Assembly (NCBI RefSeq): GCF_014174495.1
Contig: NZ_JACJHR010000010.1
Coordinates: 83,069-147,068, forward strand
Length of the DNA: 64,000 nt
Origin: Amycolatopsis echigonensis
GTDB taxonomy: Bacteria > Actinomycetota > Actinomycetes > Mycobacteriales > Pseudonocardiaceae
Reading direction: 5' to 3'
A program made the position numbers and the translations under genes. The notes under the pieces were generated by a model. That model did not search any database. It saw nothing but the letters and a program-made list of their open reading frames with translations, and had not been told where the DNA came from. Positions 1-64,000 of this stretch are shown here, piece after piece (positions within the stretch are counted from its first letter, which is position 1; every line of letters begins with the position of its first letter).

Positions 1-42
1 CGACACGCCTGCGCCGAGCACGCGGCGATTCTGCAGCCTCAC
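1..42 (-). CDS. 5' end of a divergent exported-protein gene, lpqE-like by position (partial)
   Basis: A GTG codon at 42 reading left opens 14 codons before the window edge. They give a basic start followed by small hydrophobic residues, like the beginning of an export signal. A GGAAGGA ribosome site lies about 8 bases upstream and a TAGTCT -10-like hexamer is at 81-86 on the same strand. In mycobacteria the lipoprotein gene lpqE is divergent from carD, which fits this position. The assignment rests on gene order; too little protein is visible to confirm it. Confidence 0.35.
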   Translation of the reverse strand, partial: MRLQNRRVLGAGVS

Positions 43-283
43 GTCAGAGTCCTTCCCTTTCACGGCCTCGTCCTTCCCGAAGACTAGCCGGGCGCTTCTC
101 CGCGCGCGGAACCGGTCCGCGTTCCCGGCCGATCGACTGTCCACAAAGGATCTCACGGTGCCGGCCGGGGCGTTGTCGGCTCACCTGCATGAGCACGGCG
201 AAAACCGGTTTGTCAAGCCCTGCTCAGGCCGCTGACCTGCGACGACGATCCCGGGCCGCTAGGTGGCCGCCGAACAGCCGTGA

Positions 284-289
284 TAGGAT
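284..289 (+). promoter_or_regulatory. Candidate -10 element for carD
   Basis: TAGGAT matches the actinobacterial TANNNT -10 form and would start transcription about 20 bases before the carD ATG. No convincing -35 is visible, and CarD-dependent promoters often have poor -35 elements. An AGAGGA ribosome site follows at about 311. Confidence 0.35.
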
Positions 290-316
290 GGAGTCAGCGA
301 AAGGGGCAGAGGACAC

Positions 317-808
317 ATGGTTTTCAAGGTCGGAGAGACCGTCGTCTACCCGCACCACGGTGCCGCACTCATCGAAGCCATCGAGACCCGCGTGATCAAG
401 GGCGAGGAAAAGAAGTACCTCGTCCTCAAAGTCGCGCAAGGGGATCTTACGGTTCGCGTGCCCGCGGACAACGCCGAGATCGTCGGCGTGCGCGATGTCG
501 TCGGGCAAGAAGGACTGGACAAGGTCTTCGATGTTCTGCGTGCTCCGCACACCGAAGAGCCCACGAACTGGTCTCGTCGGTACAAGGCCAACCTGGAGAA
601 ACTCGCCTCCGGCGATGTGAACAAGGTGGCCGAAGTGGTGCGCGACCTCTGGCGGCGAGAAAAGGACCGCGGACTTTCAGCCGGCGAGAAACGCATGCTG
701 GCGAAGGCACGGCAAATTCTGGTCAGCGAGCTCGCGCTCGCGGAGGGCACCGACGAGGGCAAGGCGGAAACGCTCCTCGACGAGGTTCTGGAGACCGCGA
801 CGGTCTGA
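317..808 (+). CDS. carD: CarD family transcriptional regulator
   Basis: The 163-residue product has the CarD layout: an N-terminal RNA-polymerase-interacting Tudor-like domain (about residues 1-60, starting [15 protein letters not shown]) and a helical C-terminal DNA-binding domain containing the NWSRRYK segment. CarD binds the RNA polymerase beta subunit and stabilises open complexes, notably at rRNA promoters. Length and sequence are typical for actinobacteria. The gene leads a block with ispD and ispF, as in mycobacteria. The ATG has a purine-rich ribosome site (AGAGGA) just upstream, and no alternative start is needed. Confidence 0.95.
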
Positions 809-863
809 CCCCGGGTCCTCCGGTTCGCCCCCGCGGCAACCGGTTCCCTACGATCACGACCTG

Positions 864-1520
864 ATGAACCCACAGGTGCACAGCGTCGCGTTCGTGACTG
901 TCGCGCACCGTCCGGCCGATTCCGAGCTCGCGCTCACGGCGGTCGGCGGCGCAGCACTGCTCACGCACACCGTGCGGGGGCTGCTCGGCACACCGGAGAT
1001 CGATCTGGTGGTCGCCGCAGCCCCCGAGCGGTGTGCGAAGTCGTTTTCGGAGGCATTGCACGGCCTCGCCTGCCGGGTAGTTCCCGGTGCCTCGCTCCGG
1101 CAGGTGTTCGCCGCCGTCGAGCCGCTTCTTTCCCCGGACGCCGTCGTGCTGGTGCACGACGCGCTGCGGGCGTTCACTCCACAACGGACGGTCCGGCAGG
1201 TGCTGGCAGCGGTCCGGGACGGCGCGCCCGTCGCGGTGCCGGTGCTGCCGATGTCCGACACCGTGAAAACCACCGACGAATCCGGAATCGTCACCGCAAC
1301 AGTGGATCGCGACGGTCTCCGCAGCGCGCAAACGCCGGTGGGTTTTTCCCTTCCCGCTTTCCGTTCCGCACTCGCCGATTCCGCTGACCCCGGTCTCGCC
1401 GATACCGCGGGCGCGGCCACCGTCCCCGGCGATCCGGACGCGATGCGCGTCGCGAGCGCCTTCGAACTCACCCTCGCCGAGGCACTCGTCGCCGGCGGGG
1501 ACCGAGAGGATCCTCTGTGA
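864..1520 (+). CDS. ispD: 2-C-methyl-D-erythritol 4-phosphate cytidylyltransferase (IspD-like, signature motif missing)
   Basis: The 218-residue protein has the middle and C-terminal IspD features: VHDALRAF (about 97-104), a VLPMSDTVK segment, and [16 protein letters not shown] (146-161). It lies between carD and ispF, the usual place. IspD joins CTP to MEP in the non-mevalonate isoprenoid pathway. Oddly, the N-terminal nucleotide-binding signature (AAGxGxR...PK) is absent: the aligned stretch reads [12 protein letters not shown], and the C-terminal lysine of the family (Lys213 in E. coli) aligns with arginine. The frame is open upstream but holds no such motif. It is IspD by descent and position; catalytic competence is doubtful. 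It overlaps ispF by 4 bases. Confidence 0.75.
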
Positions 1521-1990
1521 CCGATCTGCGGGTAGGCAACGGCGTCGATGTCCATCCGATCGCGCCGGGTCGCGAATGCTGGATGGCCGGACTGCGGTGG
1601 CCGGGCGTCGACGGCTGCGCGGGCCATTCGGACGGCGACGTCGCGGCACACGCGCTGTGCGACGCCCTGCTGTCCGCCGCCGGCCTCGGCGATCTCGGCG
1701 CGGTCTTCGGCACCGGCGATCCGCGCATGGACGGCGCACACGGCACCGACATGCTCGTCGAGGTGCGCACGTTGCTGCGCGCCGAGGGGTGGCAGGTCTC
1801 CAACGCGACGGTGCAGGTCATCGGCAACCATCCGCGGATCGGGAAACGGCGCGACGAGGCGCAGCAGGTGCTGAGCGACGCCGTCGGCGGACCCGTGAGC
1901 GTTTCCGGGACGACGTCCGACGGACTCGGGCTCACCGGCCGCGGCGAGGGCATCGCGGCGGTCGCGACCGCTCTTCTCATTCGCGGCTGA
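1517..1990 (+). CDS. ispF: 2-C-methyl-D-erythritol 2,4-cyclodiphosphate synthase
   Basis: The GTG start overlaps the ispD stop (GTGA), so the two genes should be translationally coupled. The 157-residue product is full length for IspF. The metal ligands are in place: Asp11 and His13 in GVDVHP, and His45 in [12 protein letters not shown]. The C-terminal [16 protein letters not shown] substrate-binding segment is also present. IspF cyclises CDP-ME-2-phosphate with loss of CMP in the MEP pathway. All expected catalytic features are intact, in contrast to the preceding IspD. Confidence 0.95.
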
Positions 1991-2290
1991 GCGAAATTCG
2001 CGGAATCGGGAGAATCGTCACATCGCTTTTCCCTGACAGCTGAACATCGCGATCTGGATAGACGATCTTCACCTGCCGGGCGAAGATCCGCGCACGCTCT
2101 CGCGACTCATTTCAGCTATTCCGTGGCGTTTGCTTCGTGAGCGGAAGGCTGGTCGAATACTGCCGTCGCGTAAGGCCGATCCCGCGGGTCCGGTTCGACG
2201 CCGGGGTTCGGGGAGCCGTCTGTCCCGTCGGCTGCGCGAGGCGCCACAAACGGGCGGCGTCGCACCCCGGATGACCGATAGGGTTGTCTC
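1991..2290. other. Intergenic region between ispF and the HAD gene
   Basis: No gene is supported in these 300 bases. The only recognisable element is TAGGGT at 2279-2284, a -10-like hexamer 6 bases before the GTG of the next gene. This suggests a leaderless transcript for that gene. No ribosome site or terminator hairpin stands out. Confidence 0.5.
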
Positions 2291-2977
2291 GTGGCCATCA
2301 ACGCGGTTTTGTTCGACTTCTCCGGCACCCTTTTCCGCCTTGAGCAGCAGGACGGCTGGCTCGACGACGTCCGCGACGACGACGGCGAGGTCCTCGACGT
2401 CGAAGCGCAGACCGAGCTGATGCGGCGGATGACCGCGCCGGTCGAGCAGTCCGTCGAACTGGACGAGGAGCACCTGTACGCCTGGCACAACCGCGACCGC
2501 GACCCGGAGCTGCACCGGAAGGTGTACCTGGAGGTGCTGCGGCTGTCCGGCGTGCCCCGGCGCGACCAGGCCGAGGCGCTGTACGCGCAGCTCGTCGCGC
2601 CCGACCAGTGGACGCCGTACCCGGACACCGAGGCCGCGCTCAAGGCAGTCGCGAGCAGCGGGCGCAAGGCGGGCGTGCTGAGCAACATCGCGTTCGACAT
2701 CCGGCCCGCGTTCGGCCAGCGCGGCTGGGACGCGCACGTCGCCGAGTTCACCCTGTCCTTCGAGGTCGGGGCGGTGAAGCCGGAGCCGGAGATCTTCCAG
2801 AACGCGATCGAGCGGCTCGGGGTGCGCGCCGAGGAGACGCTGATGGTCGGCGACAGCGAGGAGGCCGACGGCGGCGCCCGCGCGCTGGGCTGCCGGTTCG
2901 CGCTGGTCGACCCGCTGCCCACCGCGCAGCGGCCGGACGCGCTGCTGGGCGTGCTGCGGGAGCACGGCGTGCTCTGA
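2291..2977 (+). CDS. HAD-superfamily hydrolase with DxSGT motif I
   Basis: The 228-residue protein has the HAD motifs in order: LFDFSGTLF at the N-terminus, VLSNIAFD (motif II serine), KPEPEIF (motif III lysine) and [13 protein letters not shown] (motif IV acid). The position two residues after the nucleophilic Asp is Ser instead of the Asp that phosphatases use for proton transfer. A dehalogenase-like or other non-phosphatase chemistry is therefore possible. The GTG start sits 6 bases after a TAGGGT hexamer with no ribosome site, which points to leaderless expression. The substrate is unknown. Confidence 0.8.
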
Positions 2978-2993
2978 CCCACAGTGGCCCCGG

Positions 2994-2999
2994 TACCCT
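2994..2999 (+). promoter_or_regulatory. Candidate leaderless -10 for cysS
   Basis: TACCCT lies 7 bases upstream of the cysS GTG, and no Shine-Dalgarno sequence is present. This is the spacing seen at leaderless actinobacterial promoters. A weak CTGACC -35-like string is at 2974-2979. Confidence 0.4.
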
Positions 3000-3006
3000 T
3001 TACCTC

Positions 3007-4392
3007 GTGGCTTTGCACCTGTACGACACCGCGACCCGTGCCCCCCGGGAGTTCACTCCCGTCCGCAGCGGAACGGCGTCGATCTACGTGTGTGGTGCCA
3101 CCGTGCAGGGAGTACCGCATATCGGGCACGTCCGCGGGATGCTGAATTACGACGTGCTGCGCCGCTGGCTGCTCCACAGTGGACTCGACGTGCTGCTGGT
3201 CCGCAACGTCACCGACATCGACGACAAGATCCTCGCCAAGGCCGCCGACGCCGGACGGCCGTGGTGGGAATGGGCGGCGACGCACGAGCGGGCGTTCGAG
3301 AAGGCGTACGAGGACCTCGGCTGCCTTCCGCCGTCGGTCACGCCGCGCGCGACCGGGCACGTCACGCAGATGGTCCAGCTGATGGAGCGGCTGATCGAAG
3401 CCGGGCACGCGTACGCCGTCGACGGCGACGTGTACTTCTCGGTGAAGTCGTTCCCGGAGTACGGCACGCTCTCCGGACAGCAGCTCGACGAGGTCCAGCA
3501 GGGCGAGACGCCTACCCGCGGCAAGCGCGATTCACGCGATTTCACTCTGTGGAAGAGCGCGAAGCCGGGCGAGCCGTCGTGGCCGACGCCGTGGGGCGAC
3601 GGGCGGCCGGGCTGGCACCTCGAATGCTCGGCGATGGCGACCAACTACCTCGGCGCCGAGTTCGACATCCACGGCGGCGGCGTCGACCTGGTGTTCCCGC
3701 ACCACGAGAACGAGCGCGCGCAGTCGAACGCGGCGGGCGACGGGTTCGCCCGCTACTGGCTGCACAACGCGTGGGTGACCATGTCCGGCGAGAAGATGTC
3801 GAAGTCGCTGGGCAACACGGTCTCGATCCCGGCGATGCTGGAGCGCTACCGCGCGCCCGAGCTGCGCTACTACCTGGTGCAGCCGCATTACCGGTCCACG
3901 GTCGAGTACTCCGACGGCGCGGTTTCCGAAGCCGCTCAGGGCTACCGGCGGATCGAGGCGTTCCTGCGCCGGGCGGAGTCGGCCGGTGCGGTCTCCGTGG
4001 GCGAAGTTCCGGCGGAGTTCGCCGCGGCGATGGACGACGACCTGGCGACGCCGGCCGCGTTCGCCGTGGTGCACAACACGGTCCGCGACGGTAACGCCGC
4101 CCTCGACGGAGGCGACACCACGAAGGCGCTCGAACTGGCCGGCACGGTCCGCGGGATGACCGGCGTGCTCGGTCTCGACCCGCTGTCGCCGGACTGGGCG
4201 GACGGCGGCTCGGACACTCCCGTCCGCGATGCGCTGAGCACGCTCGTGGAAGCCCTGCTGGCCGAACGCCAGGAGGCCCGTGCGGCGAAGGACTTCGCCC
4301 GCGCGGACGCCGCCCGCGACCGTCTCGTGGCGGCGGGGATCGCGGTGGAAGACACCCCGAACGGTCCGCAATGGACGGTCAGGAACTCCTGA
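3007..4392 (+). CDS. cysS: Cysteinyl-tRNA synthetase
   Basis: The 461-residue class I synthetase has HIGH at residues 38-41, a KMSKS signature, and zinc-ligand context at Cys29 (YVCGATVQ), LECS and HHENE. It charges tRNA-Cys in the cytosol. Although the frame is open further upstream, GTG 3007 is chosen because homology begins at ALHLYDT and a leaderless -10 lies just before it. The intact anticodon-side domain and the absence of a mycothiol-pathway signature favour CysS over MshC. The next gene, rlmB, is the usual neighbour in actinobacteria. Confidence 0.95.
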
Positions 4393-4423
4393 CCTCCTTC
4401 GCGGCAGCAGAGATTGAGGATTC

Positions 4424-5380
4424 ATGGCAGGCAACTCACAGCGCAAAGGTGCCATCCGCAAAAGCGGCACCAAGAAGGGCGCCGTCGTCGGTTCGGGCGG
4501 GCAGCGGCGCAAGGCGCTCGAGGGCAAGGGCCCGACCCCGAAGGCCGAGGACAGGCCCGGGCACAAGGCGTACCGCGCTGCCAACGCCGCCACCAAGCGG
4601 GACCAGGCCCGGCAGAAGAAGGCCGACCGGCCGGAGCTGATCGCCGGCCGCAATCCGGTCGTCGAGGCGCTGCGCGCGGACGTGCCGGGCACGGCGCTGT
4701 ACGTCGCGCTCAACATCGACATCGACGACCGGGTCAACGAGGCCGTCCGGCTCGCGGGAGACAAGGGCATCTCGATCCTGGAGATCCCGCGCGAGGAACT
4801 GGACCGCAAGACCAACCGGGCCATGCACCAGGGCCTCGGGCTGCAGGTGCCGCCGTTCGAGTACGTGCATCCCGACGACCTGATGCAGGCCGCGCGCGAC
4901 TCGGGCAACGCCCCGCTGTTCGTCGCGCTCGACGGCGTCACCGACCCGCGCAACCTTGGCGCGGTGATCCGGTCCGCCGCTGCGTTCGGCGCGCACGGCG
5001 TGCTGCTGCCGGAACGCCGCAGCGCCGGAATGACCGCGGTCGCGTGGCGCACGAGCGCCGGCACCGCGGCGAAGCTGCCGATCGCGGTCGCCACGAACCT
5101 CACGCGCCAGCTGCGCGCGTGGGCGTCGAAGGGCCTGATGGTCGTCGGCCTGGACGCCGACGGCACGGTCGACATCGACTCGCTTGAGCTTGCCGCGGAT
5201 CCGCTGGTCATCGTGCTCGGCTCGGAAGGCCGCGGCCTTTCCCGGCTGGTCCGCGAGACCTGCGACGCGACGGTGTCGATCCCGATGGCGGCCGGCGTGG
5301 AATCGCTGAACGCCTCGGTCGCCGCCGGGGTCCTGCTGGCCGAGGTCGCCCGCCGTCGCCGGATCGCCGGACGCGTCTGA
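4424..5380 (+). CDS. rlmB: 23S rRNA (guanosine-2'-O-)-methyltransferase, TrmH/SpoU family
   Basis: The 318-residue protein starts with a lysine/arginine-rich tail of about 70 residues, followed by the substrate-binding domain ([12 protein letters not shown]). The SPOUT catalytic domain follows, with motif 1 [16 protein letters not shown], motif 2 [11 protein letters not shown] and motif 3 [21 protein letters not shown]. It would 2'-O-methylate a guanosine in 23S rRNA using S-adenosylmethionine. It lies 31 bases after cysS, the arrangement seen in mycobacteria. Strictly, other TrmH-family RNA targets cannot be excluded from sequence alone. Confidence 0.9.
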
Positions 5381-5404
5381 CCTTTATCGGCGGAATCCTC
5401 GGGC

Positions 5405-5421
5405 TGTTATCATCGATAACA
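5405..5421 (+). promoter_or_regulatory. Perfect palindromic operator overlapping the tetR start
   Basis: TGTTATC-ATC-GATAACA is a perfect 7-bp inverted repeat with a 3-bp spacer whose last base is the A of the TetR ATG. It also contains TATCAT (5408-5413), a -10-like hexamer 7 bases before the ATG, and there is no ribosome site. A regulator bound here would block its own leaderless promoter. Confidence 0.7.
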
Positions 5422-6092
5422 TGCCCGACGACGCCCGCGCCCGCATCATCACGGCCGCCCTGGACTTGCTGGCCAACGGCGGCCCGGACGCGGTGTCGAC
5501 CCGCGCGGTGAGTGCGGCGGCAGGCGTCCAGCCACCGACGATTTATCGGCTGTTCGGCGACAAGGACGGCCTGCTCGACGCCATCACCGTCCAGGGCTAC
5601 GCCGATTACCTGGAGGCGAAAACCGCCCAGCCCCCGGCTGAGGACCCGTTGGAAGAGTTGCGGCGGGGCTGGGACCAGCATCTGGAGTTCGGCCTGGCCA
5701 ACCCGGCGCTGTACCGGCTGATGACCACCCGCCCCGGCCCTTCCCCCGCGCTGGAGAAGGCCATGGAGATTCTCGCGACGCGAGTCAGCCGCGTCGCCGA
5801 GGCTGGACGGCTGCGGGTGCCGGAGCCCCTTGCCGCGGCTTTGATCCACGCCGCCGGGTCGGGCGCGACGTTGAGCCTGATCTCGATGCCGCCGGATTCC
5901 CGCGATCTCGCGGTGTCGGTCGCTGCCCGCGAAGCGGTGCTCGCGGCGATCAGCACGGACCGGCCGGTCTCCCGCACACCCGGGCCAGCCGCCGCGGCCA
6001 CGGCATTGCGGGCAGTATTGCCGCAGGTCTCAGGGCTGAGCGAGGCGGAGAAGGCGTTGATGGGCGAATGGCTGGACCGGATCACCGACTGA
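5421..6092 (+). CDS. TetR family transcriptional regulator
   Basis: The 223-residue protein has an N-terminal TetR helix-turn-helix (ARIITAALDLLANGG, then TRAVSAAAGVQPPTIYRLFGDKDGLLDAI, about residues 8-55). A helical ligand-binding domain follows. The palindrome over its start codon argues for autoregulation. The next gene on the same strand is an MBOAT acyltransferase 153 bases away with its own upstream region, so a functional link is only possible, not shown. The ligand is unknown. Confidence 0.9.
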   Translation: MPDDARARIITAALDLLANGGPDAVSTRAVSAAAGVQPPTIYRLFGDKDGLLDAITVQGYADYLEAKTAQPPAEDPLEELRRGWDQHLEFGLANPALYRLMTTRPGPSPALEKAMEILATRVSRVAEAGRLRVPEPLAAALIHAAGSGATLSLISMPPDSRDLAVSVAAREAVLAAISTDRPVSRTPGPAAAATALRAVLPQVSGLSEAEKALMGEWLDRITD

Positions 6093-6245
6093 GCCGGGCC
6101 GCACGCGCTTCCGCGTTGCGAGGGGAGAAATCCTCCCAAATCCGTCACCCTCGGTGATTCGGGCTGTGATCCGTCGGGCATCGCTCCGCGAAGCCACTCG
6201 CTCGGGCTAAGGTCTCCTCTCGGAACCGAGGGGGGCCCGTCACCG

Positions 6246-7679
6246 ATGTCGTTCGTTTCACCGCTGTTCTTGTGGTACTTCATGCCCGCGGTGCTGCTCG
6301 CGGTCCTGGTGTGCCCGCGCAGCTGGCGCAACGGCATCGTCGCGGTCGCGAGCCTGCTGTTCTACACGATCGGCGCCGGCCCGTACCTGTTCTTGCTGCT
6401 GCTCTGCATGGCGGTGAACTTCCTGGCCGGACCGGCGCTGGAGCCGAGTCCGTGGGACGTCCGAGGCACGCGCCGGAAACGGATCCTGATCGGCGTCATC
6501 ACGCTCGACGTGCTCGTGCTCGTCATCTGGAAGTACGCCGGTTTCGCGACGCAGCAGATCGCCGCCGTCGCGCACTGGTTCGGCGGCGATCTGGGCGTCG
6601 CGAACATCGTGGTCCCGATCGGCATTTCCTTCTACACCTTCCACCACATCTCCTACGTGGTGGACATCTACCGCGGCGAGCGGCACGCACTGCGCAACCC
6701 GGTGTCGTTCGCCGCGTACATCGCGATGTTCCCGCAGCTGGTGGCGGGTCCCATCGTGCGCTACCGGGAGATCGCCGACCAGCTTCCGCAACGGCGTTCG
6801 CACCGGCTGGACGACATCGCCGCGGGCTTCCCGAGGTTCGCACTGGGCCTGTGCAAGAAGTCGATCATCGCCGACTCGCTCAGCCCGATGGTCGAAGCCT
6901 GCTTCTCGACCCCGTCGAACCAGATGACCTTCACGACGGCCTGGCTCGGCGCGATCGGCTACACCCTGCAGTTGTTCTTCGACTTCTCCGGCTACTCGGA
7001 CATGGCGATCGGACTCGGCCGCATGCTCGGCTTCCGGCTGCCGGAGAACTTCGCGCGCCCGTACTCGTCGGTGACCATCACGGAGTTCTGGCGCCGCTGG
7101 CACATGTCCCTGTCCCGCTGGTTCCGCGACTACGTCTACATCCCACTGGGCGGCAACCGTTCGGGTGCCGGAAAGACGTACCGGAACCTGTCGATCGTCT
7201 TCGTGCTGACGGGTTTCTGGCACGGCGCGCAATGGACGTTCTTGATCTGGGGCTGCTACCACGGGGCCCTGCTGGTCATCGAACGCCGCTTCAACCTCGG
7301 CAACGCCCCAGCCAGCCCAGTCGCCCGCATCGCCCGCCGCCTGCTGACGCTGATCCTGGTGGTGTTCGGCTGGGTCTTCTTCCGCTCCGCCGACCTCGCC
7401 CACGCGCTGTCGATGCTCGGCCACATGCTGATCCCAGACTTCGGCGGCTTGGGTGACGTCGTGGAAAGCGCACTGACGAACCAGCGAATGGTGATCCTGC
7501 TGCTGGCGCTGATCGTGTTCATCCTCCCGGCCCACCCGGTGACGGGTCCGCTGCTGGAATCGTCCCGAAGCCGCGGAGCCACGGCGCTGCGCATCGGGGT
7601 CATGACGGTGGGGCTGGTTTACGCGGCGATCTTGGTGGCTACTGGGACTTTCAGCCCGTTCCTGTACTACCAGTTCTGA
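6246..7679 (+). CDS. MBOAT family O-acyltransferase (AlgI-like)
   Basis: This 477-residue polytopic membrane protein has the AlgI/DltB-type MBOAT signatures: FFDFSGYSDMAIGLGRMLGF, EFWRRWHMSLSRWFRDYVYIPLGG with its histidine, and LTGFWHGAQWTFLIWG with the invariant catalytic His. Such proteins pass acyl (often acetyl) groups across the membrane for modification of extracellular polysaccharides or lipids. A TAAGGT -10-like hexamer lies about 35 bases before the ATG. Its usual partner, an AlgJ/AlgX-type protein, is not adjacent but one is encoded at 25359-26675. The acceptor is unknown. Confidence 0.9.
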   Translation: MSFVSPLFLWYFMPAVLLAVLVCPRSWRNGIVAVASLLFYTIGAGPYLFLLLLCMAVNFLAGPALEPSPWDVRGTRRKRILIGVITLDVLVLVIWKYAGFATQQIAAVAHWFGGDLGVANIVVPIGISFYTFHHISYVVDIYRGERHALRNPVSFAAYIAMFPQLVAGPIVRYREIADQLPQRRSHRLDDIAAGFPRFALGLCKKSIIADSLSPMVEACFSTPSNQMTFTTAWLGAIGYTLQLFFDFSGYSDMAIGLGRMLGFRLPENFARPYSSVTITEFWRRWHMSLSRWFRDYVYIPLGGNRSGAGKTYRNLSIVFVLTGFWHGAQWTFLIWGCYHGALLVIERRFNLGNAPASPVARIARRLLTLILVVFGWVFFRSADLAHALSMLGHMLIPDFGGLGDVVESALTNQRMVILLLALIVFILPAHPVTGPLLESSRSRGATALRIGVMTVGLVYAAILVATGTFSPFLYYQF

Positions 7680-7760
7680 TCGCGGAACCGGCCGAAGGCG
7701 GCTATAGACCAAAAAGCTCCGGCGGATGAAGTTGTGTGCTGGGGTTGATTGGATGGGGTG

Positions 7761-8216
7761 ATGACGGACTCCGTGCAGAAGCTGCGCTTTGATCGTGACG
7801 TGGTGGTGCTGCAGGCAGGCGGCCAGCACCAGGCGAGGCTGCGTGGGTGGCTCGATGGCTACGACGGCCCGCAGCCGATCTACCGGCTTGAATTGCAGAC
7901 TCGCTTGGGGACATACGGCGGTCCTTATACGGCGACTGGACCGGACATGTTCGAGACCCTTGTCCGATTGCGGCGGCAGCTCGAGCCGGAGGGGCTGATG
8001 ATCGCGGTGCAGGGTTCCCGGCGCGACGCGTATCCGAGCGGAATGGCGCGCGACATGGGCGGCGGAGAGCGCATCTACGTCCTGCGTCCGGGGCAGAAGG
8101 CAAGCGCGAACGACCTTGTCGACACGTTCGCCGATGGACCGATCGACCAGGTGGCGACCGTCGACGAGCAGCACAGCTTCTGGGAAGCCTGGTGCACGAG
8201 GGTTTCCGAGTCTTAG
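7761..8216 (+). CDS. Conserved-looking hypothetical protein
   Basis: I do not recognise this 151-residue soluble protein. It has no signal peptide or membrane segment. It is rich in charged residues and ends with a DEQHSFWEAW segment. ATG 7761 is preferred over TTG 7749 because a GGATGGGG string lies just before it. The composition is less G/C-biased than its neighbours, as is the following 265-bp gap and the next gene. This suggests a small accessory insertion between the MBOAT gene and the sugar cluster. Confidence 0.6.
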   Translation: MTDSVQKLRFDRDVVVLQAGGQHQARLRGWLDGYDGPQPIYRLELQTRLGTYGGPYTATGPDMFETLVRLRRQLEPEGLMIAVQGSRRDAYPSGMARDMGGGERIYVLRPGQKASANDLVDTFADGPIDQVATVDEQHSFWEAWCTRVSES

Positions 8217-8452
8217 CGTTCTGGGCACCTGCTGGTGCATCGTCGCGCGGGGCGCATGGCTCTGGTCAAGGCTGAGCCGGGGTTACGGACGCGCCGGTCG
8301 GCTCCTTCGAGCGCTATCGCAAAACTCCGAAGTACGTTCGGAACACAATGGCGGTACAGATCGGACTCAGCGACGTTGGGCGAGCACTGCAGGTACCAGC
8401 GCTTGCGAGGACGATAAGCCTCTTTACCGGCGCAGGCTGCGGGTAAGCTTCG

Positions 8453-8468
8453 TCCGTTGCCTAACGGA
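8453..8468. promoter_or_regulatory. Inverted repeat upstream of a small unknown gene
   Basis: TCCGTT-GCCT-AACGGA is a perfect 6-bp inverted repeat ending 13 bases before the ATG at 8482. A TAAGCT -10-like hexamer is at 8443-8448. It could be an operator or a leader hairpin. Confidence 0.35.
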
Positions 8469-8481
8469 AGGCCCGGAAACG

Positions 8482-8847
8482 ATGACCGACCCTACCGAGC
8501 CGCCAGATCTGGCCTCCACTCCGAACGTGATCCCGTACGTTGACCCGCACGACGGGCCTCGGCGGTTGCTCACGATCGACATTTCCACGCATATTTTCCA
8601 CGCCGGTGCGTACATCCCGTTCGCGGGGATCGACGGTCGGCAATACGTCGTTTCCTGGGGCGCGGTGTCGTTCGAGATTCCCGCCGACCGCAACGTCCAT
8701 GTCAGCGTGCACCTGCAGAGCAACGGCGGAGCCGGGTACACACCGTCGCCGTTCGCGTCGATCATTTTGTACCCGAATCCGTTGCCGCAACGGCTGGCGA
8801 CCCAGTTCGCCCGGGCGGGCATGGGGGCACTTGTCCCGCTGCCGTAA
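8482..8847 (+). CDS. Hypothetical protein
   Basis: The 121-residue product is not recognised. It has no signal or membrane segment. It alternates hydrophobic and polar residues (RLLTIDISTHIF, VSFEIPADRNVHVSVHLQSN), which suggests a beta-sandwich or beta-barrel fold. The frame is open upstream, but ATG 8482 is favoured because it follows a promoter-like region and a GGCCCGGAAACG leader. With the gene at 7761 it forms a lower-GC pocket of unknown role. Confidence 0.5.
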   Translation: MTDPTEPPDLASTPNVIPYVDPHDGPRRLLTIDISTHIFHAGAYIPFAGIDGRQYVVSWGAVSFEIPADRNVHVSVHLQSNGGAGYTPSPFASIILYPNPLPQRLATQFARAGMGALVPLP

Positions 8848-8915
8848 GCCGTTCCCACACCCCAGCCTGGTCAGCGTGAAGCCATGGCGTTGTTCTGCGC
8901 CTCGTTAACTGGGAT

Positions 8916-9566
8916 TCAGCGTTGGCCGTATCCCTTCAGTTTCTCCACCACCTGCTCGATTTCCGTTGGCGGCAACAGAGTCGGAGTACCAGCGGAGCGG
9001 GCCAGCAGCCACACCTGGCAGACCCATTCCAATTGCTGAGCCCGGCTGTACGCGCTCGACAACGAGTCGCCATAGGTGATCGTGCCGTGGTTTGCCAGGA
9101 GGCAGCCTCGGCGGGCGTCCAGGGCTTGCAGCATCGCGTCGGCGAGTTCGGTGGTGCCGTAGGTCGCGTACGGGGCTACTCGGGCCGTGGGGCCGATTGC
9201 CGCGAGCATGTAGTGGATCGGCGGGACTTCGGTGACCAAAGTGGACACTGCGGTGGCGTGCACCGAATGCGTGTGCACGACCGCGTTCACCGGGGCGGAC
9301 TCCGGGTCGGTGGCGCAGGTGTACACGGCCAGGTGCATCGGGAGTTCGCTCGTCGGCTTCAGGGCACCGTCCGCGAGCTTGCCGTCGAGGTCCACGACGG
9401 GGATGTCGGCAGGCGTGAGAGCGGCATAGTCGACACCGGTCGGGGTCACGGCGACCAGGTCGCCTGCCCGCGCTGAAACGTTGCCCGAGGTGCCGACGAC
9501 GAGGCCGTCCGTGGTCAGGCGGCGGGCGTACTCGCAGACTGCGGCACGCTCGTTCTCCAGGATCAT
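8916..9566 (-). CDS. Class II aldolase/adducin family protein (fuculose-phosphate aldolase-like)
   Basis: This 216-residue protein has the class II aldolase features: GTSGNVSAR near residue 27, the catalytic acid in TSELPMH, zinc-binding histidines in VVHTHSVHAT, and a third in LLANHGT. Members cleave 1-phosphorylated ketoses to DHAP plus an aldehyde, or decarboxylate 2-oxo-tetronate 4-phosphates. It is the last gene of the six-gene minus-strand operon, directly after an FGGY kinase, so its substrate is probably that kinase's product. Which substrate cannot be told from sequence. Confidence 0.85.
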   Translation of the reverse strand: MILENERAAVCEYARRLTTDGLVVGTSGNVSARAGDLVAVTPTGVDYAALTPADIPVVDLDGKLADGALKPTSELPMHLAVYTCATDPESAPVNAVVHTHSVHATAVSTLVTEVPPIHYMLAAIGPTARVAPYATYGTTELADAMLQALDARRGCLLANHGTITYGDSLSSAYSRAQQLEWVCQVWLLARSAGTPTLLPPTEIEQVVEKLKGYGQR

Positions 9567-11015
9567 TCACAGCCTCCACAGTCCGCGCGCGGCAGACAGG
9601 GAAGCCTGGTAGTCGGCGTAACCGCGCTCGTAATCAGCCACATTCTCGGGCCGGGCCTCGACTGTTCGCGAGTTCGCGGCCCAGCGATCCCGATCGTACG
9701 GCGTCCCCAGCGCGTCCGCGGCGGTGAGCACGGCACCGCGGGCGCCGACACCGGGATCGCTCGGGATCACGACCGGACGGCCGAGCACGTCGGCGAAAAT
9801 CTGCAGCCATTCGGGCGAGCGGACTCCGCCGCCGCAGGCGTAGAGCTGTCCCGACAGACCGGCTGCTTCGAAGCAATGCCGTGCGGCGTAAGCGATCGAC
9901 TCGCAGAGCGCGCGGACCAAATCGGCCCGGCCGGTTTCCAGACTCAGTCCGGAGAACTGTGCACGCGCTCCGGCATCGACGAAGGGCGCACGTTCGCCCG
10001 ATACCGAAAGGAACGGCAGTGCGCGTACTCCGCGAGCGCCCGGTTTGCTGCTGGCCAGCAGCGGGTCGATTTGCTCGACGCTGATGCCCAGCAGCTCGCA
10101 GACCCAGTCGATACCAGCAGTGCCGACCATCGCGGGCATCGCGTGCAGGTACTCGTGTTCGTCGGGCGTGCACAGGAACATGCCCGCCGGTTCCGCTTCG
10201 GGATCGAAAGCGGGGTCGGTGGTGAGCACCTGGCAGGCAAGCGTGGTCCCGGCGGTGAGGATGCCGTCGCCCGGTTTCCGTACGCCAGCGCCGATCGCAC
10301 TGGCCGGCAGGTCGAACGGTCCCGCGGTGACCGGCAATCCCACTGGCAACCCGAGCAATGCGGCACCGCGCCGGTCGAGCCGGAACACCGACTTCGCCGG
10401 AGCTGGTTTCGCGAAGAGCGACCGGCGATGCCCCAGCCCGCAGGCTTCGATCGCGCCGTCGTCGTAGCTGCGGGTGGCCGGGTTCAGGAACGGCAGCGAC
10501 GCGTCCGAAACGTCGACCGTGATCTCGCCGGTGAGCCGCTGCAACACCGCGTCCACACAGTATCCGGCCACCGCGGCGCGGTCGAGGACCTCGGGCTCAT
10601 GGGTGTCCAAATAGGACATGATGGCCGCGGTGCAGCCGGGGAACATGCCAGAACCGGTGCGGCGGAAGACTTCCGTGGTCACGCCGTCGGCCTGCCATTT
10701 CGCCAGCACGGTGTTCGCCCGGCCGTCGAGCCACGAGATGGCCGGATGCACCGCGTTGCCTGCTTCGTCGCGGAGCCAGAGCCCGTCGCCCTGTCCGGTC
10801 AACGCCAGCGCGGACACCGGCTCGGGCAGCGCGGCCGCGACCTCGCGCACGACCGTCGCGACCGTGCCGGCGACCTGGTCGAGATCCTGCTCGACCCGGC
10901 CGCCCGGAAGGTGGTGCACTTCGGACGGCGTGCACGCGCTCGCGATGGAGCTGCCGTCGTCGTCGAACACCACGGCCTTGGTGAGCGACGTCCCGATGTC
11001 GACCCCGACAATCAC
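9567..11015 (-). CDS. FGGY-family carbohydrate kinase
   Basis: The 482-residue protein has the two-domain FGGY layout: VGVDIGTSLTKAVVFD (phosphate loop 1) at the N-terminus, LALTGQGDGLWL, a central ITAGPFDLPASAIGAG region, and a C-terminal ACGGGVRSPEWLQIFADVLGRPV segment typical of xylulokinase and relatives. It should phosphorylate a sugar, polyol or sugar acid using ATP. Its start overlaps the stop of the dehydrogenase gene upstream (ATGA), and the aldolase gene follows directly. It is a distant paralogue of the kinase at 17855-19294, so the cluster carries two different FGGY activities. Confidence 0.9.
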   Translation of the reverse strand: MIVGVDIGTSLTKAVVFDDDGSSIASACTPSEVHHLPGGRVEQDLDQVAGTVATVVREVAAALPEPVSALALTGQGDGLWLRDEAGNAVHPAISWLDGRANTVLAKWQADGVTTEVFRRTGSGMFPGCTAAIMSYLDTHEPEVLDRAAVAGYCVDAVLQRLTGEITVDVSDASLPFLNPATRSYDDGAIEACGLGHRRSLFAKPAPAKSVFRLDRRGAALLGLPVGLPVTAGPFDLPASAIGAGVRKPGDGILTAGTTLACQVLTTDPAFDPEAEPAGMFLCTPDEHEYLHAMPAMVGTAGIDWVCELLGISVEQIDPLLASSKPGARGVRALPFLSVSGERAPFVDAGARAQFSGLSLETGRADLVRALCESIAYAARHCFEAAGLSGQLYACGGGVRSPEWLQIFADVLGRPVVIPSDPGVGARGAVLTAADALGTPYDRDRWAANSRTVEARPENVADYERGYADYQASLSAARGLWRL

Positions 11016-12091
11016 GGCCGTCGCTCCAGCACCTCGGGATTCGCGACGTTGGCCAGCTGCTCGCCGCGGGCGTACCGGCCGACCTCCGCGGCGACGATCG
11101 CCGCCGCTCGCTCGGCCGTCTGCCTGCTCGCGCCGGCGAGATGCGGCGTCGCGATCACGTTGGGCGCATCGCGCAGCGCCCAGTCCGCCGGCGGCGGCTC
11201 GACGTCGTACACGTCGAGGGCGAGCGCGCCGAGCCGACCGGAGCGCAGGGCCTCGGGCAGTGGCGCGTAGTCGAGCAGGCCGCCGCGAGCAGTGTTCACG
11301 AGGACCGCACCCTCCGGCAGGAGAGCGAGTTTGCTCGCGTCGATGAGGTGCCGGGTTTCTTCGGTGAGCCGCGCGTGCAAGCTCACGACTCGGCTCTGCC
11401 GGAGCAGCTCGTCAAGCTCGACGAGCCGCGCGCCATCGGCTGCTACCGCGGCACGGTCGGCATAAGGGTCAGCCACCAGGACGTTCGCCCCGAACGCGAC
11501 GAGCACCTTGGTGACCCGGGACCCGATCGCGCCGTACCCGACGAGTCCGACCGTGGTGCCGTCCAGCTCCAGTCCGGCCTGGTCGTAGGCGTAGTAGTCG
11601 CCGCGCCAGGTTCCGGCGAGCAGTTCGGCCGAGGAAGTCGAGATCCGCCGCATCGCGGCGAGGATCATGCCTACGGCGAACTCGGCCGCCGCGCCCGCGT
11701 TGCGTCCCGGCGCGTAGGTGACGGCGACTCCTGCCTCGGTGGCGGCAGTCAGGTCGACGTTCACCGGCCCGCCCCGGCACACCGACACGAGCTTGAGCGC
11801 CGGCGCGGCGGCGAAGACCTTCTTGGTGAACGGAGCCATCTGCGTGACGACGGCCTCGGCACCGGCGAGTGCCTCGATCACCTGGTCCTCGGTACCGCTG
11901 GCCTCCAGCACGTTGCCGACCGGCCCGAACGGCTCGACCGGCCACGGCAGCGTCAGCTCGGCGACCTCGTGGTCGCCGCCGAGCTCCGCGCGGACGGCTC
12001 CGGCCAGCAGGCCGGGGCTGACGAAGTGGTCTCCCGCAGCGAGAATGTGCAACTCTGCTCCCTCACTCGCTCTGTGCCGATTGTGCGCCAC
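11012..12091 (-). CDS. D-isomer-specific 2-hydroxyacid dehydrogenase family protein
   Basis: The 359-residue NAD(P)-dependent oxidoreductase has the Rossmann motif GLVGYGAIG, the substrate Arg in NTARGG, the Glu in DVYDVEPPP and the catalytic His in IATPHLAGAS. The family oxidises or reduces 2-hydroxy acids, including phosphorylated ones such as 3-phosphoglycerate and 4-phosphoerythronate. GTG 12091 is given as the start; a TTG at 12052 with GGGAG upstream is an alternative. It is the fourth gene of the operon, between RpiB and an FGGY kinase. This suggests that the pathway includes a sugar-acid step. Confidence 0.85.
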   Translation of the reverse strand: MAHNRHRASEGAELHILAAGDHFVSPGLLAGAVRAELGGDHEVAELTLPWPVEPFGPVGNVLEASGTEDQVIEALAGAEAVVTQMAPFTKKVFAAAPALKLVSVCRGGPVNVDLTAATEAGVAVTYAPGRNAGAAAEFAVGMILAAMRRISTSSAELLAGTWRGDYYAYDQAGLELDGTTVGLVGYGAIGSRVTKVLVAFGANVLVADPYADRAAVAADGARLVELDELLRQSRVVSLHARLTEETRHLIDASKLALLPEGAVLVNTARGGLLDYAPLPEALRSGRLGALALDVYDVEPPPADWALRDAPNVIATPHLAGASRQTAERAAAIVAAEVGRYARGEQLANVANPEVLERRP

Positions 12092-12106
12092 GACGGACGC
12101 CTTTGG

Positions 12107-12562
12107 TCAGTGGGCGTTCTCGTACTCGGTGATGTGCGCGACCTTGGTCGCGCTCGCCGACGCCGGGTCGAAGCGGTACCCGACCCATTCGGCCACGATC
12201 TTCTTCGCCACCTCAGGGCCGATCGCACGCGCCCCGAACGTGATCACCTGGCAGTCGTTCGATTTGATCGACCGCTCGGCGGAGTACGAATCGTGCGCGA
12301 CCGTCGCCCGCACACCGGGCACCTTGTTCGCCGAGATCGCCATGCCGATACCGGTGCCGCAGACCAGGACGCCGCGGTCCGCCTCGCCGCGAGCGATCGC
12401 TTCCGCCGCGGCGAGCCCCAGCAACGGGTACGCCCGGTCATCCGCCGCGTCCGGCACGCCGAGGTCGGTCACCTCGGTGACTCGTTCGTCGGCCCGCAGC
12501 AGGTCACGCAGCTGATTCTTCAGTTCGACCCCGGCGTTGTCCGCCGCCACCACGATGCGCAT
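12107..12562 (-). CDS. RpiB/LacAB-type sugar-phosphate isomerase
   Basis: The 151-residue protein has the RpiB active site: Cys68 in VLVCGTGIGMAISANK and His90 in VAHDSYSAERS. The usual DHAG motif reads DNAG (Asn9), unlike classical ribose-5-phosphate isomerase B. The SAERSIKSND and FDPASASATKV segments resemble isomerases of tetritol pathways (erythrulose 4-phosphate to erythrose 4-phosphate), as I recall them. The start overlaps the DhaKL stop by one base. Being next to a DhaK-type kinase supports a tetrulose-phosphate substrate, but ribose 5-phosphate or an allose/galactose phosphate cannot be excluded. Confidence 0.8.
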   Translation of the reverse strand: MRIVVAADNAGVELKNQLRDLLRADERVTEVTDLGVPDAADDRAYPLLGLAAAEAIARGEADRGVLVCGTGIGMAISANKVPGVRATVAHDSYSAERSIKSNDCQVITFGARAIGPEVAKKIVAEWVGYRFDPASASATKVAHITEYENAH

Positions 12563-14247
12563 CAGTCCGCGCTCCTTTCCAGCTCCTCGCCGACAGCCGT
12601 GACCAGCAGCGAGAACGACACCGCACCCGGGTCGGAATGACCCTCGCTCCGTTGCGCGAGCCGCGCCGCGCGTCCCTTCGCCGGACGCAAATGCGCAGTC
12701 TCCTGCGCGGCTACGACCGCGGCTCCAGCGGCCTTCCGCCATGCCTGCACTACGTCCGAACCCGCCTGCTCCCGCAGCGTGGCCCGGAACGGCTCGATCG
12801 CGTCGAGCATCGTCTTGTCGCCCAGTTCGGCCTTGCCCAGCTCGCAGAACGCGCGAACCGCACCGTCAACCGCGTCGGCGAGCATCGCGGTGGTGATGTC
12901 CTCGGCTGCGGCACCGCTCAGCCCGGCACCGGTTTCCGCCAGCAGTACGCCGTACAGCGCGCCCGAAGCACCACCCGCCGCGTCAGCGAACGCCGTCCCG
13001 GCAGCCAGCAGCGCACCGGAGACAGTTTCCGGTTCACGCCGCGCGGCCGCGACGGCGGCGCGCATCCCGCGGGTCATGCCGAGCCCGTGGTCTCCGTCCG
13101 CGGCTACCGCGTCGAGCCTGCCCAGCTCCGCCTCGTTTTCCTCGATGCTGCGCAGGGCCGCGGTGAGAACCCGGTCGACGACGCTGGTCCCCGGAGCCTC
13201 CTCGGTCAGCAGTTCGTCCACTGTGGACTCGAGAGCGACCGTGGTCAGCTCGGCGCCGGTGGTGCGGTAACCCGGGGTGTCGCACGGCGCGGCGTACAGC
13301 TCGGCCAATTCGTCGTCCAGCACCAGGATCGACAGCGAAACCCCGGCCATGTCGAGCGACGTGACGAACTCCCCGACCTCGGAATGCACTGGGCTGAGCC
13401 CGGCCTGCGCCAGCCGTTCGTGCACGCGGGTGTAGGTGACGAACATTTCCTCGTACTTGGTGCGGCCGAGCCCGTTCACCAGCACGACCACCCGGCCGTC
13501 CCCCTCCGGCAGCTCCGGCAGGAGACCGTCGACCAGTTCGTCCGCCAACTCCGCCGCGGACAACCGGCCCACCGTGCGCACGCCCGGTTCACCGTGAATT
13601 CCGAGGCCCAGCTCCATTTCCTGGTCCGCGACAGTGAACAGGGGCGCGTCCGCACCAGGCAGCGTGCAGCCGCCGAACGCGACACCGAACGTCCGCGTGC
13701 GAGCGTTCGCCTTCGCCGCGACCTCGTGCACCTCGTCGAGGTTGTAACCGCGCTCCGCCGCCGCCCCCGCGATCTTGAAGACCAGGAAGTCGCCCGCGAC
13801 GCCGCGGCGCCGCTCCGGTTCGGTCGCCGGGCCGCTCGCGATGTCGTCGGTGACCAGGATGGTGCGGCTGGGGATGCCTTCGGCGGCGAGCCTGCGGGCC
13901 GCGAGTCCGAAGTGGAGCACGTCGCCTTGGTAATTGCCGAAGCCGAAGAGGACCCCGGCTCCATTGTCCGCGGCCCGCGCCGTGCGGTAGACCTGCTCGG
14001 CACTCGGGCTCGTGAACACATCGCCGACGACCGCGCCGTCCGCCAGGCCAGGCCCGACGAGGCCCGCGAACGCCGGGTAGTGGCCGCACCCGCCGCCGAT
14101 CACGACCGCGACCTTCGGGTTCGCCGGAGCGTCGCGGCGAACGACGCCGTAAGCATCCGGCACCTTCTGGACCGTGCGGCCGTACGCGGTGACGAACCCG
14201 TCCAGCCATTGCCGCTTGAACGTGTCCGGAGAACCCAAGGTGGTCAT
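12562..14247 (-). CDS. Dihydroxyacetone kinase family protein (DhaK-DhaL fusion)
   Basis: The 561-residue product joins a DhaK domain (about 1-330, with IGGGCGHYPAF, FTSPSAEQVY, GNYQGDVLHF and the GIHGEPGV histidine) to a DhaL ATP-binding domain (about 360-561, with AADGDHGLGMTRGM). Fusions of this kind use ATP and phosphorylate dihydroxyacetone, glyceraldehyde or erythrulose. The adjacent RpiB-type isomerase makes D- or L-erythrulose kinase plausible. It lies 3 bases after the HAD gene, so it belongs to the same operon. Confidence 0.9.
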   Translation of the reverse strand: MTTLGSPDTFKRQWLDGFVTAYGRTVQKVPDAYGVVRRDAPANPKVAVVIGGGCGHYPAFAGLVGPGLADGAVVGDVFTSPSAEQVYRTARAADNGAGVLFGFGNYQGDVLHFGLAARRLAAEGIPSRTILVTDDIASGPATEPERRRGVAGDFLVFKIAGAAAERGYNLDEVHEVAAKANARTRTFGVAFGGCTLPGADAPLFTVADQEMELGLGIHGEPGVRTVGRLSAAELADELVDGLLPELPEGDGRVVVLVNGLGRTKYEEMFVTYTRVHERLAQAGLSPVHSEVGEFVTSLDMAGVSLSILVLDDELAELYAAPCDTPGYRTTGAELTTVALESTVDELLTEEAPGTSVVDRVLTAALRSIEENEAELGRLDAVAADGDHGLGMTRGMRAAVAAARREPETVSGALLAAGTAFADAAGGASGALYGVLLAETGAGLSGAAAEDITTAMLADAVDGAVRAFCELGKAELGDKTMLDAIEPFRATLREQAGSDVVQAWRKAAGAAVVAAQETAHLRPAKGRAARLAQRSEGHSDPGAVSFSLLVTAVGEELERSAD

Positions 14248-14250
14248 GAT

Positions 14251-14934
14251 TCAGTCCCTCGCAGCCACCGGCTCGCCGGCCAGATAGGCCAGGAGCTTCA
14301 GTCGGACGTCGTCATTGCTCTCGGCCACCGCGCTGGCCAGTTGCAGCGCGTCCGGCTTCGGCGGGTACGTCGGGTTGGGCAGCGCGATCACGGTGAGCCC
14401 GGCCGCGGCCGCCGCCCGGATGCCGTTGCTGGAGTCCTCGACCCCGAGGCATTCGCTGCCCGATTTGCCGAGCCGGGCCGCCGCCTCCAGGTACACGTCC
14501 GGGTTCGGCTTGCCCCGCGCGACCTCGGCACTGGACACCGTCGCGGTGAACTCACCGGTGAGCTGGTGCTTTTCGAGCACCGCGTCGATCACCCGGCGGG
14601 CCGCCGACGACGCGAGCGCGACCGGGACCCGTTCGCTGACCTCGCGCACCATCGCGCCCGCGCCGGGGAGCAACGGCGCTTCGCCCGCGTCGATCGAGGC
14701 GATCATGCCGTCGACCACCGCGCGTTCCACCTCGTCCGCCTGGTCCGGCACCCCGCACCGGCGGGCGAGATAGCCAGCCCATTCGGGGGCGCTCATGCCC
14801 TGCACCGAGGCCGTGTCCTCCGCCGTCCACTCGACCTGGTGGCGAGCGGCGAAAGCGACCCAGTTCTCCTCCCAGAGGTGTTCACTTTCCACTAGGACAC
14901 CGTCGAGGTCGAACACCACCGCGTCGAGCGTCAT
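14251..14934 (-). CDS. HAD-superfamily sugar phosphatase / phosphoglucomutase-like protein
   Basis: The 227-residue protein has VVFDLDGVLVESE (nucleophile and general acid Asp), a helical cap domain, LASSAARRV, KPNPDVYLEAA and LGVEDSSNGIRAAAAAG. This is the beta-phosphoglucomutase-like subgroup that dephosphorylates sugar and polyol phosphates. It is the first gene of the minus-strand operon, 102 bases from the divergent plus-strand operon. It may remove toxic or dead-end phosphates, but its substrate is not shown by sequence. Confidence 0.85.
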   Translation of the reverse strand: MTLDAVVFDLDGVLVESEHLWEENWVAFAARHQVEWTAEDTASVQGMSAPEWAGYLARRCGVPDQADEVERAVVDGMIASIDAGEAPLLPGAGAMVREVSERVPVALASSAARRVIDAVLEKHQLTGEFTATVSSAEVARGKPNPDVYLEAAARLGKSGSECLGVEDSSNGIRAAAAAGLTVIALPNPTYPPKPDALQLASAVAESNDDVRLKLLAYLAGEPVAARD

Positions 14935-14964
14935 CCACCAGATCCCTTCAGAGAGCGAGCCCGT

Positions 14965-15023
14965 TTCACACGAGCAATGTTAAGTTAACAGCGACGATGA
15001 GAAGTTCGCAAGGGTGTTCACAC
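14965..15023. promoter_or_regulatory. Divergent operator region of the carbohydrate cluster
   Basis: This stretch between the two operons holds TTCACAC at 14965-14971 and again at 15017-15023, and a 13-bp palindrome TGTTAAGTTAACA at 14978-14990. The same TTCACAC heptamer recurs at 16480-16486 before the MFS gene. These are good candidates for binding by the DeoR regulator encoded in the cluster; the link is inferred. Confidence 0.5.
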
Positions 15024-15036
15024 AAGGAGGGCACGA

Positions 15037-15648
15037 GTGGGCGCACGGCTGCTGCTGGCCAGGCACGGGCAGACCGAATGGCACGCGGAGAACCGCTACG
15101 CGGGCACCAGCGAGGTAGCGCTGACCGAGGAGGGGATCCGGCAGGCGGAGGCGCTGGCCGCGTACGCCCGTCGGGTGAAACCGGACGCGCTGTTCTGTTC
15201 GCCGCAGCGACGCGCCCGGCGCACGATCGAACCGGCGGCCGAGGCACTGGAACTGGTCCCGGAAATCGTTCCTGACCTGCGGGAAACCCATTTCGGAATC
15301 GCAGAGGGCCGCACCCGCGACGAGGTGCGCGAGACTGATCCCGAGGCGGTCGAACGCTTCCTCGCCGATCCGATCTCCGGCGCGTTCCCCGGTGCCGACG
15401 ATCCGGCCGAAGCGGCCGAGCGCGGGGCTCGCGCGATCCGGGCCATCGCCGCCGCGACCAGCGGAACGGCCCTGGTCGTCGCACACAACACGCTGCTGCG
15501 GCTCACGCTCTGCCAGCTGCTCGGCATCCCGCTGTCCCGCTACCGCAGCGTGTTTCCCCGCCTGGACAACGCGGCCGTCACCGAACTGGAGGTGAGCGGT
15601 GACCGAACTGCCCTGGTGCGCTTCAACCTCCCAGTGGAACCGCGATAA
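15037..15648 (+). CDS. Histidine phosphatase family protein
   Basis: The 203-residue protein has the phosphoglycerate-mutase/phosphatase motif LLLARHGQTEWH with its phospho-accepting His, CSPQRRARRT, and the second catalytic His in LVVAHNTLLRL. GTG 15037 follows an AAGGAGGG ribosome site. It opens the plus-strand half of the sugar cluster. A role in dephosphorylating a pathway intermediate is likely, alongside the HAD enzyme of the opposite operon. Cofactor-dependent mutase activity is less likely at this length. Confidence 0.85.
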   Translation: MGARLLLARHGQTEWHAENRYAGTSEVALTEEGIRQAEALAAYARRVKPDALFCSPQRRARRTIEPAAEALELVPEIVPDLRETHFGIAEGRTRDEVRETDPEAVERFLADPISGAFPGADDPAEAAERGARAIRAIAAATSGTALVVAHNTLLRLTLCQLLGIPLSRYRSVFPRLDNAAVTELEVSGDRTALVRFNLPVEPR

Positions 15649-15655
15649 TCACGGC

Positions 15656-16450
15656 ATGTCGAGCGAAAAGCCTGCCGCCCACCCCCGCGAGAACCGTCAG
15701 CAGCGGCTGACCGACCACGTGTTCCAGCAGGGTTCGGCGACCATCGGCGAGCTCGTCGACCTGCTCGGCGTCAGCATGATGACGGTGCACCGGGACATCG
15801 ACGAACTGTCCCGGCGCGGCCTGGTCCGGAAGTACCGCGGCGGAGTCTCGGCGATGCCGTCGACGGTGTTCGAGAGCAACGCCGAATACCGGATGAACGC
15901 GCACGTCGACGCCAAACGGGTGATCGCGATGCACGCGGTGGAACAGGTCGAACCGGGCATGTCGGTGCTGCTCGACGATTCCACGAGCGCGCTCGCGCTG
16001 GCCAGGCTCCTGGTCGACGTGACGCCGCTGACCGTGGCCACGAACTACCTCGCCGCGATCGACGTGCTGAAGAACGTGCACGAACTGCGGCTGATCTGCA
16101 TCGGCGGCGACTACTCGTCCACCCACGATTCGTTCCTCGGCATGCAGAGCATCGAGTCGATCGAGCGGCTCTCGGTGGACATCGCGTTCGTGTCCACCTC
16201 GGCGATGAGCGCTTCGATGACCTTCCACCAGGAGCCCGAGATCGTGATGATCAAACGGGCCATGCTGGCCAGCGCGCGGCACAAGGTGCTGCTGATGGAC
16301 CACAGCAAGATGAAGCGCACGGCACTGCACCGGCTCGCGCCGCTGGACGACTACGACCTGCTCATCGTGGACGAGGACGTCGATCCGCACTACGTCGACG
16401 AGCTGCGCAGCCGGGTCGAGGTGCAGGTCGCCGAAGACCCTGAGAACTGA
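15656..16450 (+). CDS. DeoR family transcriptional regulator
   Basis: The 264-residue protein has an N-terminal DeoR helix-turn-helix (RQQRLTDHVFQQGSATIGELVDLLGVSMMTVHRDIDEL... about residues 12-65). The DeoR C-terminal sugar-phosphate sensor follows, with DDSTSALALARLL, GGDYSSTHDSFLG and LLMDHSKMKRTAL. ATG 15656 is preferred to an in-frame GTG 57 bases upstream, because homology starts at the HTH and the upstream part lies inside the phosphatase gene. It likely represses both operons of the cluster and is released by a phosphorylated intermediate. Confidence 0.9.
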   Translation: MSSEKPAAHPRENRQQRLTDHVFQQGSATIGELVDLLGVSMMTVHRDIDELSRRGLVRKYRGGVSAMPSTVFESNAEYRMNAHVDAKRVIAMHAVEQVEPGMSVLLDDSTSALALARLLVDVTPLTVATNYLAAIDVLKNVHELRLICIGGDYSSTHDSFLGMQSIESIERLSVDIAFVSTSAMSASMTFHQEPEIVMIKRAMLASARHKVLLMDHSKMKRTALHRLAPLDDYDLLIVDEDVDPHYVDELRSRVEVQVAEDPEN

Positions 16451-16479
16451 TCGACTTAATAACACTCTTGCGTGCGAAG

Positions 16480-16486
16480 TTCACAC
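16480..16486 (+). promoter_or_regulatory. Third TTCACAC site, upstream of the MFS transporter
   Basis: This heptamer matches the two in the divergent region at 14965 and 15017 and lies 40 bases before the transporter ATG. It is a candidate second binding region for the DeoR regulator. Confidence 0.4.
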
Positions 16487-16526
16487 GGTCCATGATACGT
16501 TCGATCTCGACGTCATGGAGGCGTGT

Positions 16527-17858
16527 ATGAACGAGTCGGCAACAGCGGAGTTGCCCAAGTCGGGCTTCGGGCGCTTGCTCACGAAATGGGGGCTGCCCGC
16601 GCCCCTGTTCCTCGGGTATGTCGGACTGCTCCTGTTCATGATCGGCGACGGAGTGGAGTCCGGTTTCATCGCGCCGTATATGGCGGGCAACGGCGCGGGC
16701 ACGGAAATCAAAGCTTCGTACGTGATCACCGTGTACGGCGTCGCCGTGATGCTGGCGTCGTGGCTCTCCGGTGCGCTGTCCGAGCTGTGGGGACCGCGGC
16801 GGGTGATGCTCGTCGGCCTGGTCATCTGGCTGGTGTTCGACGCGTTGTTCCTGACGCTCGGGCTCGCCGGCGAGAACTACGCGGCGATGCTGATCTGCTA
16901 CGGCATCCGCGGATTCGGCTATCCGATGTTCGCGTTCGGGTTCCTGGTGTGGATCACCGCGGTGGCCCCGGTCGCCCGGCTGGGCGCGGCGGTCGGCTGG
17001 TTCTACTTCGCCTTCACCGGCGGCCTGCCCACGCTCGGCGCGCTCGTCGCGAGCTTCACCAATCCCCTGTTCGGCCACTACGGCACCCTGTGGGTCGCGG
17101 TCGTGCTGCTCGGCGTCGGCGGGCTCGTGGCGGTGCTCGGCGTCCGGCAGCGCACGGGATTCCGCAGGCTCGCGCCGCCTGACGTGAAACCGGTGCAGAG
17201 CCTGGTTTCCAGTGTCTCGATCGCGTGGAAGAAGCCGCGGGTCGGCGTCGGCATGATCGTGCGGATCATCAACACCGCGCCCGAATTCGGCATGTTGGTG
17301 TTCTTCCCGACGATCTTCATCTCCCAGATCGGCTTCGGCGAGAGCCGCTGGCTGCTGCTCGTGTCGGTGATCTACGGGACGAACATCTTCTTCAACCTGA
17401 TCTTCGGCGTGCTGAGCGACCGGATCGGCTGGCGCACCACGATTTTCTGGTTCGGCGCGATCGGCTGCGCGATCTCGATCCTGCTGCTGTACTTCGTGCC
17501 GGTCGCGATGGGCTCGCAGTACTACTGGCTCGCGCTGATCGTCGGCGCGCTCTACGGCGCGACGCTCGCCGGGTTCGTGCCGATCTCCGCGCTGCTGCCG
17601 TCGCTGGCTCCGGAACACAAGGGCGGCGCGATGGCTCTGCTCAACCTCGGCGCGGGCGCTGCGGCATTCGTCGGGCCGGCGATCGTGTCGCTGTTCCTCG
17701 GACCGGCCGGTGCCGCCGGCGTGGTCATCATCTTCGCCGCGCTGTACCTGGTCGCCGCGGTGCTGGTGCGGTTCCTGAAGCTGCCGGAGCAAACCGAGAA
17801 AGCGCTCGCGACCGACGGCAGTTTGCAGGATGTCGAAGAGAGGGTCAGCACGGCGTGA
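16527..17858 (+). CDS. MFS transporter, polyol permease (RbtT/DalT-like)
   Basis: The 443-residue protein has 12 predicted membrane spans. It carries recognisable similarity to ribitol and D-arabitol permeases: GYVGLLLFMIGDG near the start, YGIRGFGYPMFAF, RIINTAPEFGM, and PEHKGGAMALLNLGAG in the second half. ATG 16527 is chosen over ATG 16515 because GGAGG lies 5-9 bases upstream. It probably imports the polyol or sugar on which the cluster acts. The FGGY kinase downstream overlaps it by 4 bases, so uptake and phosphorylation are coupled in expression. Confidence 0.85.
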   Translation: MNESATAELPKSGFGRLLTKWGLPAPLFLGYVGLLLFMIGDGVESGFIAPYMAGNGAGTEIKASYVITVYGVAVMLASWLSGALSELWGPRRVMLVGLVIWLVFDALFLTLGLAGENYAAMLICYGIRGFGYPMFAFGFLVWITAVAPVARLGAAVGWFYFAFTGGLPTLGALVASFTNPLFGHYGTLWVAVVLLGVGGLVAVLGVRQRTGFRRLAPPDVKPVQSLVSSVSIAWKKPRVGVGMIVRIINTAPEFGMLVFFPTIFISQIGFGESRWLLLVSVIYGTNIFFNLIFGVLSDRIGWRTTIFWFGAIGCAISILLLYFVPVAMGSQYYWLALIVGALYGATLAGFVPISALLPSLAPEHKGGAMALLNLGAGAAAFVGPAIVSLFLGPAGAAGVVIIFAALYLVAAVLVRFLKLPEQTEKALATDGSLQDVEERVSTA

Positions 17859-19294
17859 ACGAGCAGGTCTCGGTCGGCATCGACGTCGCCACCGCGGGGG
17901 TTCGCGCCTTCGCGGTGCGCGGCGGCTCGGTCCTCGCCACCGCATCGGCGTCGCTGCCGGCGCCGGTGCGCGCGGGCGGTGGCCGCAGCGAACAGGATCC
18001 GTCGGCGTGGTGGCCGGCGGTCGGTTCGGTGCTGAGCGAGGTCACTGCCGCGCTGCCCGGACGTGGCACGGAAGTCTCGGCGGTGGCGATCGCGGCGACG
18101 TCCGGAACGATCGTCGGAGTCGACGCCGCGGGCGAACCGGTGACGCCCGCGTTGATGTACGACGACCGGCGCGGCGCGGATTACAACGCGAAAGCCGCGG
18201 AACTCGGCGCCGGACGCTGGCGGAACCTGGGTTCGGGCGTCTCGCCGACCGCGGCACTCGGCCGGATCGCCTGGCTGGCCGAGCACACCGAGGCGGTCAG
18301 TGTCCGGCACACGCCGGAGATGATCGCGGCGAAACTGACCGGACATCCGGTCGCGGCGGATTGGTCGCACGCACTCAAAAGCGGTTACGACCCGTTGGCC
18401 GGGGAATGGCCGTCCGAGGTGTTCGCCGGTTTGGGCGTGCCGGACGGGATGTTGCCGCCGGTGGTCGCGCCGACGAGCGCGCTGGGTGAGATTTCGGTGC
18501 CGGTCGCCGGGTTGCCTGCTGGATGTCTCGTGGTGGCGGGCATGACGGACGGGTGCGCGGGGCAGCTGGCCGCGGGCGCGGTCGAACCGGGGCGGTTCGT
18601 GGGGATTCTCGGGACCACGTATGTGCTGAAGGGCGTCACGGAGTCGCTGGTGCCCGATCCCACCGGAGTGATGTACAGCCACCGGCATCCAGACGGGTGG
18701 TGGCTGCCAGGCGGCGCGTCGAACACCGGTGGTGAGTCCGTTTCGGACAGTCCACGGCTGGCGGAGCTGGATGCCGCCGCTGCTGCCCGCGGCCCGGCCG
18801 AGGTCGTGGCTTTCCCGTTGCGGCGCAAGGGCGAACGGTTTCCCTTCGCGCACGGTGACGCGGAAGGTTTCGTCCTCGGCACCCCAGCCGACGAGGTCGA
18901 ATTGCATCGGGCTCGGCTGGAGGGAGTCGCCTTCCTGGAACGGCTAGCCCTGGACCACCTGCGACGGCTGGGTGTTTCGGTCAGCGAACCGCTCCTCGCG
19001 GCGGGTGGCGGAAGCAAGAGTCCTTTATGGACTCAGATCCGGGCTACCGTGAGCGGTCTAGGACTGCAGGTGGCACCGCAGGCAGAAACGGGATACGGCG
19101 CGGCACTGCTCGCGGCGGCAGGGTGTACGCCGGGTGGGCTGAGTGCGGTGTGCGAGGGAATGCCGATGGGGTCGCTCGTCGAGCCGTCGCCCGGTGAGGC
19201 AGCGGCGATGATGGCTTCGTACCAACGGTTTTGCTGTGAGCTGCGGGACCGCGGCTGGATCGACGACGAGCTGTTCGCAGTGACAGCAGGGTGA
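17855..19294 (+). CDS. FGGY-family carbohydrate kinase (second copy)
   Basis: The 479-residue kinase begins VSVGIDVATAGVRAFAV, with the FGGY phosphate loop slightly divergent. It contains VAIAATSGTIVGVDAAG, a GMTDGCAGQLAAGAV central motif, and a C-terminal LLAAGGGSKSPLWTQIRATVSG signature. GTG 17855 overlaps the transporter stop. It differs clearly from the kinase at 9567-11015, so the two should not be redundant. As the gene coupled to the permease it is the best candidate for the first phosphorylation step after uptake. Confidence 0.88.
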   Translation: MNEQVSVGIDVATAGVRAFAVRGGSVLATASASLPAPVRAGGGRSEQDPSAWWPAVGSVLSEVTAALPGRGTEVSAVAIAATSGTIVGVDAAGEPVTPALMYDDRRGADYNAKAAELGAGRWRNLGSGVSPTAALGRIAWLAEHTEAVSVRHTPEMIAAKLTGHPVAADWSHALKSGYDPLAGEWPSEVFAGLGVPDGMLPPVVAPTSALGEISVPVAGLPAGCLVVAGMTDGCAGQLAAGAVEPGRFVGILGTTYVLKGVTESLVPDPTGVMYSHRHPDGWWLPGGASNTGGESVSDSPRLAELDAAAAARGPAEVVAFPLRRKGERFPFAHGDAEGFVLGTPADEVELHRARLEGVAFLERLALDHLRRLGVSVSEPLLAAGGGSKSPLWTQIRATVSGLGLQVAPQAETGYGAALLAAAGCTPGGLSAVCEGMPMGSLVEPSPGEAAAMMASYQRFCCELRDRGWIDDELFAVTAG

Positions 19295-19483
19295 TGCGGT
19301 TGGGGAGCTTGAAGGGGCGCGGGTAAGCCCTCGGATCGGCGACGGTTCACGCAGGCCATCGCTCCAGCGGGCCAGGGATCGCCGACCAACGGCGAGCCCG
19401 GCCAGGCACGATCGGCAGGCTCGAGGCTTGCCCGGCTAATGCGAGCTAGGCCAGTCGAGAGCAAAAGCAGGCGCAGTCGCCGC

Positions 19484-19703
19484 GGCTAAGAGCGAAGCGG
19501 GCCGAGAGACGGTGGCCAGGAGCGAAGTGCCCCGTGACGCGACGGCTAGAAGCCAAGCGATCCGAGACGCGACCGCCAGAAGCGAACCGGCCCGGGCTAC
19601 AACCGGCGAACCGAGGCGCGGCAGCCGAAACCGAGGCGCGGCGGCTAGGAATCCAACCGGGCCGTGACGCGACGGTTAGGAGCGACCCGCTCGGGGGCGA
19701 CCG
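19484..19703. repeat. Degenerate 30-bp tandem repeat
   Basis: Units close to GGCTAGAAGCGAAGCGGGCC, each followed by about 10 more bases (CGAGACGCGAC-like), start at 19484, 19514, 19544 and 19574. That is an exact 30-bp period over four units. After a disturbed stretch, two more units start at 19643 and 19674. The array lies just beyond the 3' end of the coiled-coil gene and slightly overlaps it. The 19295-19483 stretch before it holds no gene that I can support. Confidence 0.7.
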
Positions 19704-21376
19704 GGGCGACGACCATTGCCATTGCCGATGCCGTTTCGAGGTGTCGGTTGCTCAGCGGGTTGCCGTGGGTCTGCGGGGGATTGTGCGTCCGAAGTGGACG
19801 AGGTGGGGCGTGGGGTCGGCTGGGGCAACGCAGGCGCGGGCGAGCCAGTTGGCGAAGGTGCCGCAGTCGGTGCCGAAGTCTGCGAAGGTCCGGCAGTCGG
19901 TGCCGGAGTCTGCGAGGGTGCATCGGCCAGTGAGGGGTCAGCCGAAGCGGCTTCCTCTTCCTGAGAGCCGAGGAAGCGCAACGCTTCCTGGACGGCCTCG
20001 TTGGTCGCGGCGATCCGATCGGCGACCTTGGTGCGCAGGTCCAGGGCCAGGGTGCGCGATTCGGTGGCTTCGGTTTGCTTCTGGAGAGCGTCGGCGAGGG
20101 CGGTTTCTGCCTGTGCCTTCTTGATGGCGATCTCTTCCGACGCTCGACGGTCCGCCTCGGCACGGGCTTGGGCGGCTGCTGCTTCGGCGGCGGCATCGGC
20201 TTCGGCTCGGCGTCGGGCGGACTCCTCGTCGGCGGCTCGGCGGGCGGCTTCGGCTGCGGCGTCTGCTTCCGCGCGGGCCTGGGCGGCCGCTTCGTCGGCT
20301 TCGGTCCGGACGCGGAGGGCTGCGGCGTCCTTCTCGTCGCGGATGCGGCGGGCTTCGGCGTCCGCGGCTAGGCGGGCGTGCTGTGATTCGGCGTCTGCCT
20401 TGGCTCGGGCTTCGGCGGCGGCTTCGTCGGCCTGGGTGCGGGCGATCAGGGCGGCCTGGTCTGCTTCGGCGCGGGCCGCTGCGGCAGCCTGGTCCGCCTC
20501 GGCGCGGGCGCGGTCGGCGGCTTCGGTGCGGGACGCGATCTCCGCGTCGGCGGCCGCAGTGCGAGTGGCGATGTCCTCCTCAGCCGCGGCCAAGCGAGTG
20601 GCGATCTCCGCGTCGGCCGCAGCCGTCCGGGTGGCGATGTCCTCGTTGGCGGCAGCGGTCCGGGTGGCGATGTCCTCATTGGCCGCTGCCGTCCGAGCGG
20701 CGATGTCCGCGTCCGCAGCGGCGGTGCGGGTCGCGATGTCCTCATTACCCGCTTTGAGCCGCGCTTCCAGATCCGCCAGGCGAGCCGCGATCTCCTCGTC
20801 CGCGGCGGCAGTACGAGTCGCGATGTCCGCTTCGGCGGCGGCGATCCGGGACTCCAGATCCGCTTGTCGCGCGGCCAGATCCTTCTCCGCCGCCGCGATC
20901 CGGGCGTCCAGGGCTTCCGAGCGCGCGGCCAAATCGGCGTGGGTCTCCGCGAGCAACCGCTGGCGTTCCGCTTCGGATTCTTTGGCCGCTTTGTCCGCTG
21001 CCCGTTGGGTTTCGTGGGCGTAGCGGTCCGCTTCGGCGCGGGTCGACGCTGCGTCCGCTTCCGCGGAGCGGCGGAGGTCGGCGATCTCGTCCTCGGCCAG
21101 CTGCACCATCATCCGCACGCGTTCGGAGATCGCACCGGCACCCGCCGGGCTCGAGGTGACCCGGACCAGCGCGGCCTTCGCCTCGGACAGCTCCGCCTGG
21201 GCTGTCGTCAGGGCCTTCGTGAGCTCGCCTGCCGTCGCCACCGCCTCGTCACGGCCGTGGGAGGTCGTCTTGAGTTCGCTGGTCAGCTGGGCGATGCGGG
21301 CGTCGACCTGATTCGGGTCGTATCCCTTCCGGGTGACAGCAAAGGCGGGGTGCTGCGGCTTCTCGGGCGCGACCAT
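19676..21376 (-). CDS. DivIVA/Scy-like coiled-coil protein with 11-residue repeats
   Basis: The 566-residue protein begins with a DivIVA-like segment (FAVTRKGYDPNQVDARIAQL, about residues 12-31) and then forms a long coiled coil to about residue 450. Residues 180-290 hold about ten hendecad units near EDIATRTAAAD, and the rest is Ala/Glu/Arg-rich. The last 110 residues are a Pro/Ser/Thr-rich, probably disordered tail ending in Gly/Arg. Such proteins (DivIVA, Scy, FilP) organise polar growth in actinobacteria. That family role is known; a role for this protein is inferred. The three DUF445 genes follow divergently. Confidence 0.8.
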   Translation of the reverse strand: MVAPEKPQHPAFAVTRKGYDPNQVDARIAQLTSELKTTSHGRDEAVATAGELTKALTTAQAELSEAKAALVRVTSSPAGAGAISERVRMMVQLAEDEIADLRRSAEADAASTRAEADRYAHETQRAADKAAKESEAERQRLLAETHADLAARSEALDARIAAAEKDLAARQADLESRIAAAEADIATRTAAADEEIAARLADLEARLKAGNEDIATRTAAADADIAARTAAANEDIATRTAAANEDIATRTAAADAEIATRLAAAEEDIATRTAAADAEIASRTEAADRARAEADQAAAAARAEADQAALIARTQADEAAAEARAKADAESQHARLAADAEARRIRDEKDAAALRVRTEADEAAAQARAEADAAAEAARRAADEESARRRAEADAAAEAAAAQARAEADRRASEEIAIKKAQAETALADALQKQTEATESRTLALDLRTKVADRIAATNEAVQEALRFLGSQEEEAASADPSLADAPSQTPAPTAGPSQTSAPTAAPSPTGSPAPALPQPTPRPTSSTSDAQSPADPRQPAEQPTPRNGIGNGNGRRPGRPRAGRS

Positions 21377-21506
21377 CGGGCCACCTTAGTGATCGGGGCA
21401 CCTGCCGCACGTACCGCCAAACGGCTGTATTACGAAGCGCGAAACCCGACGTCACGCATGGCATCCTGTCCCCTTCGACGTACGCGCGGGCGAACGGGGC
21501 AGACGC

Positions 21507-22736
21507 ATGGACTTTTCAGCCGTCGCCGCCGACCTCGCCGCGCACTGGCACGTGTACGCGACCATGCCGTTCATCGCGGCGCTCATCGGCTACCTGACCA
21601 AACGCGTCGCGATCGAGATGATGTTCCGGCCGCTCGAGTTCCGCGGCATCCGGCCCTTCCTCGGCTGGCAGGGCGTCATCCCGGCGAACTCCCGGCGGAT
21701 GGCCACCACCGCGGTCGACCTGCTCACCAAGAACCTCCTCGACCCGCGCGAGGCCTTCGCCCGCCTCGACCCCGAGGAAATGGTCGCGCAGCTGGAAGAA
21801 CCGCTGCTGAAGGCGGTCGACGAGGTCACCCGCGAGGTGTTCGAGACCTACCAGCCGCGGCTGTGGGAAATGCTGCCCGCCCGTGCGCAGCAACTGCTGG
21901 TGGACCGGGTCCGTGCACAGGCGCCCGCGGTCGTGAAGCGGCTGATGCGGGAAGTGTCGTCGAATGTGGACGAAGTGCTCGACGTCAACGACATGCTGAT
22001 CAACGCCATGGTCCGGGACAAATCGCTCACCTGCCGGCTGATCCGCGAGGTCGCCGCGCCCGAGTTCCGGTTCATCGCCCGCAGCGGGATCGGCTTCGGA
22101 TTCGTGATCGGGCTCGTCCAGCTCATCGCCTGGGCGCTCATCAAACAACCCGTGATCATGCCGGTCTTCGGTTTCGTCACGGGCTTCGTCACGGACTGGC
22201 TCGCACTCAAAATGATCTTCTACCCGCGTCAGCCGCGCCGGTTCTTGTTCTTCACCTGGCAGGGCATGTTCCAGAAACGGCGGGCACAGGTCGCCGCCGA
22301 CTATGGCGCGTTGATCGCGGAGGAAGTCCTCACCGCGGGGAATGTGCTCGAAGCCGTCCTCACCGGGCCACGTGCGGACAAGCTGTTCGCACTCGTCACG
22401 CGGGAGGTCCAGCGGACCGTCGACGCACAGGCCGGTCTGGCGAAACCGCTGGTCGCGCTGGCTGTCGGCGGGCGCGAGTACCGGCAGATGAAGCAGGCCG
22501 CCGCGGAGAAGGCCATCGCGTACCTGCCGGAAACCGTGAAGCACGTCGAGAGTTACGCGACCGATGCGCTCGACGTCCGCAACACCATCGTCGACAAGAT
22601 GCGGCAGCTGACTCCGCTGGAGTTCGAGGGCATTCTCCGGCCGGCGTTCAAACAGGACGAGTGGAAGCTCATCGCGGTCGGCGCGGTGATCGGCGGGCTC
22701 GTCGGCGAACTGCAGGTCCTCCTGCTGCTCCACTGA
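21507..22736 (+). CDS. DUF445 family membrane protein (copy 1)
   Basis: The 409-residue protein has membrane segments near residues 12-32 (MPFIAALIGYLTKRVAIEMM), about 195-235 (GFVIGLVQLIAWALI and VFGFVTGFVTDWLALKM), and at the C-terminus (LIAVGAVIGGLVGELQVLLLL). The long parts between them are helical. It contains an internal duplication: TKRVAIEMMFRPLEFRGI...GWQGVIP resembles TDWLALKMIFYPRQP...TWQGMF. DUF445 has no established function. It is the first of three tandem paralogues and is divergent from the coiled-coil gene. Confidence 0.85.
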   Translation: MDFSAVAADLAAHWHVYATMPFIAALIGYLTKRVAIEMMFRPLEFRGIRPFLGWQGVIPANSRRMATTAVDLLTKNLLDPREAFARLDPEEMVAQLEEPLLKAVDEVTREVFETYQPRLWEMLPARAQQLLVDRVRAQAPAVVKRLMREVSSNVDEVLDVNDMLINAMVRDKSLTCRLIREVAAPEFRFIARSGIGFGFVIGLVQLIAWALIKQPVIMPVFGFVTGFVTDWLALKMIFYPRQPRRFLFFTWQGMFQKRRAQVAADYGALIAEEVLTAGNVLEAVLTGPRADKLFALVTREVQRTVDAQAGLAKPLVALAVGGREYRQMKQAAAEKAIAYLPETVKHVESYATDALDVRNTIVDKMRQLTPLEFEGILRPAFKQDEWKLIAVGAVIGGLVGELQVLLLLH

Positions 22737-22779
22737 GGCGCGGGTTACCGTTCCGGTGAGCGACACGGAGGGGACACGC

Positions 22780-23994
22780 GTGCACACATTCGCCGAGCAC
22801 TGGCCGGTGTACGTCTCCATGCCGTTCATCGCGGCACTGATCGGCTACGTCACGAAACGCGTCGCCATCGAGATGATGTTCCGGCCGCTCGAATTCGTCG
22901 GCGTCCGGCCCTTTCTCGGCTGGCAGGGCGTGCTGCCCGCGAACGCCGAGCGGATGGCGACCACCGCGACCGAAATGCTCACCACCAACCTCGTCGACCC
23001 GAAGGAGATCTTCGCCCGGCTCGACCCGGAGCAGGTCGCGAAGGAGATCGAACAGCCGCTGCTGCGCGTGGTCGAGGACGTCACCCGCGAGGTGATGGAG
23101 ACCTATCAGCCGCGGCTGTGGGAAATGCTGCCGTCCGGAGCGCAGCAGCTGCTGCTGAAACGCGTGCAGGCCGAGGCGCCGCGAGCGATCACGAAGATCA
23201 TGCGGGAAATTTCCCGGAACATCGAGGACGTGCTCGACCTCAAGCACATGGTCGTCACGAACCTGGTGCGCGACAAGGCTTTGCTGAACCGGCTGATCCG
23301 CGACATCTCGCGGCCGGAAATGCGGTTCATCGCCCGGTCGGGCATCTGGTTCGGGTTCATTCTCGGCTGCGTGCAGCTGCTGGTCTGGTCGCTGACGAGG
23401 TCGCCGATCGTGCTGCCGCTGTTCGGGCTCGGGATCGGCTGGCTGACCGACTGGCTCGCGCTCAAAATGATCTTCCTGCCACGCGAGCCGAAACGGTTCT
23501 TCGGCTTCTACACCTGGCAGGGCGTGTTCCAGAAGCGCCGCGACGAGGTGGCCGCCGATTACGGCGACATGATCGCGCGGGAGATCATCACCGTGCCGAA
23601 TCTGCTGGAAGCCGTGCTGCGCGGGCCGAAATCGGACCGGTTGTTCTCGCTGATCAGCCGCGAGGTGCAGAAGACGATCGACGCGCAGGCGAGCGTCGTG
23701 AAGCCGTTCGTCGCGATCGCGGTGGGCACGAAACGGTTCCAGGAAATGAAGCAGGTCGCCGCCGCGAAAGCCGCCGAGCGGGTGCCGGACACGATCCGGC
23801 ACGCGGAGACGTACGCGATCAACGCGCTCGACGTCCGCAACACGATCGTGGACCGGATGCGCCGGCTCAGCCCGCTCGAATTCGAGCAGTTGCTGCGACC
23901 GGCGTTCCGGCAGGACGAATGGAAGCTGATCGCGGTCGGCGCGGTGATCGGCGGCATCGTCGGCGAACTGCAGGCGTTGCTTCTTTTGGGGTGA
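22780..23994 (+). CDS. DUF445 family membrane protein (copy 2)
   Basis: The 404-residue product matches copies 1 and 3 throughout, with the same N-terminal, central and C-terminal membrane segments and internal repeat (TKRVAIEMMFRPLEFVGV, TDWLALKMIFLPREP). GTG 22780 is preferred to GTG 22756 because GGAGGGG lies 6 bases before it. The region near its 3' end (ACCGGCGTTCCGGCAGGACG onward) is almost base-identical to copy 3 for more than 35 bases. This implies recent duplication or gene conversion. Function is unknown. Confidence 0.85.
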   Translation: MHTFAEHWPVYVSMPFIAALIGYVTKRVAIEMMFRPLEFVGVRPFLGWQGVLPANAERMATTATEMLTTNLVDPKEIFARLDPEQVAKEIEQPLLRVVEDVTREVMETYQPRLWEMLPSGAQQLLLKRVQAEAPRAITKIMREISRNIEDVLDLKHMVVTNLVRDKALLNRLIRDISRPEMRFIARSGIWFGFILGCVQLLVWSLTRSPIVLPLFGLGIGWLTDWLALKMIFLPREPKRFFGFYTWQGVFQKRRDEVAADYGDMIAREIITVPNLLEAVLRGPKSDRLFSLISREVQKTIDAQASVVKPFVAIAVGTKRFQEMKQVAAAKAAERVPDTIRHAETYAINALDVRNTIVDRMRRLSPLEFEQLLRPAFRQDEWKLIAVGAVIGGIVGELQALLLLG

Positions 23995-24081
23995 GCGCGG
24001 CTTCGAGGGCGGCGGTGGGGACGACGCGGAGCGACCGCGCACGCGATACGGTTTCCTTCCGGAGCGGGGGAGGGAGACCCG

Positions 24082-25305
24082 GTGAACGCGGTGCTGGACG
24101 ACCTCGCGCGGCACTGGCCGGTGTACGTCTCGATGCCGTTCGTCGCCGCGCTGATCGGCTACGTCACCAAGCGCGTCGCGATCGAGATGATGTTCCGCCC
24201 GCTCCACTTCATCGGCATCCGGCCGTTCCTCGGCTGGCAGGGCGTGGTCCCGAAGCACGGCGGCCGGATGGCCGCGATCGCGACCGACCTGCTCACCGCG
24301 AACCTGCTCGACATCAATGAGGTCTTCGCCCGCGTCGACCCGGTGATCATCACCCGCGAACTCGAGCAGCCGCTGCTGCGCGCGGTCGACGGGATCGCGC
24401 GCGACGTGCTCGAACAGCATCATCCGCGGCTGTGGGAGGTCATGCCCACGCTCGCCCAGGAACTGCTGATCAAACAGGTGCAGGCCAGCGCGCCGCAGCT
24501 GGTGCGGGACTTCCTCGACGAGGTCCGCGACCACCTGGACGAGGTCCTCGACGTCCGGCACATGACGGTCGAACGGCTCACCCGCGACCGCGCGCTGCTG
24601 GTCCGGCTGATCCGCGAAACGTCCCGGCCGGAGATGACGTTCATCGCGCGCGCCGGGATCGTCTTCGGCTTCGTGCTCGGCCTGATCCAGGCCCTCGTGT
24701 GGGCGCTGACCCGGCAGCCGCTGGTGCTGCCGATCTTCGGCGGCGCGATCGGGCTGTTCACCGACTGGCTGGCGATCAAGATGATCTTCCTGCCGCGCGA
24801 GCCGGTGCGGCTGGGCCGGGTGATCCTGCAGGGCAAGTTCCAGCGGCGGCGCGCCGAGGTGGCCCGGCAGTACGGCGAACTGGTCGCCAACGAGGTGCTG
24901 ACCGTTCCGAATCTGCTCGACGCCCTGCTGCGCGGCCCCAAGTCGGACCGGCTCGTGGCGATGGTCGAACGCGCCGTCGGACACGCGGTGGACGCGCAGG
25001 TCAGCGCCGCGAAACCGGTGGTCGCGCTCGCCATCGGGGCGCAGCGGCTGCAGGAGATGAAGCACGCTGCGGCACAGCGGGCGCTGGCCGAAATGCCGCT
25101 GACCGCGCGCTACGCCGAGGGGTACCTGACCGAGGCGATGGACGTGGCGAAGATGGTGGAGCAGCGGATGCTCGCGCTGACGCCGCTCGAGTTCGAGGGT
25201 TTGCTGCGGCCGGCGTTCCGGCAGGACGAATGGAAGCTGATCGCGGTCGGCGGCGTGATCGGGTTCCTCGTCGGCGAGTTGCAAGTCCTCCTCATGCTCG
25301 GCTGA
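24082..25305 (+). CDS. DUF445 family membrane protein (copy 3)
   Basis: The 407-residue product has the same architecture as its two neighbours. It reads HWPVYVSMPFVAALIGYVTKRVAIEMMF at the start and ends with VIGFLVGELQVLLMLG. The central span is followed by TDWLAIKMIFLPREP. GTG 24082 has GGGAGGGAG about 6 bases upstream. An 87-bp gap with a GATACGGTTT promoter-like string separates it from copy 2, so it may have its own promoter. The product is unknown in function; co-localisation of three copies suggests hetero-oligomers or specialised variants. Confidence 0.85.
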   Translation: MNAVLDDLARHWPVYVSMPFVAALIGYVTKRVAIEMMFRPLHFIGIRPFLGWQGVVPKHGGRMAAIATDLLTANLLDINEVFARVDPVIITRELEQPLLRAVDGIARDVLEQHHPRLWEVMPTLAQELLIKQVQASAPQLVRDFLDEVRDHLDEVLDVRHMTVERLTRDRALLVRLIRETSRPEMTFIARAGIVFGFVLGLIQALVWALTRQPLVLPIFGGAIGLFTDWLAIKMIFLPREPVRLGRVILQGKFQRRRAEVARQYGELVANEVLTVPNLLDALLRGPKSDRLVAMVERAVGHAVDAQVSAAKPVVALAIGAQRLQEMKHAAAQRALAEMPLTARYAEGYLTEAMDVAKMVEQRMLALTPLEFEGLLRPAFRQDEWKLIAVGGVIGFLVGELQVLLMLG

Positions 25306-25358
25306 CTTTTCGGCGGTAGTTCGCGCCGGGCTCACTCGAACTGGCTAATCTCTGGAAC

Positions 25359-26675
25359 GTGTCCGAGCCACCGCAGCTGCCCGCAGTCCACGAGGCCTAC
25401 CTGCCCCGCGAGCACGCGCTGCATCGCCCGCGGCACGGCAAGCGACAGCTGACCGCACTGGTCAGCGCCCTGTTGTTCTTCGTGACGCCGACCCTGCTGT
25501 GGGTCGTCGGGGTCCGGCCGAGCGAGATCGAAAACCACAAGCTCGCCGGATTCCCCAACCTCGGCGAGGGGTTCGGCTTCTTCACGAATCTCCCCAAATG
25601 GGCGACCGATCAGCTGTCGTTCCGGGCGGGCGCGATCAACGCGGCGAACGGGATCAGCGAGGGCGTCTTCGGCGAGGCCGCGCCGCTCGACCAGGGTTCG
25701 GCGTCGAGCACCGGCCCGATCCCGGCTCCTCCGCTGCAGCAGCCGAGCGCGCCGAACGCGGGCCCGTCGCTGCCGAGCGGGCCGGGGTCCAGCCAGGCCG
25801 GATACCGCAAGGTCGTCCAGGGGGCCGACGGCTGGCTGTACTACGGCTACGACTCCGAAGCGAAGTGCACGCCGACGCAGGACATCGACACCACGCTGAA
25901 GCGGGTCGACGAACTGCGCGCGGCGGTCGAGGCGTCCGGCCGGAAGTTCGTGTTCGTGGTGACGCCGGACAAGACCACGATGGTGCCGCAGTTCCTGCCC
26001 GCCAGTTACCCGGGCAAGGAATGCTCCCAGGCCGCGGCGCCGAACGACTGGTACAAGATCACCACCGAAGGCCACTCGCTCGACCTGCGCCCGCAGCTCG
26101 CCGCTGAAGCGGCCCGCGTCGGCCACCCGATCTACGCCCCCAACGACACGCACTGGCGCGACGAAGGCGGGCTCGTCCTTACCCGCACGCTCGCCGACAC
26201 GATCAAGCCGGGTACGACGAACAGCTGGCTGAGCGCCCCGGACGGCCAGTACGACGCGGTCGCGGACCTGCCGCTGCTGCTCGGCCAGACCGGTGTCAAG
26301 TCGAACACCCGCTACAGCCTGCGCCCGGACGGCGTCACCGACCGCGCGGGGGAATTCATCGCCAACATCGACCAGCCGGTGCACCGCTCGGCCCCGCCGA
26401 TCGTCGGAACGATCGACCAGCCGACCCTCGTCTACGGCGACTCGTTCAGCCTCGCGTCTTCGCGGTATCTCGAGGCGGCGTTCACGAATCTCACGTACCT
26501 GGCGTATTCGACGGACAAGACGCCGCAGTCGCAGGCGGTGAACCAGTTCGTGAACTCGCACGTGGTGGTGCTGCAGGCGGTGGAGCGGAACGTCGCGGGC
26601 GGATTGGTGCCGTTCACCGACGAGGGGTTCATCGCGGCGGTGAAGTCGGCGCTGGCGCAGCATCCGATCCGGTAG
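25359..26675 (+). CDS. AlgJ/AlgX-like SGNH acetyltransferase, membrane-anchored
   Basis: The 438-residue protein has one N-terminal membrane segment (about 30-52) and a Pro/Ser-rich linker. An extracellular SGNH-type domain follows, with the AlgX-type Asp-His motif in PNDTHWRDEGG and the nucleophile Ser in VYGDSFSLAS. Such proteins transfer acetyl groups onto polysaccharides, receiving them through an MBOAT partner. The likely MBOAT is at 6246-7679, 18 kb away. GTG 25359 follows TAATCT (25346-25351) by 7 bases with no ribosome site, so translation is probably leaderless. The acceptor polymer is unknown. Confidence 0.85.
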   Translation: MSEPPQLPAVHEAYLPREHALHRPRHGKRQLTALVSALLFFVTPTLLWVVGVRPSEIENHKLAGFPNLGEGFGFFTNLPKWATDQLSFRAGAINAANGISEGVFGEAAPLDQGSASSTGPIPAPPLQQPSAPNAGPSLPSGPGSSQAGYRKVVQGADGWLYYGYDSEAKCTPTQDIDTTLKRVDELRAAVEASGRKFVFVVTPDKTTMVPQFLPASYPGKECSQAAAPNDWYKITTEGHSLDLRPQLAAEAARVGHPIYAPNDTHWRDEGGLVLTRTLADTIKPGTTNSWLSAPDGQYDAVADLPLLLGQTGVKSNTRYSLRPDGVTDRAGEFIANIDQPVHRSAPPIVGTIDQPTLVYGDSFSLASSRYLEAAFTNLTYLAYSTDKTPQSQAVNQFVNSHVVVLQAVERNVAGGLVPFTDEGFIAAVKSALAQHPIR

Positions 26676-26847
26676 CCGACGAGTAGTTTTCGCGGTGTGC
26701 CAGGAGATCCGCCAGATGCCGGTCGCTCCACTCGCGCGTGGCGTCGATGACGGGCAGGAGGCTGCGGCTGCGGGCGGTTCTGGCGAAAGCCGTCCTCGAC
26801 CAGATCGACGCGCCGACCTTGTCCCGCCAGCAGGTGACCGGGTACCG
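26676..26847. other. Intergenic stretch with possible coding remnant
   Basis: Between the convergent AlgJ-like gene and znuB, both strands show open frames with strong G/C third-position bias. On the plus strand a 34-codon frame runs from ATG 26748 to TAG at the znuB stop. On the minus strand an open frame continues in phase after the znuB stop (LLPVIDATREWSDRHLADLL) but has no start codon. It may be a gene fragment; I recognise no family. Confidence 0.35.
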
Positions 26848-27735
26848 CTAGCCGACCGGAACTGGGGCCGGTTCTTCCACCGGGCTGGTCCGGACACCGC
26901 GCCGGCGGTCGCGGACCCACGCGATGATCCGGCACACCAGGTAGATCAAGAACGAAATCGACGTCACGAACGCGCTCACCGGCAATCCCGGAGCCAGCGA
27001 CAGCACGATCCCGCCCAGTGCGGCGACCTCCGCGAACACCACCGACAGCACCGTCGCGCGCAACGGGCTCGCCGTCACCCGGGCGGCAGCCGCGGCGGGG
27101 GTGACCATCAAAGCGACCACCAGCAGCGACCCGACCACCTGCACGCTCAACGCCGTCGCGACCCCGACCAGCAGCGAGAACAGCACCGTCAGCGTCTTCA
27201 CCGGAACCCCGCGAGCCTCGGCCACCGCGCGGTCCACGCTGGCGAACAGCAGCGGGCGATAGATCAGCGAAAGCACTGCCAGCACTGCTGCCGCCGCGAT
27301 CACCAGCGCGGTCAGGTTCGTGCTGTCCACCGTGATGATCTGGCCGGTCAGAATGCCGAATTTGTTCGCTGACCGTCCTTTGTAGAACGACAGCAGCAGG
27401 ACGCCCATGCCCAGTCCGAAGGACAGGATCACGCCGATCACCGAATCGCGGTCGGCGTCGCGGATTCCCAGGATTCCCAGCAACAGCGCGGCCGCGACGG
27501 CACCGGCCAGTGCGCCGTATTCCACTCCGACGCCCAGCAGCAGCGCGCCGGCCGCGCCGGTGAAGGCCAGTTCGGACGTGCCGTGCACCGCGAAGGACAT
27601 GCGGCGCATCACGATCAGCGGGCCGAGCACCCCGGCCAGCAAGCCGAGCACCGCGGCCGCGATCAGCGCGATGCGAACGCTGTCCAGAGCCGAGATCAGC
27701 TCCCACGTCTTGGCGAAGTCGAAGATGCCGTCCAA
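26848..27735 (-). CDS. znuB: Zinc/manganese ABC transporter permease
   Basis: The 295-residue membrane protein belongs to the ABC-3 permease family, with 8 to 9 hydrophobic spans and the FAVHGTSELAFTGAAGALLLG and VGVATALSVQVVGSLLVVALM segments. It forms the channel through which the ZnuC ATPase drives metal import. It is the last gene of a znuACB-type operon, 3 bases after znuC. The Zur-like box before znuA makes zinc the likely substrate. Confidence 0.9.
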   Translation of the reverse strand: MDGIFDFAKTWELISALDSVRIALIAAAVLGLLAGVLGPLIVMRRMSFAVHGTSELAFTGAAGALLLGVGVEYGALAGAVAAALLLGILGIRDADRDSVIGVILSFGLGMGVLLLSFYKGRSANKFGILTGQIITVDSTNLTALVIAAAAVLAVLSLIYRPLLFASVDRAVAEARGVPVKTLTVLFSLLVGVATALSVQVVGSLLVVALMVTPAAAAARVTASPLRATVLSVVFAEVAALGGIVLSLAPGLPVSAFVTSISFLIYLVCRIIAWVRDRRRGVRTSPVEEPAPVPVG

Positions 27736-27738
27736 GGC

Positions 27739-28575
27739 TCAGCCCACTGCTTCCTGCTCGTGGTGGTGCGGTTGGTCCTCGCACAACGCGCTCTGCGCCC
27801 CGGCGATGTGGATCTGCCCGCCGACGCGCAGCACCTCGATCTTCGTTCCGTACAGCTCCGACAGCGTCTCCGAGGTCATCACCTCGTCCGGCTTGCCGAT
27901 CCGGAAGTGGCCGTTCACCAGGTACAGCACGCGGTCGACGAACTGCAGGACCGGGTTGATCTCGTGCGTCACGAACAACACGGCGGTCCCGGCTTCGCGC
28001 CGGCGAGCGTCGATCAGTTCGCTCACCGCGCGCTGGTGCGCCAGGTCGAGCGACAAGAGCGGTTCGTCGCACAGCAACACCGCCGGATCGCCGACCAGCG
28101 CCTGTGCCACCCGCAGTCGTTGCTGTTCGCCGCCGGAAAGCCGACCGACCGGCTGCTTCGCGTAGCGCGTGCCGCCGACCGATTCGATCACCGACGCCAC
28201 GCGACGTTTCCGTGCGCCCATTCCGGCCAGTCCCGGACCCCAGCGGTGGCCGTCCAGTCCGAGGCCGACCAGGTCGATGCCGCGCAGCGTGAGCGAATCG
28301 TCGATCGCGCGCTGCTGCGGGATGTAACCGACCTTGCGGTTCGCCCCGCCCGGACGGCCGCCGGCGATTTCCACCGTGCCCGCCGACAACGACTGCATGC
28401 CCAGCAACGCCTTGAGGAAGCTGCTTTTGCCGGAACCGTTCGGGCCGAGGACAGCCAGGAATTCGCCCGGTTCGACGTCAAGGTCCAAACCGGACCAGAG
28501 AGTGCGGTCGCCGAAGGCGAGCCCGGCTCCGCGCACGCGGACCGCGGGGCCGGCTTCCGGAAGCTGGACGGACAT
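27739..28575 (-). CDS. znuC: Zinc ABC transporter ATP-binding protein
   Basis: The 278-residue ATPase has Walker A GPNGSGKSSF, the Q-loop in GYIPQQRAIDD, signature LSGGEQQRLRVA, Walker B AVLLCDEPLLSLD and the H-loop LFVTHEIN. The C-terminus carries QPHHHEQEAVG, a histidine-rich tail common in zinc transporters. It energises ZnuB. Its start abuts the znuA stop, so the three genes are co-transcribed. Confidence 0.92.
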   Translation of the reverse strand: MSVQLPEAGPAVRVRGAGLAFGDRTLWSGLDLDVEPGEFLAVLGPNGSGKSSFLKALLGMQSLSAGTVEIAGGRPGGANRKVGYIPQQRAIDDSLTLRGIDLVGLGLDGHRWGPGLAGMGARKRRVASVIESVGGTRYAKQPVGRLSGGEQQRLRVAQALVGDPAVLLCDEPLLSLDLAHQRAVSELIDARRREAGTAVLFVTHEINPVLQFVDRVLYLVNGHFRIGKPDEVMTSETLSELYGTKIEVLRVGGQIHIAGAQSALCEDQPHHHEQEAVG

Positions 28576-29489
28576 CAGCTGTTCAGAGCCCCCGACAGCG
28601 AGTCCACATCCTTGGTCATCCAGTCAATGTAGCCCGTGACGTTCGCCGGGAGCGTCTCGGATACGTCGACCACCGCGACCCCGGACGCCTTCGCGTCGGC
28701 GACCGCCTGCTTGGTCAGCGGGGTGACCGTTTGCACGTTGTTGACCAGCGCCTTCACCTGCTTCTCCTTGATCAGCTTGGTGAAGTCGGAGACCGCCGCG
28801 GCGGGCACGTCGGTCTCGTTCTCGATCGCGTCGGAGAAGGCCTTCGGCGTGGCGTCGGCGATGTTCGCGGTCTTCAGCAGGTAGTGCGCGACCGGTTCGG
28901 TGACGACGACCTTCGTGCCCGGGTGCGCGGTGCCCAGCGCGGCCGCCTTCTTGATCAGGCCGTCGACCTGACTCTTGAAGGTCTTGGCGTTGTCGTCGAA
29001 CGTCTTCTTCGACGCGGGCTGGATCTCTCCGAGCGCGGCCGCGACCTGGTCGGCGACCTTCTCGACGCCCGGCAGGTCGTACCAGACGTGCTCGTTCTCC
29101 TCGCCCGGCTTGGCGATGTCGTAGGCGACCAGCTTCTTCGCCGAAGCCGCCTCGCCGGAGAGCTTGGTGAAGAACTGGTCGTACCCGCCGCCGTTGCCGA
29201 GGGTCAGCTGGGCCTTCTTGGCGGCGAGCGCGTCGTCGGCGGTCGATTCGTACGAGTGCGGGTCGGCTGACGGATCGTGGATGATCGACGTGACCTGCAC
29301 TTTGTCGCCTCCGATGGCGGACACGACGCTGCCCCAGACATCGGTGGAGGCGACGACCTTCACCTGATCGCCCGTTCCCCCTCCCGCCCCGGAACCGGTC
29401 GAGGACGACGTGCTGGAGCACGCGCCGAGCGCGAACACAGCCAAAGCCGACGCGGCGGCGAGGACGCTCGTGGTGCGGCGGGAAGTCAT
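28575..29489 (-). CDS. znuA: Zinc ABC transporter substrate-binding lipoprotein
   Basis: The 304-residue protein has a lipoprotein signal with lipobox ALGACSS and a Ser/Gly linker. It then has the cluster A-I binding fold with metal-ligand histidines in DPHSYES, NEHVWYD and EPVAHYLL. ATG 29489 is chosen over an earlier in-frame start because AGGAGAG lies 5 bases upstream and the signal peptide begins there. It captures zinc outside the membrane for ZnuBC. A Zur-like palindrome lies 27 bases before the start. Confidence 0.92.
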   Translation of the reverse strand: MTSRRTTSVLAAASALAVFALGACSSTSSSTGSGAGGGTGDQVKVVASTDVWGSVVSAIGGDKVQVTSIIHDPSADPHSYESTADDALAAKKAQLTLGNGGGYDQFFTKLSGEAASAKKLVAYDIAKPGEENEHVWYDLPGVEKVADQVAAALGEIQPASKKTFDDNAKTFKSQVDGLIKKAAALGTAHPGTKVVVTEPVAHYLLKTANIADATPKAFSDAIENETDVPAAAVSDFTKLIKEKQVKALVNNVQTVTPLTKQAVADAKASGVAVVDVSETLPANVTGYIDWMTKDVDSLSGALNS

Positions 29490-29515
29490 CGGGCTCTCCT
29501 GGGTCGAACTGCTAA

Positions 29516-29530
29516 TGGAAACCGTTGTCA
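29516..29530 (-). promoter_or_regulatory. Zur-like operator upstream of znuA
   Basis: On the minus strand the site reads TGACAACGGTTTCCA, an imperfect palindrome fitting the actinobacterial Zur pattern TGANAANGNTTTNCA. It sits 27 bases before the znuA ATG, where zinc-loaded Zur would block transcription. Confidence 0.6.
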
Positions 29531-29649
29531 GATTCACCTTACCCCATCCGAACGGCGAACCTCACTCCACCGGGTGGCCGTACGCGCTCTTGATCACCGA
29601 ACGGATCGAGACGCTCACCACAGGGGTGTCGCTTCTGGAAAACGATCTG

Positions 29650-29662
29650 AACCGTTACGGTT
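29650..29662 (+). promoter_or_regulatory. Palindromic operator at the LacI gene start
   Basis: AACCGTTACGGTT is a perfect 6-bp inverted repeat around one base, ending 5 bases before the LacI ATG. LacI-family operators have this form, so autoregulation is likely. Confidence 0.55.
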
Positions 29663-29667
29663 TGCGG

Positions 29668-30768
29668 ATGGGCCGTCCTATTCGCACCCGGAGGCAGGCG
29701 ACATTGGCGTCGCTCGCGGCGGAACTCGGGGTGTCCAGGACCACCGTGTCCAACGCCTACAACCGCCCGGATCAGCTCTCCCCCGAACTGCGCCGCAGGG
29801 TGCTCGAGACCGCGCGGCGGCTCGGCTACCCCGGCCCCGACCCGGTCGCGCGGTCGCTGCGCACCCGCAAGGCGGGCGCGGTCGGACTGCTGCTGACCGA
29901 GAACCTCTCCTACGCCTTCCGCGACCCGGCCGCCGTCGGCGTGCTCGAAGGGCTCGCGCTGGCCTGCGAGGACGCGGGCGTCGGCCTGCATCTCGTGCCG
30001 GCCAGCCCCGGCCGCGAGGACCTCGCCGCGGTGCACCGCGCGGGCGTGGACGGGTTCGTCGTGTACTCCGTGCCGGACGACGACCCGCATCTCGCGGCCG
30101 TCCTCGAACGGCCCGTGCCGACGGTGATCATCGACCAGCCCCGGATCGACGGCGTGGACCGGGTCGGCCCGGACGACGCGGCCGCTGTGACGCAGCTCGC
30201 CGACCATCTGGTGGCGCTCGGCCATCGGCAGATCGGCGTCCTCTGCATGCGGCTCGGCCGCGAGCGCAACGACGATTTCGTGACCGCCGAACGCCAGAGC
30301 GGCGCGCACTTCCACGTGCAGCGCACCCGGCTGGAAGCGCTGGCGACGGCGTTTTCCTCGGCGGGCGTCGACTGGGCGACCGTGCCGGTCGTCGAGCGCT
30401 TCGACCACACGGTGGACGACGGCGCCTCTGCCGCGCGTCAGCTGCTGGACGCGTATCCGCAGGTCACGGCCCTGGTCTGCACGTCGGACATCCTCGCGCT
30501 CGGCGCGCTGGCCGAGGCCGCGCGACGCGGGCTGCGGGTGCCGCTCGACCTCACGGTGACCGGCTTCGACGGCATCGCCGAGGCGGAGCGTTCCGGGCTC
30601 ACGACGGTGCACCAGCCGGTCCTGGAGAAGGGCAAGGTGGCCGGACGGCTGCTGCTCAGCTCGGCCGAGCGCGTCGGACCGAAGGTCATCACGCTGCCGA
30701 CCGAACTGCGGGTCGGCCGCACGTCGGCGCCGCCGCGGACGGTCGAGGAGCCCTGGTTCGGCGGGTGA
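29668..30768 (+). CDS. LacI family transcriptional regulator
   Basis: The 366-residue protein has an N-terminal LacI helix-turn-helix (ATLASLAAELGVSRTTVSNAYNRPDQLS) and hinge region. A periplasmic-binding-protein-like sensor follows, with VDGFVVYSVPDDDPH, LGHRQIGVL and VTGFDGIAEAERSGLTTV. ATG 29668 is chosen because homology starts there; upstream codons read through the znuA promoter. No sugar genes adjoin it. The gene order recalls the LacI gene near this block in mycobacteria. Its ligand and targets are unknown. Confidence 0.9.
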   Translation: MGRPIRTRRQATLASLAAELGVSRTTVSNAYNRPDQLSPELRRRVLETARRLGYPGPDPVARSLRTRKAGAVGLLLTENLSYAFRDPAAVGVLEGLALACEDAGVGLHLVPASPGREDLAAVHRAGVDGFVVYSVPDDDPHLAAVLERPVPTVIIDQPRIDGVDRVGPDDAAAVTQLADHLVALGHRQIGVLCMRLGRERNDDFVTAERQSGAHFHVQRTRLEALATAFSSAGVDWATVPVVERFDHTVDDGASAARQLLDAYPQVTALVCTSDILALGALAEAARRGLRVPLDLTVTGFDGIAEAERSGLTTVHQPVLEKGKVAGRLLLSSAERVGPKVITLPTELRVGRTSAPPRTVEEPWFGG

Positions 30769-30873
30769 CTTCGTGCGCGGCAATCGCGGTGAAAACCCGT
30801 GATCGCCACTCGCGAGTCACCCCAGCCTTCGCCGTGATTTCCCGCCCACCGCGTTGTGCGGGCGGCCCCGGGC

Positions 30874-30894
30874 CGGTTCCATTGGACGGAACCG
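30874..30894. promoter_or_regulatory. Inverted repeat upstream of the carbonic anhydrase gene
   Basis: CGGTTCC-ATTGGAC-GGAACCG is a perfect 7-bp inverted repeat ending 39 bases before the ATG. It could be an operator or a leader hairpin. A weaker hairpin at about 30779-30806 may terminate the LacI gene. Confidence 0.4.
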
Positions 30895-30933
30895 CCCGCG
30901 ACCAGCGGGGAAGCGCAGGCCGAAAGGTGTCCC

Positions 30934-31425
30934 ATGACCTCCATCGACGTGCTGCTCAAGCGCAACCGGGAAATCGGGAACATCGTTCCCGGTGACCGGT
31001 CCTCCCCCAAGCCGTCGCTGCAGGTGTCGATCCTGACCTGCATGGACGCCCGGATCCGGGTGTTCGAGATCTTCGGCCTGCTGCAGGGCGAGGCGCACGT
31101 GCTGCGCAACGCGGGCGGTGTGGTGACCGACGACATGATCCGCTCGCTCGCGCTCAGCCAGCGCAAGCTCGGCACCCGCGAGGTGCTGATCGTCCAGCAC
31201 ACCGACTGCGGCCTCTCCACGGTCACCGAGGACGAGTTCAAGGACGAGCTGGAGTCCGCCACCGGGCTGCGGCCGACCTGGGCGGTCGAGGCGTTCCGCA
31301 AGGTCGAGGACAGCGTGCGCACCTCGATGGAGCGCGCCCGGCGCAGCGACTTCCTCCTGCACACCGACAACGTGCGCGGATTCGTCTACGACGTGAAGGC
31401 CGGGAGCCTGACCGAGGTCAAGTAA
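30934..31425 (+). CDS. Beta-carbonic anhydrase
   Basis: The 163-residue enzyme has the beta-class zinc site: Cys36 and Asp38/Arg40 in LTCMDARI, and His89 and Cys92 in VQHTDCG. The spacing and short length match the Rv1284-type mycobacterial enzymes. It interconverts carbon dioxide and bicarbonate in the cytosol. ATG 30934 is preferred to an earlier frame opening because the family begins there. mutY follows 33 bases downstream, an order also found in mycobacteria. Confidence 0.92.
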   Translation: MTSIDVLLKRNREIGNIVPGDRSSPKPSLQVSILTCMDARIRVFEIFGLLQGEAHVLRNAGGVVTDDMIRSLALSQRKLGTREVLIVQHTDCGLSTVTEDEFKDELESATGLRPTWAVEAFRKVEDSVRTSMERARRSDFLLHTDNVRGFVYDVKAGSLTEVK

Positions 31426-31458
31426 GGGCAGTCGTATTCGGTCGTATTCAATGGCGGG

Positions 31459-32334
31459 GTGGGCCTAGACACCGATGTTCTGATCGACTGGTTCGCCGAG
31501 GTCGGCCGGGACCTGCCGTGGCGGGAGCCGGACTGCTCGGCGTGGGGCGTGCTGGTCAGCGAAATCATGCTGCAGCAGACGCCGGTCTCGCGCGTCCAGC
31601 CGATCTGGCTGGAATGGATGGCTCGCTGGCCGGTGCCCTCCGCGCTGGCCGCGGAGACGACCGGCGAGGTCGTGCGCGCGTGGGGCAAGCTCGGCTACCC
31701 GCGTCGCGCGCTTCGGCTGCACGCCGCCGCCACCGTCATCGCTCAGGAGCACGGCGACGTCGTGCCGTCCGATGTGGACACACTGCTCGCGCTGCCCGGC
31801 ATTGGCGCGTACACGGCGCGCGCGGTGGCGGCGTTCGCGTACGGCAAGCGCGCGCCGGTGGTGGACACGAACGTCCGACGGGTGGTCGCGCGTGCCGTTC
31901 ATGGCGCGGGAGACGCTGGTCCGGCGTCGAATACCCGCGACATGGCGGACGTCGAAGCGCTGCTGCCCGCCGAGGACGCACCAGCGGCGAAGCTGTCCGC
32001 GGCGCTGATGGAACTGGGCGCGCTGATCTGCACCGCGCGGTCGCCGAAGTGCGCGGACTGCCCGATTTACACCGAATGCGCGTGGCAGCGCAACGGCCGT
32101 CCCGAATACGCCGGTCCGGCCAAGCCGGTGCAGAAGTTCGCCGGGACCGACCGGCAGGTGCGCGGGCTGCTGCTGGACGTCCTGCGCGGTGCCGAGGGAC
32201 CGGTCGAGAAAGCACGGCTGGATCTCGTGTGGCACGAATCCGGCCAGCGCGACCGGTGCCTGGACTCGCTGCTCGTGGACGGTCTGCTGGAGCAAACCCG
32301 CGACGGACTGTTCGCGCTCCCTGGGGAACACTGA
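31459..32334 (+). CDS. mutY: A/G-specific adenine glycosylase
   Basis: The 291-residue protein has Glu35 in SEIMLQQTPV, the helix-hairpin-helix LPGIGAYTARAV, catalytic Asp136 in VVDTNVRR, and a 4Fe-4S cluster with Cys191, Cys198, Cys201 and Cys207 (spacing C-x6-C-x2-C-x5-C). It removes adenine mispaired with 8-oxoguanine. It is shorter than E. coli MutY, lacking most of the NUDIX-like C-terminal domain, as is usual in actinobacteria. The start is GTG. Confidence 0.95.
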   Translation: MGLDTDVLIDWFAEVGRDLPWREPDCSAWGVLVSEIMLQQTPVSRVQPIWLEWMARWPVPSALAAETTGEVVRAWGKLGYPRRALRLHAAATVIAQEHGDVVPSDVDTLLALPGIGAYTARAVAAFAYGKRAPVVDTNVRRVVARAVHGAGDAGPASNTRDMADVEALLPAEDAPAAKLSAALMELGALICTARSPKCADCPIYTECAWQRNGRPEYAGPAKPVQKFAGTDRQVRGLLLDVLRGAEGPVEKARLDLVWHESGQRDRCLDSLLVDGLLEQTRDGLFALPGEH

Positions 32335-32424
32335 CGCACTACGACGAAAGTCGGCAAAAAGTTGTTGCCGCCGGGGTGCCGGGTTAGCTTTCCCCCGTCG
32401 CACTTGCTGGCTGAGGAGTTCCGC

Positions 32425-33378
32425 ATGGGGGAAGCAACGCGTCGTGCTGTCTTGAAGGGCGGCCTCACCGCCACCGCCGTGGGCGCGCTGGGCTTCGCCA
32501 CGGCGAGATCCGCGGCAGCCGTCACCACCCCGGTCATCCACTCGACGGCCGAGTGGAACGCCCGGCCCGCGTCCGGCGCGATCGTGGTGGAGAACCACAA
32601 GCCGACGTACATCGTGGTGCACCACACCGTCGACCCCGGCAACAACACCGACTATTCGCTGGCGCACGCGCTGCAGATCTCGCGGGACATCCAGAACTTC
32701 CACATGGACACCCGCGGCTGGATCGACACCGGCCAGCAGTTCACGAACAGCCGCGGCGGGTTCGTCACCGAAGGTCGGCACCGCAGCCTCGAAATCCTGC
32801 GCGGCGGGAAGCAGCACGTGCAGGGCGCGAACGTGGCCAACCACAACAGCGAATGCCTCGGCATCGAGAACGAGGGCCTCTACAGCACGGTCGACGTGCC
32901 AGTCGCGCTCTGGAACTCGCTCGTGCAGCTGATCGCCTACATCGCGCACCAATACGGCATCAGCCCCGAGTTCATCAAGGGCCACCGCGATTTCAACTCG
33001 ACCGAGTGCTGCGGCCAGGTGCTCTACAACCGGCTCCCCGAGCTGCGCAATGCGGTCGGCCGGCAGCTCGGCGTCTCCGTCGCGCGGCTCGACGCACCCG
33101 AGTGGCCGCTGCTCAAACCGGGTGACACCGGTCCGAAGGTGATGACCGCGCAACGTTTCCTGCGCGCCGCCGGGTTCGGCGTGCCCACCGACGGCGTGTT
33201 CGGCAAGGCGACCGCGGACGCCGTATCCGCGCTGGCCGCCGAGCACGGGCTCTCCCGGGACAGCTGCACCGCGGCCCGGGCGAGCGCCGAATCCGCCTAC
33301 CTCGGCTCGGACATCTGGCCGTTGATCGTGCCGGCGGACCGCTCGACCGCCGCCTGGCGCGCCGAGCTGGCCCGCTGA
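32425..33378 (+). CDS. Tat-exported N-acetylmuramoyl-L-alanine amidase with peptidoglycan-binding domain
   Basis: The 317-residue protein starts with a twin-arginine signal (ATRRAVLKGG, then a hydrophobic stretch ending ARSAAA). A PGRP/amidase-2 domain (about 38-215) follows, with zinc-site histidines in IVVHHTVD and KGHRDFNSTECCG. The C-terminal PG_binding_1 domain (LLKPGDTGPKVMTAQRFL...GVFGKATADAV) completes it. ATG 32425 has GAGGAG 6 bases upstream. It would cleave the muramic acid-alanine bond in cell-wall peptidoglycan, outside the membrane. A strong terminator follows. Confidence 0.9.
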   Translation: MGEATRRAVLKGGLTATAVGALGFATARSAAAVTTPVIHSTAEWNARPASGAIVVENHKPTYIVVHHTVDPGNNTDYSLAHALQISRDIQNFHMDTRGWIDTGQQFTNSRGGFVTEGRHRSLEILRGGKQHVQGANVANHNSECLGIENEGLYSTVDVPVALWNSLVQLIAYIAHQYGISPEFIKGHRDFNSTECCGQVLYNRLPELRNAVGRQLGVSVARLDAPEWPLLKPGDTGPKVMTAQRFLRAAGFGVPTDGVFGKATADAVSALAAEHGLSRDSCTAARASAESAYLGSDIWPLIVPADRSTAAWRAELAR

Positions 33379-33383
33379 CCGGG

Positions 33384-33426
33384 GACGCCTCACGCGTGCC
33401 AGCGAGGGCGGCACACGTGAGGCGTC
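33384..33426. terminator. Bidirectional hairpin terminator between convergent genes
   Basis: GACGCCTCACGCGTGCC pairs with a near-perfect reverse complement ending GTGAGGCGTC, giving a stem of about 17 bp with one mismatch and a short loop. It lies between the amidase stop and the hydrolase stop and overlaps the latter. No long T-run is present. Confidence 0.7.
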
Positions 33427-34177
33427 ACAGGCCGGACAGGAACGCCTCCACCGCCCCGCGATACGTCTCCGGCGCCTCGGCATGCGGCAGATGCGCCGAA
33501 CCGGACACGATCAGGTGCTTCGCGCCGGGGACGCGCGCCGCGACCTCGGCTTGCTGACCCGCGGGCATCGCGGTGTGCTCGCCCTCGACCAGAAGCAGCG
33601 GACAGCGAATACCGTCCACAATGGACCAGTAGTCGCGGCGGCCCCATTCGGCGGCGATCTCGTAGAGATTCTCCAGGTCGGCGATCAGGTGATAGCCGTC
33701 TTCGCGCTCCTCGACGCATTCGGTGAAGTAGTCGCCCGCGGTGCCGAAGAACTCGCGCACGTGGGCCAGCGATTCGAACGGCACCGGCCAGCTCTCGAAG
33801 TAGCCGCGCCAGGTCTCGACGGTGCGTCCGCGCTGGTCCGGCGCGAAATCCTCGCTGACCACCGCGCGTACCAGCTCCGGGTACTTCGCCGCGGTGGCCC
33901 ACGCGTGCAGCCCGCCCATCGAATGGCCGATCAGCACGGACGGACCGAGGCCGGCCAGCACGTCCGCGACGTCCTCGGCGAACTGCTCGGTGGTCCACGG
34001 CCCGGTGTGCGGCGCACGGCCGTGACCGCGGGCGTCGAGGGCGCGCACCCGGCCGTACCGCTTGAGCCACTGCGCGACCGGCCACCAGGTGCGAGCGCGG
34101 CCCATCAGCCCGTGCAACAGCAGGATCGACACGCCAGGGCGTTCGTCGCCGCCGAAGTCGATCAGGCCTGGTCGCAT
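33425..34177 (-). CDS. Alpha/beta hydrolase
   Basis: The 250-residue protein has the alpha/beta-hydrolase features: LLLHGLMGRARTW (oxyanion hole), DARGHGRA, nucleophile Ser in LIGHSMGG, an acidic residue in LLVEGEHTAM and the terminal His in SGSAHLPHAEAPETY. The start follows AGGAGG. The substrate is unknown. A similar hydrolase lies near mutY and mhuD in mycobacteria (Rv3591c), so the position is conserved. No signal peptide is seen; it is cytosolic. Confidence 0.88.
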   Translation of the reverse strand: MRPGLIDFGGDERPGVSILLLHGLMGRARTWWPVAQWLKRYGRVRALDARGHGRAPHTGPWTTEQFAEDVADVLAGLGPSVLIGHSMGGLHAWATAAKYPELVRAVVSEDFAPDQRGRTVETWRGYFESWPVPFESLAHVREFFGTAGDYFTECVEEREDGYHLIADLENLYEIAAEWGRRDYWSIVDGIRCPLLLVEGEHTAMPAGQQAEVAARVPGAKHLIVSGSAHLPHAEAPETYRGAVEAFLSGL

Positions 34178-34234
34178 TAGTCCTCCTGGGTTTACGCGGC
34201 TACTTCACCACAAACCTGGCCCTAGGGTGAAGGA

Positions 34235-35659
34235 ATGCGCAGCCGCCAGATCGCCGTCCTCGCCCTCACCGGCGTGCTTGCGCTGTCCGCGTGCAGCCCC
34301 GCCGAACCCGCTGCTCCGCCACCGCCGCCCCTGCATCCGGCACCAGGCGCGGGCAGCGCGGGCGATCCGTACTTCCCGGAGGACGGCAACGGCGGGTACG
34401 ACGCCCTCGACTACCACGTCGACGTCAGCTACGACCCGCCGAGCGGCCGCCTCGACGGCGACACCACGGTCTCCGCGAAAGCCACGCAGGACCTCAGCCG
34501 GTTCGACCTCGACCTGCGCGGACTGGACGTCTCCGGGGTGGAGATCGACGGGAAACCGGCGAAGTACAGCCGGGAGAAGAACAAGCTGGTCGTGACGCCG
34601 GCCGAGCCCCTGCGGTCAGGTTCGACGTTCCGGACGCGCGTGCGCTATTCGGGTGTTCCGGCGAAAACCCCGCACGACGGCGGATCGGAAAACGGCTGGG
34701 CCCGCTCCGAGGACGGCGGCGCGTACCTGGTCGGCGAGCCGCATTCGGCGTCGTTCTGGTACCCGGTCAACGAAACCCCGCGGGACAAAGCGACCTTCAC
34801 GCTGACCGCGCACGTGCCCGCCGGCTGGACGGTGCTGTCCAACGGCCGGGACCAGGGCACCAGCGCCAAGGACGGCAAAACCACCACGACCTGGACCGAC
34901 CCGAACCCGATCGCCAGCTACCTGACGACGATCGCGATCGACAAATTCACCGTGCAGCGGTCCACGCTGCCGGACGGCACGCCGATCATCTCCGGGTACG
35001 CGCCCGGCGCCGAACCCCGCGAGGCGACCGGCGACCGGCTCCCGGAAGTGATCTCGTTCCTGGAAAGCAAGTTCGGCAAATACCCGCAGAGCGCGGCCGG
35101 CGGCATCTACCTCGACGAGAACATCCACTTCTCCCTGGAAACGCAGACCCGTCCCACTTATGCGAAATGGGCGGAAATCCTGACCCTGGTGCACGAGAAC
35201 GCACACCAGTGGTTCGGCGATTCGGTATCGCTCAACTCGTGGGCGGACATCTGCCTGAACGAGTGCTTCGCGTCCTACGCGCAGTGGATGTGGGGCGAAC
35301 GCGAGGGCCAGAACCTGGACGACCGCTACCGCGCGGCCGTCGAAATCACCAGGGGCAGCACAGATTTCTGGGGCCAGAAGCTGGTCGACATGGGGCCGGA
35401 GCACCTGTTCGAGGGTGCGTACGACAAGGGCATCCTCGCCGTGCACGCGCTGCGGCGGGAACTGGGCGAACCCGGGTTCGAGAAGGTGCTGCACGAATGG
35501 GTGAGCCAGCATCGCAACGGCAACGCGACGTGGTCGGACTTCGAGAAGCTCGTATCGAAGGTCGCCGGGCGTGATCTGAGCGGGTTCCTCAACGACTGGT
35601 TCCACGGGACCAAGCTGCCCGCGGACGCCGACCTCTACCCGGGCGGGTTGCGGCCCTGA
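34235..35659 (+). CDS. M1-family-like metallopeptidase, lipoprotein
   Basis: The 474-residue protein has a lipoprotein signal with lipobox ALSACSP and a proline-rich linker. An M1-type N-terminal beta domain and gluzincin catalytic domain follow, with HENAHQWFG as the zinc site and LNECFASY supplying the third ligand. The usual GxMEN exopeptidase motif reads FSLETQTRP. It should act outside the membrane, but aminopeptidase specificity is uncertain. TAGGGT lies 6 bases before the ATG. It is a close paralogue of the gene at 43752-45197. Confidence 0.88.
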   Translation: MRSRQIAVLALTGVLALSACSPAEPAAPPPPPLHPAPGAGSAGDPYFPEDGNGGYDALDYHVDVSYDPPSGRLDGDTTVSAKATQDLSRFDLDLRGLDVSGVEIDGKPAKYSREKNKLVVTPAEPLRSGSTFRTRVRYSGVPAKTPHDGGSENGWARSEDGGAYLVGEPHSASFWYPVNETPRDKATFTLTAHVPAGWTVLSNGRDQGTSAKDGKTTTTWTDPNPIASYLTTIAIDKFTVQRSTLPDGTPIISGYAPGAEPREATGDRLPEVISFLESKFGKYPQSAAGGIYLDENIHFSLETQTRPTYAKWAEILTLVHENAHQWFGDSVSLNSWADICLNECFASYAQWMWGEREGQNLDDRYRAAVEITRGSTDFWGQKLVDMGPEHLFEGAYDKGILAVHALRRELGEPGFEKVLHEWVSQHRNGNATWSDFEKLVSKVAGRDLSGFLNDWFHGTKLPADADLYPGGLRP

Positions 35660-35792
35660 CCGGCGGGCTCGCTGGTCGGTGCGGGAAACCGCAGGTTGCG
35701 GGCCGATTCGGGGCCGAAGGCTTCGCCTTCCCCCACTGTGAGCAGGGCGGCACGAACCGCGTAACCGGGCCAGCCGTAAGTACCCTGGGGGC

Positions 35793-36102
35793 ATGGCAGT
35801 GGTCAAGATCAACGCAATCGAAGTCCCCGAAAGGCGCAGGCCCGGAGCTGGAGAAGCGCTTCGCCGCGCGGCTGCACTCCGTCGACAACCAGGAGGGATT
35901 CCTCGGCTTCGAGCTGCTCCGCCCGGTCGCGGGCGAGAAGCGCTACTTCGTGTACACGAAGTGGGAGACCGAGGAGCACTACCAGGCCTGGGCGAAGGGC
36001 CCGGCACGCGAGGCGCACGCGGGCGAGCGCAAGAGTCCGGTGTCGACCGGCGCGAACCTGCTGGAGTTCGAAGTCGTCCAGGCCTCGAAGCCGGGTGAGT
36101 GA
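35793..36102 (+). pseudogene. mhuD: MhuD-type heme-degrading monooxygenase, frameshifted
   Basis: The first 13 codons (MAVVKINAIEVPE) and, one base out of phase, the remaining frame make a complete MhuD homologue. After removing one A from the run at 35830-35832 the product is 102 residues. It keeps Asn7, Arg26, Trp66 and His75, the heme-site residues of mycobacterial MhuD. MhuD opens heme to release iron. As given, the frame is broken. The single extra base in a short A-run could be a sequencing error or a real mutation. The restored stop overlaps the sirtuin start by 8 bases. TACCCT lies 6 bases before the ATG. Confidence 0.85.
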
Positions 36103-36898
36103 CGAACTCGCCCGCGCCGCCGAGCTGATCCGCGACGCCGGCGCGCTGCTCGTGTGCGCCGGCGCCGGGATGGGCGTCGACTCCGGCCTGCCCGATTTTC
36201 GGGGCGGGGAAGGGTTCTGGCGGGCCTATCCGCCGTACGCCGGCCTCGGGCTGCGATTCGAGGAGCTGGCCGATCCGCAGCATTTCGCGTCGGACCCGGA
36301 GCTGGCCTGGGGCTTCTACGGGCACCGGCTGCACCTGTACCGGAAAACGGTGCCGCACCGCGGATTCGGCCTGCTGCTCGAATGGGGGCTGGCGAAACCC
36401 GGCGGCGTGCGGGTTTTCACGTCCAATGTGGACGGACAGTTCCAGGCGGCGGGATTCCCGCACGTCGCCGAGGCGCACGGGTCGATCCATCATCTGCAGT
36501 GCCTCGCCGGATGTTCGCGGGAGATCTGGTCGGCGGACGACATCACGGTCGAGCTGGACGAGGCGACCATGCGTGCCCGGCCGCCGCTGCCGTCCTGTCC
36601 GCGTTGCGGCAGTCTGGCCCGTCCCAACATCCTGATGTTCGGCGATTTCGACTGGGTTCCCGACCGTAGTCAGGAGCAGCTGGACGAGCTGGCCGAATGG
36701 CGGCGCGCGCATCGCGACGCGGTGGTGGTCGAAATCGGTGCCGGGCAAGCGGTTCCGACGGTGCGCCGGTATTCCGAACTCGCCAGCGCGGCGACGGGCG
36801 CGCTGATCCGGATCAACCCGCGCGAGCCGCAGATCCGGCACGGACGCGGGATTTCCCTCGCCGCCGGTGCACTGGAGACGTTGGTCAAACTCGCTTGA
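36095..36898 (+). CDS. Sir2-family NAD-dependent protein deacylase-like protein
   Basis: The 267-residue protein has GAGMGVDSGLPDFRG (NAD site), TSNVDGQFQAAG in place of the usual TQNID, EAHGS with the catalytic His, and a four-cysteine zinc module (LQCLAGC, CPRCG). INPREP is present near the end. It likely removes acyl groups from protein lysines with NAD. The GTG start overlaps the end of mhuD. The TSNVD variant occurs in a divergent bacterial sirtuin group, so specificity is uncertain. Confidence 0.85.
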   Translation: MSDELARAAELIRDAGALLVCAGAGMGVDSGLPDFRGGEGFWRAYPPYAGLGLRFEELADPQHFASDPELAWGFYGHRLHLYRKTVPHRGFGLLLEWGLAKPGGVRVFTSNVDGQFQAAGFPHVAEAHGSIHHLQCLAGCSREIWSADDITVELDEATMRARPPLPSCPRCGSLARPNILMFGDFDWVPDRSQEQLDELAEWRRAHRDAVVVEIGAGQAVPTVRRYSELASAATGALIRINPREPQIRHGRGISLAAGALETLVKLA

Positions 36899-37163
36899 GC
36901 TGCAGCAAGGGAAACGGGCGGCCGTCCGAATCGGCCTCCTGTCGTCCGGCCACCTCGAACCCGTGGTGCAGATAGAAACCGACCGCTCCTGGGTTCTGCT
37001 CGTTCACGTCCAGCGTGAGTTTCGGGGAAGCGGTCCAGTGCCGCGCGCAGCAATGCCGACCCGCCCGCACGAGGAAATGATGCGACGCCTCGACGGCGCT
37101 GCGCCAGACCTCCAGCAGCCGCGGGTATTCGGCTTCCCCTCGGCTTGGCCGCAAGGTCGTCAC
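36885..37163 (-). pseudogene. GNAT acetyltransferase remnant, internally deleted and frameshifted
   Basis: The N-terminus (TTLRPSR, then EYPRLLEVWRSAVEASHHFL) and C-terminus (LTLDVNEQNPGAVGFYLHHGFEV) match GNAT acetyltransferases. The centre with the acetyl-CoA site is missing, and the residual ALLRAALDRFP is in another frame. One extra base in the G-run at 37024-37027 (C on the coding strand) accounts for that shift. GTG 37163 overlaps the stop of the upstream nuclease-like gene. The product cannot be a working acetyltransferase. Confidence 0.75.
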
Positions 37164-38113
37164 GGCAGCTGCACCTCCGCGCAAACCGCCCGGTGGTCGC
37201 TGCCGGGCACGTCGAGCACCTGGTAATCCCGGATCGCCATCCGGCGGTCCACCAGCACGTGGTCCAGCGGCACGAGCGGAACCGCCGACGTCGACCAGGT
37301 CGGGATCAGGCCGTCGCCGCGAGCCTCCGCCGCGTCGACGTAACCGCGGGACAGCACGGTACGCAGCGCGGCGTGGTCGACGGTCGCGTTGAAATCGCCG
37401 GCCACCACGCGCAGGCCGTGTTCACCGATCGCGCGCGACAGGTCCCGCATCTCCTGTTCCCACTGGTAATACCCGGAATCCGGCGAACGCGGATGCGCCG
37501 CCACGATCTCCAGCGTCGTCCCGCCGCCGAGATCGGCCGCCGCGCCGGGCTGTTTCTGGGCCGAATCGCCGGTGTAGTCCTCTTCGGTGAGCGGATACCG
37601 CGACACGATGCCGGAACCGTCCACCCCGGACGCCGGATGCAGGACCCGGTACGGCAGCGTCTGGAACAGCCCGGCCTTCTCCAGCCCGGACATCGCGGCC
37701 GGTGTCATCTCCAGCAGGTTCAGCACGTCGACCCGCTGCTCCCGGACCAGCCGCACGAGCGCCGCCGGATCGGCCTGGCCCAGGTAGAGGTTGGCCGCCA
37801 GCACGCGCACCGTCTTCCCGTGCGCGGCGGGCTGGTCGTCGGACGTCACCCGCGGCACGACGTACACCGCCAGCAGCGCGGACAACGCGAGCGCGATGCC
37901 GCCGATCCACCAGCGGCGCAGCACCAGCGCGAGCGCGGCGAGCAGCACGCCGTAGATGACGACGTACGGCGTCAGCGCCAGCAGCGCGGTCAAGTACCAG
38001 CCGCTGCCGTCCCAGCCGATCGTGCGCAGCACGGCCACTGTCAGCAGCGGCAGTCCGACCAGCACGAGCAGGCCCGTGACCAGCCGGGTTCGCGTCCGCG
38101 CCTCCATCACCAT
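37160..38113 (-). CDS. Membrane-anchored endonuclease/exonuclease/phosphatase family protein
   Basis: The 317-residue protein has three N-terminal membrane spans (about residues 8-95). An extracytoplasmic EEP domain follows, with VLAANLYLG, VDVLNLLEM (metal Glu), VAGDFNATVDH, LDHVLVDRR and the final PGSDHRAV. Members hydrolyse nucleic acids or phosphoesters; with the domain outside the cell, a secreted nuclease or lipid phosphodiesterase role is possible. It reads divergently from the ABC exporter. Confidence 0.85.
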   Translation of the reverse strand: MVMEARTRTRLVTGLLVLVGLPLLTVAVLRTIGWDGSGWYLTALLALTPYVVIYGVLLAALALVLRRWWIGGIALALSALLAVYVVPRVTSDDQPAAHGKTVRVLAANLYLGQADPAALVRLVREQRVDVLNLLEMTPAAMSGLEKAGLFQTLPYRVLHPASGVDGSGIVSRYPLTEEDYTGDSAQKQPGAAADLGGGTTLEIVAAHPRSPDSGYYQWEQEMRDLSRAIGEHGLRVVAGDFNATVDHAALRTVLSRGYVDAAEARGDGLIPTWSTSAVPLVPLDHVLVDRRMAIRDYQVLDVPGSDHRAVCAEVQLP

Positions 38114-38133
38114 GATCCCGAGTATGCCGGGCG

Positions 38134-38159
38134 GGCGCTGACAGGTCCGTGTCAGCGCC
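38134..38159. promoter_or_regulatory. Perfect 10-bp inverted repeat in a divergent promoter region
   Basis: GGCGCTGACA-6 bases-TGTCAGCGCC lies between the divergent nuclease-like gene and the drrAB-like operon. Both genes read away from it, so an operator is more likely than a terminator. Its binding protein is not known. Confidence 0.6.
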
Positions 38160-38221
38160 GTGTGCGCGGCTTGCCAGCGCCTCCGTCCACAGTGTGTTGG
38201 AGCGACACAGGAGGAGGCGAC

Positions 38222-39199
38222 ATGTCGCACGCGATCCAGGCCGAGGGCCTGGTCAAGCATTTCGGGGAGACGAAGGCGCTGGACGGGGTGGACCTGGAGG
38301 TCCCGTTCGGGAAGGTGGTCGGGGTGCTCGGGCCGAACGGCGCGGGCAAGACGACTGCGGTCCGCATCCTGGCGACCCTGCTGAGACCCGACGCGGGCCG
38401 GGCCACGGTCGGGGGTTACGACGTGGTCCGCGACCCGGTCCGGGTGCGCGGCCTGATCGGGCTCACCGGGCAGTACGCGTCGGTGGACGAGGATCTGAGC
38501 GGCACCGAAAACCTGGTGCTGATCGGCAAACTGCTGAACCTGTCCCGGGCCGACGCGCGGGCCCGGGCGACCGAACTGCTGGAGCGGTTCGAGCTGACCG
38601 ACGCGGCCAAGCGGCCGATCCGCACGTATTCCGGCGGCATGCGGCGCAGGCTCGACCTGGCGGCGAGCCTCGTCGGCCGTCCCGCCGTGCTGTATCTGGA
38701 CGAGCCGACCACCGGACTCGACCCGCACGCGCGCAACGAGGTGTGGGCGGTCGTCCGCAGCCTCGTCGCCGACGGCGCCACGGTGCTGCTCACCACGCAG
38801 TACCTGGAGGAGGCCGACCAGCTGGCCGACCGGATCACCGTGTTCGACCACGGCCACGTGGTCGCCGACGGGCGAGCCGACGAGCTGAAGCGGCGGGTCG
38901 GCGGGCAGACGCTGCAGGTGCGGCCGACCTCGCTGAGCGACCTCGACGAGGTCGACCGCATCCTGGCCGAACTCACCGGCGTCCGCCCGGTCCGCGACAA
39001 CGCGACCGGGTTGCTGACCGCTCCGGTGTCCGACCCGGTGCTGCTGTCCACGCTGGTGCGCCGCCTCGACTCGGCGGGCATCACCTCCGACGAACTGGCG
39101 CTGCGGCTGCCCAGCCTCGACGAGGTGTTCCTCGCGCTGACCGGACACACCGCTGAAGAGCCGAAGCCGGAGCGCGAACTCGAACGGAGCCGGTCATGA
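38222..39199 (+). CDS. Daunorubicin-resistance (DrrA) family ABC transporter ATP-binding protein
   Basis: The 325-residue ATPase has Walker A GPNGAGKTTAVRI, YSGGMRRRLDLA, Walker B VLYLDEPTTGLDPHARNEVW, LLTTQYLEEADQLAD, and the C-terminal DrrA-type extension. ATG 38222 follows AGGAGGAGG. With the overlapping permease gene it forms a drug or lipid exporter of the DrrAB type. The substrate is unknown. Control may come from the inverted repeat at 38134 or the nearby AfsR-like regulator. Confidence 0.92.
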   Translation: MSHAIQAEGLVKHFGETKALDGVDLEVPFGKVVGVLGPNGAGKTTAVRILATLLRPDAGRATVGGYDVVRDPVRVRGLIGLTGQYASVDEDLSGTENLVLIGKLLNLSRADARARATELLERFELTDAAKRPIRTYSGGMRRRLDLAASLVGRPAVLYLDEPTTGLDPHARNEVWAVVRSLVADGATVLLTTQYLEEADQLADRITVFDHGHVVADGRADELKRRVGGQTLQVRPTSLSDLDEVDRILAELTGVRPVRDNATGLLTAPVSDPVLLSTLVRRLDSAGITSDELALRLPSLDEVFLALTGHTAEEPKPERELERSRS

Positions 39200-39996
39200 C
39201 CACCGCGACCGCCGCGGCCCCGCCCCGGCACATCAGTCCCGCCCAGGGCGCGAAGCACGCGTTTTCGCTTGCCTGGCGAGGAATCCTGAAGATCCGCAAG
39301 AATCCGGAACAGCTGGCCGACGTCACGCTGATGCCGATCATCTTCCTGCTGATGTTCACCTACCTGTTCGGCAACGCGCTGGGCGGTTCGATCGAGAACT
39401 ACCTGCAGTCGTTCGTGCCGGGCCTGATCGTGATGAACGTCCTGCAGGCCTCGCTGACGGTCGGCACGCAGCTCAACACCGACATCACGAAGGGCGTCTT
39501 CGACCGCTTCCGCGCCATGCCGATCGCCCGCTCGGCTCCGCTGATCGGCGCGGTGCTCGCGGACCTCGTGCGGTACGTGGTGTGCCTCGCGGTGCTGCTG
39601 ACCGTGGCGACCGTGATGGGCTTCCGCGTGCAGACCGGTCCCGCGGAGTTCGTGCTCGCGATCCTGCTGGCGGTCGCGTTCGGCCTGTGCTTCTGCTGGG
39701 GTTCGGTGTTCGTCGGGATGCTGATGAAATCCCCGGGCGCGGCACAGGGCCTGATGTTCGTCTTCATCATGCCGCTGACGTTCGGCAGCAACGTGTTCCT
39801 CCCGACCGCCACGATGCCGGGCTGGCTCAAGGCCTGGGCGGACATCAGCCCGGTGAGCCTGATGTCCGACGTGATGCGCGGCCTCCTCAACGGCGGCGCG
39901 TACGGCGGTTCCCTCCTGGGCGCACTGGCGTGGATGGCCGGCGCGGTCGTGGTGTTCTTCCCGCTCGCGACGTGGGCCTACCGCAAGCGGGTCTGA
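39196..39996 (+). CDS. ABC-2 type transporter permease (DrrB-like)
   Basis: The 266-residue membrane protein has six predicted spans, a DrrB-like start (AFSLAWRGILKIRKNPEQLADVTLMPIIF), KGVFDRFRAMPIARSAPL and the conserved MPLTFGSNVFLPTATMPGWL near the C-terminal half. ATG overlaps the ATPase stop (ATGA). It forms the membrane channel for the exporter. A hairpin at 39998-40024 and a strong terminator at 40030-40078 follow. Confidence 0.92.
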   Translation: MTTATAAAPPRHISPAQGAKHAFSLAWRGILKIRKNPEQLADVTLMPIIFLLMFTYLFGNALGGSIENYLQSFVPGLIVMNVLQASLTVGTQLNTDITKGVFDRFRAMPIARSAPLIGAVLADLVRYVVCLAVLLTVATVMGFRVQTGPAEFVLAILLAVAFGLCFCWGSVFVGMLMKSPGAAQGLMFVFIMPLTFGSNVFLPTATMPGWLKAWADISPVSLMSDVMRGLLNGGAYGGSLLGALAWMAGAVVVFFPLATWAYRKRV

Positions 39997-40029
39997 GGGC
40001 GTCCTTCACGGGGGTGTGGACGCCGTGGT

Positions 40030-40078
40030 GAGTGTCTGTGTCCGGGTTCCACAGCCGGGCACAGACACTCCCTTTTTT
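40030..40078 (+). terminator. Strong intrinsic terminator after the exporter operon
   Basis: GAGTGTCTGTG pairs perfectly with CACAGACACTC (40060-40070), extended by CCGG pairs, and is followed by TTTTTT at 40073-40078. It is the clearest rho-independent terminator in the window. Confidence 0.9.
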
Positions 40079-40425
40079 CAGTGGTTCGCCGCGAGAAGGC
40101 CGGTCAGCCGTTCCCAGTTGCCAGACCCGATGGCGGCCTTCTCTTCCTCGCTGAACGGCAGAAACGACCGCGCGACCCCGCCGCTGGTGTCCAGGCAAGG
40201 AAACCCGCCAGGCCGAGTGCCGAACGTGTACGGATAGTCGGTCGAATACAGCATCCGCTCGGTCCGACGAGCTCCGCCGCGCGTTCCAGTTCCTCGGCGG
40301 CGGCTTCGGGCGAGGACGTCGTTGGCGTCGCGCAGCCGTCGCGTGACCGGGTGGTCGTCGGGGTAGACGTGCGGCTGGACCCCCGCCTTCGCCCACGCGT
40401 CAGGCAGGACAGGCAGGACCATCAT
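40078..40425 (-). pseudogene. Amidohydrolase C-terminal remnant
   Basis: The frame ends with RMLYSTDYPYTF and PGGFPCLDTSGGVARSFLPF, typical of the C-terminal part of amidohydrolase-2 (ACMSD-like) proteins. The 115-residue length lacks the N-terminal metal-binding part. The Arg-rich middle becomes AEAAAEELERAAELVG in a neighbouring frame, so at least two phase changes are present. It lies between a terminator and the AfsR-like gene and is best read as a decayed gene. Confidence 0.65.
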
Positions 40426-40435
40426 CGATAACGGC

Positions 40436-43400
40436 CTACTCGTGCGAGCGTTCCGCGCGCACCACCTCGATCGCCTCGGTCCGGTCCAGCCGCGAGGTTT
40501 CGGCCACGAGCGCCTCGTACCGTTCCGCGCCCAGCTCCCGGGTCAGGTCGGCGATCAGCTCCCGCACCTCCGGGCTCCCCAGGTCGAACCGTCCGCGCAC
40601 CACCGCGCTCAGCGCGAGCATCCGCGCGGAGTCCTCCAGCCGCCCCTGCCGGTACCGGATCCGTGCCAGCAGCTCGACCATGCCGGCCAGGTCCGGCATG
40701 TCGAAGCGCCCGGCCGCCTGGTCGATCACCGCGAACACCGGCGATTCCGCTTCCGCTGGACGTCCTTCGGCGAGCAGCAACCCGGCTTCGATCGCGCCGA
40801 GCCATTCCTCTCCGAAGCCCTCCGGCGTCGGCCATTCCGACCGCGCCGCTTTCAGTTGCCGGAACACCTCGCGCGCCTGCGCGACGTTGTTCTCGCGGAT
40901 CAGCAACTCAGCGCGGCCGAGCAACACGATCAGGCGCAATCCGCTGTTGCCGCCGGAAGACGCGTAGCGTTCCGCCGCTTCCATGTCCCGCCACGCGCCC
41001 TCTTGATCGCCGGCGCGCGACCGTTCCACCGCAAGCCGCCACCACTGCTGCACGATGTCGTCTTTGGACCGCAGCTCCATCGCCAGCCGCAGGCCCTCGG
41101 TGTACCCGGCGATCGCCGCCTCGTGATCCCCGGCCTGCGATTGCGCCGCGGCCCGGAAACCGTGCGTCATGCCGAGCCCCCACCGGTCACCGACCTCGGC
41201 GAAGCCCTGGTGAGCGAGTTCCCGCGCCCGCTCCGCGCCCTCGAGGTCGCCCATGTCGCCGAGGACGAAACTCTCCGCCCAGTGTCCGGCTGCGCGACCC
41301 CAGACGTCGTCCCGTTCGACGGCCCGGCGGATCTCGCGCTTCGCCAGGTCCCGTTCGCCGTGGAGGTAAGCCACGATCGGCAACCCCAGCCACAGCCACG
41401 GACTCCGTTCCGCCGCACCGGTCCGCAGGCATTCTTCGATCAGCTCGCGGACGTCGGCCTTCTCCTGCGGCACCGGCATGACCTGGACCAGCACCTGAAT
41501 CAACCGCAACCCCGCCGTCAGGTCCGGCGGCAGCTTGGGACCCAGTTCGAGCACCTCGTCCACGAACCCCGCGGCCCGCTCGTTCTGACCGGCGATGTTC
41601 AGGTACCAGAACATCCCGTACAGCAGCCGGGCCGCCAATTCCGCGGAGCCCGACTCGATCGCCGCCCGCAGCGCGGAGGTGAAGTTGTCACTGTCGTGCT
41701 CGTACACGTCGATCGCCTGGAGCTGATCCCGCCCGCGCACCAACGGTTCGTTGCGGTGCGCCAGTTCCGCGTAGTAGGCGACCATCGCGGCCCGCATCCG
41801 CTCCCGCTCGCCGGATTCGGCCAGCCGCTCGGTCGCGTAAGCGCGCAACGTTTCCAGCAGGCGATACCGCGTGCCCACCACGTCCACAATGGACTTCTCG
41901 ACTAGTGATCCCAGCACGTACACAATGTCTTCCGCGGGCAGTTCGTCGTCCGCGCAGACGTTTTCCACCGCTTCCTCGGAAAAACTCGCCGCGAACACGG
42001 CGAGCCTGCGCGCGAGCCGGACCTCCGCGTCGCTCAGCAGGTCCCAGCTCCACTCCACCACCGCGCGCAACGTGCGCTGACGCGGCAACGCAGTCCGGCT
42101 GCCGGAGGTAAGCAACCGGAACCGGTCATCGAGGCGATCGGCGATCTGTTCGGCCGTCATCGACCGCAGCCGTGCGGCGGCGAGTTCGAGCGCGAGCGGC
42201 ATTCCGTCGAGCCGGCGGCAGATCTGCCGCACTGCGTCCACTGTGGACTCATCAAGCCGGAAACCTGGCCGTACCGCCATCGCACGGTCGAGGAACAGCC
42301 GGACGGAATCGAGCGTGCCGACGTCATCGGGCGGCGCGGCCTCGTCCGGCACCGGCAGCGGGCCGAGCGGGCACAGCGTTTCCCCGGTAATCGCCAACGG
42401 CTCGCGGCTCGTGGCGAGCACCCGCAACGACGGGAGCCGGCGCAGCAAGTCCTCCGCCAGCTCCGCGGCGGCGTCCACGACGTGTTCGCAGTTGTCCAGC
42501 ACCAGCAACGCTTCCGCGCCGCCGAGCGTCTCCACCGCGTGCTCGAACGGATCGACCTGCCGACGCCTCGCCTCGGTCTCCGTCGTCCGGAGATCGCGCA
42601 CCTCCAACGCGTTGAGCAACGCGGACAACACGTCTTCGGCATCGCGCACGCCAGCCAGCGGGACGAACCACACCAGGCCGCGCGAATGCGCCGGATGCCG
42701 TGACGCCGCTTCCGTCGCGAGCCGGGTCTTGCCCGCGCCGCCCGGTCCGACGAGCGTGACCAGCCGGGCTCCTTCGAGGAGTTCGGCCAGCAGTTTCAGC
42801 TCGTCGGTACGGCCGATGAAGCTGGTCAGCCGCTGCGGCAACCGATCGACCGCAGCGGCGACCGGCGTGTACTCGCCGCGCAGCGCACGCAGATGCACTT
42901 CCTGCAGCTCCGCCGACGGGTCGACGCCCAGCTCTTCGGCCAGCGTGGTGCGGATCGCGGCGTACGCGGCGAGTGCGTCCGCCTGGCGTCCAGCAGCGGA
43001 AAGCGCACGGATCCGCAAGCCAGCCAACCGTTCCCGCAGCGGATGGGCCTGCGCGGCCGCGGTGAGTTCCGCGAGCACATCCGCGTGCCGTCCCAGCCTC
43101 AGCTCTGCTTCGAACCAGTCCTCGGTGGTCTCGGTGCGCCGCTCCTCCAGCAGGGTCGCGGGCGCGGCGGCGAACGGCGCGTCCAGCACGTCCGCGAGCG
43201 CCGGTCCGCGCCACAATGCGAGCGCGGCAGCGAGCGCTTCGGCGGCAGCACTGTCCCGGCCAGCGGCAAGCTCCCGGCAGCCCTGCGCGGACAGCTTCTC
43301 GAACCGGTGGAGATCCACCGCCTCCGGAGGCACCGCGAGCCGGTAGCCACCGTTGGATGACTCCAGCTCGGCTTCCGCGGGCCGCAGCGCGCGACGCAGC

Positions 43401-43606
43401 CGCGAGACGAGCGACTGGAGCGCGTTGGCCGCGTCGGCCGGGGGTTCCGCGCCCCACAGGCCGTCGATCAGCGCTTCGGCAGGAACCGCGCGACCGGCGT
43501 CGAGGGCGAGCCGCGAAAGGAGCATGCGAAGCCGGGCTCCGCCGATGTCGATCGGCGTGCCGTCCTCCCCCTCCGCTCGCAGCGGGCCCAGCAGCGCGAC
43601 GCGCAT
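40436..43606 (-). CDS. AfsR/SARP-type transcriptional regulator with BTAD, NB-ARC and TPR-like region
   Basis: The 1056-residue protein has an OmpR-type winged helix (VALLGPLRAEGEDG to about residue 95), a bacterial transcriptional activation domain (to about 245) and an NTPase with P-loop GPGGAGKTRLA and Walker B LLVLDNCEHV. A long helical repeat region of TPR type reaches the C-terminus. ATG 43606 is preferred to an in-frame TTG at 43675. AfsR-like proteins control antibiotic pathways and export. It sits next to an exporter and is divergent from a secreted peptidase. The TPR region could sense a ligand; the targets are not known. Confidence 0.88.
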   Translation of the reverse strand: MRVALLGPLRAEGEDGTPIDIGGARLRMLLSRLALDAGRAVPAEALIDGLWGAEPPADAANALQSLVSRLRRALRPAEAELESSNGGYRLAVPPEAVDLHRFEKLSAQGCRELAAGRDSAAAEALAAALALWRGPALADVLDAPFAAAPATLLEERRTETTEDWFEAELRLGRHADVLAELTAAAQAHPLRERLAGLRIRALSAAGRQADALAAYAAIRTTLAEELGVDPSAELQEVHLRALRGEYTPVAAAVDRLPQRLTSFIGRTDELKLLAELLEGARLVTLVGPGGAGKTRLATEAASRHPAHSRGLVWFVPLAGVRDAEDVLSALLNALEVRDLRTTETEARRRQVDPFEHAVETLGGAEALLVLDNCEHVVDAAAELAEDLLRRLPSLRVLATSREPLAITGETLCPLGPLPVPDEAAPPDDVGTLDSVRLFLDRAMAVRPGFRLDESTVDAVRQICRRLDGMPLALELAAARLRSMTAEQIADRLDDRFRLLTSGSRTALPRQRTLRAVVEWSWDLLSDAEVRLARRLAVFAASFSEEAVENVCADDELPAEDIVYVLGSLVEKSIVDVVGTRYRLLETLRAYATERLAESGERERMRAAMVAYYAELAHRNEPLVRGRDQLQAIDVYEHDSDNFTSALRAAIESGSAELAARLLYGMFWYLNIAGQNERAAGFVDEVLELGPKLPPDLTAGLRLIQVLVQVMPVPQEKADVRELIEECLRTGAAERSPWLWLGLPIVAYLHGERDLAKREIRRAVERDDVWGRAAGHWAESFVLGDMGDLEGAERARELAHQGFAEVGDRWGLGMTHGFRAAAQSQAGDHEAAIAGYTEGLRLAMELRSKDDIVQQWWRLAVERSRAGDQEGAWRDMEAAERYASSGGNSGLRLIVLLGRAELLIRENNVAQAREVFRQLKAARSEWPTPEGFGEEWLGAIEAGLLLAEGRPAEAESPVFAVIDQAAGRFDMPDLAGMVELLARIRYRQGRLEDSARMLALSAVVRGRFDLGSPEVRELIADLTRELGAERYEALVAETSRLDRTEAIEVVRAERSHE

Positions 43607-43751
43607 GAGGTCCAGCTTTCCAGACGAACGCCACGCCGCGCCGGAGACCGACGTAAGTGTGGACTTTCGGGACAATCTGCCGTCAAGCGGTTACTGCCCG
43701 CCTTCCCGGCGCTACGTTGCGGAGGATTCACCCGCAGACACAGGAGCGCCC

Positions 43752-45197
43752 ATGAGAGCACTGCACCGCTGGCACCGTCCGGCAGTGACCGTCGCAGCCA
43801 CCCTCACCGCATTGACGCTCGGCACGGGGATCGCGTCAGCCGGACCGGGCGGCTGGGATCGGCCGACGCCCGGTTCCGACGGCGCCGGGGACAGCTACTA
43901 CCCCCAAGACGGCAACGGCGGGTACGAGGTCTCCGACTACGACCTCAAGGTCAACTACGCTCCGGACACCCACCAGCTCGCCGGTCTCCAGACGGTCCAC
44001 GCGAAGGCGACCCAGTCGCTCAGCTCGTTCGACCTCGACCTCCGGGGCCTCACCGTCGACGCGGTCCGGGTGAACGGCGCGCCCGCGAAGTTCACCCGCA
44101 CCGGCGACCACGAACTCGTGATCACGCCGAAGTCGCCGCTGTGGAAGGGTCTTCCGTTCACCACCGAGGTCGCCTACCACGGCGTTCCGGCGGCGATCGA
44201 CGACCCGAACCTCGGCAAGAACGGCTGGCAGTTCACCAAGTCCGGCGGGGCGTTCGCAGCCGGCGAGCCGAAGTCCGCCACCACCTGGTATCCGGTCAAC
44301 GACACCCCGCGCAACAAGGCGAAGTTCCGGCTGTCGATCACCGTGCCGGACGAGTGGGGCGTGATCGCCAACGGCCGCGAGGTCGGCAAGTACCGGACGC
44401 GGGCGGGCACCACGCACGTCTGGGCGGAGGACACCCCGACCGCGTCGTACATGACCACGGTCGCGATCGACAAGTGGACCTTCAACAAACGCCAGCGCGC
44501 GGACGGCACCCCGATCGTCAGCGCGTACGCGCCGGGCACCACCGACGCCACCAAGCAGGCCGACGCGCAACTGCCGGAGGTCCTCGACTTCCTCGAATCG
44601 AAGTTCGGCAAGTACCCGGTGGACGCCGCGGGCGGCATCTACCTGACCGAGCCGATCGGATTCTCGCTGGAGACGATGAGCAGGCCGATCTACTCCGGCC
44701 GCGCGGGCAACATCAGCACGATCGTGCACGAGAACGCGCACCAGTGGTGGGGCGACACGGTTGCCGTCGACCACTGGAAGGACGTGTGCCTCAACGAATG
44801 CTTCGCGTCCTACGCGACCTGGCTGTGGGCGCAGAAGAACGGCGAGGACCTCGACGCCACTTACCTCAACAAGGTCGCGTCGGCGAGCGACCAGTTCTGG
44901 GCGGGCAAGCTGTACGACATGGGCCCCGGCCACGAGTTCACCTACGTGTACTCCAAGGGCCCGGTCATGCTGCACGCCCTCAGCAAGTACATGGGGCAGG
45001 ACGCGTTCGACCAGGTGCTCAAGACCTGGAACTCCGTGCACCACAACGGGAACGCGAGCATGCAGGAGTTCCAGAAGTACTGTGAGAAGGTGTCCGGCAT
45101 GGACCTGCAGGGCTTCTTCGACGCGTGGATCTACGGCAACGGCAAGCCGTCTGACGAATACCTTTACCCGGGCGACCTGAAGCCGGCCGCCGGATGA
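43752..45197 (+). CDS. M1-family-like metallopeptidase, secreted
   Basis: The 481-residue protein has a Sec signal peptide ending TGIASAGPG. It then carries the same domains as the lipoprotein at 34235-35659, including PQDGNGGYEVSDYDL, FSLETMSRPIY, the zinc site HENAHQWWGD and LNECFASYATWLW. ATG 43752 follows AGGAG by 6 bases. GxMEN is again replaced. It is secreted rather than lipid-anchored. The pyroglutamyl peptidase gene overlaps its stop, suggesting joint peptide degradation. Confidence 0.88.
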   Translation: MRALHRWHRPAVTVAATLTALTLGTGIASAGPGGWDRPTPGSDGAGDSYYPQDGNGGYEVSDYDLKVNYAPDTHQLAGLQTVHAKATQSLSSFDLDLRGLTVDAVRVNGAPAKFTRTGDHELVITPKSPLWKGLPFTTEVAYHGVPAAIDDPNLGKNGWQFTKSGGAFAAGEPKSATTWYPVNDTPRNKAKFRLSITVPDEWGVIANGREVGKYRTRAGTTHVWAEDTPTASYMTTVAIDKWTFNKRQRADGTPIVSAYAPGTTDATKQADAQLPEVLDFLESKFGKYPVDAAGGIYLTEPIGFSLETMSRPIYSGRAGNISTIVHENAHQWWGDTVAVDHWKDVCLNECFASYATWLWAQKNGEDLDATYLNKVASASDQFWAGKLYDMGPGHEFTYVYSKGPVMLHALSKYMGQDAFDQVLKTWNSVHHNGNASMQEFQKYCEKVSGMDLQGFFDAWIYGNGKPSDEYLYPGDLKPAAG

Positions 45198-45799
45198 CGG
45201 TTCTGCTGACGGGGTTCGCGCCCTTCGACGGAGCGGCGACGAATCCTTCTTGGCAGGCAGCCTCGCTGGCAGCGGCGCGGCGGACGGACACGGTGGCGGT
45301 AGAGCTGCCGTGCGAGTTCGACGCGTCGCTGCCGGCGCTGCGGGCCGCGATCCTGGCGCACCGGCCGGAACTAGTCGTGTGCGCCGGGTTGGCGGGCGGG
45401 CGCGAGCACGTGACGCCAGAACGGGTGGCGATCAACCTGATCGACGCGCGGATCCCGGACAACGCGGGCGCGCAGCCGGTCGATCAGCCGGTGGTTCCGG
45501 GCGGGCCGTCCGCGTACTTCACCACGCTGCCGGTGAAAGCTGCGGTCGCGGCGATGCAGTCGGCAGGCGTGCCCGCAGCCGTGTCGTACACCGCGGGGAC
45601 GTACGTGTGCAACCAGGTCTTCTACGGCCTGATGCACCTGATCGCGACGGAGTTTCCCGGACTGCGCGGCGGTTTCGTGCACGTGCCGGAGGAAGCCCGG
45701 ATGCCGCTGGACTCGACCGCGCGAGCGCTCGAGATCGTGGTGGACACCGCGCTGACCATGCACGAGGACGTGCCGACCTCGGCAGGCACGCTGCACTGA
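45194..45799 (+). CDS. pcp: Pyroglutamyl-peptidase I
   Basis: The 201-residue cysteine peptidase has the family triad: Glu near residue 76 in GREHVTPERVAIN, Cys139 in TAGTYVCNQVFYGL and His163 in GFVHVP. It removes N-terminal pyroglutamate from peptides in the cytosol. Its ATG overlaps the stop of the secreted M1-like peptidase, so the two are translationally coupled: one would trim peptides outside and the other inside the cell. Confidence 0.93.
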   Translation: MTVLLTGFAPFDGAATNPSWQAASLAAARRTDTVAVELPCEFDASLPALRAAILAHRPELVVCAGLAGGREHVTPERVAINLIDARIPDNAGAQPVDQPVVPGGPSAYFTTLPVKAAVAAMQSAGVPAAVSYTAGTYVCNQVFYGLMHLIATEFPGLRGGFVHVPEEARMPLDSTARALEIVVDTALTMHEDVPTSAGTLH

Positions 45800-45802
45800 G
45801 GT

Positions 45803-47608
45803 CTATTCGCCAGGCTGGACGGTCTGCTCGAAGAACTGCACCAAATCCTGCGGTCGGCGGCTCGTGTGCGACGGGCTGGTGTCCATCACCGTGCCGACCA
45901 CGGGGATACCGTCGGCCTGGTAGATCAGCAGCCCCAGCTTCGGCCCGACCCCGGCGACGTAACGGCCGCTCAGCCCGGTGCGGGTGCGCCAGGTGTCGGT
46001 CTCGACGCGGCCGGTCATGTCCTTGCGCGCACTCGGCTCGACCTGGGCGAGCGTGAGCCCCTCGTGGAACGCGACGGTGGTCTTGTCCGGGAAGCGGCAC
46101 AGTGCGGTGCGCGTTGCGCCTAGGGCTTTCGCCAGTTCCGGATCATCCGAGCAGGTGGCGCGAGTTTGGATGGTCGGCCCGGCCAGGCGGCGGATGCATT
46201 TCGTGAGGCCGTTTTCGCCGGGGAGCGCTGGTTGCGAACCGGCACAGGCTGCTGTGCTGGGCGGCGCGGTAACCGATTGGTTCGAGCCTGCTCGCGGGGT
46301 TTCGCCATCGCCGCGAGTGGCGACGATGGCAGTCACGATCCCGGCAACTGCGAGCACCGCCAGCGCGACGGCACCGATTACGACAGGTTTGCGGGACTTC
46401 TTCTGCGGCGGCCGCCATCCGGCCGGGGGCGGCATCGGGGCTGGCCGCCACTGCGCCGGGCCGGGCTGCTGCTGCTGAACGGGCGGCCAGGATGCTGGCG
46501 GAGCCGCTGCTTGACTCGGCACCGCGGGGGTCGGCACGGACGGAGGTGCCGGACGCTCGTCGACCGGCACGTGATGCAACCCGAACGCGACCGCGGTCTC
46601 CGGCTGGTCCTCGGTGGTCGGCACCACGCCCAGCGTCGACCCGACCAGCGACGCGAGCAACGGCATCCGGCTGGGCCCACCGACCAGGTACACGCCGCCG
46701 AGCCGCTCTGGAGAAAGCCCGGCCCGCGCGATCGTCGCCGCGAGCATTTCAGTGCTGCGCAACAGATTCGGCCGCACCAGCGCTTCCAATTCGGCCCGGG
46801 TGACGAGGACGTCGCCGAACGGATCCGGCATCGGCACCTCGGTGTGCGCGTGCCGGGAAAGACTCTCCTTGGCGTCGCGGACGTCCTGGAGCAACACCCG
46901 CCGCAACCGTCGGTCGCTGGTCGTCTGCGGACGGAGAAGCCGTTGCCACTGCGCCGGATCCGCATGCGACACCGACCGTCCAATATGGACCAGCAGGGCC
47001 TGGTCGATGTCCAGGCTGCCGAGATCCGGCAACCCGTCCTCCGCCAGCACCGCGTTACCCGCGCCGACGACCGCGCAGTCGAAGGTGCCCGCGCCGAGGT
47101 CGTAAACCGCGATCGGCCCGCTGGGCGCGCCCGTTTCGCGAAGGGTCGCGTAATGCGCGGCCGCCGCGACCGGCTCCGGCACCAACCGCACCCGGACGAA
47201 CCCGGCCTTGCCCGCCGCCTCCCGAAGAGTCCGCTGCCGCTGCGGGCCCCACCCGGCCGGATGCGACAACCGCACCTCGTCCGGAACCCCGGAAAGCTGC
47301 CGCTCCGCCTCCTCGCCCATCCGCCGCAACACCGCGGCGAAGGCATCGACCACCGGCACCACCCGATCGCCGAGCAGCAGCTCGCCGTCGTCGATCCGCC
47401 GCTTGGGATACGGCTCGAACCGGCTGGGATCCAGCCGAGCCCGCCGCTCCGCGTCCTGGCCGACGACGAGTTGCCCGTCCTCCTCCGCGTAAACCGCGGA
47501 GGACATGGTGACCGACCCGTCGACCTCAATAGCCCGCGGCCCGCGCCCGAAGGCCGCCAAGACGCCAACTGTGCTGGAAGTACCGAAGTCGATCGACAGG
47601 ACGTCCAC
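45803..47608 (-). CDS. Membrane-anchored Hsp70-like ATPase
   Basis: The 601-residue protein has a DnaK-type ATPase domain (SIDFGTSSTVGVL, VRLSHPAGWGPQR, AVYDLGAGTFDCAVV, VYLVGGPSRMPLLASLV; about 1-350). The substrate-binding domain is replaced by a Pro/Gln-rich linker, a membrane span (about 409-431) and an extracellular domain of about 170 residues with four cysteines. GTG 47608 has GAGGGG 6 bases upstream. Such Hsp70-TM proteins occur in actinobacteria but have no defined role that I know of. It converges with pcp, leaving only 3 bases between the stops. Confidence 0.88.
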   Translation of the reverse strand: MDVLSIDFGTSSTVGVLAAFGRGPRAIEVDGSVTMSSAVYAEEDGQLVVGQDAERRARLDPSRFEPYPKRRIDDGELLLGDRVVPVVDAFAAVLRRMGEEAERQLSGVPDEVRLSHPAGWGPQRQRTLREAAGKAGFVRVRLVPEPVAAAAHYATLRETGAPSGPIAVYDLGAGTFDCAVVGAGNAVLAEDGLPDLGSLDIDQALLVHIGRSVSHADPAQWQRLLRPQTTSDRRLRRVLLQDVRDAKESLSRHAHTEVPMPDPFGDVLVTRAELEALVRPNLLRSTEMLAATIARAGLSPERLGGVYLVGGPSRMPLLASLVGSTLGVVPTTEDQPETAVAFGLHHVPVDERPAPPSVPTPAVPSQAAAPPASWPPVQQQQPGPAQWRPAPMPPPAGWRPPQKKSRKPVVIGAVALAVLAVAGIVTAIVATRGDGETPRAGSNQSVTAPPSTAACAGSQPALPGENGLTKCIRRLAGPTIQTRATCSDDPELAKALGATRTALCRFPDKTTVAFHEGLTLAQVEPSARKDMTGRVETDTWRTRTGLSGRYVAGVGPKLGLLIYQADGIPVVGTVMDTSPSHTSRRPQDLVQFFEQTVQPGE

Positions 47609-47729
47609 GCAGTTCCCCTCCCCAAAACCCCACCGCATCGTCTCACGAGCGCTGGGACCGATATCGACTACCGCGGGAGAGTCGTGCGCCGCGGCGGAAA
47701 CTGATCGCGCTCGACCAGTAGACCGCGTC

Positions 47730-48719
47730 CTACCCCGCGAAAACCGCCGCCGGAAAAGGTGTCTCCCGGTCCTCCAGGAGCCGCCCGTAGAAGTCGTTCA
47801 TCTCCACCGCCACCGAGGCATGCCGTGCCACCAGCTCGGCGATCGGCGAAGGCAACTCGAGCTCCCCAGCGGCCGCGCGACGCACCGCGGCCAGGCGGCT
47901 CTCTCGGTCCCACGTCCCGCACACCTCGGTCACCAGCCAGTTCACCCAATACATCGACCCGTAAGCCCGGTCGTGCTCCGCATTCAGGTCCGCGAACGCC
48001 AGCTCCGCCTCGGTCAGATCGAACCGGCGCGCGAACGCCAGGCCGAAATCAGTCAGGACAAACCGATCGCCGTCGGTCAGGAAGTTCTCGAAGTGGTTGT
48101 CGAAGTGCAAGACACCCTGCGCGCGAAGGAACGAGAGCGTATCGGCGAGCTCCGCCGCGACCCGATCGACCTGGTCCAGACGACCAGGCAGCCACCGATG
48201 CAGATTGGCCGGAAAATACTCGCAGAACAAAACAACGCTCGACGACGAATCCCGCAGTTCCGTCAGCCGCCGACGGACCGCAGCGGAACCGCCCCAGTAC
48301 TCGACGTCTTCCTCCAACGGACGGTCTGGCACCCGGCCCGAGGGGACCGGCAGCACGCGCCAGTGGTGCAGCAAGGGAAAGTTCTCGCAGTCCCCGCTGA
48401 GGACCCAGCCATTCGCCATGACGTGCAGCGCCAGTTCCCGCCAGGCGGAGCCCTCCGGCGAACCCAGACCGTAATGGCAAAAGGCAGGCAGGCCATACAG
48501 ATTGGCCGTGGAATGCGGATGCTGCCGCTCCAGCAAGGTAAGCGGAACCCGCTTCGCGAAGACCGGAACTCCGTCGACATCCAGCCGGACGCCGGTGCCG
48601 CCGATTCCCTCGGACAGCACCTCGGCGGACTCCAGCCGCTCAGTCAGCTGCCGGTCGCTCAACAGCGAAAGCGCGGTGCTCGCCGCGGCGTGCCGCGAGA
48701 TTCGCGAAGAAGACCCCAT
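47730..48719 (-). CDS. Protein-kinase-fold (APH/kinase-like) protein
   Basis: The 329-residue protein has a kinase-like core: VPVFAKRVPL (candidate ATP-site Lys), a catalytic loop VLHFDNHFENFLT (HxDxxxxN) and LTDFGLAFARRF (DFG). It lacks a typical glycine-rich loop. It could phosphorylate a small molecule or protein. It is transcribed toward the Hsp70-like gene, with 121 bases between them, and may belong with it. The substrate is unknown. Confidence 0.7.
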   Translation of the reverse strand: MGSSSRISRHAAASTALSLLSDRQLTERLESAEVLSEGIGGTGVRLDVDGVPVFAKRVPLTLLERQHPHSTANLYGLPAFCHYGLGSPEGSAWRELALHVMANGWVLSGDCENFPLLHHWRVLPVPSGRVPDRPLEEDVEYWGGSAAVRRRLTELRDSSSSVVLFCEYFPANLHRWLPGRLDQVDRVAAELADTLSFLRAQGVLHFDNHFENFLTDGDRFVLTDFGLAFARRFDLTEAELAFADLNAEHDRAYGSMYWVNWLVTEVCGTWDRESRLAAVRRAAAGELELPSPIAELVARHASVAVEMNDFYGRLLEDRETPFPAAVFAG

Positions 48720-48736
48720 AGCTCAAGACAATAGAG

Positions 48737-48772
48737 AAAAGGGCGGCCCCCAACCTGGGAGCCGCCCTTTTT
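48737..48772. terminator. Intrinsic terminator after clpC
   Basis: AAAAGGGCGGC and GCCGCCCTTTTT form a perfect stem around a 13-base loop. T-runs lie on both strands; on the minus strand it follows the clpC stop by 11 bases. Confidence 0.85.
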
Positions 48773-48783
48773 CTTCAGTTAAC

Positions 48784-51333
48784 TCACTCGTTCTCGGACT
48801 CGCCGTTCTCCCCGGCGCCGATGCTCACCGGCGGAGCGTCGGGAACCGAGGACGGACGCTTCTCTCCACGGAAGGTGAAGTGCGCCTCGTCGTCGCGGTC
48901 CTCCGGGTTGCCGCTCCAGCCCTCGACGTCGACCACGATGATCTGACCCGGCTCGACCTCGCCGAACAGGATCTTCTCCGACAGCTGGTCCTCGATCTCG
49001 CGCTGGATCGTGCGGCGCAGCGGCCGGGCGCCGAGCACCGGGTCGAAGCCGCGCTTGGCCAGCAGCGCCTTCGCCTTCTCGGTGAGCTCGATCTCCATGT
49101 CCTTGGCCTTGAGCTGCGTCTCGACCCGGCCGATCATCAGATCCACCATCTGGATGATCTGTTCCTGGTTGAGCTGGTGGAAGACGATGATGTCGTCGAT
49201 CCGGTTCAGGAACTCCGGGCGGAAATGCTTCTTCATTTCCTCGTTGACCTTCTGCTTCATCTTCTCGTAGCGGTTCGCGGTGTCCGCTCCGGAGGAGAAG
49301 CCGAGGCTCACGGACTTCGAGATGTCCGAGGTGCCCAGGTTCGAGGTGAAGATCAGCACGGTGTTCTTGAAGTCGACCGTCCGGCCCTGGCCGTCGGTGA
49401 GCCGGCCGTCTTCCAGCACCTGCAGGAGGGTGTTGTAGATCTCCTGGTGCGCCTTCTCGATCTCGTCGAAAAGCACCACCGAGAACGGCTTGCGCCGCAC
49501 CTTCTCGGTCAGCTGCCCGCCCTCTTCGTAGCCGACGTAGCCCGGAGGGGCGCCGAAGAGCCGCGAAGCGGTGTAGCGGTCGTGGAACTCGCCCATGTCG
49601 ATCTGGATGAGCGCGTCGTCCTCGCCGAACAGGAAGGACGCCAGCGCCTTCGACAGCTCCGTCTTACCGACACCGGACGGGCCGGCGAAGATGAACGAAC
49701 CGGACGGGCGCTTCGGGTCCTTCAGACCCGCACGGGTACGGCGGATCGCCTGCGAGACGGCCTTGACCGCGTCCTCCTGGCCGATGATGCGCTTGTGGAG
49801 CTCGTCCTCCATGCGCAGCAGCCGGGTGGTCTCCTCCTCGGTGAGCTTGAACACCGGGATGCCGGTCCAGTTGGCCAGCACCTCCGCGATCTGCTCGTCG
49901 TCCACCTCGGCGACGACGTCCAGGTCGCCGTCCTTCCACTGCTTCTCGCGCTCGCCCTTCTGGCCGAGGAGCTGCTTCTCCTCGTCGCGCAGCCGCGCGG
50001 CCCGCTCGAAGTCCTGCGCGTCGATCGCGGACTCCTTGTCCCGGCGGACGTCGGCGATCTTCTCGTCGAACTCCCGCAGGTCCGGCGGCGCGGTCATCCG
50101 GCGGATCCGCATCCGGGCCCCGGCCTCGTCGATCAGGTCGATCGCCTTGTCCGGCAGGAACCGGTCGTTGATGTAGCGGTCGGCCAGCGTCGCGGCCGCG
50201 ACCAGCGCCGAGTCGGTGATCGAGACGCGGTGGTGCGCCTCGTACCGGTCGCGCAGGCCCTTCAGGATCTCGATCGTGTGCTCGAGCGACGGCTCGCCCA
50301 CCTGGATCGGCTGGAAACGGCGCTCCAGCGCGGCGTCCTTCTCGATGTACTTGCGGTACTCCTCGAGGGTGGTCGCACCGATCGTCTGCAGCTCGCCGCG
50401 GGCCAGCATCGGCTTCAGGATCGACGCCGCGTCGATCGCGCCCTCGGCGGCGCCCGCGCCGACGAGCGTGTGCAGCTCGTCGATGAACAGGATGATGTCG
50501 CCGCGGGTCTTGATCTCCTTGAGCACCTTCTTCAGGCGCTCTTCGAAGTCGCCGCGGTACCGCGAACCGGCGACCAGCGAGCCGAGGTCGAGGGTGTAGA
50601 GCTGCTTGTCCTTGAGCGTCTCGGGCACCTCGCCCTTGACGATGCTCTGCGCGAGGCCCTCGACGACGGCGGTCTTGCCGACGCCCGGCTCGCCGATGAG
50701 CACCGGGTTGTTCTTGGTCCGGCGGGACAGCACCTGCATGACCCGCTCGATCTCCTTGCCGCGCCCGATGACCGGGTCGAGCTTGCCCTCGCGGGCGAGC
50801 ACGGTCATGTTGCGGCCGAACTGGTCGAGCACCAGCGAGGAGGACGGCGTGCCCTCGCCGCGGCCGGAGCCGCTCTCGGTGGACTTCTCGCCGGTCTGGT
50901 AGCCCGACAGGAGCTGCAGCACCTGCTGGCGGACCCGGTTGAGGTCCGCGCCCAGCTTCACGAGCACCTGGGCGGCGACGCCCTCGCCCTCGCGGATCAG
51001 GCCGAGCAGGATGTGCTCCGTGCCGATGTAGTTGTGGCCGAGCTGCAGCGCCTCGCGCAGCGACAGCTCCAGCACCTTCTTCGCCCGCGGCGTGAACGGG
51101 ATGTGCCCGCTCGGCGCCTGCTGGCCCTGGCCGATGATCTCCTCGACCTGCTGGCGCACGCCCTCGAGGGCGATGCCCAGCGACTCCAGCGCCTTGGCGG
51201 CGACACCCTCACCCTCGTGGATCAGACCCAGGAGGATGTGCTCGGTGCCGATGTAGTTGTGGTTGAGCATCCGGGCCTCTTCTTGGGCCAGGACGACCAC
51301 CCGCCTCGCGCGGTCGGTGAACCTCTCAAACAT
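48784..51333 (-). CDS. clpC: ATP-dependent Clp protease ATP-binding subunit ClpC
   Basis: The 849-residue protein has two Clp-N repeats ([19 protein letters not shown] and the matching second repeat), AAA-1 with [15 protein letters not shown], a middle UVR-like segment, AAA-2 with [15 protein letters not shown] and a C-terminal D2-small domain. It unfolds proteins for ClpP degradation. ATG 51333 has GAGGGAG 6 bases upstream; GTG 51339 is less likely. The clpC-lsr2-lysS order matches mycobacteria, with four extra genes between clpC and lsr2 here. Confidence 0.97.
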
Positions 51334-51656
51334 GCGCACTCCCTCGACTGCTGCGTCGGCGGCCCGTAACCTCCGCGGATCGCGTCCGCGGCGGACAGCA
51401 CCGTGAGACCACTCTAGTAGCCAAGCGGTCGCGCTTGCGTACCACTACGGCTTCCGGCGGCCCTTTCGCATCCGGCTGGCGACCCGGTCGGTCCCCGCTC
51501 ATCATCCGGTTGCGCTGCACCTTTACTCCCTGTCGAACGTACGGGACCGGATCAGGATTCCGCCCGGGCGCCCCTGTCCGCTCAGCGCGAACACCTCCGC
51601 GCGTCCGGGTGGTCTCACCCCTTGGCCACCCGATTGGCGCAATGCCGCGCCGTATG
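51334..51656. other. clpC upstream region with two inverted repeats
   Basis: No gene is supported. CCGCGGA-TCGCG-TCCGCGG (51373-51391) is a perfect 7-bp inverted repeat in the clpC leader. CAAGCG-GTCG-CGCTTG (51422-51437) is a perfect 6-bp repeat near a TACTAG -10-like element on the minus strand (51415-51420). The second is a candidate operator for clpC, but it does not fit the ClgR, HspR or CIRCE patterns I know. Confidence 0.5.
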
Positions 51657-51675
51657 TAAGGTTAGGCACACCTAA
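51657..51675 (+). promoter_or_regulatory. IdeR/DtxR-type iron box
   Basis: TAAGGTTAGGCACACCTAA matches the DtxR/IdeR consensus TTAGGTTAGGCTAACCTAA at 16 of 19 positions. It also contains TAAGGT, a -10-like hexamer, and lies 30 bases before the GTG of a siderophore-iron reductase gene. Iron-loaded IdeR would block transcription. Confidence 0.85.
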
Positions 51676-51704
51676 TGAAGGCCGGACAGAACAGGGAGGA
51701 CCGG

Positions 51705-52508
51705 GTGAACCCGCAGCGCTCGCGCGACGACGCCCGCGAGATCGCCGACGGTCTCGAGTCCTCCCTGCTCCGGCACGAGCTGCGCCGCGACGTCCCCGAG
51801 GGCTGGTCTCGCTGCGCTGACCTCCTGGAACAGCCCGCGCTGTTCGTCGAGTGGCGGTCCCGCCTGACCGACTGGCTCCTCGACCAGCACGGCGCGGCAC
51901 CCGCGCGCACAGCAGCCAGCTATGTGATGTCTTGGTACCTGCACGTCCCCGCGTACGTGGGCGCGTTGCTGCTGCACCACGAGCGCCGGGTGCCGTCGCT
52001 GAAGCCGGAACAGCTCGCGTTCGGCCTCGGCCCCGACCGGCCGCATCCCGAGGGCATGGCCGTGCTCAGCGACACCTTCTACTGCCTGCCGACCGACCCG
52101 GGCAGCCCCCGCCCCGAGGCCACCGTCGTGCGCGACGAGCGCGCGCTGGCCGCGGTCCTGCGCGCGCAGTTCGTCGGCCACGCTGCCCGCTTCGTCCGCG
52201 CCTACGCACCCGGCACCCGGCTCGGCCGCCGCGTGCTCTGGGCGGCCGCTACAGACGCGCTGGACGGCGCCCTGTGGCGAGTGGGCCGGCAAGGCGGGAC
52301 AGCCGAGGCCGAAGGCGCTGGCGTCGCGGATGCCGCACTGGTGCTCGACGTGCAGTACCGCCCGCTGACCTCGGCGTCCACCTTGCGGATGGCGATCAAC
52401 GACGACGGCCGCCGGGTTTGGGAACGACGTCGGGAGAGCTGCTGCTTCTCCTATCTCCTCCCCGGCGAAGCGGAATGCGAAAGCTGTCCGCGCGTCTGCC
52501 GCCGATGA
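51705..52508 (+). CDS. Siderophore-iron reductase, FhuF-like
   Basis: The 267-residue protein ends with the FhuF-type 2Fe-2S motif CC-x10-C-x2-C (Cys246, Cys247, Cys258, Cys261). It would reduce ferric siderophores in the cytosol to release iron. GTG 51705 follows GGAGG; ATG 51675 is rejected because it lies in the IdeR box. The iron box upstream supports the role strongly. No siderophore biosynthesis gene is near. Confidence 0.85.
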   Translation: MNPQRSRDDAREIADGLESSLLRHELRRDVPEGWSRCADLLEQPALFVEWRSRLTDWLLDQHGAAPARTAASYVMSWYLHVPAYVGALLLHHERRVPSLKPEQLAFGLGPDRPHPEGMAVLSDTFYCLPTDPGSPRPEATVVRDERALAAVLRAQFVGHAARFVRAYAPGTRLGRRVLWAAATDALDGALWRVGRQGGTAEAEGAGVADAALVLDVQYRPLTSASTLRMAINDDGRRVWERRRESCCFSYLLPGEAECESCPRVCRR

Positions 52509-52526
52509 TCTCCATCGAGTGAAATT

Positions 52527-53096
52527 TCAGGCGTACGGGTTCCGGCCCGTCGCGCCCAGCGCCCGGTGCAGCACCGGCGCGGTTTCCGGCACCGCGACTT
52601 CCGGACCGAAGACGCCGTTGGCGCGAGCCTCTTCGCCCATCCCCGCCGCGAACGCGAGAACGACTTCGGCGGCTTCGTCGGGGCAGTTCAGCTCAGTGCC
52701 GCTCGCCCGCGTGAGATCCCAGGCGTGCACGACGAGTTCGCAGAGCACCATGTCTCCGACGACCGAGGCGGGCAGCTCCGAGCCGCCGAAGGCGACGGTG
52801 CCGGTCCATGCCTCCGGCGGGGCGAGCGCGGCGAGCACGTCGTCGGTCATCGCCTGGAGCGCCTTCGGCCAGTCGTCCGCGACGAGGGAGGCCGCGGCTT
52901 CGCTCGGCGCGGGCGGTTCGTAGGGCTCGTGCCGGATCGCGGCGGCGAGCCAGGGACCCCAGTAGAAAAGGTGGTTGAGAAGGCCGCGAACGTCGTAGTC
53001 GGCGCAGGCCGTGGGCGCGGTCAGCGACGGGGCGGCCGCCGCGGCGCGCCGCAGTTCGGCGGCGGCCGGGGCGAGCAGTCCGGAGTGATTCGACAT
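52527..53096 (-). CDS. TIGR03086-family (DinB-like) metal-binding protein
   Basis: The 189-residue helical protein resembles the mycothiol-dependent maleylpyruvate isomerase/DinB-like group, with CADYDVRGLLNHLFYWGPWLA and VLCELVVHAWDLTRASG, where histidines can bind metal. ATG 53096 is the start of homology. The function of most members is unknown, and some use mycothiol. It converges on the FhuF-like gene and is divergent from the AraC gene. Confidence 0.8.
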   Translation of the reverse strand: MSNHSGLLAPAAAELRRAAAAAPSLTAPTACADYDVRGLLNHLFYWGPWLAAAIRHEPYEPPAPSEAAASLVADDWPKALQAMTDDVLAALAPPEAWTGTVAFGGSELPASVVGDMVLCELVVHAWDLTRASGTELNCPDEAAEVVLAFAAGMGEEARANGVFGPEVAVPETAPVLHRALGATGRNPYA

Positions 53097-53163
53097 GCGG
53101 CCGAGCCAACCACGCGAGGCGGCGGCCGTCTTGAAATTACGCGACGCACTACCGTTTTCAGCC

Positions 53164-53992
53164 ATGCGGCGGATCCCGAGCGGCATCCTGAACGAGCGGA
53201 CGGCTCGCACCAAGTTCACGCTGACGCGGCATCCGCCGGCCCCGGAACTGCGCGAGTTCGTGGAACACCACTGGGTGCTGCGCTGGAACCTCGCCGAATC
53301 CCATGACCAGCAGGTGGTGGGCGAATCTGTCGGTGCACCTGACGTTCTTCCCCGGCGCGTGCGGCGTTTACGGTCCGGCGCACCAGCTTTTCACCCATCG
53401 GCTCAGCGGACGCGTGCACGGGATCGGGGCCAGGATCCGGCCCGGCTGTTTCCGCCCGTTCCTCGACGCCCCGGTGCGCACCCTCGCCGATCGGTCGGTC
53501 GACGTGGCCGCGATCTTCGGGCCGGGTGCGGCGATCGCGGAAAAAACCATCCGGAATGCGCGGACCGACGAGGAAATGATCACTGCAATCGACAACTTGC
53601 TGATCGCATGCCGCCGCCCCATTACCCGAGCGACGCGGGCAGCCGCGGAGGCGGTGGAAACAATCGCCGCGGATCCCGGGATCACCCGGGTCGCGGAACT
53701 GGCCGCGGCACTCGGACTGTCGGTCCGGGCAGTGCAGCGGTTGTTCGCCGAACACGTCGGAACAACGCCGAAGTGGGCGATCCGGATTTACCGGCTCAAC
53801 GAAGCGGCGCGGTTGCTCGCCGCGCCGATCCCGCCGGATTACGCGGATCTGGCGACTCGGCTGGGCTATAGCGACCAACCTCACTTCATCCGCGATTTCC
53901 GCGCGGTGACCGGAGCCCCTCCCGCGGAGTACGCCCGCTGCGCTCGCCGGCTGATGCCGGGCGCACCGGACGGCGCAAAGCCGGGAAACTAA
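53164..53992 (+). pseudogene. AraC-family transcriptional regulator, frameshifted
   Basis: The first frame (MRRIPSGILNERTARTKFTL to HDQQVV) and the second (ANLSVHLTFFPGACGVYGP to the stop at 53992) join into one protein of about 275 residues if one G is removed from the run at 53319-53321. The C-terminal AraC helix-turn-helix is intact (ITRVAELAAALGLSVRAVQRLFAEHVG and ATRLGYSDQPHFIRDFRAVTG). The break lies within the N-terminal sensor domain. Sequencing error and true mutation are both possible. Confidence 0.8.
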
Positions 53993-53997
53993 TGCGG

Positions 53998-54043
53998 AAC
54001 GCCAAACGGCCGCCGGGAATGTTCCCGACGGCCGTTTGGCGTT
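53998..54043. terminator. Bidirectional terminator between the AraC gene and lsr2
   Basis: AACGCCAAACGGCCG pairs perfectly with CGGCCGTTTGGCGTT (15 bp), and the loop CCGGGAATGTTCCCGA contains its own small repeat. It lies downstream of both convergent genes. Confidence 0.85.
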
Positions 54044-54131
54044 CAGTCCGCGAAGACCGGTCTCCAGCGCGGTGCGTTCTCCCGCCTCCGCTCACCGGAG
54101 GACCGCATCCGCGAGTTCCGGAAATGCCCGG

Positions 54132-54485
54132 TCAGTTCTTCTTGTGGTAAGCCTCGACGACCTCCGACGGGATGCGCCCGCGGTCGGAAACCTGGAAACC
54201 GTTCTTGCGGGCCCACGCGCGAATCGCCTGGTTCTGCTCGCGGTCGACCGCGGCCGGGCGGGCCGGGGACTTGCCGCCGGCGACCGGACGCAGCGGCGCG
54301 CGCTTGCGGCCGCCCGCGCGGCGGGCGTGCTCGACATACTGCGCGAGCGCGTCGCGCAGTTCCTCGGCGTTTTCGCCCGACAGGTCGATCTGGTAGCTCA
54401 CACCGTCCAAACCGAACTCAACGGTCTCTTCCGCCTCACTGCCGTCGAGGTCGTCGACCAGAGAGACCAGCACCTTCTGTGCCAT
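54132..54485 (-). CDS. lsr2: Nucleoid-associated protein Lsr2
   Basis: The 117-residue protein has the N-terminal dimerisation domain ([16 protein letters not shown] to about residue 55), a basic linker and the C-terminal DNA-binding domain. The RGR minor-groove hook is at residues 102-104 ([14 protein letters not shown]). Lsr2 silences AT-rich, often foreign genes, like H-NS. A GGAGGAA ribosome site precedes the ATG. The position beside lysS is conserved in mycobacteria. Confidence 0.97.
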
Positions 54486-54512
54486 CTGATTCCTCCTGCG
54501 GGGCTTACCCGA

Positions 54513-54552
54513 ATGATCTGGCTACATGATCTGGTTTCGGGGCGAGCCCCGA
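54513..54552. promoter_or_regulatory. lsr2 upstream repeats and hairpin
   Basis: ATGATCTGG occurs at 54513-54521 and again at 54526-54534, and TCGGGG-CGAG-CCCCGA at 54537-54552 is a 6-bp hairpin. An AT-rich patch around 54575-54590 (CATATTAATACC) lies further upstream and could bind Lsr2 itself. Confidence 0.4.
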
Positions 54553-54648
54553 GTTACAGAAGTCTTTGACACCCATATTAATACCCGCTTGCCCCGCCGT
54601 AGGCAAATCCGCATTGAGAAAATCTCGACCGTGCGGCGGGGCGGCGAG

Positions 54649-56157
54649 CTATTCGGGCCGGACGAGCGGGAAGAGGATCGTCTCCCGGATACCGAGACCG
54701 GTCAGTGCCATCAGCAGCCTGTCGATCCCCATTCCCACCCCGCCGCTCGGCGGCATTCCGTACTCGAGCGCGCGCAGGAAATCCTCGTCGAGTCGCATCG
54801 CCTCGCTATCCCCGGCAGCCGCGAGCCGCGCCTGTTCGGTGAGCCGCTGCCGTTCCACGACCGGATCCACCAGCTCGGAGTATCCAGTCGCGAGTTCGAA
54901 TCCGCGCACGTACAGGTCCCACTTCTCGGCCACGCCGGGGCGGCTGCGATGCTGCCGGGTGAGCGGAGAGGTCTCGAGCGGGAAATCACGGACAAATGTG
55001 GGAGCGTGCAGTCCGTCGCCGACGAGATGTTCCCACAGTTCTTCGACGAGTTTGCCGTGCGCTAGCTTGGGATCCACCTCGATCTCGCGCGCCGCGGCGA
55101 TCTTGTGCAGTGCTTCGGCGGAAGTATCCGGCGTCACTTCCTCGCCGAGTGCTTCCGAGAGCGACTCGTACATGCCGAGTGTCGTCCATTCGCCGGAAAG
55201 GTCGTACTCGGTTCCGTCGGCGAGAGTGACGACCTGGGTGCCGAGCACGTTCTCCGCGGCCTCCTGGATGAGTTCGCGGGTCATCACGGCATTCGTGTCA
55301 TAAGTGGCGTACGCCTCGTAGTACTCGAGCATCGCGAACTCCGGCGAGTGCGAGGAGTCGCTGCCCTCGTTCCGGAAGTTCCGGTTGATCTCGAAAACCT
55401 TCTCGATCCCGCCGACCACACAGCGCTTGAGGTACAGCTCCGGCGCGATGCGCAGGTACAGCTCGAGGTCGAAGGCATTGGAATGCGTGACGAACGGACG
55501 AGCCGCGGCTCCGCCGTGCAGCGTCTGCAGCATCGGCGTCTCGACCTCGGTGAATCCCCGGCGGTGGAAGGACTCGCGCAGCGAGCGCATCACGCCGGAA
55601 CGCGTGCGCACCACGTCGCGGGCGCGCGGGCGCATAATCAGATCGACATAACGCTGCCGGATTCGCGTTTCCTCGGCCAGCTCCTTGAACGCCACCGGAA
55701 GCGGACGCAACGCCTTCGCCGCGATCTGCCAGCTGTCGGCCAGCACGGAAAGCTCGCCGCGCTTCGAGGTGATCACCTCGCCGTGCACGAATACGTGGTC
55801 GCCGAGATCGACATCGGACTTCCACGCGGCGAGAGACTCGGCCCCGACCTGCGCGAGACTCAGCATCGCCTGCAGTTCCGTGCCGTCGCCCTCACGAAGA
55901 GTGGCGAAACACAGTTTGCCCGTATTGCGGAGAAACATGACGCGACCGGTGACGCCGACCGACTGGCCGGTGCTGGTGTCGGCTTCGAGACCGGAATGTT
56001 CGGCACGGATCTGCGCGAGAGTGTGCGTACGCGGAACCTCGACCGGGTAAGGATCGGCGCCCTCCGCGATTATCCGGTCGCGCTTGTCCCGGCGCACCCG
56101 CATCTGTTCGGGCAGGTCGTCATCGGGCAGTGCGTCGGACGCGGGGAATTCGGTCAT
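54649..56157 (-). CDS. lysS: Lysyl-tRNA synthetase, class II
   Basis: The 502-residue enzyme has an OB-fold anticodon domain ([21 protein letters not shown]) and class II motifs 1-3, including [20 protein letters not shown] and [15 protein letters not shown]. It charges tRNA-Lys. ATG 56157 is preferred to ATG 56163, because TACGCT lies exactly 6 bases before it and no ribosome site is present, so leaderless translation is likely. It is not fused to an MprF-like membrane domain, so it is LysS, not LysX. Confidence 0.95.
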
Positions 56158-56239
56158 GGCCATAGCGTACGAAGCCGCTGGTGAACCGCGTCAACCGGAT
56201 TCCCCTACCAGGGCACTCACGGTATTAGGGTGGTTACCC

Positions 56240-57004
56240 GTGAGCGATCCCGGCACTGATGCGGAACTGCGCGCCCGGCGGGCCTCTTCGTTCGGCGACC
56301 AGGCGAGCGCCTACGCCCGGCACCGGCCGGACTATCCGCGGGCGGCACTCGAATGGGGCATGTCCGGAGCAAACCGACCGGTACGCGACGTGCTGGACCT
56401 CGCGGCGGGCACCGGAAAACTCACCCAGGGACTGGCCGACCTCGGCCGTTCGGTGACCGCGGTGGAACCCGATCCGGGCATGCTCGCCGAACTGTCCCGG
56501 CGGCTCCCGGACGTTCCCGCGCTGCTCGGCAAGGCCGAGGACATCCCGCTGCCGGACGAATCGGTGGACGCGGTGTTCGTCGGACAGGCCCTGCACTGGT
56601 TCGAGTTAGCTCCGGCGTTCGCGCAGATCCGCCGAGTCCTGCGGCCGGGCGGGGTCGTGGCCGCGCTGTGGAATCACGACGACGAATCCGTGCCGTGGGT
56701 GCTCGAATTCTCGCGGCTGATCCGGACCGGCGTCAGCCGCGGGTTCACCGAGGCGGACCAGCCGCTGCGCGCGGCCGGCTTCGGTCCGTTCGAACAGGAC
56801 CAGTTCGCCCACACGCACCGCCGCACGATCGAATCGCTGCTGGCCACCGTGGCCACCCATTCGCTTCTGCTGGTCGCGTCGGACGACGACCGCGACCGCC
56901 GGCTCGCCGAAGCCAGGGCGTACCTGGAATCCGTTCCGGAGACGGGAACGGGCGAATTCGACTATCCACTGGTCACGACGGTTCTGCGGGCCCGCCGGAG
57001 CTGA
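56240..57004 (+). CDS. Class I SAM-dependent methyltransferase
   Basis: The 254-residue protein has the methyltransferase fold: VLDLAAGTGKLTQGLADLG (motif I), VTAVEPDPGML, DIPLPDESVDAVFVGQALHWF and RRVLRPGGVVAALWN. The start is GTG 56240, 8 bases after TAGGGT. The HWF segment is shared with UbiE/SmtA-type small-molecule methyltransferases. The substrate is unknown. It is divergent from lysS. Confidence 0.85.
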   Translation: MSDPGTDAELRARRASSFGDQASAYARHRPDYPRAALEWGMSGANRPVRDVLDLAAGTGKLTQGLADLGRSVTAVEPDPGMLAELSRRLPDVPALLGKAEDIPLPDESVDAVFVGQALHWFELAPAFAQIRRVLRPGGVVAALWNHDDESVPWVLEFSRLIRTGVSRGFTEADQPLRAAGFGPFEQDQFAHTHRRTIESLLATVATHSLLLVASDDDRDRRLAEARAYLESVPETGTGEFDYPLVTTVLRARRS

Positions 57005-57071
57005 GCGGCGACCGAAATCACCACCTCGGCGCGGCCCCGGAGTGCTAATTTCGGAAGCGGCGGTTCCCGCC

Positions 57072-57111
57072 CCGGACGAGCGCGTCGTACCCGGTGACGA
57101 CAAGACGGCGC
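57072..57111 (+). ncRNA. Guanidine-III (ykkC-III) riboswitch
   Basis: The 40 bases starting CCGGACGAG, through CGTACCCGGT, to ACAAGACGGCGC closely match the guanidine-III aptamer known from actinobacteria such as Thermobifida fusca. It lies 35 bases before a SugE/Gdx-type exporter ATG. The next bases can form GCAGTG/CACTGC (57110-57115 with 57126-57131) right before the GAAAGG ribosome site (57132-57137). This suggests control of translation: guanidinium binding would free the site. Confidence 0.92.
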
Positions 57112-57146
57112 AGTGGACTATCCGTCACTGCGAAAGGTTCTTGATC

Positions 57147-57461
57147 ATGGCCTGGCTCGTTCTCGTCGTTTCCGGATTTCTCGAAACTGTCTGGGCCGCC
57201 GCGCTCGGCGCCTCGAAAGGCTTCAGCAAGCTCTGGCCGAGCTTGCTGTTCGGCGGCGCACTGCTGCTCAGCATGTCCGGCCTCGCGTATTCCTTGCGCG
57301 AAATTCCGCTCGGCACCGGATACGCGGTGTGGGTCGGCATCGGCGCGGTGGGGACCGCGGTCTACGGGATCGTCGCGATGAACGATCCGCTCACCGTCGG
57401 CCGGATCACCTGCCTCGTGCTGATTGTCGCCGGGGTCGTCGGGCTGAAACTGTTCCACTGA
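57147..57461 (+). CDS. gdx: Guanidinium exporter, SMR family (Gdx/SugE)
   Basis: The 104-residue protein has four membrane spans and the Gdx/SugE pattern: Glu13 in SGFLETVWAAALG and TGYAVWVGIGAVGTAVYGI. It exports guanidinium in exchange for protons. ATG 57147 follows the GAAAGG site controlled by the guanidine-III riboswitch. The riboswitch sets it apart from EmrE-like drug exporters of the same family. Confidence 0.95.
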   Translation: MAWLVLVVSGFLETVWAAALGASKGFSKLWPSLLFGGALLLSMSGLAYSLREIPLGTGYAVWVGIGAVGTAVYGIVAMNDPLTVGRITCLVLIVAGVVGLKLFH

Positions 57462-57464
57462 GCT

Positions 57465-58319
57465 TCACCCGAGCGCGATCTCCAGCCCGCGCAGCCGCTC
57501 CGGCGCGGAAATCACGTCGATCCCGGTGATCAGGTCGCCGTCGAAAACGAACTTCAGGACCACGGCCAGCCGGCCGCGCGGGGCGAGCACCAGGCCGGGG
57601 ACGCCGTCGACCAGCGCGACCTGCGTGCTGCGCGCGACTTCCGAAGCGAGCAGCGCACCCTTGCTGACCGCTCGGACACCGCGGAGCACCACCGGTGCCG
57701 CGCCGGTGTCCGAGTGCAGCACGACGTCGGGGGCGAGCACCTTAAGCAGTCCGGCGAAGTCTCCCTCGCGGGCGGCGGCCAGGTACGCCTCGACGACCCC
57801 GCGCCGCTTGCTCGCGTCGGCCGGACCGGCTTCTCCGCCACGCACCCGGCGGCGGGCCCGGCTGGCCAACTGCCGGACAGCCGCCGGGCTGCGGTCCAGG
57901 ATCTGGGCGATGTCCTCGAACGGCACGGCGAACAGGTCATGCAGCACGAAGGCAATCCGCTCGGCCGGGCCAAGGACGTCGAGCACGACCAGCATCGCCA
58001 GGCCGACGGATTCCGCCAACTGGGCCTCCTCGGCGAGGTCCGCGCTGTCGTCGCCGCGATCGAGCGGGAACGCGTCCAGCGAATCCTCGCGACGGCGTTC
58101 GCGCGTGCGCAACAGGTTCAGGCACACCCTCGCGACCACTGTGGTGAGCCAGGCGGGGAGATTCCGCACCTCGGAAATATCCGCGCTGTCGACGCGCAGC
58201 CAGGCTTCCTGCACCGCGTCGTCGGCCTCGGCAAGAGAGCCGAGCATCCGGTAGGCGACCCCACGAAGCCTCGGCCGCTCTTCCTCGAACTGAGCCGCGA
58301 GCAGGTTTTTTCGGTCCAC
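57465..58319 (-). CDS. ECF41-type RNA polymerase sigma factor with SnoaL-like C-terminal domain
   Basis: The 284-residue protein has sigma region 2 (RLRGVAYRMLGSLAEADDAVQEAWLR) and region 4 (LGPAERIAFVLHDLFAVPFEDIAQILDRSPAAVRQLASRARRRV). A C-terminal NTF2/SnoaL-like domain (about 175-284) is the mark of the ECF41 group. In that group the extension controls activity in place of an anti-sigma factor. GTG 58319 has AAGGAG upstream. The neighbouring NmrA-like gene is the usual kind of ECF41 target. Confidence 0.9.
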   Translation of the reverse strand: MDRKNLLAAQFEEERPRLRGVAYRMLGSLAEADDAVQEAWLRVDSADISEVRNLPAWLTTVVARVCLNLLRTRERRREDSLDAFPLDRGDDSADLAEEAQLAESVGLAMLVVLDVLGPAERIAFVLHDLFAVPFEDIAQILDRSPAAVRQLASRARRRVRGGEAGPADASKRRGVVEAYLAAAREGDFAGLLKVLAPDVVLHSDTGAAPVVLRGVRAVSKGALLASEVARSTQVALVDGVPGLVLAPRGRLAVVLKFVFDGDLITGIDVISAPERLRGLEIALG

Positions 58320-58320
58320 C

Positions 58321-58345
58321 TGTCACATCTCCTTCATGGGCCGTT
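58321..58345 (+). promoter_or_regulatory. Candidate ECF41-dependent promoter
   Basis: TGTCACA at 58321-58327 matches the ECF41 -35 element. CGTT at 58342-58345 is one base from the CGTC -10 element, with a spacing of 14. It points at the NmrA-like gene 67 bases downstream. The imperfect -10 and short spacing lower confidence. Confidence 0.45.
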
Positions 58346-58411
58346 TCATCCCCAGTACGACACCCCCCCCAGTGCCCAAGCCCAGCGGCACTGTACCCGG
58401 AAGGAATTGCC

Positions 58412-59146
58412 ATGACGACGATCTTGGTCACCGGCGGCACCGGAACTCTCGGCAAGCTGGTCGTTCCCGCCCTCGGCGACGCGAAGGTGCGAGTCCTCAG
58501 CCGGAAGGCCAATGGCCCCGACCGGTTCGCCTGCGATCTGATGACCGGCGAGGGTCTCGCCCCCGCGGTCGACGGCGCCGACGTGGTCGTGCACCTGGCC
58601 GGCGGCCCTCGGGGCGACGACGTGGCGACAGCGAATCTGGTCCGCGCCGCCGAACGCGCCGGAGTCGGCCACCTGGTTTTCATTTCGGTGATCGCCGCGG
58701 ACGCCATGCCACTCGGTTATTTCCGCCGCAAGCATGAGGCCGAAAAGCTCCTCACCGCGGCGGACGTGCCGTCGACCATCCTGCGCGCGGCCCAGTTCCA
58801 CGGTCTTTGCCTCAATGCCGTGCGGACAGTGGCGAAACTGCCGGTCGTGCCGGTGCCCGCGATCAATTTCCAGCCCGTCGATGCGCGGGAGGTGGCCGAG
58901 CGGATCGCCCGGCTGGCGCTCGGCGCCCCCGCCGGGCGGGTGCGGGATCTGGCCGGACCCAAGGTGTACGGCATGGGCGAACTGGTCGACAAGTATGTGC
59001 GGGCCAGCGGGCGACGACGCTTGAAAATGCCGATGCGCGTTCCCGGAGCGGCCGGAAAGGTCTACCGCGCGAACGGCAACCTCAACCTCGACGCGGACAC
59101 CGGCACCCGCACTTTCGAGGATTATCTCGCCGAGCAGTTCGGCTAA
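58412..59146 (+). CDS. NmrA/SDR-a family NAD(P)-binding protein (ECF41-associated)
   Basis: The 244-residue protein begins with the Rossmann motif ILVTGGTGTLGKLVV. It has the atypical SDR/NmrA layout, with VVVHLAGGPRGDD, LVFISVIAAD and RRKHEAEKLL (no canonical YxxxK). Genes of this type (oxidoreductase or epimerase) usually lie beside ECF41 sigma factors and are their targets. It may be a redox or regulatory protein; no substrate is evident. It ends in overlap with the convergent coaX gene. Confidence 0.85.
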   Translation: MTTILVTGGTGTLGKLVVPALGDAKVRVLSRKANGPDRFACDLMTGEGLAPAVDGADVVVHLAGGPRGDDVATANLVRAAERAGVGHLVFISVIAADAMPLGYFRRKHEAEKLLTAADVPSTILRAAQFHGLCLNAVRTVAKLPVVPVPAINFQPVDAREVAERIARLALGAPAGRVRDLAGPKVYGMGELVDKYVRASGRRRLKMPMRVPGAAGKVYRANGNLNLDADTGTRTFEDYLAEQFG

Positions 59147-59916
59147 CGCACATTCCGTTCGTACACCAGGCGCAGGCCGAGCAGCGTCAGGTCCGGCACG
59201 TGCTCCTTGATCGTCTCGGATTCGCCCAGCACCAGCGGGGCGAGCCCGCCGGTGGCGATCACCGTGACCGGTTCCGAGCTGTCGTGCTGCAATTCGCGCA
59301 CGATCCGCCGGACGAGCCCGTCGACCTGGCCGGCGAACCCGTACAAAATGCCGGACTGCAGGCATTCCACGGTGTTCTTGCCGATCACCGAACGCGGCGG
59401 GACGAGTTCCACCTTGCGCAGTGCCGCCGCGCGGGCGGCGAGCGCGTCCACCGAGATCTCGATGCCCGGGGCGAACGCCCCGCCGAGGAATTCGCCCCGG
59501 GCCGAGATCGCGTCGACGTTCGTGGAGGTGCCGAAATCGACCACCACGCACGCGGTGGCGTGCAAATGGTGCGCGGCAAGGGTGTTCACCAGCCGGTCCG
59601 CGCCGACTTCCTTCGGATTGTCCACCAGCAGCGCGACCCCGGTGCGCACGCCGGGCTCGACCACGACCTTCGGCACCCGCGCGTAATAGCGGCCGAGCAT
59701 CACCCGCAATTCCCGCAGCACCGCGGGAACGGTGGACAACGCGCTGATTCCGGTGACCGCGTCGGCGTGCTGGCCGAGCAGCCCGCGCACGGTGAGCGCG
59801 AGTTCGTCCGCGGTCATCCGCGCGTCGGTGCGCATCCGCCAGTCACCGACGAGCTCGGTGCCCTCGTAGAGGCCGAGCACGATATTGGTGTTGCCGACGT
59901 CGACAGTGAGCAGCAA
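59143..59916 (-). CDS. coaX: Type III pantothenate kinase
   Basis: The 257-residue enzyme has MLLTVDVGNTNIVLGLY, the pantothenate-site GADRLVNTLAA, VVDFGTSTNVDAI and VTVIATGGLAPLV. It phosphorylates pantothenate as the first step of CoA synthesis. The start is TTG 59916 with GGAAGA upstream. It follows panD and panC in one operon, joining pantothenate synthesis to its use, as in mycobacteria. Confidence 0.95.
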   Translation of the reverse strand: MLLTVDVGNTNIVLGLYEGTELVGDWRMRTDARMTADELALTVRGLLGQHADAVTGISALSTVPAVLRELRVMLGRYYARVPKVVVEPGVRTGVALLVDNPKEVGADRLVNTLAAHHLHATACVVVDFGTSTNVDAISARGEFLGGAFAPGIEISVDALAARAAALRKVELVPPRSVIGKNTVECLQSGILYGFAGQVDGLVRRIVRELQHDSSEPVTVIATGGLAPLVLGESETIKEHVPDLTLLGLRLVYERNVR

Positions 59917-59960
59917 CGAGGTCTTCCTTACCGCGGCTCGCGACCGCCGCCGGGACGGGT

Positions 59961-60455
59961 TCAGTTTTCGGCGTGCAGCAACGCGTCGAGACGGCGCGCG
60001 TCCGCGGTTTCGGCCACCGGGAAGGTCATCGTGTCCTCTTCGGGCAGCGTGACCGTGCCGCTCAGCAGACCCGATCCGTCCGGCGCGTGCGCCGGGTCGT
60101 CCCCGCGCTCGACGATCCGGTTGTAATCGTCCACAAAGATCACTCGCGGCCGGTAAGCGCGTGCCTCCGCGTCGTCCATCTGCCCGTAGGCGATCAGGAT
60201 GACCAGGTCGCCCGGATGCACGAGGTGTGCGGCGGCTCCGTTGATGCCGAGCACGCCGCTGCCGCGCTCGCCGGTGATGACATAGGTCTCCAGCCGCGCG
60301 CCGTTCGTGACGTCCACAATGGACACCTGCTCGCCCTCGAGCAGGTCGGCGGCCTCCATCAGGTCCTCGTCGACCGTGACCGAACCCACGTAGTGCAGGT
60401 CGGCCTGGGTCACCGTGGCCCGGTGGATCTTCGATTTCAGCATCGTGCGATACAT
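59961..60455 (-). CDS. panD: Aspartate 1-decarboxylase
   Basis: The 164-residue pyruvoyl enzyme has the self-cleavage site Gly24-Ser25 in [10 protein letters not shown], and substrate-site segments [25 protein letters not shown] and [12 protein letters not shown]. It makes beta-alanine for pantothenate. Compared with the usual 126-140 residues it has an extra C-terminal tail of about 40 residues after NRIVERGDD. It lies 12 bases after panC. Confidence 0.95.
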
Positions 60456-60467
60456 CGTGGACTCTCC

Positions 60468-61376
60468 CTATTCCCCTGCGTCCGGGTCCCCGCTCGGATG
60501 TTCCACGGCTTTTCCGAGCAGCACTCCCGCGTTGTCGATCAGCCGGGTACTCCCCACCCGGGCAGCGACCAGCAACCGCGCCTCTCCGTCGACGGGCGCC
60601 GGCCCCAAATCGGTTCCCCTCAATTCCAGGTAATCCACTTCCACCTGGGGACGGGCCGCGAGCGTCTTCCGCGCCATCTCCAGCACGGCCTCCGCTCCGT
60701 CCCGCCCGACGTGGGCTCCGGCCGACAAAGCGGCCGACAGCACCACGGCGTCTTCCCTCTGTTCGGGCGTCAGGTAGACGTTGCGCGAGGACAGCGCGAG
60801 GCCGTCTCGCTCCCGGACCGTCGGCACTCCGATGACACGGGTGTCGATGTTCAGGTCCGCCACCATCCGCTTGATCAGCACCAGCTGCTGGTAGTCCTTC
60901 TCCCCGAAAAACGCGTAATCCGGGCGCAGCAGGTTGAACAGCTTCGCGACGACCGTCAGCACCCCGGCGAAATGCCCGGGCCGGACGGCTCCCTCCAGCT
61001 CGTCGCCGAGCGGGCCGGGGTTCACGGTGACCATCGCGTTGTCCGCGTACAGGTCCGAGGCCTTCGGCGTAAAGGCCAGTTCGACGCCTGCTTCGGACAA
61101 GGTCGCCAAGTCGGCTTCGAGCTGGCGCGGGTACGCCTCGAAGTCCTCGCCCTCGCCGAACTGCAAGGGGTTCACGAAGATTGACGCGGCGACAACAGTG
61201 TTCGGCAGCCGCTTCGCGCGGCGCAGCAGCTCGCGGTGGCCGTCGTGCAGCGCACCCATCGTGGGCACGAGCGCGATCTTCCGGCCGACGCTGCGCAGGC
61301 TCCAGCTCACCTTGCTGATGTGCTCGGGCGGCTGGAACGTGTTGAGCGTTCCGCGCTGGAATTTCGGTGTCGTCAC
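60468..61376 (-). CDS. panC: Pantothenate synthetase
   Basis: The 302-residue enzyme has the ATP-site motif LVPTMGALHDGH, NPLQFGEGEDFEAYPR, VRPGHFAGVLTVVAKLF, FFGEKDYQQL and the KMSKS-like ALSSRN. It joins pantoate and beta-alanine. The GTG start overlaps the stop of the DUF2520 gene by 4 bases. It belongs to the operon DUF2520-panC-panD-coaX. Confidence 0.95.
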   Translation of the reverse strand: MTTPKFQRGTLNTFQPPEHISKVSWSLRSVGRKIALVPTMGALHDGHRELLRRAKRLPNTVVAASIFVNPLQFGEGEDFEAYPRQLEADLATLSEAGVELAFTPKASDLYADNAMVTVNPGPLGDELEGAVRPGHFAGVLTVVAKLFNLLRPDYAFFGEKDYQQLVLIKRMVADLNIDTRVIGVPTVRERDGLALSSRNVYLTPEQREDAVVLSAALSAGAHVGRDGAEAVLEMARKTLAARPQVEVDYLELRGTDLGPAPVDGEARLLVAARVGSTRLIDNAGVLLGKAVEHPSGDPDAGE

Positions 61377-62275
61377 GGGGTCTGTCCTTCGGCGGGGTCG
61401 GCGAGAAGATCGGTCAGTTCGCCCGCGGCCGCGGGATCGAGCAGGCCGGCGGCGCGGGACCGTTCGGCCGTGCGCCGGGCCAGCGCCCGGTAGGCCGGGG
61501 CGATCTGCGGCGCCCGCTCCGTGAGCACGTCGAGGTGCTTGCGGACGGTGCCGAGATCACCACGCGGGACCGGTCCGGTGAGGGCGCGGTCCCCGTGGCG
61601 AAGGACATTGTCCAATGCCGCTGAAAGCAGCGGTGCGACGAGTCGTTCCGGATGCCCGATTCCGGCGTCGCGCAGGGTTTCGGTGCAGTCGGCGACCAGC
61701 GTCATCAGGTGATTCGCACCGTGCGCCAGCGCCGCGTGGTACAGCGCCCGCGCGGATTCCGGAACGCGCACCGGCTCGGCGCCCATCTCGACGGCAAGTG
61801 CCTCGCCGACGTTCCACGCCGCGTCGTCGTCCGGTGCCGCGGTGACGCCGATGCTCGCCGCGACAAGGCGTTCCAGATCCTCCTCGCGGCCGGTGAAGGT
61901 GAGCACCGGGTGCAGGGCGAGCGGCAGCGCACCGGCTTCCGCGGCCGGGGCCAGCACGTCGATGCCGTGCGCGCCGGAGGTGTGCACCACGATCTGACCG
62001 GCGCGGATGGAATTCGTGGCGACCAGGCCACGGACGGTGCCGGCGAGCGCGTCGTCCGGCAGCGCGAGCAAGACGAGATCGGCTCTCCGCACGACTTCGT
62101 CGGGCGGCAGCAACGGGACATCCGGCAGCAGCCGTTCCGCGCGGTTCAGCGAAGCGGCGGACAGCCCCGACGCGGCGACTACGGTGTGGCCGGCCCTGGC
62201 CAGTGCCGCACCGAGGACACTGCCCACGCGGCCAGCGGAAACGACGCCCACGGCAAGGCGGGCCGGTCGGTTCAT
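61373..62275 (-). CDS. Rossmann-like and DUF2520 domain protein
   Basis: The 300-residue protein has an N-terminal NAD(P)-binding fold (VGVVSAGRVGSVLGAALARAGH), LLALPDDAL and HTSGAHGIDVL. A helical DUF2520 domain follows, with ALYHAALAHGANHLMTL, resembling ketopantoate reductase or other 6-phosphogluconate dehydrogenase-like enzymes. It overlaps panC, and its mycobacterial counterpart Rv3603c has the same position. A pantoate-forming role is attractive but unproven. Confidence 0.85.
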   Translation of the reverse strand: MNRPARLAVGVVSAGRVGSVLGAALARAGHTVVAASGLSAASLNRAERLLPDVPLLPPDEVVRRADLVLLALPDDALAGTVRGLVATNSIRAGQIVVHTSGAHGIDVLAPAAEAGALPLALHPVLTFTGREEDLERLVAASIGVTAAPDDDAAWNVGEALAVEMGAEPVRVPESARALYHAALAHGANHLMTLVADCTETLRDAGIGHPERLVAPLLSAALDNVLRHGDRALTGPVPRGDLGTVRKHLDVLTERAPQIAPAYRALARRTAERSRAAGLLDPAAAGELTDLLADPAEGQTP

Positions 62276-62534
62276 GGCGTGCGCCTGTGGACGCTCATGG
62301 CTCGAAACTCCTCATGTTCGTTCCAGTCCCGCTCTTTCGGCGCGGGTACCAGACGACGGCGCGAGAGTAGCCCCGACGCGGCCGGATGGCGGTACCTGGG
62401 TGACCAGCTTCACCCGGGACGGGCAATCGCGCCCGTACCTTATTGGCCTTCGGCTTCTCGCGGCCGCCGTGCGCACAAATCCCCCGGTGGGACTCCACTT
62501 TTGGCACGGTCGAGCTACCCCGGACGGGGAACGT
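62276..62534. other. Intergenic region upstream of the pantothenate operon
   Basis: No gene is supported. GGGTGA-CCAGCT-TCACCC near 62398-62415 is a small perfect inverted repeat, and may be an operator or weak terminator. It should contain the promoter for the DUF2520-panC-panD-coaX operon, but none was clear. Confidence 0.4.
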
Positions 62535-63710
62535 TCACCGACTGTCGCGCTTGTTGGCCAATCGCACGGCATCGGCGCGCGCTTCCCGCAGTGCCTGCAA
62601 CAACTCTTCCTGCCGCTGCCGGTCCTGTTCGGTGCGCAGCCGCGTACGGCGGAGGAATGCGAGCTCAGTCACGCTCGCCTGATACCGGCCCACCGCCCGC
62701 GCCGCCGCCCGGCCGGATTGCTTGCGCGCCTGCTTCCGCCATTGCCGCCGCCCGGGCAAACTGGCGAGCAGTTCGATCTCCGACGGCGCGATCCACCGCG
62801 CGGCCGCCATCTTCGGCAACGCCGCGGCTACGATCCGCTGCTCTCGCCGTCGCTGCAACACGATCACGTAGATCGCGGCGATCAGCAGCGGCAAAATCAC
62901 CAGGAAATACAGCGTGAGGAAGGTCTTGCCGCCGTTGAGCGTGGCCGCGGCGTTCCAGAGCGCGTGCAAAATGACGCCGGCGAGATACCCGGCCAGCGGC
63001 GCGAGAATCCGGATCCACCGCTGCGCATACCGCGCGGCGATGCCGAACCCGATGCCGGTCATCGCGGTGAACAGCGGGTGCGTGAACGGCGAAAGCACGC
63101 CACGCACGAGGAAAGCGGCGAGCACCCCGGAACTGGTTCCATTGCCGAAGCCGTGGTCAGCGAAGGCGCGACCGAAGTAATAGATGTTCTCGGTGAAGGC
63201 GAACCCAGCGGCCGCGAAGCCCGCGTAGACGACGCCGTCGACGATCCCGTCGAATTCCTCGTTGCGCCGCCAGAAGATCAACAGGACAAAAACGCCCTTC
63301 GCGGCTTCCTCGACGAGCGGCGCGGAGACGAGCGCACTCACCTTGCTGCCGTTGCCGCCGCCGAGAAGCAGGTCACCGAAGGCCTCGGCCCCAGTGTTGA
63401 TCAACAATGCGGTGACGGTGGCAATGCAAGCGCCCCAAGCGAAAGCGATCAAGAGCAACTTCGCCGGCTCAGGTTCCCAACGATCAACCCAAAGCAACCC
63501 GGCGACTACCACGCCGACCGGCACCAGCGCGGCGACCACCCCGATCGCGACAGCCAGCCACCCGACGCGCGCGGTCGCGAGCCCGAAGAGAAATAGCCCG
63601 CACAACGCCACGACGATCAACCCGAGCACCGGAAGGAGCACGGTGATGTGCCGCGAACGAGAAGACGTGGACGCAGAACCCGGCGGCGTGGCGGAAAGGG
63701 TGCCGTTCAC
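62535..63710 (-). CDS. PrsW family intramembrane metalloprotease
   Basis: The 391-residue protein has eight or so membrane spans. It carries the PrsW motifs EEAAKG (about residue 135) and FAFTENIYYFGRA, then THPLFTAMTGIGFG and LHALWNAAA. The C-terminal third is a basic cytoplasmic domain. PrsW proteases cut membrane-bound anti-sigma factors in other bacteria; the substrate here is unknown. The start is GTG. Confidence 0.85.
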   Translation of the reverse strand: MNGTLSATPPGSASTSSRSRHITVLLPVLGLIVVALCGLFLFGLATARVGWLAVAIGVVAALVPVGVVVAGLLWVDRWEPEPAKLLLIAFAWGACIATVTALLINTGAEAFGDLLLGGGNGSKVSALVSAPLVEEAAKGVFVLLIFWRRNEEFDGIVDGVVYAGFAAAGFAFTENIYYFGRAFADHGFGNGTSSGVLAAFLVRGVLSPFTHPLFTAMTGIGFGIAARYAQRWIRILAPLAGYLAGVILHALWNAAATLNGGKTFLTLYFLVILPLLIAAIYVIVLQRRREQRIVAAALPKMAAARWIAPSEIELLASLPGRRQWRKQARKQSGRAAARAVGRYQASVTELAFLRRTRLRTEQDRQRQEELLQALREARADAVRLANKRDSR

Positions 63711-64000
63711 GAGCGGTCACCATACGCAGGGCCCACCAGTGACGCCGGTTGGACATAGGCGGTTCAGCCCTATGCGGGATATCGCTGTGACGCTCATCCC
63801 TGGCCGCGCCCTTTGTCCGCGGAGGGAACCCCACGGGACTCTGATTCGGCCCGGGTTCCCCGCACAGCCCTCTGCCGTCTGTGAAGGCCCTTTCACGGAC
63901 CACCCCACACTCAACGCGACCCGGCACTCCAACCGCGCGCCACCCACCAAACCGCGACCCGCGCACCCAACCCACCAAGCAGCCACACCTCCCCCGCACC
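63711..64000. other. Right-edge region without a recognised gene
   Basis: The open frames here lack homology or ribosome sites and I do not call a gene. GTGAAGG and CTTTCAC around 63880-63896 form a short hairpin. The final 100 bases are strongly C-rich and G-poor. Confidence 0.4.

What the first reader, a model, noticed from the sequence alone, without database searches (positions are those of the whole stretch)
8916..19294. Ten-gene polyol or sugar-acid catabolic system of unknown substrate
Two divergent operons combine a polyol-type permease, two different FGGY kinases, a DhaKL kinase, an RpiB-type isomerase, a 2-hydroxyacid dehydrogenase, a class II aldolase, two phosphatases and a DeoR regulator. 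I know no described pathway with this exact set. No polyol dehydrogenase is present, so the first step may be direct phosphorylation or use an enzyme encoded elsewhere.
Basis: partly seen in the sequence, partly recalled or inferred. Interest (0 to 1): 0.75.

Follow-up and report, generated by a model that had tools for sequence, protein, structure and literature searches.

The report
Phosphate-swapping sugar-alcohol gene island
Ten neighbouring genes in an Amycolatopsis-like soil bacterium, found in varying combinations in many related bacteria, are likely used to eat small sugar alcohols such as ribitol and erythritol, and are predicted to do so by adding a phosphate, taking it off and putting it back on the other end.

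Summary
The ten genes are real and the coordinates are right. In 66 loci with enough flank, found by the 2-hydroxyacid dehydrogenase (HADH), an erythritol-kinase-type FGGY kinase is present in 65, and at least one of two kinase-phosphatase modules in 65: second FGGY kinase + phosphatase, or DhaKL + RpiB + HAD phosphatase. The second FGGY kinase shares its locus with a histidine phosphatase in 48 of 51 and with another HAD phosphatase in the other 3; DhaKL, RpiB and HAD are all present (44) or all absent (22). A kinase-baited recount shows the same rule with some exceptions. A 13-bp palindrome in the divergent promoter, found once in the 9.66-Mb genome, is the likely DeoR operator. Six of the ten proteins have counterparts in rhizobial erythritol/ribitol/L-arabitol loci, whose EryA phosphorylates the polyol first, so no polyol dehydrogenase is needed at the start. 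Best reading: alditol phosphorylated, oxidised, dephosphorylated and rephosphorylated at the other end, entering the pentose phosphate pathway. Comparison supports the kinase-phosphatase pairing; substrates and the role of HADH are inferred. New variant of a known kind, testable.

The parts
8916..9566 (-). ALD: class II aldolase (FucA / ribulose-1-phosphate aldolase type); optional member of the island
   Evidence: PF00596 E 5e-50; NF053831 and PRK06833 tie at about 206 bits, both below cut-off; 38-39% to the FucA-like genes of the S. meliloti and Shinella loci; in 30 of 66 HADH-baited loci
9567..11015 (-). KA: FGGY kinase of the EryA (erythritol kinase) type, predicted alditol kinase
   Evidence: PF00370/PF02782; some relatives named erythritol kinase by JGI/UniRef/NCBI, most only FGGY kinase; QGDG motif shared with rhizobial EryA; 33% to S. 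fredii EryA
11012..12091 (-). HADH: D-2-hydroxyacid dehydrogenase family protein, counterpart of rhizobial RbtA (name assigned by gene order); predicted alditol-phosphate dehydrogenase
   Evidence: PF02826 E 1e-54; 44-45% to S. fredii gene, best hit of that gene in the own genome, next by score 38%; within 5 kb of KA in 68 of 78 KA-baited loci
12107..12562 (-). RPIB: RpiB/LacAB-type isomerase, predicted D-erythrulose-4-phosphate isomerase
   Evidence: PF02502; TIGR02133 176 bits over cut-off 168, DerI model NF051858 165 bits below cut-off 240; 48% to S. fredii ery RpiB; own genome has three other RpiB-family genes
12562..14247 (-). DHAKL: Dak1-Dak2 kinase, predicted ketose (D-erythrulose) kinase
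   Evidence: PF02733 E 4e-115, PF02734; with RPIB and HAD in 44 of 44 HADH-baited and 26 of 26 KA-baited loci that hold it
14251..14934 (-). HAD: haloacid-dehalogenase-type phosphatase
   Evidence: PF00702 E 5e-30; near hexitol phosphatase / beta-phosphoglucomutase models, below their cut-offs
14978..14990 (.). 13-bp palindrome TGTTAAGTTAACA in the divergent promoter, predicted DeoR operator
   Evidence: only exact match in the genome; in all 28 compared HAD-HISP intergenic regions; with up to 2 mismatches 117 sites beside island genes against 1 elsewhere, in 79 of 128 related loci; 11 permuted-palindrome controls 0-6 loci
15037..15648 (+). HISP: histidine phosphatase superfamily protein, predicted sugar-phosphate phosphatase
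   Evidence: PF00300 E 2e-53; in the locus with KB in 48 of 51
15656..16450 (+). DEOR: DeoR-family regulator (alternative start 15599)
   Evidence: PF00455, PF08220; 42% to S. fredii EryR
16515..17858 (+). MFS: polyol permease of the RbtT/DalT/CsbX subfamily
   Evidence: TIGR00897 537 bits over cut-off 375
17855..19294 (+). KB: FGGY kinase resembling the D-ribulose kinase SePSK, counterpart of rhizobial RbtB (name assigned by gene order); predicted ketose kinase
   Evidence: PDB 5htr/5htn E about 1e-43; SePSK catalytic D8, T11, D221 and ligand S72 conserved, S222 is Gly; best hit of the S. fredii FGGY kinase in the own genome, 36% against 28-29%

Best explanation
The ten genes are a conserved, modular island that is likely a sugar-alcohol (ribitol and erythritol) catabolic system in which an EryA-type kinase would phosphorylate the imported alditol first and the phosphate would then be moved to the other end of the molecule. 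Proposed steps. (1) The RbtT-type permease imports ribitol or erythritol (inferred from family). (2) KA makes the alditol-1-phosphate (inferred: EryA type; S. meliloti EryA is published to serve erythritol, ribitol and L-arabitol). (3) HADH oxidises C2 to the ketose-1-phosphate, D-ribulose-1-P or D-erythrulose-1-P (inferred, the weakest step). (4) A phosphatase, HISP or HAD, frees the ketose (inferred from the pairing with a second kinase). (5) A second kinase puts the phosphate on the other end: KB on D-ribulose giving D-ribulose-5-P, DHAKL on D-erythrulose giving D-erythrulose-4-P, which RPIB turns into D-erythrose-4-P (inferred). Both products enter the pentose phosphate pathway. ALD may cleave a ketose-1-phosphate as a side branch. 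DeoR controls both operons from the palindrome at 14978-14990 (predicted). This would replace the isomerase steps of the rhizobial/Brucella pathway.
For: Module logic: in 66 full-context HADH-baited loci DHAKL, RPIB and HAD are together in 44 and all absent in 22; KB (51 loci) has HISP in 48, and in the 3 others an unrelated HAD phosphatase beside it; 65 of 66 hold at least one module (Pfam of that HAD). In 78 KA-baited loci KB has HISP within 6 kb in 47 of 61, the other HAD in 7. KA has the QGDG motif of rhizobial EryA, absent from KB and five other own-genome FGGY kinases. Counterparts in the S. fredii locus: KA-EryA 33%, HADH 44%, KB 34%, DEOR-EryR 42%, RPIB 48% (best-hit tests); ALD 38-39% to S. 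meliloti and Shinella. That locus also has a HAD phosphatase directly after the KB-like kinase. Published: EryA of S. meliloti also serves adonitol and L-arabitol; lalA-rbtABC serve these but not erythritol (PMC3599248 passages). KB resembles D-ribulose kinase SePSK. Two relatives (G051, G951) carry an Mpt-like ABC transporter, 39-48%. Operator.
Against: No activity or growth data. HADH and a GlpD/EryB-type dehydrogenase co-occur in G051, G951 and G066 and in the S. meliloti, S. fredii and Rubrobacter loci, so HADH is not simply the substitute for EryB. Published genetics ties rbtABC to pentitols only, yet HADH is kept in loci with the DHAKL module and no KB (14 of 66). Exceptions to the module rule in the KA-baited set: KB without HISP or the second HAD in 7 of 61 (6 at the end of the fetched stretch; L050 is a true exception, it has only the DHAKL-module HAD); HAD without DHAKL in L058, L059, L220; RPIB without DHAKL in L060, L213 and on a 3.9-kb contig (L223); neither KB nor DHAKL in 8 of 78, several on short contigs. 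ALD goes with DHAKL in all 30 HADH-baited loci that have it and is in none of the 21 with KB only, which the ribulose-1-phosphate aldolase idea does not predict; in the KA-baited set 5 of 14 ALD lack DHAKL, two of them beside KB and HISP. KA is only 33% identical to EryA, deep tree supports are poor (0.42, 0.16) and an own-genome FGGY paralogue scores nearly as well (160 against 189 bits). The own genome has an unlinked GlpD 50% identical to the G951 EryB-like protein. I know of no 2-hydroxyacid dehydrogenase acting on a polyol phosphate (recalled).
Confidence: 0.45

Rival explanations
1. Same kinase-first polyol route, but the alditol phosphate is oxidised by an unlinked GlpD-type flavoprotein, and HADH does another, probably pentitol-specific, redox step.
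For: Own genome holds GlpD homologues at C179:8692-10263 (50% to the G951 EryB-like protein, close to an FGGY gene at C179:11360-12112) and C10 (45%). In the three genomes with an EryB-like gene near KA, HADH is also present. S. meliloti carries both, and lalA-rbtABC are described as serving pentitols, not erythritol.
Against: No GlpD-type gene within 5 kb of KA in 142 of 145 distinct loci, 135 of which have HADH there (partly circular, the 80 loci were found with HADH). HADH is kept in loci with the DHAKL module and no KB.
Confidence: 0.3
2. The phosphatases and HADH are metabolite-repair enzymes that clear toxic side products such as 4-phosphoerythronate, and KB and DHAKL act on imported ketoses.
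For: HADH matches PdxB-type 4-phosphoerythronate dehydrogenase models at 131 and 82 bits, far below cut-offs and below the phosphoglycerate dehydrogenase model at 221; each kinase module brings a phosphatase, as a repair function would also predict. The toxicity of 4-phosphoerythronate is recalled.
Against: HADH accompanies KA in 68 of 78 KA-baited loci, more than expected for an accessory repair gene; this reading leaves the polyol-to-ketose step without a linked enzyme.
Confidence: 0.13
3. The substrate is a C4-C5 sugar acid: KA phosphorylates it, HADH oxidises C2 and ALD decarboxylates or cleaves the product.
For: HADH family acts on 2-hydroxyacids; ALD shows 110 bits to the 3-oxo-tetronate-4-phosphate decarboxylase model (cut-off 250); in Shinella and Paracoccus the KA-HADH-ALD triad has TRAP or tripartite-tricarboxylate transporter genes a few genes downstream, though ABC transporter genes stand upstream.
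Against: No DUF1537 acid-sugar kinase; permease is of the polyol RbtT subfamily; 36 of 66 loci lack ALD; DhaKL, RpiB and KB have no place.
Confidence: 0.1

Closest known systems
Erythritol/adonitol/L-arabitol locus of Sinorhizobium meliloti and S. fredii (eryA-rbtA-fucA1-eryB-lalA-rbtB-rbtC-eryC with eryR-tpiB-rpiB and mptABCDE; gene-to-name mapping by order, inferred)
   Same: EryA-type kinase, RbtA-like 2-hydroxyacid dehydrogenase, FucA-like aldolase (S. meliloti), RbtB-like FGGY kinase followed by a phosphatase, EryR-like DeoR regulator, RpiB
   Different: No EryB, EryC, TpiB, LalA or Mpt transporter; phosphatase is histidine-type instead of HAD; DhaKL and another HAD phosphatase are added; MFS permease
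Brucella/Ochrobactrum erythritol pathway EryA-EryB-EryC-EryH-EryI (passages of PMC10190533 and PMC12780249)
   Same: Kinase-first logic (recalled), D-erythrose-4-P as end product, RpiB-type last enzyme (recalled)
   Different: Brucella uses isomerases (a title in the reference list of PMC12780249 speaks of three new isomerases); here predicted dephosphorylation and rephosphorylation
Mycolicibacterium smegmatis tetritol pathway (cited in PMC12780249; enzyme names DerK/DerI recalled)
   Same: DhaK-type kinase + RpiB-type isomerase pair (recalled)
   Different: There free erythrulose is an intermediate before phosphorylation; here no polyol dehydrogenase in the island and an EryA-type kinase is present
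Enterobacterial ribitol operon (ribitol dehydrogenase, D-ribulokinase, polyol permease; mentioned in a passage of PMC12307932)
   Same: RbtT-type permease, D-ribulose-kinase-like KB
   Different: No ribitol dehydrogenase

Membership tests
Rhizobial ery/rbt polyol locus | EryA-type kinase | tested here: met
   QGDG motif, 33-34% identity, some source names; deep tree support weak
Rhizobial ery/rbt polyol locus | RbtA-like 2-hydroxyacid dehydrogenase next to the kinase | tested here: met
   44-45%, best hit in own genome, next by score 38%
Rhizobial ery/rbt polyol locus | RbtB-like FGGY kinase | tested here: met
   34-36%, best hit in own genome
Rhizobial ery/rbt polyol locus | RbtC-like HAD phosphatase after RbtB | tested here: not met
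   The S. fredii protein (HAD) had no match among the ten at E 1e-10; a histidine phosphatase lies in the operon instead
Rhizobial ery/rbt polyol locus | EryB alditol-phosphate dehydrogenase | tested here: not met
   No GlpD-type domain or match among the ten
Rhizobial ery/rbt polyol locus | EryC and TpiB isomerases, LalA | tested here: not met
   No match among the ten at E 1e-10
Rhizobial ery/rbt polyol locus | EryR-like regulator and RpiB | tested here: met
   42% and 48%
Rhizobial ery/rbt polyol locus | MptABCDE transporter | tested here: not met
   MFS permease instead; Mpt-like ABC present in relatives G051 and G951
Rhizobial ery/rbt polyol locus | Growth on erythritol, ribitol, L-arabitol | not testable with these tools
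   A search listing for Amycolatopsis growth data showed nothing usable
M. smegmatis DerK/DerI tetritol pathway | DhaK-type kinase paired with RpiB-type isomerase | tested here: met
   Every DHAKL-bearing locus counted also has RPIB: 44 of 44 and 26 of 26
M. smegmatis DerK/DerI tetritol pathway | Linked polyol dehydrogenase | tested here: not met
   None among the ten
D-ribulokinase (SePSK type) | Catalytic D8, T11, D221 | tested here: met
   All three conserved in KB; activity not tested
DUF1537 tetronate pathways | DUF1537 kinase | tested here: not met
   Absent from the Pfam hits of all ten

The most novel reading that the evidence does not exclude
Actinomycetes run a kinase-phosphatase-kinase sugar-alcohol pathway: the alditol is phosphorylated, oxidised by a 2-hydroxyacid-dehydrogenase-family enzyme that has become a polyol-phosphate dehydrogenase, stripped of its phosphate by a dedicated phosphatase and rephosphorylated at the other end by a dedicated ketose kinase, with exchangeable C4 (DhaKL-RpiB-HAD) and C5 (FGGY-phosphatase) modules, instead of the isomerases of the Brucella route.
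Probability: 0.28. Interest if true: 0.75.

Novelty: new variant of a known kind. Interest (0 to 1): 0.5.

Why it matters
Erythritol and ribitol are common plant and fungal sugar alcohols (recalled). An FGGY family study placed EryA exclusively in Alphaproteobacteria (PMC3245297 passage), and a study of 21 strains of the actinobacterium Propionibacterium freudenreichii found that all ferment erythritol and adonitol but could not reconstruct the pathways (PMC4437456 passages). This island is a candidate answer to that kind of gap in actinomycetes, with a definite, unusual and testable chemistry; whether P. freudenreichii has it was not shown here. It also offers a role for an unassigned 2-hydroxyacid dehydrogenase subgroup and a ready operator-regulator pair.

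Tried and rejected
Rejected: (1) 'HADH simply replaces EryB'. At 5 kb range it looked mutually exclusive (158 loci: 146 HADH only, 3 EryB-like only, 7 neither, 2 without KA), but HADH was then found about 10 kb away in two of the three EryB-like genomes and on another contig in the third, so I withdrew that argument. (2) A link to serine/glycine metabolism (SHMT and glycine-cleavage genes beside L063, SHMT beside L065, read by eye): two loci only, taken as neighbours. (4) S. meliloti locus-tag guesses gave no papers. (5) yoaC/yoaD literature (listing only) was not followed. (6) Growth phenotypes of Amycolatopsis (listing only): nothing usable.

Dropped before counts: 14 of 80 loci with contig ends too close. 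The 80 loci were found with HADH, so HADH is there by construction; among the 78 KA-baited loci 68 have HADH within 5 kb. The two sets share species, so they are not independent. 11 loci with identical KA were removed for (145 left). The operator count used 128 loci (L068-L147, L211-L258), not L038-L067; these are related genomes, so the sites are not independent, and 49 of 128 have no such site.

The KA-baited recount of the module rule was made last; it added the exceptions told under evidence against and left the odds as they were.

Recalled, not from a call: M. smegmatis and Brucella enzyme roles, stereochemistry of the Ery steps, toxicity of 4-phosphoerythronate.


Full report
What is there. 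The window lies in an unnamed 9.66-Mb genome; the nearest named loci are from Amycolatopsis nivea, A. dendrobii and A. rubida (HADH 97-98%), so the genus is inferred.

Conservation. I compared neighbourhoods found with KA as bait in 249 genomes of the order, 396 of the phylum and, with a KA relative, 394 of the class (stretches; comparison), and with HADH as bait in named species genomes (alignment A1 of 14 sequences). Of the 80 HADH-baited loci 66 had enough flank. In these, KA 65, DEOR 64, KB 51, HISP 48, DHAKL, RPIB and HAD 44 each, ALD 30. All ten families occur together in 21 (20 Amycolatopsis, 1 Qaidamihabitans). In 19 of 20 Streptomyces loci HADH and KA lie with HISP, DEOR and KB but no DHAKL module (6 of the 19 with the permease); Saccharopolyspora has HAD, HADH, KA, DHAKL, RPIB and ALD without KB and HISP (8 of 8); Nocardiopsis has HAD, DHAKL, RPIB, HADH and KA (2 of 2). 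In the phylum-wide sample KA relatives at E 1e-75 or better were found in 9 of 396 genomes, in the class-wide sample in 41 of 394, so the island is widespread but patchy.

The module rule. In the 66, DHAKL, RPIB and HAD are present together in 44 and absent together in 22. KB is accompanied by HISP in 48 of 51; in the three others (Actinopolyspora, Halopolyspora, Halosaccharopolyspora) a different HAD protein (Pfam of its L052 relative) lies beside KB (L102, L107, L123). At least one module is present in 65 of 66; the exception L093 has HADH and DEOR only, with the operator between them. The KA-baited recount (78 loci) gives KB with HISP within 6 kb in 47 of 61, with the second HAD in 7, with neither in 7 (six at the end of the fetched stretch; L050 is a true exception); DHAKL, RPIB and HAD all or none in 72 of 78 (HAD alone in L058, L059, L220; RPIB alone in L060, L213, L223); KB or DHAKL in 70 of 78. 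A phosphatase that travels with a sugar kinase, even when swapped for an unrelated phosphatase, is the strongest hint to mechanism here: the two would cancel out if they acted at the same position, so they most simply act in sequence at different ends. A repair role for the phosphatase is not excluded.

The first kinase. Some KA relatives are named erythritol kinase, most only FGGY kinase. KA shares the motif QGDG with the FGGY kinase beside a glycerol-3-phosphate dehydrogenase in Rhizobium leguminosarum WSM1325 (a listed ery genome in PMC3599248) and with the S. meliloti, Shinella and Paracoccus kinases that are 48-54% identical to it; KB and five other own-genome FGGY kinases lack it. The tree places KA near these, but deep support is weak. 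KA relatives of 46-52% identity share a locus with an EryB-like GlpD protein in L059, L060, L220 and Shinella WSC3-e.

The rhizobial counterpart. S. meliloti L148 and S. fredii NGR234 L157 show a regulator, an ABC transporter, an EryA-type kinase, a HADH homologue, (in S. meliloti a FucA-like aldolase), GlpD, a class II aldolase, an FGGY kinase, a HAD phosphatase, a sugar-phosphate isomerase, DeoR, TIM and RpiB. PMC3599248 (passages seen) lists identity cut-offs in the order MptA, EryD, EryA, RbtA, EryB, LalA, RbtB, RbtC, EryC, and says that NGR234 has all genes but fucA1, that EryA and Mpt also serve adonitol and L-arabitol, that lalA-rbtABC are involved in these pentitols but not erythritol, and that fucA is not necessary. 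By order I equate RbtA with HADH, RbtB with the KB-like kinase and RbtC with the HAD phosphatase; this mapping is mine, as the figure and the 2012 paper were not available. The S. fredii HADH homologue finds the window HADH as best hit in the own genome (45%, next by score 38%) and its FGGY kinase finds KB (36%, others 28-29%). Two actinobacterial relatives, G051 and G951, carry an Mpt-like ABC transporter (39-48%).

Chemistry (inference). EryA-type phosphorylation and C2 oxidation of erythritol and ribitol give, by my stereochemical reasoning, D-erythrulose-1-phosphate and D-ribulose-1-phosphate. Brucella-type organisms reach D-erythrose-4-phosphate in five steps (PMC10190533 and PMC12780249 passages) with isomerases. 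Here a phosphatase and a second kinase would do it: KB resembles D-ribulose kinase SePSK, with its catalytic residues conserved, and DhaK+RpiB resembles the tetrulose kinase/isomerase pair of M. smegmatis (recalled; the pathway is cited in PMC12780249). ALD resembles a haloarchaeal ribulose-1-phosphate aldolase (PMC9700705 passages; model below cut-off), but in the HADH-baited loci it occurs only with DHAKL (30 of 30; KA-baited 9 of 14), so its role is open.

HADH. It is the weakest point. It lies within 5 kb of KA in 68 of 78 KA-baited loci, and none of these 68 has a GlpD-type gene within 5 kb. Of the seven loci with neither gene, L063, L064, L211, L222 and L247 are in genomes with HADH elsewhere; L215 and L216 lie at contig ends. 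But the three genomes with an EryB-like gene near KA keep HADH too (G051 and G951 about 10 kb away; G066 on another contig as KB-HISP-HADH), and the own genome has an unlinked GlpD. HADH as alditol-phosphate dehydrogenase is therefore the most economical, not the proven, reading.

Regulation. TGTTAAGTTAACA at 14978-14990 is the only exact match in the genome, is present in all 28 compared HAD-HISP intergenic regions, and with up to two mismatches stands beside island genes 117 times against once elsewhere in 128 loci (79 loci have a site, 49 none; 11 control palindromes 0-6 loci). The loci are related, so these are not independent events. No sigma-70-like promoter was found in 14800-15200.

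Verdict. A real, modular sugar-alcohol island of Actinomycetota; known in kind, new in composition. In the listings of my searches I saw no paper describing this actinobacterial set; one search listed 20 of 67 papers, none, and the library lacks most subscription journals.

Noticed in passing
L168 (own genome C3), 1293-9265: Second DhaK (50%) + RpiB (60%) pair with an SDR, a TIM-barrel protein, an MFS permease and two transketolase-like halves (the last three by eye): a separate ketose pathway in the same genome.
   Followed up: partly
L060, 7587-13568: EryA-type kinase with EryB-like GlpD, TIM, RpiB and a protein that looks RuBisCO-like by eye: an actinobacterial Brucella-like erythritol set.
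   Followed up: partly
L158 (Rubrobacter radiotolerans plasmid), 1-17286: Large polyol cluster: three FGGY kinases, 2-hydroxyacid dehydrogenase, DhaK-type kinase, two HAD hydrolases, sn-glycerol-1-phosphate dehydrogenase, RpiB, GlpD (annotation).
   Followed up: no
L148, 14584-15102: HAD phosphatase gene not annotated and with a broken frame in this S. meliloti record; an intact copy exists in S. fredii NGR234.
   Followed up: partly
L153 (Shinella WSC3-e plasmid), 1932-11474: KA relative (50%) with GlpD, class II FBP aldolase, an E1/E2 2-oxoacid dehydrogenase-like complex and lipoyl synthase: perhaps a pathway for another polyol.
   Followed up: no
L154 (Cereibacter sphaeroides plasmid), 4219-14104: HADH-aldolase-FGGY kinase with CoA-transferases and an acetolactate-synthase-like gene: an unexplained use of the same triad.
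   Followed up: no
L218 and L219: Phylum-level relatives in which KB and HISP stand with HADH, KA and an aldolase but no DhaKL: the arrangement that a ribulose-1-phosphate aldolase branch would predict.
   Followed up: no
window 21507-25305: Three tandem paralogous membrane proteins of about 410 aa (seen by eye).
   Followed up: no
L065 and L066: KA, KB and HADH with a sugar ABC transporter (permease and ATPase in both, binding protein seen in L065; types by eye) instead of the MFS permease, so the transporter is exchangeable.
   Followed up: no
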